36,241 nucleotides of DNA from Nitrospirota bacterium (lineage in GTDB: Bacteria > Nitrospirota > Thermodesulfovibrionia > Thermodesulfovibrionales > Dissulfurispiraceae): contig JAJZPZ010000015.1 of NCBI GenBank assembly GCA_021847795.1, positions 1 to 36,241 of the forward strand, in the 5' to 3' direction. Numbering within the stretch: the stretch's first letter is position 1; each line of letters begins with the position of its first letter. The position numbers were made by a program, and so were the translations under genes. Below, in pieces: positions 1-36,241 of the stretch. Below the pieces are notes generated by a model. The model saw only the letters and a program-made list of their open reading frames with translations, did no database searches and was not told the origin of the DNA.

Positions 1-17
1 CGGCCCGCCTTTTTTTG
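1..17 (+). terminator. 3' half of a possible rho-independent terminator, cut by the window edge
   Basis: A GC-rich stretch (CGGCCCGCC) runs directly into seven T residues, as in the distal arm and U-tract of an intrinsic terminator for a plus-strand gene to the left. The proximal arm lies outside the window, so the hairpin cannot be confirmed. Confidence 0.35.
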
Positions 18-33
18 TTTTCTGTGCCTGTGA

Positions 34-951
34 TTACTTTACCGAGGTAAGCCAGGCTGCGTATTTCTTGTTCTTGCCCTTTACGACATCAAAGAAGACC
101 GACTGCAATTTCCTGGTTATCTTTCCGGCCTTGCCGTCCCCGATGGTCCTGCCGTCAAGCTCGCGAATGGGGGTGATTTCCGCGGCTGTTCCGGTAAAGA
201 ACGCTTCGTCGGATATATACACCTCGTCCCTGGTGAAACGCTCCTCTGCAACAGGTATCCCTGCATTCCGTGCAATGGTGATGATGCTGTCCCTCGTTAT
301 TCCTTCCAGGATGGAGGTCAGGGGCGTTGTCTTCAGCATGCCGTTCCTTACAACGAATATGTTTTCGCCGCTTCCTTCAGAGATGTAGCCCTCGGTGTCG
401 AGCAGCACTGCCTCATCGTATCCGGCGGATATGGCCTCCTTTTTCGCTATCTGGGAGTTGACATAATAGCCGCAGATCTTGCCGCGGGACATATTTGAAT
501 TCACGTGGTTGCGGATGTATGAGGAAACCTTGACCCTGATGCCTTTCTCAAGCCCGTCCTCACCCAGATACGCTCCCCAGGGCCACGCTGCAATTGCCAC
601 TCTGATGGGGTTGCCCTTGGGATAGAGGCCCATGGCCCCGTAGCCGATGTACACCAGCGGGCGGATATAGCACTCCTTGAGCTTGTTTTTTTTCACCGTA
701 TCGACGATCGCTTTCCTTATGTCCGCCTCTGTAAAGGGAATGGTCAAAAGGAATATCTTTGCCGACTGGAAGAGCCGTGCAACATGCTCGTCAAGCCTGA
801 AGATCGCAGGGCCTTTCGGTGTCTCGTAACAGCGGATTCCCTCAAAGGCCCCGAGCCCGTAATGCAGGGTGTGGGTCATGACATGCACGTTCGCCTCGTC
901 CCAGTTGACGAACTTTCCATCCATCCATATTTTATCTGTTTTCGGAATCAT
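34..951 (-). CDS. ilvE: Branched-chain amino acid aminotransferase
   Basis: Cytoplasmic PLP-dependent class IV aminotransferase that interconverts Leu, Ile and Val with their 2-oxo acids using glutamate. The 305-residue length is normal for IlvE. Visible hallmarks are the N-terminal [18 protein letters not shown] segment, [14 protein letters not shown] (about 27-40), Lys158 in SRGKICGYY aligning with the catalytic PLP lysine, and [13 protein letters not shown], which binds the cofactor phosphate. The start [12 protein letters not shown] fits the form I know from related phyla. No Shine-Dalgarno sequence precedes it, and a strong promoter ends only nine bases before the ATG, so translation may be leaderless (an internal ATG at residue 10 is the alternative). 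It is a housekeeping gene unrelated to the polysaccharide locus; the PEP-CTERM gene upstream is separated from it by a terminator. Confidence 0.95.
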
Positions 952-960
952 AATCTATTA

Positions 961-990
961 TTTATACCAGTAGCAGGCAAAGCATGTCAA
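961..990 (-). promoter_or_regulatory. Sigma70-type promoter of ilvE
   Basis: On the minus strand a perfect TTGACA (985-990) is followed after 18 bases by TATAAA (961-966). The last base of the -10 box is nine bases from the ilvE ATG at 951, which puts the expected transcription start within a few bases of the start codon. The match is strong; the leaderless conclusion is inference. Confidence 0.65.
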
Positions 991-1094
991 TGAGAAATTA
1001 TCCGGCATCACGGCGGGAGCAGGGGCTTGAGAAGAGGAGGCCGCTGCGTACAAGCGCAATCGGTCGCGCGGTCTTTTGCAAATGACCGTGCAGA

Positions 1095-1129
1095 CAAAAA
1101 AGCTGAGCGCCCCTGTTGAGCCGCCCAGC
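1095..1129 (-). terminator. Intrinsic terminator of the PEP-CTERM gene
   Basis: Reading the minus strand, GCTGGGCG pairs with CGCTCAGC (one G-U pair) around a 12-base loop, followed at once by six T residues. It lies about 20 bases after the stop codon of the PEP-CTERM gene and before the ilvE promoter, so it separates the two transcripts. Confidence 0.7.
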
Positions 1130-1150
1130 CATGCAGGTTTTACGGGACAG

Positions 1151-2017
1151 CTATTTTTTGCGCAGGCCCCCGGCGTAAATTCCGATCCCGATAAGCCCTG
1201 AGCCAAGGAGCAGTATGGTCCCCGGTTCGGGTATGGCAGGAGCCGTTGCGCCGAATACCTGCCCGGCGCTTATCCCGTTCCACCCATTGCTGCCTGCCAG
1301 GAGCGGGTTTCTTTTGTCCACGGTAGAGGTCATTTTCAGGTCGGAGCCTGCAAGCCCTGCCCCGGAGTTGATTGCAGAGCCGATGCCGGCTGAAGGATCC
1401 ACATCGAGGTATCCGGTGGTTTGAAGCGTGGTGCTGCTGACGTTGACTACACGGTACACGTCGGTCCCGTTTGCCCCGGTCAGGCCGGAGTCATCCGCAA
1501 GGAGCGCTGCGGGGTTGAACGATGCGGAAAGCCATGGAGTACCGGACGGAATGAGGCCGCCGAAAGTGCCAAGGGTGCCTGCGCCGGGCCTGTTCGGGCC
1601 TGTTTCGAACCCGCGCCCGGGAGTCCCGATGAAGTTGTCCGCGCTGTTTGTGAACAGCCTGACATAGGCCGGGCCCGTACCGCTGAGCGCATCGCCGGCA
1701 AAATAGGAAATGCTGCGCCCGTCAACAGGTGTTGTGTGGTTCAGCTTTAATCCGCCGATGACGCCGCTTATGAATTCGCCGTTATCACCGCTCCGCCATT
1801 GAATGTTGCCGTTGCCGTCCGATATCGTATCTACTCTCATAATGGACCAGAAGTTGTTGCTTGCCGGTCCTGAGCCCCCGCTGCCGGTGTCGAGCATGGA
1901 CCAATCGGTTGTCTCCAGCCTGAAATCACCGGCCCCTATGCTTACAGCGCCGGACGGACCGGCAATAAAAAGGCTCGCCAGCAACACTGCTGTGAACACA
2001 AAAAATAATCTCCTCAT
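1151..2017 (-). CDS. PEP-CTERM sorting-domain secreted protein
   Basis: A 288-residue exported protein. It has an N-terminal signal peptide (MRRLFFVFTAVLLASLFIAG, then cleavage near residue 23), a low-complexity Gly/Ser/Asn/Thr-rich body without cysteine or a recognisable catalytic motif, and a C-terminal sorting tail at about 261-288: the IPEPGT motif, a hydrophobic segment, and a basic end (GGLRKK). This is the tripartite PEP-CTERM signal (TIGR02595 type) that exosortases of the XrtA/EpsH kind recognise and cleave, which suggests surface or matrix attachment. The ATG at 2017 was chosen over one 16 codons upstream because AAAGGAGGTGGAGGAA lies directly before it and the signal peptide then begins correctly. 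A sigma54-like sequence lies about 100 bases upstream. Its biological role is unknown; it is probably an exosortase substrate of the polysaccharide system encoded to the right. Confidence 0.85.
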   Translation of the reverse strand: MRRLFFVFTAVLLASLFIAGPSGAVSIGAGDFRLETTDWSMLDTGSGGSGPASNNFWSIMRVDTISDGNGNIQWRSGDNGEFISGVIGGLKLNHTTPVDGRSISYFAGDALSGTGPAYVRLFTNSADNFIGTPGRGFETGPNRPGAGTLGTFGGLIPSGTPWLSASFNPAALLADDSGLTGANGTDVYRVVNVSSTTLQTTGYLDVDPSAGIGSAINSGAGLAGSDLKMTSTVDKRNPLLAGSNGWNGISAGQVFGATAPAIPEPGTILLLGSGLIGIGIYAGGLRKK

Positions 2018-2113
2018 TTCCTCCACCTCCTTTCTCTTCGGGTTTGAACTGCTCAGGTCAATCATCCGGATCGTCTCTTATGTATCTGCCGGCCGGGGCT
2101 TTCCTGCATTCAT

Positions 2114-2129
2114 TGCAAGGGCGCTCCCG
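2114..2129 (-). promoter_or_regulatory. Candidate sigma54 (-24/-12) promoter of the PEP-CTERM gene
   Basis: The minus strand reads CGGGAGCGCCCTTGCA: GG, ten bases, GC, with a full TTGCA in the -12 element. The start site would fall near 2103, giving a leader of about 85 bases before the ATG at 2017. The -24 element is weak outside the GG and A, so this is only a candidate. An NtrC-type activator encoded at 5614-6966 makes sigma54 control reasonable. Confidence 0.35.
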
Positions 2130-2351
2130 GGTATCGGCATTGCTTTCTCAGGTCTTTCGGCTACTGAGGAAATAGCAAGCAGTATGCCGGCTGTTTATGG
2201 CGCTGAAATAAAAAAGATCTTCGGGGAACATCGGATTGACCGGGCCTGTTTTTGTAAAGCGCATCGACGAAAGGATTGTAGGATATTTTACAGGGAAAAA
2301 CATACCTCGCCGGCCTGAACCGGGCAGGGGTGAGAACCTTTTCCTTTAACA

Positions 2352-2367
2352 GGGAACCGGGGTTGCA
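2352..2367 (+). promoter_or_regulatory. Candidate sigma54 (-24/-12) promoter before the PRC-barrel gene
   Basis: GGGAACCGGGGTTGCA has GG-N10-GC spacing, a perfect TTGCA and the A-C of the -24 element. It would start transcription near 2378, leaving a leader of about 195 bases before the ATG at 2573, which is long for such a promoter. Candidate only. Confidence 0.3.
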
Positions 2368-2572
2368 ATCGGGAGGTTTGCCTGCTAATCTTAAATAAAA
2401 GAGCTGCCGGCGGATTTGTTCAGCATATGGCTCCTAATCAACCGGGTAAATTAAGCGGCATTCAGCCTGTTCTCGTTACGCAATAATGAATCCAGTGGGC
2501 CGGACCGGAAATTATCCTGTATCAGCAGCACGGTTGCCGGGCATGGGTGGGCCTGGAAAAAGGAGGATCCTG

Positions 2573-3034
2573 ATGAGAAGAAACATTCTGATAGTACTGT
2601 TTGCAGTATGTCTGATTTTCGCTGCAACGGCTTTTGCTGCCGACTACGGCGGGACATCCGACCAGTCGATGGGGACTACCAGAGGGGCGCAGGCGCGGGC
2701 TGAGAACATAATCAAGGCAGACGACCTGACGGGGAAGACTGTCCAGGACAGAAGCGACAAAGAGATCGGGAAGATAGACAGTGTTGCCCTCGATACCACG
2801 ACCGGCACTGCCTACGCCCTGGTTTCAGTGGACAACAAGCTGCATCCCGTTCCCATAAACGCCCTTAAGAAAATGCAGGACAAATACACACTGAACATGG
2901 ACAAGAACAAGCTCACGCAATCGCCGAGCGTCAACAAGGACAATATGAGCCAGGATATGGCCAGCAGGAATTTCGACACGAAGGTATACCGCTTCTTCGG
3001 CATGGCCCCGCCCTGGGGGGCTTCGAGAAGATAG
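2573..3034 (+). CDS. Secreted PRC-barrel domain protein
   Basis: A 153-residue protein with a clear signal peptide (MRRNILIVLFAVCLIFAATAFA, cleavage before ADYGG) and one PRC-barrel-like domain at about 49-105. The domain follows the usual pattern: IIKADDLTGKTVQDRS, then EIGKIDSVALDTTTG, an ALVSVDNKLHPVPINAL strand pair and a short tail. PRC-barrels are small beta folds known from photosynthetic reaction-centre subunit H and from RimM; exported copies are common in environmental Proteobacteria and related phyla, usually with unknown function. The ATG at 2573 is chosen because AAAAAGGAGGATCCTG precedes it and it starts the signal peptide; the frame is open further upstream. It stands alone and ends 218 bases from the convergent phosphoribosyltransferase gene. 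A link to the polysaccharide system is unproven. Confidence 0.8.
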   Translation: MRRNILIVLFAVCLIFAATAFAADYGGTSDQSMGTTRGAQARAENIIKADDLTGKTVQDRSDKEIGKIDSVALDTTTGTAYALVSVDNKLHPVPINALKKMQDKYTLNMDKNKLTQSPSVNKDNMSQDMASRNFDTKVYRFFGMAPPWGASRR

Positions 3035-3252
3035 GCCGCAGGGAAACAAGGGAAGCCGTTCCGGAACAAGCCTGGAGCGGCAGATTACAAACAAAGGGTT
3101 TTGGAATTTCGCCTTTCAACAACGCTACCAGCGCCCACCCGACGGTAACTGAGCAAGAGAGTCTGCAGGGATGTTCATTGTTTGCTGCAATCGACCTCCT
3201 GCCGCCTCTCTCCGGCAGTGGAATGCAGAAACAAAAATTGAAGGATAGCCTT

Positions 3253-3909
3253 TCAGCTTTGCGCCCTGCAGCCGACCGGCGATTGCCTCAGGATATCCAG
3301 CACCTCTTCATCGGTAACCTGGGGGAATTCATCATAGTAACTCCCGACAGACAGGAAATAAAGGGGGGTGTCGATGCAGATGAACTCGTCGGAGAGCCCT
3401 TTGAACTCATCCACGTTCTCGGACGGGGAAACGGGAACCGCAACAACGAGCTTTTCAATCCCTTCGCCTCTCAACGCTGCGACTGCTGCCTTCATCGTGG
3501 CGCCGGTAGCAATGCCGTCATCGGCAAGGATGACTGTCTTGCCTGAAAGTCCGGTGATGGCCCTCCCGTTGCGGTAGCGCCCGATCCTGCGGGTTATTTC
3601 CTCCTTCTGTCGGGAGATTTCGGATGCAATGTACTCATCCCTGATTTCAGACAGCGCTATCAAATCCCGATTCAATATCATCGTCCCTGTCTCGGCGATC
3701 GCGCCTATTGCCAGCTCAGGCTGACCGGGGAATCCTAATTTAAGTACAATGAGAACATCAAAAGGCGCATGAAGGCAGCCGGCGATCTCAAAACCGGTTA
3801 CTGCCCCGCCTCTCGGAAGAGACAGCACCAGCACATTATCCTGGTCCTTGTACTGTTTCAGCCTTTGGGCAAGCTGGATTCCTGCATCCCTTCTGTCACG
3901 GAACATCAT
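3253..3909 (-). CDS. Phosphoribosyltransferase-family protein (type I PRTase fold)
   Basis: A 218-residue soluble protein with the PRPP-binding signature VILADDGIATGATMKAAV at about 135-152 (the acidic pair plus the GATM loop) and an early LSLPRGGAVTGFEIA loop where PRTases bind pyrophosphate. Orphan proteins of this family, starting with 'F.DRRDAG..LA..L', are frequent in bacteria and their substrate is mostly unknown; they are not the purine or pyrimidine salvage enzymes themselves. The start can be either of two adjacent ATG codons (3909 or 3906), both just after a GGGGGGTGA ribosome-binding site. It is a monocistronic minus-strand gene between the PRC-barrel gene and the regulators, with no functional tie to them visible. 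Confidence 0.85.
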   Translation of the reverse strand: MMFRDRRDAGIQLAQRLKQYKDQDNVLVLSLPRGGAVTGFEIAGCLHAPFDVLIVLKLGFPGQPELAIGAIAETGTMILNRDLIALSEIRDEYIASEISRQKEEITRRIGRYRNGRAITGLSGKTVILADDGIATGATMKAAVAALRGEGIEKLVVAVPVSPSENVDEFKGLSDEFICIDTPLYFLSVGSYYDEFPQVTDEEVLDILRQSPVGCRAQS

Positions 3910-4346
3910 GAATCACCCCCCGTGGTTTGCTCCTCACGTGAAATGCGTCTGAGCCGCTGCCGGGCGCGCATGCGGATGGCTTATTTTATTCAGAGTATCA
4001 CATATGCTACATACAAACAACGCGCCCTGATAAGTCCGGGGGACCTGTATCACAATTGCCGCACCCTATCGCCGGCGGATCGCCGTTCCTCACTGCAAAG
4101 AGTGTCTCCGGAAGTTTTTCGCGTCGTGATTCCCGCGGCAAAGGCGCCGCTTGATTGCGCGACGGTTTTTTTACGGCAGTAAACGTATCGAAGCCTTCCT
4201 GAAGGTGTTTTGCGATCACCTCCGGAATGACCTCCGTCGGGGCTGCTGCCCGCTGCCCCGGGATTTACGGAAATGTTCAGACAGTGCAGAGTAATTCCCG
4301 GCTTCAATTATTGCAAAAAATATTCCAGTCCGTAAAATATAATTCC

Positions 4347-4374
4347 TTGACAATTCTTTAAAATCGATTAAAGT
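4347..4374 (+). promoter_or_regulatory. Candidate sigma70 promoter of the kinase/regulator pair
   Basis: A perfect TTGACA (4347-4352) is followed after 16 bases by TAAAGT (4369-4374), a 4/6 match to the -10 consensus. It lies about 180 bases upstream of the histidine kinase. The -10 box is weak, so the call is tentative; the inverted repeat at 4356-4373 would sit across it. Confidence 0.35.
4356..4373 (+). promoter_or_regulatory. Inverted repeat (possible operator) containing the TTTAAAATCGATT box
   Basis: CTTTAA-N6-TTAAAG is a perfect 6-bp inverted repeat. The 13 bases 4357-4369 recur exactly at 7010-7022, on the far side of the two regulator genes. The position overlapping a promoter candidate suggests a repressing or autoregulatory site; the NtrC-like protein encoded downstream is the obvious candidate ligand, by inference only. 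Confidence 0.4.
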
Positions 4375-4553
4375 TGATATATGGAGTTCGTCCGTCTCAG
4401 AATCGCCTGAAACACAATTGTGAAAGCCCCTATCCCGATATGGGGGCGCCCGACAGGCAGCATGGTTCTGATGGAAAAGCTATCCCTGACATCGAGAATA
4501 TAAGGAAATACGCGCGGTATTAACATAAAATTGAAAAAATCTATTTATAATAA

Positions 4554-5630
4554 ATGTCATTTTCAGTCTCTTTAAAAAACAATTTCACCAACGGCAGCAT
4601 TGCAAAACAGTCATACAGCTTCTGTACTGACGGCAGGTCCCGTATTAATTCATGGGACAACAAGATCGCCGAGCTTACGGGGAGGCCTGCGTATACTGTA
4701 CTGGGGAAAAAGTATTTTGACGTGCTCCCGAGGATATTTACCGACGGCAAAGATGCGATAGCAACAGCGCTTAAAGAGGAAAAGAGGCTGAGTTTCAGAG
4801 GGTATAGCTTCAACTGCCTGCATGGACATATCAATGCGGACATAAAGATCAGCCCTGCAAAGGATGCAGACGGCAAAGTCAGGAAAGTCAAAGTAACCAT
4901 ATCCCCCAATTCGACCTGCCTCATGGCGATAAAGCTCCGGAACCTGCAGCGCCTTGTCGATATCGGCAAGGCCGCTTCAACGCTCGCCCATGGCGTCAGG
5001 AACCCGCTCAATGCCATCAAGGGAGCTGTTGTGCACCTGCGTGAAAAGTACGCCGGAGAAAGGACCCTGATAGAGTTCACGAAAATCATGGAAGACGAGG
5101 TCCTGCGCCTCGATAATTTTATTTCAAGGTTCCTCAGCGCATCTACAGCCGGAGCTGAACCCTTTGAGCTGGACATCAACTCCCACCTGAAGCGAATGGA
5201 AGTATTCACGTCCATGCAGACCAATGCCTGCAACATCAGTACCGTCTACGAATACGGCGATGCCCCGAACGTGATCATCGACGCCTTCCAGTTTGAACAG
5301 GCGGTCCTGAATGTCATCAACAACGCAATAGACGCCATGAAATCAGGTGGGATGCTTGCAGTGAGGACCAGACCGGAAAAACGCTTTGGTATCGATTTTG
5401 CAGTAATAGAAATATCGGATAACGGACCCGGAATGGTTGAAAGCCGGATCAATAACATGCCGGTCCCTTTCGGAGACAAAGGCAAGGGGTTCGGACTGTT
5501 CATTACCCGTGAAATACTCCGGTACTTCAACGGGCACCTGGAGATTGTCAGCAAGAAAGGGGAAGGGACCGTTGTGAAATTATATCTTCCCGCGCACAAG
5601 GAAAGGAGACAGGATGCAGGAGAGCGGTAA
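4554..5630 (+). CDS. Soluble NtrB-like PAS sensor histidine kinase
   Basis: A 358-residue kinase that should autophosphorylate and pass phosphate to the adjacent response regulator. Order: a PAS-like sensor (about 15-120), a HisKA dimerisation domain with the H-box TLAHGVRNPLNAIKG (His146), and a HATPase_c domain with N-box NVINNAIDAM (253-262), DNGPGM (289-294) and GKGFGL (310-315). There is no signal peptide or membrane segment, so it senses something cytoplasmic. That differs from PrsK, the usual PEP-CTERM-locus kinase, which is larger and membrane-bound. The ATG at 4554 has no Shine-Dalgarno sequence and an in-frame TAA sits immediately upstream, so no longer start is possible. Its 3' end overlaps the regulator gene by 17 bases, which implies translational coupling. 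Confidence 0.9.
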   Translation: MSFSVSLKNNFTNGSIAKQSYSFCTDGRSRINSWDNKIAELTGRPAYTVLGKKYFDVLPRIFTDGKDAIATALKEEKRLSFRGYSFNCLHGHINADIKISPAKDADGKVRKVKVTISPNSTCLMAIKLRNLQRLVDIGKAASTLAHGVRNPLNAIKGAVVHLREKYAGERTLIEFTKIMEDEVLRLDNFISRFLSASTAGAEPFELDINSHLKRMEVFTSMQTNACNISTVYEYGDAPNVIIDAFQFEQAVLNVINNAIDAMKSGGMLAVRTRPEKRFGIDFAVIEISDNGPGMVESRINNMPVPFGDKGKGFGLFITREILRYFNGHLEIVSKKGEGTVVKLYLPAHKERRQDAGER

Positions 5631-6966
5631 CGGAAGAGTTCTGGTTGTCGACGATGATGCGAATGCGATCAGGGTCCTTTCCGCAATACTCTCGGAAGCA
5701 GGGTACCATGTTCTTGAATCAAGGGACGTTGACGGGGCCATCCAGGTGATCAACCGGGATGATGTGGATGCCGTGATTACGGACCTGAAAATGCCGGGCA
5801 AAGACGGGATGCAGTTCTTCAGGCACATTGCCGGGAACCATCCTGACGTCCCCGTTATTTTTCTTACGGCATTCGGAACGGTTGAGTCGGCTGTCAACAC
5901 TATTACCCACGGGGCCTTTTACTATTTCATCAAACCTCCCGATTACCTGAAACTCAAAAGCATTCTTTCGCGGGCGGTGGAGCAGAGGCGCCTGAAGAGG
6001 GAGCTTGAGAACCTGAAGAAGAAGCTTTCAGCTGAAAACAATCCGCACCGCATCGTCAGCAACAACCAGTCCATGCTGAAGATACTGGAAACCGTCGAGG
6101 CGATCAAGGATTCGGCAAGCAGCGTGCTCATATGCGGGGAGACAGGCACCGGCAAGGAGCTGATAGCGCGATCCCTGCACTTCAGCAGCACGAGAAGGGA
6201 GAGCCCCTTTGTCGCGGTAAACTGCGCCGCCATGCCGAAAGAGCTGATAGAGTCGGAGCTTTTCGGTTATGAGAAAGGGGCGTTCACCGGCGCGGTCGCA
6301 AAGAGGATAGGAAAGTTCGAGGAAGCTGCGGGCGGGTCGGTGTTCCTCGACGAGATCGGCGAGCTTGAACTTTCCCTCCAGGCAAAACTCCTCAGGGCGC
6401 TCCAGGAAAAGGAGATAGAGCGCCTGGGAAGCAATAAAAAAATGAAGGTGGATTTCAGGCTCATCTCCTCGACCAACCGGAACCTCAGGAAAGAAGTGCA
6501 GTCCGGGAATTTCAGGGAGGACCTTTTCTACAGGATCAACGTGGTCCAGGTCAACGTGCCCCCGCTCAGGGAAAGAATGGACGACCTCCCGCTGCTGGTA
6601 TCGGAGTTCGTCAATGAGTTCTGCATCAGGGAGAAGAAGGTGCTGAGCCTTCCGGAAGAGACCATGAGGATATTCCAGAGCTACTCGTGGCCGGGCAATG
6701 TCAGGCAGCTTAAGAATATTATCGAGAGGGCAGTGGTCCTCGTCAAGGGGAGCAAGATCACCCCCCGTGAGCTTCCGGAGGAATTCCTGTCATACAAAAG
6801 GGGCCTGGAGTCAATAAGCTCGATCAAGACGCTCAGGCAGATGGAGATACATGCAGTGCGTGACACGCTCCACAAATGCAACGGCAACAAATCGAAAGCG
6901 GCACGGGTGCTCGGGATATCAAGGAAGGCATTTTACAAGAAACTGAAGGACTTCCAACTGATGTAG
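5614..6966 (+). CDS. NtrC-family sigma54-dependent response regulator
   Basis: A 450-residue transcription activator. It has a receiver domain (1-120) with an acidic pocket at about 13-15, phospho-acceptor Asp57 in VITDLKMPG and the conserved Lys of FIKPP; a sigma54-interaction AAA+ domain with Walker A GETGTGKE (175-182), the sigma54-contact loop GAFTGA (222-227) and Walker B VFLDEIGE (243-250); and a Fis-type helix-turn-helix (about 425-447, KSKAARVLGISRKAFYKKL). All key residues are present, so it should be fully active. The start is preceded by AAGGAAAGGAGACAGG. It is the natural partner of the preceding kinase and occupies the place of PrsR in canonical PEP-CTERM loci, although the receiver reads as general NtrC/AtoC type. 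Likely targets are the sigma54-like sites in this window. Confidence 0.93.
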   Translation: MQESGNGRVLVVDDDANAIRVLSAILSEAGYHVLESRDVDGAIQVINRDDVDAVITDLKMPGKDGMQFFRHIAGNHPDVPVIFLTAFGTVESAVNTITHGAFYYFIKPPDYLKLKSILSRAVEQRRLKRELENLKKKLSAENNPHRIVSNNQSMLKILETVEAIKDSASSVLICGETGTGKELIARSLHFSSTRRESPFVAVNCAAMPKELIESELFGYEKGAFTGAVAKRIGKFEEAAGGSVFLDEIGELELSLQAKLLRALQEKEIERLGSNKKMKVDFRLISSTNRNLRKEVQSGNFREDLFYRINVVQVNVPPLRERMDDLPLLVSEFVNEFCIREKKVLSLPEETMRIFQSYSWPGNVRQLKNIIERAVVLVKGSKITPRELPEEFLSYKRGLESISSIKTLRQMEIHAVRDTLHKCNGNKSKAARVLGISRKAFYKKLKDFQLM

Positions 6967-6995
6967 TGTATCCCGTGGAAACAGTGACAACCTTA

Positions 6996-7064
6996 GAAAA
7001 TCAAGTTTTTTTAAAATCGATTGAACGTGTATCCGGAAGACACATTTTAATGTTGTTGATTTTC
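6996..7064 (+). promoter_or_regulatory. Cluster of AAAATCRA half-sites, possible activator-binding region
   Basis: The spacer after the response regulator contains AAAATCAA (6997-7004), AAAATCGA within a TTTAAAATCGATT box (7010-7022) and the reverse-oriented TTGATTTT (7056-7063). The outer two extend to a 9-bp inverted repeat, GAAAATCAA/TTGATTTTC. The cluster lies about 110-180 bases upstream of the sigma54-like sequence at 7173-7188, the usual distance for NtrC-type enhancer sites. The function is inferred. Confidence 0.4.
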
Positions 7065-7172
7065 AGCAAGTTGAACTTTCCTGTTTCCATAAGGGACAGT
7101 TTCAGCAGATAAAAAAACCGCCATGCGGGACCTTACAGCGTCCTTGCCTGTGAAAATAATCAAATTCCGTCC

Positions 7173-7188
7173 GGGCATTAAACTTGCT
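7173..7188 (+). promoter_or_regulatory. Candidate sigma54 (-24/-12) promoter for the pseudo-receiver/prsT genes
   Basis: GGGCATTAAACTTGCT matches the sigma54 consensus at GG (7174-7175), C and A of the -24 element, has the ten-base spacing, and has TTGCT with GC at 7186-7187. This is the best such match I found in the window. Transcription would start near 7199, only about six bases before the ATG at 7205. Confidence 0.5.
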
Positions 7189-7204
7189 TCTCCGTACCGT
7201 AATT

Positions 7205-7585
7205 ATGCTGGATAAAAAAATACTCATCATAGACGAGGCCGGCTTCTGCCGTATCTGCGCCGCAATCCTTGAGTTCGAGGGATACGGGATAGAGACGGTC
7301 ACGAATTTCGACAATTCCATCGTGAGACTCGACGACAACAAGTTCGGGCTGATCATCACGAGCTACCCTTACGGCATCTCCCTTTTTGAGGACATCAAGA
7401 GGAAGAATACTTCGACCATAATTCTTTCAGACCACATCAATGGAGAACTTATCAATATACTCGAGGGCTTCAATAATTCATATTGCATGATAAAGCCTCT
7501 TGATTACCAGAAGTTCCGTTCTCTGGTGAAGCAGGTGATGAACGGCGATCTCAGTAATGTCCAGGGGGGCTACAATATTGTATAA
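7205..7585 (+). CDS. Degenerate receiver-domain protein (pseudo-receiver)
   Basis: A stand-alone 126-residue protein with the receiver (CheY-like) fold pattern: KKILIIDEAGF as strand 1, a helix, IETVTN as strand 2, FGLIITSYPYG as strand 3, STIILSD as strand 4, and CMIKPLDYQKF with the conserved Lys. The phospho-acceptor Asp that should follow strand 3 is Ser (IITS), and the acidic pair of strand 1 is reduced to DE, so normal phosphorylation is unlikely. The ATG at 7205 is preferred over a TTG at 7184 because receivers begin just before KILIID and because the TTG lies inside the sigma54-like promoter; neither has a Shine-Dalgarno sequence. The 3' end overlaps the PrsT gene by 29 bases, so the two are probably co-translated. 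It is probably a protein-binding regulator of the cluster; I do not recognise a named family. Confidence 0.75.
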   Translation: MLDKKILIIDEAGFCRICAAILEFEGYGIETVTNFDNSIVRLDDNKFGLIITSYPYGISLFEDIKRKNTSTIILSDHINGELINILEGFNNSYCMIKPLDYQKFRSLVKQVMNGDLSNVQGGYNIV

Positions 7586-10361
7586 ACTATTCTTCAAAGC
7601 GGGTCTCATTGTCTTATCCGTCATCTTCCTTACAGCAGGCTGTACCGGGAAAATAGGCAAGACCAAAGAGGAACTCCTCAGGGAAGGCGTCAGGCAGATC
7701 GCGGAGAACAACCCCAGGGGCGCAATCGTATTTTTTAAAAACGCCCTTGAGAGCGACCAGAACTTTTTTGAGGCGCGGTTCCAGCTTGCAAAGGCATATT
7801 ACCGCATCGGCAATTTCGATTCCGCTGAAAAGGAGTTGCAGAAAACCATACGGCAAAGCCCTGCCCTTGGAGCTGCCCGCATCCTGCTCGCACGGGTGTA
7901 CCTGCAGAAGGCAAAGCCGGATGATGCGCTGCATACGATAGCGGAATTGCAGGGCAACAGCACGGGGAATGCCGAACTCCTTGAGATCGAAGGCTGGGCC
8001 AGGGCCCTGAAGGGCGAATTGCCGGCCGCAGTGGACTTCCTAAAGCAGGCAGTCGCCTCCCGTGGAAGCAAACCTTCAGCCGCAATTCTGCTTTCGCGGG
8101 TATATGCAAAGATGGGCCGCCCCGATACTGCCAGGGAGGAGGTTGAAGAGGTCCTCAGAAAAGAGCCGTCCAATGCTGATGCCCTTTATCTCCTTGCCGG
8201 GTTCCAGGCCGGGGGGGGAGACCCCGATGCGGCAATAAAGACCTATGAGCGGATCATCAGGGCGCAGCCTTCAGATGCAGAGGCTTACTTTAAAAAGGGG
8301 ATGCTCCATATCAGGAAGCAGCAGTTGGACGAGGCGCTTGCCCTGGCCGAGAAACTCATTGCAACGCTGCCCGATAAGCCCCAGGGGTATGAACTCAAGG
8401 GCATCGTGCTTTTCCACCGGAAAAATTTCAACGATGCCGTAACCTCGCTGCAGAAGTCGCTCGCGATCATGCCCAATATAAGCGGGTATTACTATCTCGG
8501 CCTCAGCCATTATTACAGGAACGAATCCGAGCAGGCGATGAGCCAGTTCCAGAGGGCGCTTGACCTTAACCCCTCCTTTGTCCAGGCGCGGGTGCTTGTG
8601 TCGCTCATCCTCCTGAAACAAAAAAGGACCGATGACTCCATTGCCGAAATCAGGAAGGCGCTGGAGGCAGACAAGGACAATGCCTTCGCCCACAACATAC
8701 TCGGCAGCGCTTATATGGAAAAAGGGAAATACAACGAGGGCATGGCGGAGTTCAACCGGGCGATATCGCTTGACCCCAAACTCGCCGACGTCCACCTCAA
8801 GAAGGGGTTCTACAGCTTCAGCAAGGGGCGGTTCAGGGATGCGGAAGCGGAACTGAAAACAGCTGTGCGGTTAACTCCGGAAGCGCTGAACACACGACTC
8901 TTCCTGGCCTCCTACTACCTGAAGCTGAAGGATTATGACAAGGCCATACATACCATGCAGGAGGGACTTGCAAACAACCGGTCCGACGCCGTGCTTTATA
9001 ATTATATGGCCGTTGCCTTCCTGGCGGGCAGGAGGCCTGCCGAGGCCGTCAAATGCATACAAAAGGCAAAGGCCGTCAATCCCGATTATCTCGATCCCTA
9101 CTTCAACCTTGCCGCCTACTACATCAAAAGCGGCGATCACGACAAGGCGGCCAATGAATACAAAGCGGTCCTGGGGCGGGCGCCAAAGGACCTCAGGGCA
9201 CTGATAAGCCTGGCATCGGTGCTTGAATTCAAGGGGCAGGACAAAGATGCCCTTGCCTATTACAAAAAAGCGGGCGAAAGCGGACTCCCGGCAGGCGCCA
9301 TTGCCCTTGCAGACTATTTTATAAGAAAGCGGGAGGGCGGGAAGGCGCTTGAGGCGCTCGACGACGCCATCAAAGCTGATCCCCGCAATGCCGAACTGAT
9401 GGAGCTGAAGGGAAAAACCTGCCTGGCTGAAAAAAAGTACAAAGATGCCGCGCAGAGTTTTGAAAAGCTGGAGACCGTTGACCCCGAGAGGGCCTTCCCC
9501 CTGATCGTAAAGACCGCCGTCATCCAGCGTGATTACAAGACGGCGCTGCGAAAAGTGGAGGAGAAACTGAAATCCGATGCGGCGAGGAATGATCTCATCT
9601 CCGAACAGGCGGAGATCTACCTGCTTATGGGCAATGCCCCAAAGGCGCTGGAGAGCGCAAACACGATAATCAGGCAGAACCCCGGCTCCGCTTTCGGCTA
9701 CATGGTGCTTGCCTATGTCTATGAGAACAGCAATAACAGGGACAAAGCCATAGATGCCCTCAGAAGGGGGCTGAAGGTCGAGCGCGACAGATCACGGGCA
9801 AGCCGGGCCGGGATGATGCTTGCCGGTCTCTATGAGCGGAAAAACAATTATCCTCTTGCGCTCAGCGTTTACGACGGCATACTCAGGGCGGATCCGGGGA
9901 ATGTTGCCGCACTTTTTGCGCAGGGTGAGCTTTACAGCAGGACCGGCAGGAAAAGGGACGCTGTAAAGAAATATCTCCAGGTTATCTGGAAGTCGGAAAA
10001 TCATGTCCCTGCATTGAACAATCTTGCTTACCTTTACGCCGAGGGGTATGGGAGCAAGTCGGAGGCCCTGAAGCTTGCAGCAAAGGCATACAGTCTGGCC
10101 CCGGGTAACGGAGGAATTGCAGATACCCTGGGTTACGTTCTCCTGAAGAACGGGAGACCCGATGAGGCCCGGAAGATGTTTGAAAGGGCAGTAGCCTTTT
10201 TGCCTAACAATCCTTCCGTTTATTATCACATTGCTCTTTCCCAGGTGAGCCGGGGAGAGAGGGCCGGGGCCGTTTATAACTTGCAGCGGGCAGCCGGGTT
10301 GGGCGCTTTCCCCGAGGTGGATGAGGCCAGGCGCTTGCTGGCAGAGCTGAAGAAACGATAG
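7557..10361 (+). CDS. prsT: PEP-CTERM system TPR-repeat lipoprotein, PrsT type
   Basis: A 934-residue lipoprotein made almost entirely of tetratricopeptide repeats (roughly residues 35-930; typical units contain A-x-x-x-G-x-x-x-x-A and end N-P or D-P). The signal peptide ends in the lipobox LTAGC (Cys29), which predicts lipid anchoring facing the periplasm. Length, lipobox and repeat layout match the PrsT family (TIGR02917) found in exosortase/PEP-CTERM polysaccharide loci. TPR lipoproteins there are thought to scaffold the export machinery between the membranes. The ATG at 7557 overlaps the pseudo-receiver gene; a TTG at 7578, eight bases after an AGGGGGG ribosome-binding site, would give the tidier signal peptide MYKLFFKAG and is a serious alternative. 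The sugar transferase gene follows after 15 bases. Confidence 0.9.
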   Translation: MSRGATILYKLFFKAGLIVLSVIFLTAGCTGKIGKTKEELLREGVRQIAENNPRGAIVFFKNALESDQNFFEARFQLAKAYYRIGNFDSAEKELQKTIRQSPALGAARILLARVYLQKAKPDDALHTIAELQGNSTGNAELLEIEGWARALKGELPAAVDFLKQAVASRGSKPSAAILLSRVYAKMGRPDTAREEVEEVLRKEPSNADALYLLAGFQAGGGDPDAAIKTYERIIRAQPSDAEAYFKKGMLHIRKQQLDEALALAEKLIATLPDKPQGYELKGIVLFHRKNFNDAVTSLQKSLAIMPNISGYYYLGLSHYYRNESEQAMSQFQRALDLNPSFVQARVLVSLILLKQKRTDDSIAEIRKALEADKDNAFAHNILGSAYMEKGKYNEGMAEFNRAISLDPKLADVHLKKGFYSFSKGRFRDAEAELKTAVRLTPEALNTRLFLASYYLKLKDYDKAIHTMQEGLANNRSDAVLYNYMAVAFLAGRRPAEAVKCIQKAKAVNPDYLDPYFNLAAYYIKSGDHDKAANEYKAVLGRAPKDLRALISLASVLEFKGQDKDALAYYKKAGESGLPAGAIALADYFIRKREGGKALEALDDAIKADPRNAELMELKGKTCLAEKKYKDAAQSFEKLETVDPERAFPLIVKTAVIQRDYKTALRKVEEKLKSDAARNDLISEQAEIYLLMGNAPKALESANTIIRQNPGSAFGYMVLAYVYENSNNRDKAIDALRRGLKVERDRSRASRAGMMLAGLYERKNNYPLALSVYDGILRADPGNVAALFAQGELYSRTGRKRDAVKKYLQVIWKSENHVPALNNLAYLYAEGYGSKSEALKLAAKAYSLAPGNGGIADTLGYVLLKNGRPDEARKMFERAVAFLPNNPSVYYHIALSQVSRGERAGAVYNLQRAAGLGAFPEVDEARRLLAELKKR

Positions 10362-10376
10362 AAATCCCGGGGTGAA

Positions 10377-11738
10377 ATGGATACACGATTGGCTTTACTC
10401 ATATCGGGCGATGTCCTCCTGTCGGCCCTGGCCGTGTGTGCGGCGTTCACGCTGAATTCCGGCGCTATGCCGCTGTTCGGATTCCTGTTTGTTTCCGAAG
10501 GCCTGAGTATATTGCTGTTCACCTTCATCATGGTGTTTTCTTCCTTTTTCGTCGAACTTTACAGCCGGGACAAGCATATCAACAAAAAGGAGGTCCTTAT
10601 CAGGATATTTACAGCGCTTGTTATCTCCTTCTTTATCCTCTCGGCGCTCTACTACATGGCGCCTGCCGTAATGCTCGGCAGAGGCGTTCTCCTGCTGTCC
10701 CTCGGCATGTTCGGCGCTTTCCAGCTTTTCTGGCATGCGGGCTACAAACTCTGTATTCATGTGCCCGGCCTTGCGAAAAGGGTCATCATTCTCGGTACAG
10801 GACCCCTGGCAAACCAAATCGGGGGGGTGATCGCGTCGACGGGCCGTAATTATGTCCTTTCCGGCTATATCAATTGCGCGAGCGAACCCGTGTTTGTACC
10901 CGTCCATTATGTCGTCGGGAACGGCAGCGGGCTTGCAGAAACGGCAAAGAAGGAGAAAGCGCACAAAATCATCATATCTCTTACGGAACGTAGAGGCACT
11001 TTTCCTTTAAGTGATGTGCTCAGATGCAAATTCAGCGGGATTGAGGTGGTGGATGCGCCCTCCTTCTATGAGCAGATGACGGGCAAGCTGCTCATAGAAA
11101 ATATAACGCCGAGCTGGTTCATCTTTTCAAACGGGTTCAAGATAACCTCCTTTACGCGGCTGTACAAGAGGGTGTTCGATGTCGTGCTTGCTGTCGGCGG
11201 CCTGGCAATCGCTGCCCCGCTCTTCCCCGTAATAATGCTGCTCATCAGGCTTGAGTCGCCTGCCCCGGTATTTTTCAGGCAGATGCGGGTCGGGCAGGGG
11301 GAAAGGGGCTTTGTCCTGTACAAGTTCAGGACCATGCGCAGGGACGCTGAAAGCGGGACCGGGGCCGTATGGGCACAGAAGGACGATCCCCGTATTACGA
11401 AGGTCGGCAGGTTTTTGAGGAAATCGAGGCTTGACGAAATCCCGCAGCTCCTCAATGTCCTGAAAGGCGATATGACCTTTGTAGGGCCGAGGCCGGAAAG
11501 GCCGGAGTTCGTCGAAAAACTCAAGGAGGTCATCCCTTATTATTCGGAAAGGCACTCCATCAAGCCCGGGATAACGGGCTGGGCCCAGGTCAAATATCCC
11601 TACGGGGCTTCGGTCGAAGATGCCGTCGAAAAGCTGAGATACGACCTCTTCTACATAAAACACATTTCGCTTTTCCTTGATCTCCTGATAATCCTGGAGA
11701 CGGTAAAGGTGGTCATTTTCGGGCGGGGGAGCCGATAA
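10377..11738 (+). CDS. Polyprenyl-phosphate sugar-1-phosphate transferase (EpsB/WcaJ-like)
   Basis: A 453-residue membrane enzyme that should start polysaccharide synthesis by moving a sugar-1-phosphate from a nucleotide sugar to undecaprenyl phosphate. The N-terminal half has about four membrane helices (within residues 1-125) and a CoA-binding-like Rossmann segment (RVIILGTGPLANQI). The C-terminal half is a bacterial sugar transferase domain from about residue 262: a re-entrant hydrophobic helix (RVFDVVLAVGGLAIAAPLFP), then FFRQMRVGQ, YKFRTMR, DEIPQLLNVLKGDMTFVGPR and KPGITGWAQV. This arrangement is the one used by the PEP-CTERM-locus family TIGR03013. The start is clear after GGGGTGAA. The first sugar cannot be predicted from sequence alone. 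Confidence 0.93.
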   Translation: MDTRLALLISGDVLLSALAVCAAFTLNSGAMPLFGFLFVSEGLSILLFTFIMVFSSFFVELYSRDKHINKKEVLIRIFTALVISFFILSALYYMAPAVMLGRGVLLLSLGMFGAFQLFWHAGYKLCIHVPGLAKRVIILGTGPLANQIGGVIASTGRNYVLSGYINCASEPVFVPVHYVVGNGSGLAETAKKEKAHKIIISLTERRGTFPLSDVLRCKFSGIEVVDAPSFYEQMTGKLLIENITPSWFIFSNGFKITSFTRLYKRVFDVVLAVGGLAIAAPLFPVIMLLIRLESPAPVFFRQMRVGQGERGFVLYKFRTMRRDAESGTGAVWAQKDDPRITKVGRFLRKSRLDEIPQLLNVLKGDMTFVGPRPERPEFVEKLKEVIPYYSERHSIKPGITGWAQVKYPYGASVEDAVEKLRYDLFYIKHISLFLDLLIILETVKVVIFGRGSR

Positions 11739-11748
11739 GGCAAGCGCT

Positions 11749-11859
11749 AAGCTCTAAGCGCTGAATCCTGAACAAAAGGGAGAAATTCTAAACTCAAATG
11801 TTCAAAACGCTTTGGATTTTGGTTGTCGGGATCTGTTTAGGATGCGGCGCTTAGAGCTT
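11749..11859. repeat. Long imperfect inverted repeat (fold-back intergenic element)
   Basis: Arms 11749-11776 and 11832-11859 match at 24 of 28 positions in reverse complement, around a 55-base A/T-rich centre. The style (CTAAGCTCTAAGCGCT, then AATCCTGAACAAA on one side and TTTAGGAT, GCTTAGAGCTT on the other) resembles a dispersed palindromic element seen in intergenic DNA of many uncultured bacteria. A further TTTGTTTGGGATTCAGGAT at about 11870-11888 echoes one arm. It fills the gap between the sugar transferase and export genes and could fold in the RNA. Confidence 0.7.
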
Positions 11860-11923
11860 GGAATTTGCTTTTTGTTTGGGATTCAGGATTTTAACCGCTG
11901 TGGTCCATTCAAAAGGAGCGATC

Positions 11924-12724
11924 ATGATCAAAAAAATAGTGACGGCGGCCTTCTTACTGCTCGTGCCCCTTGCCGCATTCGGGGGGGATTATGTCATCGG
12001 TGACGGCGATACCCTGCTTGTCTCCGTCTGGGGAGTTAAGGAGCTGACTTCCACTGCAAAAGTCCGGCCCGACGGCAAGATCACCATCCCTGCGCTGGGG
12101 GACGTGGTTGCCACCGGGTTTACCCCTAAGGCGCTGCAGGAGGCGCTTACCCGCAAGCTGAAGTTCCTCGTGAAGAACCCCATTGTCACCGTTATCGTGG
12201 ACGGCATCACCAACAGCAAGGTTTATGTATTCGGCGGAGGAGTGAGGTCCGGTGTATATGAACTGAACAGGAGGACTACGCTTTTGCAGCTCCTCTGCCA
12301 GATCGGGGACGTGAGGATTGCAGACCTGCAAAGGGCTTACATCCTCAGAAACGGGAAGAAAGTGAAAGAAGACTTTTCGAAGCTCTTCACCGAAGGCGAT
12401 GTTGCAGACGACATGACCATCGAAACAAATGACGTGATTTTCATTCCCGCCTATACCGAGAAGAACATCTACGTGGCCGGCGCCGTCAATAACCCAAAGT
12501 TCATAGAGCACAGGGACGGTTTGATGGTGATGGATGCGATACTCGAGGCGGGCTGGTTTTCGAAATTCGCCAAGCAGAATGATGTGGTCATCTTCAGGAG
12601 GGAGGGGGGCAAGATAATAACGATTCCCGTAAAGGTCAAAAAACTGGTCCAGGACGGTGATCTGAGCCAGAACGTCAAGCTTAAGCCGGGTGATTATATA
12701 ATCGTCAAAGAAGGGATTTTTTAG
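11924..12724 (+). CDS. Polysaccharide export protein (Wza-like, SLBB; PEP-CTERM type)
   Basis: A 266-residue periplasmic/outer-membrane-side export protein. Signal peptide (MIKKIVTAAFLLLVPLAAFG), Poly_export domain from DYVIGDGDTLLVSVWG to about residue 100, then two SLBB-like beta-grasp segments (VYVFGGGVRSGVYEL and IYVAGAVNNPKFIEH, each with its DVIFIPA- or GDYIIVKEG-type ending). This architecture and length fit TIGR03027 rather than full Wza, because the C-terminal membrane helix of Wza is missing. No Cys follows the signal peptide, so it is probably not lipidated. The ATG at 11924 (after AAAAGGAGCG) is chosen; the frame stays open upstream only because it runs into the inverted repeat. 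The chain-length gene follows after ten bases. Confidence 0.9.
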   Translation: MIKKIVTAAFLLLVPLAAFGGDYVIGDGDTLLVSVWGVKELTSTAKVRPDGKITIPALGDVVATGFTPKALQEALTRKLKFLVKNPIVTVIVDGITNSKVYVFGGGVRSGVYELNRRTTLLQLLCQIGDVRIADLQRAYILRNGKKVKEDFSKLFTEGDVADDMTIETNDVIFIPAYTEKNIYVAGAVNNPKFIEHRDGLMVMDAILEAGWFSKFAKQNDVVIFRREGGKIITIPVKVKKLVQDGDLSQNVKLKPGDYIIVKEGIF

Positions 12725-12734
12725 GAGGGCGGGC

Positions 12735-14354
12735 ATGGAACCATCGGGGTTCGAGGTCAAGCGGTACATACAGCTTGTTTACAGGAAAAGATATATTTTT
12801 ATCTTCACTGCGCTTGCGATCATGAGCACCGTTGTCCTGATCAGCTATCTGTTCCCCAAAGAGTATGAGACAAAGTGTACGGTCTTTATCGAACGGAGCC
12901 TGATCAACAGCCTGGTCAAGGGGATAGCCGTTACCCCGTCTATGGATGATCGGCTGAAGATACTCTCGTACACTATGAGCAGCCGGAGCCTGCTCCTCAA
13001 GGTGGTCGACGACCTCGGCCTCAATGTGAACAGGAACGACTATGCAAAGCTGGAGGACCTGATCTCCGATTTCCGCAGCAATACCGACATCACAATGAAA
13101 AACGAGAATGACCTTTTCACGGTCGCTTACCGGAATGCCAGTCCGCGCCTTGCGCGGGACTATGTCAATACCCTGGTAAGAAGGTATGTCGAGGAGAACC
13201 TGTCCGAAAAGAGGGAAGAGACATACGGCGCCAACAGGTTCCTGGCGGAACAGATCAAGTATTTCAAGGAAAAGCTGGACAACGCCGATGCCGAGATAAT
13301 CAGGTTCAGAAAGGAAAAAGGCGTCTTCGTGGCGCTGGATGACCGCAAGGTCGTGGAGGATGTCCAGAGCAGCGAAGAGGCCCTGGAGGAGCTCAGGATA
13401 AAAAAGCGGGAACTCGAAGCCAGGAGAAACCAGATAATCAGGCATATGAAAGAGGAGAGGCCCTATACGGCAACTATTTTGGGCAAAGGGGCGGGAAGTA
13501 TAGATGAAAGGCTCATGGCGCTTCAGAAAAGGCTGGCCGACCTGCTGATGATGTATACGGCGAATTATCCGGAAGTGATCCGGGTCAGGGCGGAGCTGGA
13601 GTCGCTGCGCGCGCAATCCCGCGGGGCACAGGACCCCGGCGCTGCGGACATCGGAAGCGCCCAGGGCACTGAGGCGGAAATGTCCATGCTGAACCCCCTC
13701 TTCCAATCCCTTAAGGAAGAGTTGTCGAAAACCGAGCTTGAGCTTGCGGCGCTCAAGGCAAAGGATGAGCAGATCAGGAGGATCATGGAGTCGAAGAAGA
13801 CCTATCTGAAAAGCATGCCGCTGGAAAAGAAGAACCTTTCCGACCTCGAAATGCAGAGGGCTACCAATAAAAATATTTACGAAGAGCTGATTGCGCGCCT
13901 CAGCCAGTCAGAGGTGGCGAAGCAGATGGAACTCCAGGACAAGGCCTCCACCTTCAGGATAGTCGATCCCGCTGTCCTGCCCACAAAACCCGTAAGCCCC
14001 GACAGGGTGAAGATCATCCTGCTGGGCATTATCGGGGGGCTCGCAGGGGGGTTTGGAACTGTCGTCCTGATCGACTACATGGACAGGTCGGTGAGGAATG
14101 TTGATGTTCTCAAGGACCTGGGGGTCCCCGTGCTTGCGGTAATCCCCAGTATCCAGGACCAGGCCGACGTTGCGGAACAGAGGAGGAAGGATATCCTGCT
14201 CTATAAATTTGCCGGGGCCTGCATGGTTTGCATCCTGGCGGTATTCACCATGGAATTACTGGGACTGACGTACATCGATGATTTCGTGAGCAGCATCATA
14301 CATCTGCCGGGCCGCCTGCTTGGCCTGGGGGGCGGGTTCAGGAAAATATTTTAG
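12735..14354 (+). CDS. Chain-length determinant protein (Wzz/GNVR family, PEP-CTERM type)
   Basis: A 539-residue inner-membrane protein expected to set polymer length and couple the kinase to export. Membrane helix 1 at about 20-40, a large periplasmic part rich in coiled-coil heptads (about 150-400, e.g. YFKEKLDNADAEIIRFRKEK), a GNVR-like end, helix 2 at about 425-447 after KPVSPDRVK, and a further hydrophobic segment at about 490-511. The DYMDRSVRNVDVLKDLGVPVLAVIP stretch after helix 2 is typical of Wzz-type co-polymerases. Length and the extra C-terminal membrane segment fit the PEP-CTERM family TIGR03007. It lacks a fused kinase; that function is the next gene, as in Gram-positive and XrtA-type systems. 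Confidence 0.9.
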   Translation: MEPSGFEVKRYIQLVYRKRYIFIFTALAIMSTVVLISYLFPKEYETKCTVFIERSLINSLVKGIAVTPSMDDRLKILSYTMSSRSLLLKVVDDLGLNVNRNDYAKLEDLISDFRSNTDITMKNENDLFTVAYRNASPRLARDYVNTLVRRYVEENLSEKREETYGANRFLAEQIKYFKEKLDNADAEIIRFRKEKGVFVALDDRKVVEDVQSSEEALEELRIKKRELEARRNQIIRHMKEERPYTATILGKGAGSIDERLMALQKRLADLLMMYTANYPEVIRVRAELESLRAQSRGAQDPGAADIGSAQGTEAEMSMLNPLFQSLKEELSKTELELAALKAKDEQIRRIMESKKTYLKSMPLEKKNLSDLEMQRATNKNIYEELIARLSQSEVAKQMELQDKASTFRIVDPAVLPTKPVSPDRVKIILLGIIGGLAGGFGTVVLIDYMDRSVRNVDVLKDLGVPVLAVIPSIQDQADVAEQRRKDILLYKFAGACMVCILAVFTMELLGLTYIDDFVSSIIHLPGRLLGLGGGFRKIF

Positions 14355-14388
14355 GTCAGGATCAAAGAAACGGTACAGGAGAAACTGC

Positions 14389-15234
14389 ATGAGCAGAATT
14401 GAGAAGGCGCTTGAGAAGGCCGTGCAACTCAGGGACAGCAGAACAGGCGGCGGGCCCGCAGGCGCTGCGCCGGGAAACGAAAAGGCGGCCGGGACAAGGG
14501 CTTTTGCCGGTCAGCCGGAGGCGCATATCAGCGACCCCCATATAGTCACCCTGAACAATCCGGATTCCCCGGTTTCGGAAGAGTACCGGAAGCTGAAATC
14601 CATGATTGTCAAACTTACCAGGCAGGGGGGATTCCGGAACACGCTGCTGGTCACCAGCGCACTGGGACTGGAGGGCAAGAGCATTACGGCAATAAACCTT
14701 GCAATCACCCTGTCGCAGGAATACGACCACACGGTGCTCCTGGTCGACGCGGACCTGAGGAAACCGGCGCTGCACAGCTACTTCAACATTACGCCTGAGA
14801 TCGGCCTTGCCGACTGCATTGCCGATGAGTGTGATCTCGGCAGCGCCCTTATAAGGACCGGCATCGGCAAGCTCTCACTCCTGCCGGCAGGGAAAAAAGT
14901 GACCAACCCCGCTGAACTGCTTTCCTCCGAGCGGATGAAGGAAATCATCTCGGAGATGAAACAGCGCTACAGCGACAGGTATGTCATCATAGACACCCCC
15001 CCGATACTCTCGTTTGCGGAAACGCATTCGATAAGTTCCATGGTCGACGGTGTTGTTTTTGTGGTCAAAGAAGGCATGACCTCTCTCCAGAGCATCAGTG
15101 ATGCCTTTGACATCCTCAGGCACAGCAAAGTGCTCGGCATGGTATACAACGATGCCGGCGCCGAAGATATCATGGACCGGAACAATTCCCGGCACTACTT
15201 CAGGGGCGTTGCCGGGCCCGGAGGGGGCCGGTAG
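14389..15234 (+). CDS. BY-kinase-like ATPase of the polysaccharide locus (CpsD/CapB type)
   Basis: A 281-residue cytoplasmic P-loop ATPase. It starts with the conserved MSRIEKALEKA motif of PEP-CTERM-locus kinases (TIGR03018), has EEYRKLKSMI, Walker A-like SALGLEGKS (90-98), Walker A' VLLVDADLRKP (117-125) and Walker B YVIIDTPP (198-205). Such kinases phosphorylate themselves on a C-terminal tyrosine cluster and cycle with the chain-length protein. Two departures are visible: the P-loop has Leu where PGEGK[ST] normally has Gly, and the tail holds only one tyrosine (HYFRG). Catalysis may therefore be ATPase-only or weak. The ATG at 14389 is preceded by ACAGGAGAAACTGC; a start at 14320 would overlap the previous gene. 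Confidence 0.87.
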   Translation: MSRIEKALEKAVQLRDSRTGGGPAGAAPGNEKAAGTRAFAGQPEAHISDPHIVTLNNPDSPVSEEYRKLKSMIVKLTRQGGFRNTLLVTSALGLEGKSITAINLAITLSQEYDHTVLLVDADLRKPALHSYFNITPEIGLADCIADECDLGSALIRTGIGKLSLLPAGKKVTNPAELLSSERMKEIISEMKQRYSDRYVIIDTPPILSFAETHSISSMVDGVVFVVKEGMTSLQSISDAFDILRHSKVLGMVYNDAGAEDIMDRNNSRHYFRGVAGPGGGR

Positions 15235-15244
15235 GAAGGAAGAC

Positions 15245-16441
15245 GTGTACGAGAGCTACTTTAATTTCAGGATAAAACCCTTTGAGCTTGTCCCGAATCC
15301 CGACTTCCTTTACATGAGCAAGTCGCATAAAAGGGCCATGACCTATCTCGATTACGGGATCAAGGAAAAAGCCGGCTTTATTCTCCTCACCGGGGAAGTA
15401 GGTTCCGGGAAGACCACGCTGATAAGGGACCTGATCAAGAAGCTGAACGGGAAGGTGGCGGTATCGAAAGTATTCAATACCAAGGTTACGTCCGAACAGC
15501 TCATCGCAATGATCAATGACGATTTCGGGCTCAACAGCAGGAATAAGGACAAGGTGCAGATGCTGAAAGACCTCTATGATTTCCTGATCGGGCAGTATGC
15601 AAAGGGATTTCATTCGGTGCTGATCATTGATGAGGCCCAGAACCTCGGCACTGAACTGCTTGAGGAGGTCAGGATGCTGTCGAACCTCGAAACGGACAGC
15701 TCCAAGCTGATGCAGATAATCATTGCCGGCCAGCCCGAACTCAGGCGTGTCCTTTCCCTGCCTGAACTGCAGCAATTCAGGCAAAGGATAAACATAAGCT
15801 GCCATATCTACCCGCTCACCAGGGCTGAAGCTGAAGAATATATACTCCACAGGCTCGAAGTCGCGGGCAACAGGGAGGCGATACGGTTTGCCGGAGAACC
15901 CCTGGACATTATCTACCGGTACAGCAGGGGGATCCCGAGGCTTATGAATGTAATCTGCGATTTCCTTCTGCTCTCGGCCTTTGTGGATGAAGTGAAGGAG
16001 CTTACGGCAGACATGGTGCGTGACATCGTGGGCGACCTCGAACTGGAGGGCAAGTATTGGGAGTTCGAGTCCTCCATCAGGGCGGTGCAGGGCGAAAGGG
16101 AGCCGAAGGCCTTCGGTGAGGAGGAGAGGAGATATTACGAGGAGATAAAAGGCCTGCTCAGCAGCATGAATCTCCGCATTGACGCCCTCGAAAAAGGGAC
16201 GTCGAGACTTAATCCCGTTGCTCCCGGAGACCCCGGCAAAAGGCTGGACCTTTTTGAAAAGTTCATGAAGGAACATATCAGGAAGACCGAACAGTCCCTG
16301 GTGGAAGTGAGGGACAGGATGAAGGACCATGAGGCGGCGCTGAACGCAGTCGCAGCAGCCGGCAGCGCCGCGTACAAGGCGAAGAAGGGACTGCTCAGGC
16401 GGCTGTTTGAAATCTCGAAAAGGAAATTATTGAGCTATTGA
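15245..16441 (+). CDS. ExeA/XrtA-associated AAA ATPase with coiled-coil tail
   Basis: A 398-residue ATPase. The first 270 residues match the PEP-CTERM-locus ATPase family (TIGR03015, related to ExeA/GspA): opening YESYFNFRIKPFELVPNPDF, Walker A GEVGSGKT (50-57), Walker B VLIIDEAQ (125-132), and RIRL-type sensor region around RFRQRINISCHIYPL. The remaining 130 residues are charged, with heptad-like segments (KRLDLFEKFMKEHIRKTEQSL), and end basic. The GTG at 15245 is chosen over an upstream TTG because the family starts exactly at (M)YE-x-Y and AGGAAGGA precedes it; the gap to the kinase gene is ten bases. It is thought to power or position the export assembly, perhaps contacting the cell wall, but the exact job is unknown. 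Confidence 0.88.
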   Translation: MYESYFNFRIKPFELVPNPDFLYMSKSHKRAMTYLDYGIKEKAGFILLTGEVGSGKTTLIRDLIKKLNGKVAVSKVFNTKVTSEQLIAMINDDFGLNSRNKDKVQMLKDLYDFLIGQYAKGFHSVLIIDEAQNLGTELLEEVRMLSNLETDSSKLMQIIIAGQPELRRVLSLPELQQFRQRINISCHIYPLTRAEAEEYILHRLEVAGNREAIRFAGEPLDIIYRYSRGIPRLMNVICDFLLLSAFVDEVKELTADMVRDIVGDLELEGKYWEFESSIRAVQGEREPKAFGEEERRYYEEIKGLLSSMNLRIDALEKGTSRLNPVAPGDPGKRLDLFEKFMKEHIRKTEQSLVEVRDRMKDHEAALNAVAAAGSAAYKAKKGLLRRLFEISKRKLLSY

Positions 16442-16488
16442 GCTTCAGATACTGCGTGCATTTGACTGAAATTCCACGAAGAGAGGTA

Positions 16489-17001
16489 ATGATGGTTACT
16501 GAGAAACTCAGCTGGTACGCCTTGTATGTAAAATCGAGACACGAGTTTGTCGCCCAGGGGGAACTGAGCCGAAAGGGGATAAATACCTATCTGCCTGCGG
16601 TCAAGAAGGCCAGGCAATGGAAGGACAGGAAGAAGTTCGTTGAGTTCCCTTTGTTCCCGGGATATTGCTTTGTCAACATCAAGCCCAGTCCTGAAGACTT
16701 TGTGAGCGTCCTGAAGACCAGGGGGGTCGTAACGCTCCTGTCCTCAAAGCCGGGCTGCCCGACACCGGTTGCCCCGGAGGAGATCAACTCGCTCAGGCTC
16801 CTGGTGGAAAGCGGCAAGGACTTTGATATTTTCCCGCATCTCAAGGAGGGCGCGCGGGTGAGAGTAAAAAGAGGGCCCCTGAAAGGCGCGGAAGGCGTCC
16901 TTGAGAAAAAGGAGGACCAGTACATGCTCCTGGTCAGCATAAAACTCCTCGGCAGAAGCGTAGGGGTCAATATATACGCCGATGATATTGAAGCGGCTTA
17001 A
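16489..17001 (+). CDS. NusG-family transcription antiterminator (RfaH/UpxY/LoaP-like)
   Basis: A 170-residue NusG paralogue that should bind RNA polymerase and suppress pausing or termination in long polysaccharide operons. The NGN domain is clear: SWYALYVKSRHEFVAQGELSR, then FPGYCFVNIKPSPEDFVSVLKTRGVV (about 55-85). The KOW domain follows at about 120-145 (GARVRVKRGPLKGAEGVLEK). Specialised paralogues such as RfaH, UpxY and LoaP are usually encoded inside or at the head of the operon they serve, as here. The start is one of two tandem ATGs (16489 or 16492) after GAGAGG; the open frame upstream is not used. About 270 untranslated bases with a strong hairpin follow and may be its target site (inference). 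Confidence 0.9.
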   Translation: MMVTEKLSWYALYVKSRHEFVAQGELSRKGINTYLPAVKKARQWKDRKKFVEFPLFPGYCFVNIKPSPEDFVSVLKTRGVVTLLSSKPGCPTPVAPEEINSLRLLVESGKDFDIFPHLKEGARVRVKRGPLKGAEGVLEKKEDQYMLLVSIKLLGRSVGVNIYADDIEAA

Positions 17002-17028
17002 TCGCCCGTTCTCATAAGGGAGCTTTCG

Positions 17029-17053
17029 CCCGGCGCTGTAACCGTGCGCCGGG
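17029..17053 (+). promoter_or_regulatory. Strong GC hairpin after the NusG paralogue
   Basis: CCCGGCGC pairs perfectly with GCGCCGGG around a nine-base loop (TGTAACCGT). No T-run follows directly, so it is not a standard terminator. The first TTTT is about eleven bases downstream after another GC stretch. It lies 27 bases after the stop of the antiterminator gene and about 220 before the next gene. It could be a pause site, a loading site for the NusG paralogue, or a weak attenuator. Confidence 0.55.
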
Positions 17054-17273
17054 GAGACGCCGGTGTTTTGTACATCCGGATTTAAAGGACGTAGAGGGCG
17101 GTCCCGGGCACTGCTGCGTGCTCAGGCGCACCGGCCTCAACCGTATTAAGGCTCAGGAGTTGTGCGGCGCGTTTCTTTCAGCTGCACGGTCCTGTGACTG
17201 AGAAGGCGAAGCATTGCGCAAATCATCAGGGAACGGGAACGGCTTTCATTATGGAGAAAAGGACGAACGGCAA

Positions 17274-18524
17274 ATGGGCCTGAGGCCCGGGAGGGAAGAC
17301 GTGCTCCTGACGCTTATGCTTTCGCTTGCCCTGGTGTATTGCTGCGCGTCCGCTGCCCGCGGGGCTGACTTTGAGATCACCCCGTCCATGAGCGTCAGCG
17401 AGGAATATAATGATAATATCTTCCTCCGGAAAGAGGACAAGGTCGGCGATTATATTACCAGCGCCATGCCTTCCGTTGCCTTGAAATACGCAACCCCGCT
17501 CTGGCAATGGGACGCCGCCTATGCCTTTGACTACCTCTACTATGCCGCGAAGACAAGAAACGATGACAAGATCCACAACCTTGCGGCCAACGGGCTGATT
17601 GCGCTGATCCGGGACAGGCTCATGCTGAAGCTCAGCGATGATTACAGCCGCGCTCCGCTCGATGTCGCAAGGGACGTAACGAGAGAGAGCGCTTTTCTCA
17701 ACCAGTCCGACAGGAACATTTTTACCCTGAACCCCTACTTCATTGTAGAGCCTGCCCCCCTGATCAAAGTGACCACCGGGTATGCTTATATCGACACCTG
17801 GTATAAAAACGATTCAGGAGTCAGCAAGACGGTGAATACCTTTTTCACCGAACCTTCGTATGAGCTGTCGCCCAAAATCGTCCTTAACGCGGGGTACAGG
17901 TATTCACAGGAGGCAAGCAGGGAATCGGACTTCACAAAAAACGACATCTACGTCGGTTCACGGTACGAGTATGCCGATCGCTCAAACATCTTTTTTAAGG
18001 TCGGCAACAGCCTGGTGAAATTTACGGGAAGAAGCGGGAGCGGCAATATGTTCTGGACCGCCGGTATTTCCCACGCATTCCCGACCTTTACGGGATCCGT
18101 CGAGACCTCTTCCGACTACACCGAGAACCCCCTGGGCACGATAGACAAGACGACAAACTACATGGCTTCAGTAAAAAAGGAGTTTAAACGGACAACGGCA
18201 AGTCTCTCCCTGGCCTATACGGAGTTCAAGAACGCCGAGACGGTCACGTATCATGTAAACAGGTACGGGGTAAACGCGAATGCCCGGTATGAACTGACGG
18301 CAAAAACCACGGGCGCCGTAGACTTTACAGCCGAAAAGCTCGATGACAAGGTCCTGAACACCTACACCAGGAGGTACTTTGCAGGCCTGAAGTTCGACTA
18401 TGAACTCTGGAAAGAGACGAGCGTGAGCGCCGGGTATAACTATGCTTACAGCTACTCGCCGGAAATAACAGGGGACACATACAGGAACAACAGGTTCCTC
18501 GTCGGGGTAAGGAAGACCTTCTAG
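17274..18524 (+). CDS. Outer-membrane beta-barrel of the polysaccharide locus
   Basis: A 416-residue exported protein. After a signal peptide (MGLRPGREDVLLTLMLSLAL.., cleavage near ARGA|DF) it consists of alternating amphipathic strands rich in Tyr, Asn and Thr (e.g. YDNIF-like EYNDNIFLRKEDK, YRYSQEA, YEYADRSNIFFKV) and ends in a strand terminating with Phe (FLVGVRKTF), the classical outer-membrane assembly signal. The opening DFEITPSMSVSEEYNDNIF is typical of the BBP2-like porin family and of the PEP-CTERM-associated family TIGR03016. It is likely the outer-membrane pore or a partner of the Wza-like protein. The ATG at 17274 gives a normal signal peptide; a TTG at 17214 would add 20 polar residues and cannot be excluded. 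Confidence 0.85.
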   Translation: MGLRPGREDVLLTLMLSLALVYCCASAARGADFEITPSMSVSEEYNDNIFLRKEDKVGDYITSAMPSVALKYATPLWQWDAAYAFDYLYYAAKTRNDDKIHNLAANGLIALIRDRLMLKLSDDYSRAPLDVARDVTRESAFLNQSDRNIFTLNPYFIVEPAPLIKVTTGYAYIDTWYKNDSGVSKTVNTFFTEPSYELSPKIVLNAGYRYSQEASRESDFTKNDIYVGSRYEYADRSNIFFKVGNSLVKFTGRSGSGNMFWTAGISHAFPTFTGSVETSSDYTENPLGTIDKTTNYMASVKKEFKRTTASLSLAYTEFKNAETVTYHVNRYGVNANARYELTAKTTGAVDFTAEKLDDKVLNTYTRRYFAGLKFDYELWKETSVSAGYNYAYSYSPEITGDTYRNNRFLVGVRKTF

Positions 18525-18715
18525 CGCCCCGGGTTCCCGCAGGACATGAGGCACTCATTGCCGTCCTCAAGCGCTTTTACCGTCTGTTCCCGCATTTCTT
18601 ATAAACATCAGCTTGCCTTTACACCTTCAGAACCGAACACAATTGCAGCGTAAAAAGGGTCCTGGTACGAGGGCCCCGCTCGTGAACAAATAAAACACAC
18701 ACAGGAGAGACAGAC

Positions 18716-19702
18716 ATGGAAACAGTGTTGGTAACCGGAGGCGCGGGGTTCATAGGCAGCAATATTGCCGAGACAATGGCCTTGCAGGGATACAGGGTTG
18801 TTATTATCGACGATTTGAGCACAGGGAAAAGGGAAAATATTGAGGCGCTGCTCGGGACCGGGCGTGTGCAGTTCTTCCGGGGGAGCGTGCTTGACGCCGG
18901 GTTGCTGAAAAGGACGATTCGTGCGAACGGCGTTTCGCTGATATGCCACCAGGCCGCAATACCGAGCGTGGCCAAAAGCGTCCTTGATCCGGTGGGCACC
19001 TCTGAAGCCAACATAACGGGGACGGCAAATCTCTTCCAGGTTGCCTCTGAAGCCGGCTGCAGGAGGATCGTATTTGCAAGCTCCTCTGCCGTTTACGGAG
19101 ACGGCCCCGAGCTCCTGAAGGTGGAATCCATGCGCTTCCGTCCGAAATCCCCTTATGCTGTGTCGAAAATCACGAAAGAACTCTTTGCCGGCGTGTTCTC
19201 CCAGCTGCATACGATCGAGATCGTGGGGCTCCGGTATTTTAATGTGTACGGCAGGAGGCAGGACCCTTCTTCCGATTATGCCGCGGTAATTCCGAAATTC
19301 ATCGCAAACGCCCTCGACAACATGCCGATCACCATAGAAGGAGATGGCCTGCAGACCAGGGATTTTGCCTACATTGATGATGTTGTAGAGGCCAATATCA
19401 AGGCCTTAACGAAAGAGGGCATTTCCGGAATGGTCTTCAATATCGCCTGCGGTTCGCGCATAAGCATCCTTGATCTTGCGCGGATGATCATAGAGATCAC
19501 GGCTTCGGGATCTGCGATCACCTATCTGCCTCCGAGGCCGGGAGATATAAGGGACTCCCTTGCAGATATCGGAAATGCCCGGAAATACCTAGGCTTTGCC
19601 CCCGAATACGACATAGCCGTGGGGCTCAGGGAGACTATCCGGTGGTTCAGAGAGGCCGTACAGACCGTTCCCGATTGTGAGCCGGATGTTGCGCTGAGAT
19701 AA
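18716..19702 (+). CDS. NAD-dependent UDP-sugar 4-epimerase (WbpP/TviC/GalE-like)
   Basis: A 328-residue extended short-chain dehydrogenase. NAD-binding GGAGFIGS (8-15), IIDDLSTG after strand 2, catalytic region SSSAVYGD (122-129) and YAVSK (Tyr147, Lys151). The stretch RQDPSSDYAAVIPKF is characteristic of the branch acting on UDP-GlcNAc/GalNAc or their uronic acids, which points to a supply of an epimerised N-acetylhexosamine for the polymer; this substrate is inferred. The ATG is preceded by CAGGAGAGACAGAC. The 190 bases upstream of it contain no gene. It opens the sugar-modification part of the locus, and a WecB-type UDP-GlcNAc 2-epimerase at the right end of the window suggests a related precursor. 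Confidence 0.92.
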   Translation: METVLVTGGAGFIGSNIAETMALQGYRVVIIDDLSTGKRENIEALLGTGRVQFFRGSVLDAGLLKRTIRANGVSLICHQAAIPSVAKSVLDPVGTSEANITGTANLFQVASEAGCRRIVFASSSAVYGDGPELLKVESMRFRPKSPYAVSKITKELFAGVFSQLHTIEIVGLRYFNVYGRRQDPSSDYAAVIPKFIANALDNMPITIEGDGLQTRDFAYIDDVVEANIKALTKEGISGMVFNIACGSRISILDLARMIIEITASGSAITYLPPRPGDIRDSLADIGNARKYLGFAPEYDIAVGLRETIRWFREAVQTVPDCEPDVALR

Positions 19703-19738
19703 GCCCCGGCAGTTCCCCTCCAGCTGCAGGCCCCTGAT

Positions 19739-20584
19739 ATGCTGAACGCCCTGACGATAGATGTAGAAGACTATTTCCATGTCGCGGCTTTTGAACGGTA
19801 TGTCCGGGCAGAGGACTGGCCCCGCTATCCTCTCAGGGTCGAGGACAATACGTCCAGGATACTCGACATGCTTGACGAATTTTCCGTGAAAGCGACGTTT
19901 TTCGTGCTCGCCTGGGTGGCTGAAAGGTGCTCCTCTCTTGTACGGGAGATCCAGAGGAGGGGGCACCATGTGGCCTGCCATGGGTATGGGCACAAGCTGA
20001 TTTACCGGATCGGGCCCGACAACTTCAGAAAAGATGTGCGGGAATCCAAAAAGCTGCTTGAGGACATATGCGGCAGGCAGGTCAGGGGATACCGGGCGCC
20101 GAGCTACTCGATAACAAAACGGTCCCTCTGGGCATTGGACATCCTGATTGAAGAGGGCTTCCTGTACGATTCGAGCATATTCCCGATTGTACACGACCTC
20201 TACGGAATCCCCGGCGCAGACAGGTTCCCGCATGTCATAAGCAGGCCCTCGGGCATTATCAGGGAATTCCCCATGTCCACCATCCAGGTCGGAGTTTCAA
20301 ATATCCGCTACAGGGTCCCTGTGGCCGGGGGGGGATATCTCAGGTTATTTCCGGCGGGACTTATCAGGAAGGCTGTCAACCATATCAACCGGTCCGAGCA
20401 TCAGCCCGCAGTCATTTATTTTCACCCCTGGGAAATAGACCCCGGGCAACCGAGGATATGTGCCGGCTTCAAATCAAGGTTCAGGCATTACCTCAACCTC
20501 GACAAGACTGCAGGGAAGATCAGGTATCTTCTCGGCAGCCTGCAGTTCGGCCCGATGGAGGACGTGCTGGACCATGCAAAATGA
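19739..20584 (+). CDS. Polysaccharide deacetylase, XrtA-locus type
   Basis: A 281-residue NodB-fold (carbohydrate esterase 4-like) deacetylase. Motif 1 TIDVEDYF (Asp8, Asp11), motif 2 HGYGH (His81, His85), motif 3 RGYRAPSYSI (about 122-131), and the late FHPWEIDPGQPR motif followed by a C-terminal segment of the DUF3473 kind. This combination defines the PEP-CTERM-associated deacetylase family TIGR03006. No signal peptide is visible. It should remove N-acetyl groups from the polymer or a lipid-linked intermediate. The start has only a weak ribosome-binding site but coincides with the conserved beginning of the family. The next gene overlaps its end by 11 bases. Confidence 0.92.
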   Translation: MLNALTIDVEDYFHVAAFERYVRAEDWPRYPLRVEDNTSRILDMLDEFSVKATFFVLAWVAERCSSLVREIQRRGHHVACHGYGHKLIYRIGPDNFRKDVRESKKLLEDICGRQVRGYRAPSYSITKRSLWALDILIEEGFLYDSSIFPIVHDLYGIPGADRFPHVISRPSGIIREFPMSTIQVGVSNIRYRVPVAGGGYLRLFPAGLIRKAVNHINRSEHQPAVIYFHPWEIDPGQPRICAGFKSRFRHYLNLDKTAGKIRYLLGSLQFGPMEDVLDHAK

Positions 20585-21956
20585 GATACCCCGGGGGGAC
20601 TTTTACTCGATGGTGGTCAGGCGCGTAATAGCGCCGCTTTGGGCAAGGAGAGAGCGGAGCCCCTACCTCAGGTACCTGGAGCGCCTTGAAAAGGCCCAGT
20701 ACCGCCACAGGGATGAAGTGAAAGAGGACCAGTGGAGGAGATTCAAGAGGCTCCTGACCCATGCTTACCACAACACGAATTTCTACCGGGAAAGGCTGAA
20801 GGCCTGCGGAGTAACGCCTGAAGATATAAGGTCCTGGGAGGACCTGACCTGGGTCCCCGTGCTTACGAAGAACGATATCAGGACCCATAAAGAGAATATG
20901 GTGGCCAGGAACATTCCCGGGAACAGGCTCTTCCCCAAGAAAACTTCCGGCTCTACGGGCGTTTCGCTCGAGTTCTGCGTAGATGATGCGAGCCTCCAGT
21001 GGAAGCGGGCCTGTGCCATCCGGCATGACAGGTGGACCGGCTGGAACATAGGAGAAAGGATAGGGGCGATATGGGGGAACCCCGTATACAGAAAAAGTCT
21101 GCGCGGGTATATACGAAACACCCTCCTGGAAAGGTTCCTCTACCTCGATACCCTGAAGATGAACGAAAAGGAAATGCTGGGCTTCTACCGCAGGATAAAG
21201 AAGAAGAGGCCTACCCTTCTCTTCGGGCATGCCCATTCCCTCTACCTCTTCGCCCGCTTTCTTGCCGCAAGCCGCCTCATGGATATCAGGGTAAAAGGCA
21301 TAATAAGCACAGCCATGGTGCTGCATGACTTCGAACGGAAGGAGATAGAGAGGGTCTTTGACTGCAAGGTAACGAACAGGTACGGCTGCGAGGAAGTAAG
21401 CCTTATCGCATGCGAATGCCGGGAGCACCACGGCTTCCATATAAACGCCGATTCCCTTGTAGTTGAGTTCTCCAGGGAGGGAATCCCCGTGCAACCGGGT
21501 GAAAGCGGGGCAATACTGGTTACGGACCTCACCAATTCCGGTATGCCTTTTATCAGGTATAAAGTCGGGGATGTCGGGATCCCCTCGTCGGACCGCTTAT
21601 GCGGGTGCGGGTGCACCTATCCCCTCATGGATTCGCTTGAGGGGAGGATAGCGGACTATGTGGTGACGCCTGACGGAGACTATGTATCGGGAATATCCCT
21701 GACGGAAAACTTCGCTATGCTCCTGGGAGGCATAAAGCAATTGCAGATTGTCCAGGAACGCATTGATTACCTGGTGCTCAGGGTCGTGAGAGGCGAGGGG
21801 TTCAGCGAAGGCACGCTTAAAGAAATAGGCAGGCTTATCGCCCTCAGGTTCGGCGGTAAAATGAAACACTCCGTGGAGTTCGTGGACTCCATCCAGCAGG
21901 AGCAGTCGGGGAAGTACCGCTTCTGCATATCAAAGCTGGAGGGGCAGTTGTTCTAG
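20574..21956 (+). CDS. CapK/PaaK-like adenylate-forming enzyme
   Basis: A 460-residue member of the phenylacetate-CoA ligase-like (CapK) branch of adenylate-forming enzymes. The nucleotide-binding loop KTSGSTGVSLEF is at 123-134; NRYGCEEVSLIACEC (about 270-284) and a Cys-rich stretch (DRLCGCGCTYPLMD) followed by EGRIADYV mark the AMP-binding and hinge regions. Homologues are frequent in capsule and exopolysaccharide loci, where the acid they activate is mostly unknown; phenylacetate itself is unlikely. Perhaps it activates an acyl or amino-acid substituent for transfer by one of the GNAT-like proteins further on (inference). The ATG at 20574 lies within the end of the deacetylase gene, after TGGAGGA. 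Confidence 0.85.
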   Translation: MQNEIPRGDFYSMVVRRVIAPLWARRERSPYLRYLERLEKAQYRHRDEVKEDQWRRFKRLLTHAYHNTNFYRERLKACGVTPEDIRSWEDLTWVPVLTKNDIRTHKENMVARNIPGNRLFPKKTSGSTGVSLEFCVDDASLQWKRACAIRHDRWTGWNIGERIGAIWGNPVYRKSLRGYIRNTLLERFLYLDTLKMNEKEMLGFYRRIKKKRPTLLFGHAHSLYLFARFLAASRLMDIRVKGIISTAMVLHDFERKEIERVFDCKVTNRYGCEEVSLIACECREHHGFHINADSLVVEFSREGIPVQPGESGAILVTDLTNSGMPFIRYKVGDVGIPSSDRLCGCGCTYPLMDSLEGRIADYVVTPDGDYVSGISLTENFAMLLGGIKQLQIVQERIDYLVLRVVRGEGFSEGTLKEIGRLIALRFGGKMKHSVEFVDSIQQEQSGKYRFCISKLEGQLF

Positions 21957-21982
21957 GCCGACCCTTCCCGGGATTTCATTGA

Positions 21983-23176
21983 ATGTCCATCATCCCCGTT
22001 ATTCTTGCTCCTGTCCTGCTGTTCCTGAGCGCTGCGGTCCTTTATCTCTTTGCCCTTGCCGCGGCCTACTTTTTCTGCAGGCCCGGCAAAAGATATGATG
22101 AGCGCGCGCCGGAACTGAGATTCGCCGTCATCATTCCCGCGCACAACGAGGCAGAAGGCATCTCTGCAACGCTGGAGAGTATGAAAAACCTCGATTACCC
22201 TGCCCATCTCTACGATGCCGTGGTCATCGCGGACAATTGCACCGATGCAACTGCGGAAGCGGCAGGGAAAGAGGGAATGCGGTGCCTCGTGCGGGAGGAC
22301 CCTTCAAAAAAAGGCAAGGGCCATGCCCTTGAGTATGCCCTCCGTGTTCTTTTAAGGGAGGAGTTTGATTGCTTTATTGTCGTTGATGCCGACTCGGTGC
22401 TGACGGGAAATTTTCTCCGTGTGATGAACAGCCGCATGCTGGCCGGCCATGGGGTGGTGCAGGCCTGTTACGGGATGTCGAACCCTGATGCCGGCCCTTT
22501 AAGCTATCTTTTTTTTATCGGGAATGTTCTCGAAAACAGGCTGTTCTACGGGGGCAAGTCAAAGCTCGGCCTGCCGGTGAACCTCAGGGGAAACGGCATG
22601 TGTTTCTCCCGCCGCGTGCTTGAGATGCAGCCGTGGAATGCCTATTCCGTTGTGGAAGACACGGAGTACGGCCTCAAGCTTATACAGCGGGGCGTAAAGG
22701 TCCATTTCGAACAGGATGCGCAGGTGCTCGCCAGGCAGCCCGAAACTCTTGGCCAGGCCCGTAACCAGAGAATCCGCTGGGCCTCGGGGAACATGGCCGT
22801 GACCAGGGCGTATGCGCTCAGGCTTATGCTGAAGGGACTGTTTGCCTATGACCTCGCGTTATTCGACACAGGGTTCGGGCTTCTCGTCCTCAGCAAGCCG
22901 CTGCTCCTGCTGTTGTCTCTCCTTTCAGCGGCAGTTTCCCTGTTTTATTTTTCGGCAGGTGGAAAAGGAGGCGCTGTCTTTGCGGGGTGGGCGGTCCTTT
23001 TGCTCCTGGCGCAGACCGCGTATCTCCTGACCGGGATCTTTATGGAGGAAATAAATTGCCTGAGGATGAGGTATCTCCTCCTCTCCCCTGTTTTGATCCT
23101 GTGGTTTTTCCTTGTTGCTTCCCTTGGCCTGGTCGGTTACAGGGGAGACCTTTGGCTGCGCACCAAACGGGTTTGA
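21983..23176 (+). CDS. Membrane-bound family 2 glycosyltransferase
   Basis: A 397-residue processive-type GT2. One N-terminal membrane helix (about 5-32), a GT-A domain with VIIPAHNEAEGI (49-60), the DAD metal site (135-137), the ED motif VVEDTEYG (223-230) and QRIRW (262-266), then about three further helices (about 295-390). The QxxRW signature is that of cellulose- and hyaluronan-synthase-like enzymes and of chitooligosaccharide synthases. It could add repeated units or a single residue; sequence alone does not tell. It starts 26 bases after the CapK-like gene, and the glycosyltransferase gene that follows is 13 bases away. Confidence 0.9.
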   Translation: MSIIPVILAPVLLFLSAAVLYLFALAAAYFFCRPGKRYDERAPELRFAVIIPAHNEAEGISATLESMKNLDYPAHLYDAVVIADNCTDATAEAAGKEGMRCLVREDPSKKGKGHALEYALRVLLREEFDCFIVVDADSVLTGNFLRVMNSRMLAGHGVVQACYGMSNPDAGPLSYLFFIGNVLENRLFYGGKSKLGLPVNLRGNGMCFSRRVLEMQPWNAYSVVEDTEYGLKLIQRGVKVHFEQDAQVLARQPETLGQARNQRIRWASGNMAVTRAYALRLMLKGLFAYDLALFDTGFGLLVLSKPLLLLLSLLSAAVSLFYFSAGGKGGAVFAGWAVLLLLAQTAYLLTGIFMEEINCLRMRYLLLSPVLILWFFLVASLGLVGYRGDLWLRTKRV

Positions 23177-23189
23177 ACCCAAGGACCCT

Positions 23190-24329
23190 ATGCTGAAAAT
23201 AGGGCACCTGATAGCTACGAATTTTTTAGGGGGCCCGGAAAAACAGATAATAGGACATGCAAAGAGGATCAGCGGAAAGGGATTCGGCATGGTTCTCTTT
23301 TCTTTTATTGAGCGGGGCAGGCCGAATGAACTGCTTGCTGCGGCAGCAAAGATGTCCATACCCGCAAAGGGCCTCCGTACAGGGAACCCCTTTAATCCGA
23401 AGGTCATCCTCGATCTTGCCCTTATGCTGCGGGAGGAACGGGTGGATATCCTCTGCACACACAGCTACAAGTCGGATGTCATAGGCAGGCTCGCCACGCG
23501 GATGACAGGCATACCGGAGATCGCGGTATCCAGGGGCTGGACAGGAGAAAACAGGAAAGTAAGGCTGTTCGAGAAACTGGACAGATACTTTCTAAGGCTG
23601 GCCGACCATGTTGTGGCGGTTTCACACAAACAGAGGGAAAAGGTGCTGCAACTCGGTATCGACCCCGGCAAGGTCACGGTAATCCACAATGGAATCAATA
23701 TCGGCGATGCCCCGCAGCAGGCCCCCACAGCCATAAAAGCGGAACTCGGCCTGGAGGACAACTGCTGCCTCGTTATGTCGGCCGGGAGGTTAAGCCCGGA
23801 AAAGAATTTCGACGGCCTTATCGGGGCGGCAGAGGCGATAAAGGCCCGCGGAGAGCGCGGTATACGGTTTGCTGTTTTCGGAGAGGGCCCCCTCAGGGGC
23901 AGGCTGGAAAAAAAAATCAGGGCTGCAGGACTGCAGAAGACCTTTTTCCTCCCCGGCTTCAGGAAAGATTTCGTGTCACTGCTCGCAGGGGCGGATATTT
24001 TTGTCCTGCCTTCATTCTCCGAGGGACTGCCCAATGTAATACTCGAAGCCTATTCTTTGAAAAAACCCGTCATTGCAACTGCAGTGGGCGGCATTCCCGA
24101 ACTGGTCCAGGACGGGGTGGCAGGGCTGCTGGTACTGCCGGATGAGATCGGGAAGCTGGCTGACTCTATTGCCGGGCTTGCCCGGGACAGTGCGCTTCGG
24201 AGAGAAATGGGCGGCAGGGGGTATGAACACCTGAAAGAGCATTTCAACTTTGAGATCCAGACAAAGAGGTTCGAGAAACTCTACCGTGAGGTCTACGATT
24301 CCTTTCATCACCATAGTCATGCCTGTTAA
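23190..24329 (+). CDS. Family 4 glycosyltransferase
   Basis: A 379-residue GT-B enzyme. The N-terminal domain begins MLKIGHLIATNFLGGPEKQI with the usual glycine-rich acceptor loop; VTVIHNGIN marks the interdomain linker; VMSAGRLSPEKNFDGLI opens the donor domain; and FSEGLPNVILEAYSLKKPVIAT holds the E-x7-E motif that binds the nucleotide sugar. It is soluble and probably peripheral to the inner membrane. The ATG at 23190 after AAGGAC is used; the upstream open frame overlaps the previous gene. The donor and linkage are unknown. Confidence 0.92.
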   Translation: MLKIGHLIATNFLGGPEKQIIGHAKRISGKGFGMVLFSFIERGRPNELLAAAAKMSIPAKGLRTGNPFNPKVILDLALMLREERVDILCTHSYKSDVIGRLATRMTGIPEIAVSRGWTGENRKVRLFEKLDRYFLRLADHVVAVSHKQREKVLQLGIDPGKVTVIHNGINIGDAPQQAPTAIKAELGLEDNCCLVMSAGRLSPEKNFDGLIGAAEAIKARGERGIRFAVFGEGPLRGRLEKKIRAAGLQKTFFLPGFRKDFVSLLAGADIFVLPSFSEGLPNVILEAYSLKKPVIATAVGGIPELVQDGVAGLLVLPDEIGKLADSIAGLARDSALRREMGGRGYEHLKEHFNFEIQTKRFEKLYREVYDSFHHHSHAC

Positions 24330-25323
24330 GAACGAAGCGGGATTCATTACGGGCACCCTGATGCAGCTTTTGCAGCAGGACTATCCCCCTGACCGGTTTG
24401 AGATCCTCCTGGTGGATGGAATGTCCGAAGACGGGACGCCGGAAATAGCGCGTCAAATCTCCCGCGGGTACCCGGCGTTGCACGTGCTGAAAAATGAAAA
24501 GCGCCTGCCCGGCTCAGGGAGGAATATCGGGTTCCGGAATGGAAAGGGAGATGTTTTCCTTGTTGTAGACGGGCATTGCCATATCGGGAACGATCAGCTC
24601 CTGAGGAACATTGCCAGGTGCCTTGAAACAAGCGGCGCCGGGTGTCTCGGAAGGCCGCAGCCCCTGGACCCTCCCGGGCTCAGCGAGTTCCAGAAGGCCC
24701 TGGCCCTGGCGCGGGCCTCTATGCTCGGGCACCGGGAAGATTCCCTGATATACAGCAGCTATGAAGGGTATGCAAGCCCTGTAAGCAACGGCGCCGTATA
24801 TACGAAAGAGGTGTTCCGGAAGGTGGGATATGTTGATGAGGAATTCGACGCCTGTGAAGATGTGGAGTTCAATTACCGGGTTGAGAGGGCGGGCATACCG
24901 GCCTTTACAAGTCCCTCCCTTACGATCAGGTATTATCCACGGGAAGACCTGACAGGCCTGTTCAGGCAGATGAACAGATACGGGCAGGGGCGTTTCCGGT
25001 TTGCGAAGAAGCACCGCGAAGCGTTCAATGTCGAAATGCTGGTCCCCCCCTTGTTCGTTGCGGGTTTTTTCCTCCTCCTCACGGCAGGAATGCTTTCCGT
25101 GTTTTCTGATTTGATGTACGGGGTTTTTGTTACCTTTTATATTCTGTACAGCATGTATATTTTGATGATTGTGGCTGAGTCAGCGCGTATTTCCCTGAAG
25201 AACGGGTCCCGGTATTTTAAGCATCTGCCTTTTATCTTTTTCACCATACATTGGGGCCTTGGCTGGGGACTTATAAGAGAAGCCGTGCGCAGCCTCGCAA
25301 AAAGGGCCCGGCCGGGGGAATAA
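24286..25323 (+). CDS. Family 2 glycosyltransferase with C-terminal membrane helices (ExoA-like)
   Basis: About 345 residues. A GT-A domain opens with PFITIVMPVKNEAGFI, has VDGMSEDGT (43-51) and a metal-site-like VVDGHC (93-98), and is followed by two or three hydrophobic helices (about 245-310). VDGHC in place of D-x-D resembles ExoA-type succinoglycan transferases. The start is uncertain. A GTG at 24286 keeps the first strand intact and overlaps the previous gene by 44 bases; the ATG at 24319 would remove part of that strand; a TTG at 24250 is also in frame. Tight coupling with the upstream GT4 gene is clear. Confidence 0.87.
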   Translation: MRSTIPFITIVMPVKNEAGFITGTLMQLLQQDYPPDRFEILLVDGMSEDGTPEIARQISRGYPALHVLKNEKRLPGSGRNIGFRNGKGDVFLVVDGHCHIGNDQLLRNIARCLETSGAGCLGRPQPLDPPGLSEFQKALALARASMLGHREDSLIYSSYEGYASPVSNGAVYTKEVFRKVGYVDEEFDACEDVEFNYRVERAGIPAFTSPSLTIRYYPREDLTGLFRQMNRYGQGRFRFAKKHREAFNVEMLVPPLFVAGFFLLLTAGMLSVFSDLMYGVFVTFYILYSMYILMIVAESARISLKNGSRYFKHLPFIFFTIHWGLGWGLIREAVRSLAKRARPGE

Positions 25324-25341
25324 GGGCCATCGTTGCGCAAC

Positions 25342-26184
25342 ATGCCTTCCCTGGTAGAAAAAGCGGTTTTATGGAGCAGGAAGGTCGGGTTTACGGACAT
25401 CTTTCATGAGGACGTAAGGCGAAGGGGCGGCCTCGGCCGGTTGTACATCCTGCTCTTCGGGACCCCGAGCCTCGGCAATTTTTCGAACGGGATATACCTG
25501 AACAGGGCGCTGAGGAACCATACTTTCAGGAATGTCCTTGATGCCGGATGCGGCGATGGGACCTTTTCTTTTTTCATTGCCTCCCGCTACCCCTGGTGCT
25601 CCGTCACCGGGATGGATATCGGGGAACAGGGGCTGCATACTTCAGAGTCCACCCTGGATGTCTGCTCCAGGATACAGGAAGCATTGCGCCTGCACAACCT
25701 CCGGTTCAGGAGACTGGATCTGCGTGAATTGTCCGAGAAGGACACGTATGATTTCATCTTCAGCCTCGATGTCCTGGAGCATATCAGGGAGAATAAAAAG
25801 GTGCTGGAAAACTTCTATAACGCCCTTGTTGAGGGGGGCCGGATGCTGGTGAGGATTCCAACGAGGGTGCAGCAGAGGGTCCTCAGCCCGAAATTCACCG
25901 CTGAGCACGAGCGCTGGGCCGCAATAGAGCACGTCGGCCAGCATTACGACATGCCCGGCCTTTTGGAAGATTTAAAGGGAATCGGCTTCACTATAATCAC
26001 CGCCAGGCACACAAACGGCTTTTTCGGGAAGCTGGCATTCGAACTCCTTCAGGCCATGCAGTACTACGGGTTGCCGGAATTCATCCGGTTCGGCCTGACC
26101 CCGGCGCTCAAGGCGCTTCGGGTCATTGATGCCGTGACAAGGCCGAAGCAGGGGAACGGCATGCTGGTGCTCTGCAGGAAATAG
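25342..26184 (+). CDS. SAM-dependent class I methyltransferase
   Basis: A 280-residue soluble protein with motif I VLDAGCGDGTFSFF (65-78), an acidic residue ending strand 2 (GMDIGEQG), and FIFSLDVLEHIRE for motif II/post-II. This is the class I Rossmann methyltransferase fold. Given the surroundings it probably O-methylates a sugar or caps the chain, but that is inferred from position. The ATG at 25342 is chosen over a TTG three codons earlier. Confidence 0.87.
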   Translation: MPSLVEKAVLWSRKVGFTDIFHEDVRRRGGLGRLYILLFGTPSLGNFSNGIYLNRALRNHTFRNVLDAGCGDGTFSFFIASRYPWCSVTGMDIGEQGLHTSESTLDVCSRIQEALRLHNLRFRRLDLRELSEKDTYDFIFSLDVLEHIRENKKVLENFYNALVEGGRMLVRIPTRVQQRVLSPKFTAEHERWAAIEHVGQHYDMPGLLEDLKGIGFTIITARHTNGFFGKLAFELLQAMQYYGLPEFIRFGLTPALKALRVIDAVTRPKQGNGMLVLCRK

Positions 26185-26194
26185 CCGCACGTCA

Positions 26195-27565
26195 ATGGGT
26201 ATCGTGAACGCTGCGGTGCGGGCGGTATCGGGCCTCATTGCCGCTCTCGCCCTTGCGGTAATGGGCAGCGCCGATCTTTATTGCGCTGATTTTGCCCGGG
26301 CAGGGAAGGTGATCGTATGCTTCAGATGCGACGATTTCTTTGCAGTAAAGGGACTCCCCTCGGAAAAGGTCTTCAGGACGAAAAAAAGGATAATCGAACT
26401 CTTCAGGAAACATCACGTGCCGCTTACAATCGGGGTCATCCCTTATGTCCATAAGTCGATTTCCGGGCAGCTCTCTTCCTTCACGGAACTGACTCCCGGT
26501 GATCCTGTTGCCTCTCTTTTGCGCTCTGTTGCAGCTGACCGTAACTTTGAAGTGGCGCTGCACGGCCTGACCCATTACCCCAACAGGATATCGAAGGTGT
26601 CGGAATGGGCGGGGCTGCCCGCGGAATTGCAGGCGGCGAAAATCGACAGGGGAAGGAGAATCCTTTCAGGGGCACTGGGCTTGTACCGGCCTGATACGTT
26701 CATCCCACCCTGGAATTCCTTTGATTTAAATACGGTCAAGGCGCTCAAGGCGAACGGCTTTACCTATCTTTCAGGAGATGCGGGCATTGTAAAAAACAGC
26801 CCCTTTACCAGGAGAAACCCCTACGAAAGAGAGTACCTGAAGGTGAACATTGTGCCCGGCGCCTGCGCACTGTCCGAACTTGCGGAGGTCCTGAGACTGT
26901 CGGGCAGGGGCCCCGCAGGACAGGTCGTGGTCGTGGTGTTTCATCCCTACGATTTCCGGGAGTACAGGGGGGCCGCGGCAAAGGGCAGCGCCTTCTTCGA
27001 TCTCGCGGGCCTGGACAGGTTGCTCGGAAACCTCGGGAAAGACGGCAACCTGGAGTTCCTCCGGATCAGGGACCTTGACCCCGGCGCAATTCCTGCCTCG
27101 CGTTATTCGGCTGCGTGCAGGTATTGTGTGATGCTCAAAGCTGCGGAGGCGGTGTTCCCGCGGAAGGCGCTCGAGGTCCTGGGGTTGACGGACAAGGGCG
27201 CCGGCCACTGGCTCGCAAAGGGAAGGTACCTGCCTGAAGCTGAATATTCAAAATTGTTTTCCCGGCTCCTTATACTGCTGTCGCTGCTGAGCGCCGCCTC
27301 AGGCATTGCCTCCGGAGCTGCCGCGGCATTTCTCATGGGCAGGCAGTTCCGTGCAAAGAGACTTGTGCCGGTTCTCCTGGTTTTCCTCAGTATCTTTGCA
27401 GGCGGGCTCCTCTGCCTGGAGTTCCGGACGGAGAGCCTGTCGGCGCCGAACGCGCTGGGATTGCAGGTCCTGTATTACATCTTCTTTGCCTCGGCCCTTC
27501 CGTCATTCCTGGTTGTCCTGAAAAAGCGCAGCGGCAGGGGCCCGTCATACTACCCGGACATATGA
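26195..27565 (+). CDS. Exported deacetylase-like (DUF2334-type) protein fused to membrane helices
   Basis: A 456-residue protein. N-terminal signal or anchor (about 10-30), a NodB-like catalytic region with VCFRCDDFF (Asp46, Asp47), LTIGVIP, ALHGLTHYP (His123, His127), FIPPWNSFD and a late VVVFHPYDF, then about 80 residues without a recognised fold and three membrane helices (about 352-445). Metal-binding Asp and His residues are all in place, so activity is plausible; the active site would face the periplasm. It is a second deacetylase of a different branch from that at 19739. The combination with C-terminal helices is unusual. Its stop codon overlaps the ATG of the next gene. Confidence 0.8.
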   Translation: MGIVNAAVRAVSGLIAALALAVMGSADLYCADFARAGKVIVCFRCDDFFAVKGLPSEKVFRTKKRIIELFRKHHVPLTIGVIPYVHKSISGQLSSFTELTPGDPVASLLRSVAADRNFEVALHGLTHYPNRISKVSEWAGLPAELQAAKIDRGRRILSGALGLYRPDTFIPPWNSFDLNTVKALKANGFTYLSGDAGIVKNSPFTRRNPYEREYLKVNIVPGACALSELAEVLRLSGRGPAGQVVVVVFHPYDFREYRGAAAKGSAFFDLAGLDRLLGNLGKDGNLEFLRIRDLDPGAIPASRYSAACRYCVMLKAAEAVFPRKALEVLGLTDKGAGHWLAKGRYLPEAEYSKLFSRLLILLSLLSAASGIASGAAAAFLMGRQFRAKRLVPVLLVFLSIFAGGLLCLEFRTESLSAPNALGLQVLYYIFFASALPSFLVVLKKRSGRGPSYYPDI

Positions 27566-28731
27566 TAAAAATAGCCTTTGTCATAGATACCATCCTTTCA
27601 CCTACGGGGGGTACGGAAAAACATATCCTGCTGCAGTTGAAGAATATAGACAGGACACGGTTCAGTCCGTATCTTTGCATCCTCAGGTCTTCTGCATGGA
27701 TCCGGGAGGAATTCAGCCTTTGTCCGGTTTACGTGCTGGGGATAGATTCATTCCGGAGCCTGAGCGCGTATGCCCGTATCTGGAAATTTGCCGGATTTCT
27801 CAAAGGTGAGGGCATAAGTATTGTCCACACGTATTACAGGGATGCAGGGATAGCAGGCATCCTGGCGGCGCGCATAGCAGGCAAAAAGACCATATTCTCT
27901 GCAAGAAGAAACCAGGGATACTGGCTCGACAGGAAAGAGCTGGTCCTGCAAAAGGCGCTGAACAGGCTGGTTGCCCGTTTTGTTGCCAACTCGTACAGCA
28001 CAAAGGCGTGGTCAAACGAGGTGGAAGGCATTCCCGGCGAGAAGATAGATGTCATATACAATTGCATAGACCTTCAGCACTACAGGAGGACCACTGTACA
28101 GAACAGAAGAGAGAGCAGGCAGCTCCTGGGGCTGCCCGATTATGCGCCGGTAATCGGCATAGTTGCCAACCTGAGGCCGGTAAAAGGCATAGATGTCTTC
28201 CTCAAAGCCGCAAAGCTGGTGAAAGACGAACTCCCGCAGGCGAGATTCCTGATTGTCGGTGACGGCGAAGAGGAGGAGAACCTGAAAAGGCTGTCTGCTG
28301 AACTCGGGCTGGGCGGCTGCGCGGATTTTCTCGGCAGGAAGAGGGATGTCGCCCGGGTGCTGAATGCATTTGATGTGGCTGTGCTCTCATCCTATTCCGA
28401 AAGTTTCTCGAATTCCATTGTCGAATACCTGGCTGCGGGCATTCCTGTCGTGTGCACGGATGTCGGCGGCTCCAGGGAGGCCGTCGAGAGCGGGGTCAAT
28501 GGTTTTGTCGTGCCTGCGGGGGATTCCCGCGCAATGGCCGGCTGCATCGCCAGGATAATCACGGAAGGGATGTTCCACTACATGAATATGAGAAACAGGG
28601 ACAAAGCCGAGAAGAAATTCTCCATTGCCGGTTCCGTTAAGGCCTATGAGAAGCTTTACGGCAGTGCCGAAGGGGTGGCCGGCGCTGATTGTTCCTCCGG
28701 AATGGCCGTGATCAACACAAAGGCTGAATAA
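27562..28731 (+). CDS. Family 4 glycosyltransferase
   Basis: A 389-residue GT-B enzyme. MIKIAFVIDTILSPTGGTEKH gives the first strand and acceptor loop, IDVIYNCID the linker, VIGIVANLRPVKGIDVFL the donor-domain start, and YSESFSNSIVEYLAAGIPVV the E-x7-E motif. It is soluble. The start overlaps the previous stop in the coupled form ATGATAAAA. It is similar in layout to the GT4 at 23190 but clearly divergent. The last 20 residues (Ala/Ser-rich) extend beyond the usual end. Confidence 0.92.
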   Translation: MIKIAFVIDTILSPTGGTEKHILLQLKNIDRTRFSPYLCILRSSAWIREEFSLCPVYVLGIDSFRSLSAYARIWKFAGFLKGEGISIVHTYYRDAGIAGILAARIAGKKTIFSARRNQGYWLDRKELVLQKALNRLVARFVANSYSTKAWSNEVEGIPGEKIDVIYNCIDLQHYRRTTVQNRRESRQLLGLPDYAPVIGIVANLRPVKGIDVFLKAAKLVKDELPQARFLIVGDGEEEENLKRLSAELGLGGCADFLGRKRDVARVLNAFDVAVLSSYSESFSNSIVEYLAAGIPVVCTDVGGSREAVESGVNGFVVPAGDSRAMAGCIARIITEGMFHYMNMRNRDKAEKKFSIAGSVKAYEKLYGSAEGVAGADCSSGMAVINTKAE

Positions 28732-28748
28732 AAACGGCCCGGGGATGA

Positions 28749-29357
28749 TTGTTGCCGGATTCAGGAAAAAAGGGGGACGCCGCTTTTTTCAAGAGACCGC
28801 TGTCGGCCATGCTGCTGTCGCTGCTGGGCCGCCTGCAGTTGAAACTGCTGCTGCTGTATGTTGTCAGGCTGGACGGCATCCCTGATGTCTCCCCTGGATG
28901 CCGGACCGCTGAGGTTATCCTTGCAGGTCCCGAAAACCTGGGGGAGCTGCTGCCCTGCATGGACAAAAAGGAAAAGTTTCTGAAGAGGTTCATGCAGGGC
29001 GACTACTGTGTTATGGCGCGGGAGAACGGCAGGGCCGCGGGATATCTCTGGTTTTGCGTGAAGGAGTCCTGCGTTGAAGAAATGAGCGGATACGAAATAA
29101 AAATACCCCCCGGCGCAGTGTATTGCTATGACGAATATGTCAGCCCGGAATGCCGGAAGAGGGGCATTTTCAGAGGGCTCTACCGTGCAGTGGCCTGCTG
29201 GATGAAGGAGCACGGAAAGGGTGCGCTCCTGTCCATTATCTCTCATGACAATGAACTGTCGAGGAACATCCACAGGAAGCTGGGGTTCCGGGCCGTGAGG
29301 CGGATTCTCTACCTGAAGCTGTTTGGATTCAGGTATCTCAGGGAATCGGGAATGTAG
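28749..29357 (+). CDS. GNAT-family acetyltransferase
   Basis: About 202 residues. The core motif is visible as VYCYDEYVSPECRKRGIFRGLYRAV (about 120-144, containing the R-x-R-G-I-F acetyl-CoA loop), followed by ISHDNELSRNIHRKLGFRAVRRI, a standard GNAT ending. The N-terminal 45 residues are hydrophobic and basic, possibly membrane-associated. No ATG begins the frame: two tandem TTG codons (28749, 28752) after GGGGATGA, or the ATG at 28809, are the options, and an in-frame stop lies just upstream. It probably acetylates an amino or hydroxyl group on a sugar. Confidence 0.75.
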   Translation: MLPDSGKKGDAAFFKRPLSAMLLSLLGRLQLKLLLLYVVRLDGIPDVSPGCRTAEVILAGPENLGELLPCMDKKEKFLKRFMQGDYCVMARENGRAAGYLWFCVKESCVEEMSGYEIKIPPGAVYCYDEYVSPECRKRGIFRGLYRAVACWMKEHGKGALLSIISHDNELSRNIHRKLGFRAVRRILYLKLFGFRYLRESGM

Positions 29358-29379
29358 CGGAACACGCAGGCGCCCTCCC

Positions 29380-30528
29380 GTGTATATCCGTGTGATTGAT
29401 GCCGCGCAGCCTTTTGCCGGACTCCGCAGGCAATGGAATGACCTGCTGGACAGGTCCTCGCATCCCGGTATATTTCTTACGCATGAATGGCTGTTTTCCT
29501 GGTGGGAGACATTCGGCGGGCATAACCGGCTCTATGTGCTTTTATGTTATGAGCATACCCATGAGCTTGCAGGCATTCTGCCGGCCTATATTAAAACAAA
29601 AGGGATAGTCCCCCGGGTCAGGGCGCTGAGGTTCCTTGGCAGTGAAGAAGTCACGAGCGATTTCCTCACCTGCATCGCTGCGCAGGGCAGAGAGCGTGAG
29701 GTATATGATGCCGTCCTCGATTACCTGCTCGGCCGGAAAGAACTCTGGAACGTGCTTGAATTCACCGGCATGGAATCCGGCAAGCCCTTTGCCGAATACC
29801 TGGAGGCCCGGTGCGGACCAACTGCTTCTGCTGTTTTCAGGGCGGCACATGTAAAATGCCCCTATATCGCTCTTCCGGGGAGTTGGGAAGAGTTCCTGGG
29901 CTCCCTTTCCTTTAAAGCCAGGAAGAAGACACGGTATTACAGAAATGCCCTGGCAAAAAAAGGAGAGGTCGGCCTTTTCACGCTCCGTAATGAGCATGAG
30001 CTTGATGGGGCCCTGGACGACGTGGCAAGGCTGCACGGAGATACCATGGAACGGAAAGGCTGGAAGGAAAAATTCTCCTCCGGGAAGTACAGGGACTTTT
30101 ATAAAAAAACCTGCGAAAGGCTCCTCTCCCTTGGTCGGCTGGAATTGAATTTTCTCCTGGTGGACGGCACGCGCGTCGCCTTCCTCAACAGCTTTAAGTA
30201 CAGGAACAGGTTCTATGCATATCATACGGGGTTCGACATGACGTGGAGAGATTACAGCGTCGGCTTTGTGCTCCTGGGCCTCCTGATCGAGAGGGCCATT
30301 TCGGAAGGGTGTACGCACTTTGAATTTTTGCGTGGCGACCAGAAATACAAGTACGAATGGGCAGTGTCGGGAGAGAGGAGCCTGACGGATTTTGTTCTGC
30401 ACGGGAACTCCCCGGCGGGCCGGCTCTATGGCCTGAAATGCTCGGTGATGCGCAGGTCCCGGGGCATGCTCGGGAATATTGTCCCTTCCGCGGTCCGGGA
30501 TTTCGCAAGAAGGGTTTTCAGAGGATAA
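29380..30528 (+). CDS. GNAT/FemAB-fold protein (CelD/BcsL type)
   Basis: About 382 residues with the features of the CelD/BcsL-like acetyltransferase family (PF13480 type): an opening WNDLLDRSSHPGIFLTHEWLFSWWETFG, a central SFKARKKTRYYRNALAKKG that begins the second GNAT domain, and RVAFLNSFKYRNRFYAYHTGFD then EFLRGDQKYKYEWA near the end. Relatives modify polysaccharides or, as FemAB-like proteins, occur in PEP-CTERM loci. The start is unsure: GTG at 29380, GTG at 29392 or a TTG at 29323 that overlaps the previous gene; none has a strong ribosome-binding site. Confidence 0.82.
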   Translation: MYIRVIDAAQPFAGLRRQWNDLLDRSSHPGIFLTHEWLFSWWETFGGHNRLYVLLCYEHTHELAGILPAYIKTKGIVPRVRALRFLGSEEVTSDFLTCIAAQGREREVYDAVLDYLLGRKELWNVLEFTGMESGKPFAEYLEARCGPTASAVFRAAHVKCPYIALPGSWEEFLGSLSFKARKKTRYYRNALAKKGEVGLFTLRNEHELDGALDDVARLHGDTMERKGWKEKFSSGKYRDFYKKTCERLLSLGRLELNFLLVDGTRVAFLNSFKYRNRFYAYHTGFDMTWRDYSVGFVLLGLLIERAISEGCTHFEFLRGDQKYKYEWAVSGERSLTDFVLHGNSPAGRLYGLKCSVMRRSRGMLGNIVPSAVRDFARRVFRG

Positions 30529-30530
30529 AC

Positions 30531-31358
30531 ATGGAAGACTCTCATTTTGATACGGTCATTGAATCGAAGCAGGGCTGGAGCCCTGTGGACTGGCGCGAGC
30601 TGTGGAGATTCAGGGAACTGATGTTCACGCTGGCCTGGCGGGACATAAAAGTCAGGTATAAACAGACTGTGCTGGGGGCTGCCTGGGCCATTTTTCAACC
30701 CTTTGCCGGCATGGTCATCTTCAGTGTCTTTCTCGGCAGCTTTGTCAAGGTCCCTTCGGACAACCTGCCCTATCCGGTCTTTGTGTACGCCGGGCTCCTC
30801 CCCTGGACCTTTTTCGCAAACTGCGTGGGCGGCGCAAGCAACAGTATTCTGAGCGAGGCCCACCTGATCAGCAAAATATATTTCCCCCGGCTGGTCATCC
30901 CGATCGCCTCTTTCGGCTCAAAACTTTTCGATTTCATCATCTCCTTCTTTATCATGTTCCTCATTATGGCTTACTACAGGATCTTCCCCGGGGCCTCTGC
31001 CCTCATGACCCCCCTGCTTGTCCTGTTCACCCTGCTTACCGCGTTTGGAATAGGCACCTTCTTTTCCGCCCTCTGCGTGACTTACCGGGACGTGAGATAC
31101 ATAATCCCGGTTATCATCCAGCTCTGGATGTACGCCACGCCGGTGGTGTATCCCCTGAGCATTGTCCCTGCGAGATACCGCTGGATCATATCTTTGAACC
31201 CTGTTGCCGGGCTTATAGACGCCTACCGCTCAGCGCTTTTCGGAAAACCTTTCGATTGGCGCAGTATCGGCACGTCGCTCGCCATATCCCTCGTGTTCAT
31301 AGTCATAGGGCTCGCGTATTTCAGAAAGGCGGAGAAGAGATTTGCGGACATTATCTGA
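30531..31358 (+). CDS. wzm: ABC-2 type polysaccharide export permease (Wzm-like)
   Basis: A 275-residue inner-membrane protein with six hydrophobic helices. The cytoplasmic start WRELWRFRELMFTLAWRDIKVRYKQTVLGAAWAIFQP is the signature of O-antigen/teichoic acid ABC-2 permeases, and YATPVVYPLSIVPARYRWIISLNPVAGLIDAYRSALFG is the conserved C-terminal segment. It should form the transmembrane channel for the lipid-linked polymer with the ATPase encoded next. The ATG at 30531 after AGAGGATAAAC is certain enough; the open frame further left is not used. The gap to the previous gene is two bases. Confidence 0.94.
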   Translation: MEDSHFDTVIESKQGWSPVDWRELWRFRELMFTLAWRDIKVRYKQTVLGAAWAIFQPFAGMVIFSVFLGSFVKVPSDNLPYPVFVYAGLLPWTFFANCVGGASNSILSEAHLISKIYFPRLVIPIASFGSKLFDFIISFFIMFLIMAYYRIFPGASALMTPLLVLFTLLTAFGIGTFFSALCVTYRDVRYIIPVIIQLWMYATPVVYPLSIVPARYRWIISLNPVAGLIDAYRSALFGKPFDWRSIGTSLAISLVFIVIGLAYFRKAEKRFADII

Positions 31359-31403
31359 ACCGCACCGCACAGTCGCTTTTACCCTGGGCAACGGGGGCGA
31401 GAG

Positions 31404-32669
31404 ATGACCACCGTGATAAAGGTGGAAAATCTGGGCAAGCTATACCAGCTCGGCATCAAGCAGGCGATGCGTGATTCCCTCCGCGACGTCATTGTGGACG
31501 CACTGAAGTCGCCGTTCCGCAGGTTTACCCGGCTGCGCGGCAAAGACACAGACGGGGATGATTTTTTCTGGGCCCTCGAGGGCGTGTCCCTGGAGGTCCG
31601 GGAGGGTGAAGTCCTGGGTATCATAGGAAGGAACGGGGCCGGCAAGAGCACGCTCCTTAAACTTATCAGCAGGATCACGGAACCGACAAGGGGGAGCATA
31701 AAAATACGGGGCAGGGTATCAAGCCTGCTCGAGGTCGGCACCGGCTTTCACCCTGAACTGACCGGCGGGGAGAACATATACCTGAACGGCTCCATTCTCG
31801 GCATGAGCAGGGCGGAAATAAGCCGGAAATACGATGAGATCGTGGAGTTCGCGGAAATAGGCAGGTTTATAGATACGCCGGTCAAGCGCTATTCGAGCGG
31901 CATGTATGTCAGGCTGGCCTTTGCCGTGGCCGCACACCTCGAACCCGAGATCCTGATAGTCGACGAAGTGCTTGCAGTGGGCGACGCCTCATTCCAGAAG
32001 AAGTGCCTCAAAAAGATGGGGACCGTGGCCAGGGAGGGAAGGACGGTCCTGTTCGTCAGCCATAACATGCCTTCCGTGCAAAATCTGACCACGCGTTGTC
32101 TCCTGCTCGAAAAGGGACAGGTTGTTATGACCGCCGGTACAGAAGAAGTAATAAAGAAATATATGAACGACGTGGCCCAAGCGGACGCGCAGCCGGTAAT
32201 GGAACTGGCGGAACATCCAGGCCGCCTTGCCGGGATGACGCCCGCGCTCAGGCGGATCTGGATGACCGGAGGGGAAGGCAACATCGTCAATGTTGCTCCC
32301 ATGGGAGGGGAAGTTACGTTCCATGTGGAGTACGAAATTGACGGCACGGCCAGGCAGCCCATTGTCGGATTGATATTCGAGACCATTCACGGGAGCCGCA
32401 TTTACGGGATCAACAACAAAGTGGCGCCCGGGGCGCAGGTGACCGATGCCCCTTCGCGGGGCATGCTCTCCTGCCATGTGCCGAGCCTCCCCCTGATTGC
32501 CGGGGACTACTTTATCACAGTCACCTTTGCGAGATCCGCGGAGAGAGATATAGACTGGATCGAGAGGGCCTACCGCTTTACGGTGATGCCGGCTGATGTG
32601 TACGGCACGGGCCATATCCCCAGGGATTGCCTCGGCATTCTTTACGGAGAATGGACCTTCAGCGCTTAG
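31404..32669 (+). CDS. wzt: Polysaccharide ABC transporter ATPase with carbohydrate-binding tail (Wzt-like)
   Basis: A 421-residue ATPase. The nucleotide-binding domain has Walker A GRNGAGKS (75-82), Wzt-specific EVGTGFHPELTGGENIYLNG, signature YSSGM (163-167), Walker B ILIVDE (183-188) and the switch His in VSHN. After about residue 265 comes a beta-rich domain (VTFHVEYEIDG, IVGLIFETIHGSRIYGINN, LPLIAGDYFITVTFA) of the Wzt C-terminal type, which in known systems binds the finished end of the polymer before export. That suggests this polymer carries a recognised terminal group, perhaps made by the nearby methyltransferase or GNAT proteins (inference). The start is after GGGGGCGAGAG. Confidence 0.95.
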   Translation: MTTVIKVENLGKLYQLGIKQAMRDSLRDVIVDALKSPFRRFTRLRGKDTDGDDFFWALEGVSLEVREGEVLGIIGRNGAGKSTLLKLISRITEPTRGSIKIRGRVSSLLEVGTGFHPELTGGENIYLNGSILGMSRAEISRKYDEIVEFAEIGRFIDTPVKRYSSGMYVRLAFAVAAHLEPEILIVDEVLAVGDASFQKKCLKKMGTVAREGRTVLFVSHNMPSVQNLTTRCLLLEKGQVVMTAGTEEVIKKYMNDVAQADAQPVMELAEHPGRLAGMTPALRRIWMTGGEGNIVNVAPMGGEVTFHVEYEIDGTARQPIVGLIFETIHGSRIYGINNKVAPGAQVTDAPSRGMLSCHVPSLPLIAGDYFITVTFARSAERDIDWIERAYRFTVMPADVYGTGHIPRDCLGILYGEWTFSA

Positions 32670-32680
32670 AGAACCCGCCA

Positions 32681-33757
32681 ATGGGTGAAGGGCGCGCAAC
32701 CGGACTGCGGAAAGACGGGTTTTACGGCGGACCCGCGGGGTCCGGCGCCGGCAAGGTGTCCGTAATCATCCCGACCTATAACCGCGCCCCTTATCTCAGC
32801 GAGGCGATAGTGTCCGTACTGGGCCAGAAATACGGGGACGTGGAAATCATCGTGGTCGATGACGGTTCAACGGACAATACCAGGGAGTGCCTGCAGCGGT
32901 ACATCGACGAGGGCAGGATCACCTATCTCCATCAGGAGAATTCCGGCAGGCCCGCTGTTGCAAGGAACCTGGGTCTGAGGCACGCCTCGGGCGAGTATGT
33001 CTGCTTCCTGGACTCTGACGACATCCTTATGGAAGAGAGCATTGTGAAGGGGGTGGAAATACTAGGAAGGCATGACAATATCGCGATGGTCTGCTCCGAC
33101 TGGCTCTATTTCCGGAAACACTTCACGGAGAACCAGGAGCTGGAGCCTTCATGGATCAGGAGCACCGGGTATCTCGACAGACTGCCGAAGGAGATGATCA
33201 GGGACCGCGGCGGGGATTTCGTGGTATTCGAGAGGGACTTCATGTACGAGCTCTTTAACAGCAACTTTATCTGCACCAGCAACGTGATCACCCGGAAAGA
33301 GCTGCTCGACCGCACCGGATACTTTGACGAGTCGCTTAAAATAGGGGAGGATTACGACCTGTGGCTGAGGCTGCTTGAGACGAAAGACCTTGCCTATATC
33401 ATGGTCCCCCTTGTGTTCAGGAGGAGGCACGACGGCAGTATCACACGGCACCTGGCACAGAACCTCATCGAAGACGCAAAGGTGATCGAAAAATTCATGG
33501 GAAAGAAGAGGGTGATGTCGCCTGCCACGAGGCGAAGGCTTTACCGCAGGCTTGAAGCCTTCTATTTCTATACCGGGTATTTTTTCATGGACGAGCGGAA
33601 CCTGCCGGAATCAAGGAAGAGGTTCGGGAAGGCAATCCGCTACAATCCGGCATCATACCGGAACTACAGGTATTTTACAATTTCACTGCTTCCTGCAAGC
33701 GCCATACTTTTTGCGCGGAAACTGAAAAGGCTGATGCGGGGGGCCCGGCGGCGGTGA
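32681..33757 (+). CDS. Family 2 glycosyltransferase (tandem copy 1)
   Basis: A 358-residue GT2. The GT-A core has KVSVIIPTYNRAPYL, EIIVVDDGSTDNT, LDSDD for the metal site and GEDYDLWLRL for the catalytic base region; the C-terminal part (about 255-350) is helical and basic (FYFYTGYFF, ARKLKRLMR). It is closely similar along its whole length to the next gene, marking a tandem duplication. The ATG at 32681 lies 11 bases after the Wzt stop; an ATG at 32651 overlapping wzt is also possible, as the first 25-35 residues are poorly conserved. Confidence 0.9.
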   Translation: MGEGRATGLRKDGFYGGPAGSGAGKVSVIIPTYNRAPYLSEAIVSVLGQKYGDVEIIVVDDGSTDNTRECLQRYIDEGRITYLHQENSGRPAVARNLGLRHASGEYVCFLDSDDILMEESIVKGVEILGRHDNIAMVCSDWLYFRKHFTENQELEPSWIRSTGYLDRLPKEMIRDRGGDFVVFERDFMYELFNSNFICTSNVITRKELLDRTGYFDESLKIGEDYDLWLRLLETKDLAYIMVPLVFRRRHDGSITRHLAQNLIEDAKVIEKFMGKKRVMSPATRRRLYRRLEAFYFYTGYFFMDERNLPESRKRFGKAIRYNPASYRNYRYFTISLLPASAILFARKLKRLMRGARRR

Positions 33758-33793
33758 CAGGTCCCGCATCTCAGGCCTGGGAGAGCTGAATAT

Positions 33794-34801
33794 ATGAACG
33801 CGGAAAAACGCAAGGTTTCGGTCATCATCCCGACCTATAACCGGGTCGATTATCTCAGGCAGTCCCTTGAATCCGCATTGTCCCAGACATACGGGAACGT
33901 GGAGATCATCGTGGTCGATGACGGTTCAACGGACAATACCAGGGAGGCGCTGCAGCCCTACATCGACGGCAAAAAGATAACCTACCTGTACCGGGAAAAC
34001 TCCGGGAACCCTTCGGTTGCGAGAAACCTGGCGCTGCGGAAGGCTTCCGGGGAATATATCTGCTTCCTGGATTCCGATGACATCCGCATGGAGCACAGCA
34101 TCGCAAAAGCGGCCGAAATACTCGATGCCCATGACCATGTCGGAATGGTCTGCTCCGACTGGCTGTTCTTCAAGAGGTATTTCGGGGCGAACAGGAAGCT
34201 GCAGCCGTCATGGATCAAGTCCACCGGTTACCTGGATAAACTGCCGGGAGAATACATACGGCGCCGGCATGCGGACTGTATCCTTTTCGAGAAAGAATTT
34301 ATTTATGAGCTGTTCAACAGCAACTTCGTGTTCACCAGCAGCGTGCTCACCCGCAAAGACCTCCTGGACAGCACGGGATATTTCGATGAATCCCTGAAAA
34401 TCGGCGAGGACTGCGATATGTGGCTGAGGATCTGTGAGATAAAGAACCTGGCATTCATAACGGAGCCGCTGGTATACCGCCGCGTACATTCCGGGAGCAT
34501 AACACGGCACCTGGGCCGCAATATCCTCTACGATACAAAGGTCCTTGAGAAATTCATGAGCAAGCAGAGGTCGCCTGCGCCTGCTGTGAAGAAAAGGTTC
34601 TACCGCAAGCTCGAAAACTTTTATTTTTACACCGGATATTTCTTCTTTGCAAAAAAAGAACTGCCCGAATCGAAAAAAAGGTTTATGAGGGCCATCCGCT
34701 ACTGCCCCTCCTCGTTCAGGAACTACCGGTACTTCTTCCTCTCCCTCTTCCCCCTGCAGACCGTGCTCTTTGCAAAGAAACTGAAAAAGTGGATGCGGTG
34801 A
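33794..34801 (+). CDS. Family 2 glycosyltransferase (tandem copy 2)
   Basis: A 335-residue GT2 with KVSVIIPTYNRVDYL, EIIVVDDGSTDNT, LDSDD and GEDCDMWLRI, paralogous to the preceding gene over its full length, including shared ELFNSNF, STGYFDESLKIGED and SITRHL segments. Differences cluster in the acceptor half, consistent with a different acceptor sugar. The ATG follows GGGAGAGCTGAATAT. Its stop codon overlaps the start of the third GT2 gene. Confidence 0.92.
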   Translation: MNAEKRKVSVIIPTYNRVDYLRQSLESALSQTYGNVEIIVVDDGSTDNTREALQPYIDGKKITYLYRENSGNPSVARNLALRKASGEYICFLDSDDIRMEHSIAKAAEILDAHDHVGMVCSDWLFFKRYFGANRKLQPSWIKSTGYLDKLPGEYIRRRHADCILFEKEFIYELFNSNFVFTSSVLTRKDLLDSTGYFDESLKIGEDCDMWLRICEIKNLAFITEPLVYRRVHSGSITRHLGRNILYDTKVLEKFMSKQRSPAPAVKKRFYRKLENFYFYTGYFFFAKKELPESKKRFMRAIRYCPSSFRNYRYFFLSLFPLQTVLFAKKLKKWMR

Positions 34802-35757
34802 GCCGCGCCTCGATAATTATCCCTGTTTACAATTCCGAGGAATTCATTTGCAGCGCAGTTGAATCCGCACTCGCCCAGCGGTATAAGGACAAAGAGGTCA
34901 TTGTGGTCGACGACGGCTCTACCGACGGCACCTGCAAAGCCCTCGGGCCCTATCGTGAAAAAGGCGAGATCACATACATCCGCCAGGAGAACAGCGGGCC
35001 CTCAGGCGCAAGGAATGCCGGTTTTTTGAATGCAGGCGGCTGCTCAATGACTTTTCTTGATGCCGATGACATCCTCGATGCAGACTACCTGCCGTCCGTT
35101 ACGGCGTTCCTGGAAGATTATCCTATGGTGGACTTCGTGTTCACTAATTATGAAGTGTTCAATAACCATGAGGTGGTCAGCAGGTCCGGGGTCGACCGGT
35201 GGAAGGCCTTCAGGAGCATCCCGCATGTCAAACTCGGGCAGCGGAAACGTATCTTCCTCGAAAGCCTGACGAAATACATTATCGGATACGGCGGGTTTAT
35301 GACTACAAGCTGTGTGACAATAAGACGCAGGCGGCTCGACAGGGAGGGCATGTTCAGGACAGGCTACTTTTACGGGGAGGATGACGAATTCTTCGCCCGC
35401 ATCAACTATACCTGCAAGGCGGGGTATATAGACAGGGTGCTGCTGAGGAAAAGAAGCCATGCCGGCAGCCTTTCTCATGACCGGGAGAAAATACTCAGAA
35501 ATGTCTCCCACTTCATCGGGCTTGCCGAGATACAGAAAAGTTATTTCAGCCGGGACCGGGAAATACAGGATATCCTGCGCAGGAAGATCCCGGCGCTGGT
35601 TTTCGATTACTGCTGGCACCTGATCGACCGGAAGAGGTTCGGCGAGGCGCAGGATGTGCTTTGCAGGTATTTGAAGCAATACAAAAAAGCCCTGCCCCTG
35701 TATAAGCTCCTGGTGAAGAGTTACTTGTCCGGATTGTACTGTCAATCGGGTTCGTGA
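34798..35757 (+). CDS. Family 2 glycosyltransferase
   Basis: A 319-residue GT2: ASIIIPVYNSEEFI, VIVVDDGSTDGT, FLDADDILDADYL for the metal site and YGEDDEFFARI for the base region. It is more distant from the two tandem copies before it but of the same general type. The GTG at 34798 forms a GTGA overlap with the previous stop codon, a common coupled start; the GTG at 34789 (three codons longer) is the alternative. It is the last gene of the tightly packed run; a 116-base gap follows. Confidence 0.88.
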   Translation: MSRASIIIPVYNSEEFICSAVESALAQRYKDKEVIVVDDGSTDGTCKALGPYREKGEITYIRQENSGPSGARNAGFLNAGGCSMTFLDADDILDADYLPSVTAFLEDYPMVDFVFTNYEVFNNHEVVSRSGVDRWKAFRSIPHVKLGQRKRIFLESLTKYIIGYGGFMTTSCVTIRRRRLDREGMFRTGYFYGEDDEFFARINYTCKAGYIDRVLLRKRSHAGSLSHDREKILRNVSHFIGLAEIQKSYFSRDREIQDILRRKIPALVFDYCWHLIDRKRFGEAQDVLCRYLKQYKKALPLYKLLVKSYLSGLYCQSGS

Positions 35758-35873
35758 CAAAGACCGGAGACAAAGACCAAGGCAAAAGCAAAAGACTCCC
35801 GTGTTGATCTTCTTCTATTCGCTATAGTTGGGAGACCCTGGGGGGACCGCCCCCGCCGCATGATGAATCCCAT
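35758..35873. other. Short spacer before wecB
   Basis: Begins with small A-rich direct repeats (ACAAAGACC twice, CAAAAG twice, 35756-35790) and contains a compact hairpin, GGGGG (35841-35845) and CCCCC (35850-35854) around ACCG, without a T-run. No gene is seen. Confidence 0.4.
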
Positions 35874-36241
35874 ATGAGCACCCTTTTACAGGAAAAAAGA
35901 AAAAAGACACCCGCCCGGAGGGCGATCAAGGTGATCGTCATCTTCGGGACCCGGCCTGAGGCCATCAAGCTGGCGCCTGTTGTGCATGCCCTCAATAACA
36001 GCAGGGGATTCAACACAGTTGTCCTGGCCACTGCCCAGCACAGGGGCCTGCTCGATCAGGTGCTGGACACCTTCAGGATCGCGCCTGATTATGACCTCAA
36101 CATCATGACCGGGAACCAGGAACTCTCGGACGTGACCGGCAAAAGCCTCTGCGGGGTTGACTCCATCCTGAAAAAGGAGAGGCCGGACATCGCCCTCATA
36201 CAGGGTGATACGACCACTGTCTTTGCCGCTGCCCTAGATCG
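35874..36241 (+). CDS. wecB: UDP-N-acetylglucosamine 2-epimerase (non-hydrolysing), 5' part
   Basis: The frame runs open to the window edge, giving 122 residues of a protein normally about 370-380 long. After a basic leader (MSTLLQEKRKKTPARRAIK) comes KVIVIFGTRPEAIKLAPVV, the N-terminal signature of WecB/MnaA, then TAQHRGLLDQVLDTF and DIALIQGDTTTVFAAAL. The enzyme converts UDP-GlcNAc to UDP-ManNAc in the cytoplasm, a precursor for ManNAc-containing surface polymers. The ATG at 35874 is the only sensible start. It probably supplies a nucleotide sugar for this locus. Confidence 0.9.
   Translation, partial: MSTLLQEKRKKTPARRAIKVIVIFGTRPEAIKLAPVVHALNNSRGFNTVVLATAQHRGLLDQVLDTFRIAPDYDLNIMTGNQELSDVTGKSLCGVDSILKKERPDIALIQGDTTTVFAAALD

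Follow-up and report, generated by a model that had tools for sequence, protein, structure and literature searches.

What recruits the NusG paralogue that is encoded in the middle of this exopolysaccharide locus, and does the recruitment site lie in the spacer behind its gene? The window (the whole stretch of 36,241 nucleotides that was analyzed) carries on its + strand an XrtA/PEP-CTERM exopolysaccharide locus, and genes of this kind flank nusG on both sides. The initial annotation described a specialised NusG encoded mid-locus and proposed a GC hairpin shortly behind it as an antitermination site. The locus is laid out as follows.

4554-6966, + strand: sensor kinase and sigma-54-type regulator
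7557-10361, + strand: PrsT
next genes, + strand: initiating glycosyltransferase, export protein, chain-length determinant, tyrosine kinase, ATPase, NusG paralogue
16489-17001, + strand: UpxY-family NusG paralogue, 170 aa (NF033644, PF02357; alternative start ATG 16492)
17029-17053, no strand assigned: perfect 8-bp all-GC inverted repeat CCCGGCGC-N9-GCGCCGGG, outside the conserved element described below
17274-18524, + strand: PEP-CTERM-system outer membrane protein TIGR03016 (189.4 bits; start codon inferred), the first gene behind the conserved element
genes 3' of the NusG paralogue, + strand: the TIGR03016 outer membrane protein, epimerase, deacetylase, glycosyltransferases, ABC exporter genes

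The TIGR03016 gene opens a run of + strand open reading frames (ORFs) that reaches the end of the window; in-frame alternative starts precede its ATG 17274 at TTG 17214 and ATG 17253.

The NusG paralogue noted in the initial annotation is real, and it belongs to the UpxY family. It scores 125.8 bits against NF033644 (UpxY; curated cut-off 100) and matches PF02357, and it falls under the curated cut-offs for RfaH (TIGR01955, 91.9 bits against 144.5) and LoaP (NF033641, 67.4 bits against 125). An AlphaFold2 model built from 43 sequences (mean pLDDT 79.1, pTM 0.61) has an NGN domain and a C-terminal domain formed as strands. The free form of RfaH has an alpha-helical, autoinhibitory C-terminal domain, and models of this type cannot exclude fold switching. 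Foldseek places the predicted structure closest to NusG and RfaH entries; its NGN domain aligns with RfaH in the ops-paused complex 8pen with a TM score of 0.86 by target length over 98 columns. In RfaH the residues reported to contact ops are K10, H20, R23, and R73 (PMC5995543, available excerpt). This set is only partly kept among 44 relatives, the window included, when columns are assigned to the alignment by eye: the K10 site has K in 29 and R in 15, the H20 site has E in 26 and R in 12 with H absent from the five commonest residues, the R23 site has K in 21 and R in 16, and the R73 site has R in 22, P in 10, and K in 5. The protein would serve the surrounding XrtA/PEP-CTERM exopolysaccharide genes. 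A search of named GTDB genomes returned one locus, on a Thermodesulfovibrio MAG contig, with a NusG 66% identical to that of the window; as Thermodesulfovibrio is a genus of Nitrospirota, the genome of the window probably falls in this phylum too. Plasmids gave four distant NusG matches (27–30% identity).

Provided that the next gene begins at ATG 17274, the spacer after nusG spans 17002-17273, in agreement with the roughly 270 untranslated bases first described. The perfect 8-bp GC hairpin is also present where it was reported, beginning 27 bases past the nusG stop codon. It is one of six perfect 8-bp inverted repeats in the window with loops of 3–12 bases, and 20 block-shuffles of the window gave between 0 and 10 (mean ~6). 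Its arms are all GC, unlike those of the other five, which speaks in its favour, but repeats of its class are as frequent in shuffled sequence, and a perfect 8-bp repeat within 100 nt of the nusG stop was found in one of 42 relatives, with a different sequence. The hairpin was therefore rejected as the recognition site, and we give the idea that it is the antitermination site almost no credence. Comparison of the spacer among relatives, which had been suggested as a check, showed that this hairpin is not kept and that positions 17173-17220 are kept instead. These positions sit 120 nt beyond the hairpin in the same spacer.

Other signals were sought in and around the spacer. The fold of the whole 271-nt spacer is slightly better than that of shuffled sequences (z -1.69, 13 of 200 as good). 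No match to E. coli ops with up to two mismatches occurs in the spacer, as first noted, and the window total is 3 where 2.63 are expected. Looser ops-like patterns near nusG were scattered and inconsistent and were discarded. Rfam gave nothing in the window at the gathering threshold; with E values up to 10, four matches were returned in 16300-17500, all of unrelated kinds. No intrinsic terminator was predicted on the + strand of 16300-17500. There are 28 terminator-like sites on both strands of 17221-36241 (20.2 expected, sd 4.8), eight of them on the + strand, a count that argues neither way.

The conserved sequence was recognized when the DNA after nusG in relatives was printed. It occurs within 420 nt after nusG at 33 of 44 nusG loci, the window included, and one of the 11 loci without it ends 52 nt past nusG. 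Its parts in the window are as follows.

17173-17220, + strand: conserved element (model R1), a hairpin together with an ops-like core, within the leader of the operon's downstream half
17173-17185, + strand: hairpin, 5' arm (model alignment); its pairing is weak in this copy
17194-17206, + strand: 3' arm of the hairpin, GTGACTGAGAAGG, conserved in sequence (model, pattern, and 137-copy consensus)
17205-17216, + strand: ops-like 12-base core GGCGAAGCATTG, its layout likened to that of ops (PMC5995543, available excerpt)
17215 and 17216: predicted pause, with T 17215 at the RNA 3' end and G 17216 as the next base

Alignment A1 has 31 rows, leaving out two loci in which the element is present and the 5' arm unclear (L036 and L039). 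Two more with a misaligned 5' arm (L027 and L042) were removed for alignment A2, and its 29 rows were used to train model R1. The model scores 17173-17220 at 42.8 bits (E 1.4e-11 in the window), a value obtained on a training row, as the window copy is among the 29. The fixed pattern GTRACYGARARGGCGRAGC has a single exact match in the window, at 17194-17212, where 0.02 matches with up to two mismatches are expected. From 150 model matches, eight antisense matches (the stem is palindromic) and five with a variant or missing core were dropped to leave 137 copies, one of which (L061; 16.6 bits, nusG on the opposite strand) is probably false. Their consensus is TGTRASYGAGARGGCGRAGCWKTG; its seven GCGRAGC positions are invariant, R apart, because GCGRAGC was required for inclusion. 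The last 12 bases of the consensus, GGCGRAGCWKTG, occur once in the window (0.05 expected) and are matched in full by 87 of the 137 copies; T11 of the core is kept in 131 and G12 in 106. Viral contigs had no match to the strict 24-base pattern.

A hairpin is common among the copies, and its 3' arm extends into the core. Across the 31 aligned copies, standard pairs fill 87.5% of cells, compared to 41–52% when the partner is slid by one to three columns. Changes on both sides occur in 7 of 14 pairs, which 5 of 500 shuffles matched; this test favours the stem because the 5' arms were chosen by eye. Without a hand-picked 5' arm, pairing of the 3' arm to the upstream sequence of the same copy is better than to shuffled sequence (p ≤ 0.05) in 68 of 106 GTRAC/T-type copies, and a control 13-mer in the same test does so in 9 of 137. 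Mean pairing energy in the 106 copies is -12.86 kcal/mol with their own upstream sequence and -11.16 kcal/mol with that of other loci. Pairing is shown for the class of copies outside family f27. In the GTAAG-type copies, which are mostly f27-like, the same test found a long hairpin in none of 31.

The RNA hairpin of the window copy pairs no better than chance (308 of 500 shuffles pair as well; z 0.32), and its 5' arm is also claimed by a stronger stem next to it. The two other copies in the same genome were equalled by 11 and 9 of 500 shuffles, and a copy at the corresponding place in a relative (L059, same place as L022), where the gene order ATPase, nusG, outer membrane protein is kept, by 2 of 500. 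Hairpin loops differ widely in length and sequence among copies. Sequence conservation is higher in the 3' arm than in the 5' arm. Because the window stem is weak and the GTAAG class has none, what is common to all classes of copies is the core, not the stem.

The distribution of the element was compared with that of UpxY genes in 295 genomes of the phylum, with UpxY called by the curated cut-off and the element by R1 at E ≤ 1e-3. UpxY was found in 131 genomes, the element in 87, and both in 76; 55 have UpxY only, 11 the element only, and 153 neither. Fisher's exact p for this co-occurrence is 8e-23, which is overstated because the genomes are related and relatedness was left uncorrected. Outside family f27, the element is present in 62 of 66 UpxY genomes. 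Most UpxY genomes without an R1 match at E ≤ 1e-3 belong to f27 (51 of 55), a family with 65 UpxY genomes in all. One nusG locus from each of 18 of these 51 genomes was checked, and in 16 of them the strict core precedes nusG on the same strand (15 at -26 to -99, one at -529); none has it on the opposite strand. In f27 the element has diverged, yet most of the sampled loci retain the core. The other four UpxY genomes without a match comprise one with the core at -139 (G222), one in which nusG is 171 bases from a contig end (G261), one with no core found near nusG (G156), and one with no model match at its nusG locus (G176).

The 11 element-only genomes are of several kinds. Two (G036 and G218) have partial NusG matches within ~200 nt of the element, three (G258, G269, and G273) have second NusG homologues scoring 77–84 bits, and one (G101) has no NusG match at E ≤ 1e-5. 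In the other five (G030, G086, G107, G149, and G256), the element is present and only one NusG homologue was found; these copies are possibly relics of a lost UpxY gene, or the result of assembly gaps (G107 is a single contig). The genome of the window encodes three NusG homologues: the window copy, one on contig C166 with 28% identity to it, and one on contig C135 with 23% identity that is probably the housekeeping copy. The C166 protein (L002/L087, genome G000) is a divergent second NusG paralogue on a 4-kb contig, which has no R1 match at E ≤ 1.

In relatives, the element lies just after or just before the UpxY gene, and it also precedes polysaccharide genes with no nusG nearby. For 123 copies at loci that had not been fetched for nusG, nusG is within 350 nt upstream in 48 and within 350 nt downstream in 16; it is farther away in 6, on the opposite strand in 1, and absent from the locus in 52. 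One genome (G007) has copies flanking nusG on both sides. An ORF of at least 200 aa starts within 450 nt on the same strand in 39 of the 52 copies without nusG, compared to 9 of 52 on the opposite strand. First ORFs were available behind 47 of these 52 (five had no suitable ORF), and include sugar-nucleotide, export, and PrsT families; among the 25 commonest families listed, nucleotidyl transferase accounts for 6, polysaccharide export for 5, and TPR (PrsT-like) for 4. Behind 51 nusG-adjacent copies, the families among the 25 commonest include epimerase/dehydratase (11) and UDP-glucose/GDP-mannose dehydrogenase (8). The next ORF of at least 100 aa has its first start codon at a median distance of 45.5 nt from the core. 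The element is linked to UpxY genes and to glycan operons.

The genome of the window has two more copies (33.8 and 31.3 bits), and both precede XrtA operons. The copy on contig C38 precedes export, chain-length, tyrosine kinase, and ATPase genes, and that on contig C242 precedes PrsT, export, and chain-length genes. No second copy precedes the front half of the locus in the window, where the sole other R1 match has 6.8 bits and lies at 20280.

Several further features were observed around the copies. A sigma-54-type -24/-12 sequence, TGGCATAATCATTGCT, lies ~142 nt upstream of the C38 element (L085), before the second XrtA operon. Sigma-54-type sites with at most one mismatch within 400 nt were found upstream of 6 of the 52 copies without nusG, downstream of none, and on the reverse strand of 2. 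Copies can be clustered, with four in ~4.6 kb at L143 (G194:C34) and two in less than 1 kb at L145 (G009:C110). In copies upstream of nusG (mainly f27; for example L203, L205, and L213), the KTG that ends the core is in a frame open for at least 100 codons in 18 of 27 start-like copies, with 5 and 2 in the other frames, the copies being related to each other. The predicted pause may coincide with the nusG start codon in copies upstream of nusG.

We consider the element at 17173-17220 to be probably (about 0.78) the recruitment site of the adjoining UpxY-type NusG, a counterpart of ops/JUMPstart that would act both in cis and in trans. After transcription of nusG, the polymerase would pause at the TG of GGCGAAGCATTG, as the match to the ops layout suggests. 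The paused complex would expose the non-template bases GGC-GRA-GC, with an RNA hairpin just behind in most copies. The UpxY protein, judging from its family, would recognize this complex and remain on the polymerase, and pausing and termination would then be suppressed over the following genes, which in the window amount to ~19 kb of glycan functions. The same protein could serve in trans the copies positioned before the two further XrtA operons. As there is no second copy in front, we guess that expression of the front half of the locus, nusG included, may not involve the factor, whereas that of the rear half may. The initial idea of a NusG recognition site in the spacer was right in outline and wrong in place: the spacer has its own conserved element, with a distribution that tracks UpxY-type NusG genes, and the 8-bp hairpin is not that element. 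The expectation of a recognition element other than ops is likewise supported by this comparative evidence, and we take the element for an ops-like recruitment signal of UpxY-type NusG.

A different division of labour would have UpxY read the nascent RNA hairpin, as LoaP does, with the conserved tail a mere pause that buys time. The both-sided changes in the hairpin of most copies outside f27 fit such a role, as does the report that LoaP binds a leader RNA hairpin (PMC12691694, available excerpt), but the hairpin is weak in the window copy and was not found in f27, and the core is kept regardless. The loops vary, unlike the UNCG tetraloop described for LoaP in the same excerpt, and sequence is conserved in the 3' arm and less in the 5' arm. 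We regard RNA-only reading as unlikely. Even less probable is a NusG-independent cis-regulatory RNA or attenuator in polysaccharide operons, whether as a riboswitch or at the level of translation, with GGAG near a start-like KTG codon. The leader position close to start codons (median given above), the KTG in a long open frame in copies upstream of nusG (18 of 27, against 5 and 2), and the 11 genomes with the element and no UpxY over the cut-off would suit it. However, co-occurrence with UpxY genes is strong and linkage on either side of them close, copies without nusG nearby show no frame bias (3, 2, and 3 of 33), and Rfam offers no family in the window at the gathering threshold and nothing relevant in 16300-17500 at E values up to 10.

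Recruitment at the ops-like core is our preferred reading, with pausing, UpxY binding, and antitermination at the element as its inferred steps. An extension that we put forward tentatively, and hold to be the less probable course, is a composite code shared across the phylum, in which a consensus-pause DNA core with a three-base GRA loop abuts an RNA hairpin and one UpxY protein reads both the DNA, like RfaH, and the RNA, like LoaP, for its own operon in cis and for several glycan operons in trans. In this system, core and hairpin could be altered independently of each other. With a candidate element for UpxY-type proteins now defined in many genomes, their recruitment becomes directly testable; its copies provide a list of candidate target operons, and orphan copies without UpxY are usable as negative controls.

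The systems closest to this one are RfaH with ops, LoaP, and the UpxY proteins of Bacteroides fragilis. In the excerpt available for ops (PMC5995543), the 12-mer GGCGGTAGCGTG forms a C3:G8 pair closing a loop of G4-A7, T6 is flipped into RfaH, which reads G5 and T6, and the pause is at U11. The core found here is GGCGAAGCATTG and not the ops 12-mer, and it shares with ops a length of 12 bases, a place in polysaccharide operon leaders, a GGCG start, and TG at positions 11-12. A short C:G stem is possible in both, C3:G8 in ops and C3:G7 here; the latter pair could form with a GRA loop, although the bases concerned do not vary among copies. Because the loop is GRA and not GGTA, with R5 and A6 in place of G5 and T6, the base-specific contacts known from RfaH must differ here. 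The element also differs from ops in having ~12 more conserved upstream bases, TGTRASYGAGAR, which overlap the stem. A stem-loop is reported among JUMPstart elements (PMC2864571, available excerpt), and the best match of Rfam JUMPstart (RF01707) in the genome of the window has 17.0 bits (gathering score 35) and lies at no copy of the element. Titles and abstract openings returned by literature searches, mostly of papers outside subscription and so without the original UpxY work, describe no such element.

LoaP, whose hairpin was described in a 2025 paper, is reported to bind an RNA hairpin with a UNCG tetraloop in its target leaders (PMC12691694, available excerpt). The pairing of a NusG paralogue with a leader hairpin, as in the dfn/mln leaders, is shared. 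The window protein differs in scoring 67.4 against the LoaP cut-off of 125, and the element in having an ops-like pause core directly behind the hairpin. The element hairpins have no fixed tetraloop such as UNCG; their loops come in many lengths and sequences.

The UpxY proteins of B. fragilis belong by curated cut-off to the same family, and there, as here, nusG lies in or adjoins its polysaccharide operon. Members of the family are characterized by preventing premature termination in operon leaders. None of the available excerpts names a sequence that UpxY recognizes. The protein is reported to work in leaders that precede upxY (PMC7819879, available excerpt), and the f27 element correspondingly occupies the leader ahead of nusG. 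In B. fragilis, each UpxY reportedly switches on the operon in which it resides (PMC7593976, available excerpt), whereas copies of the element also occur here without nusG nearby, and these suggest that UpxY acts on several operons.
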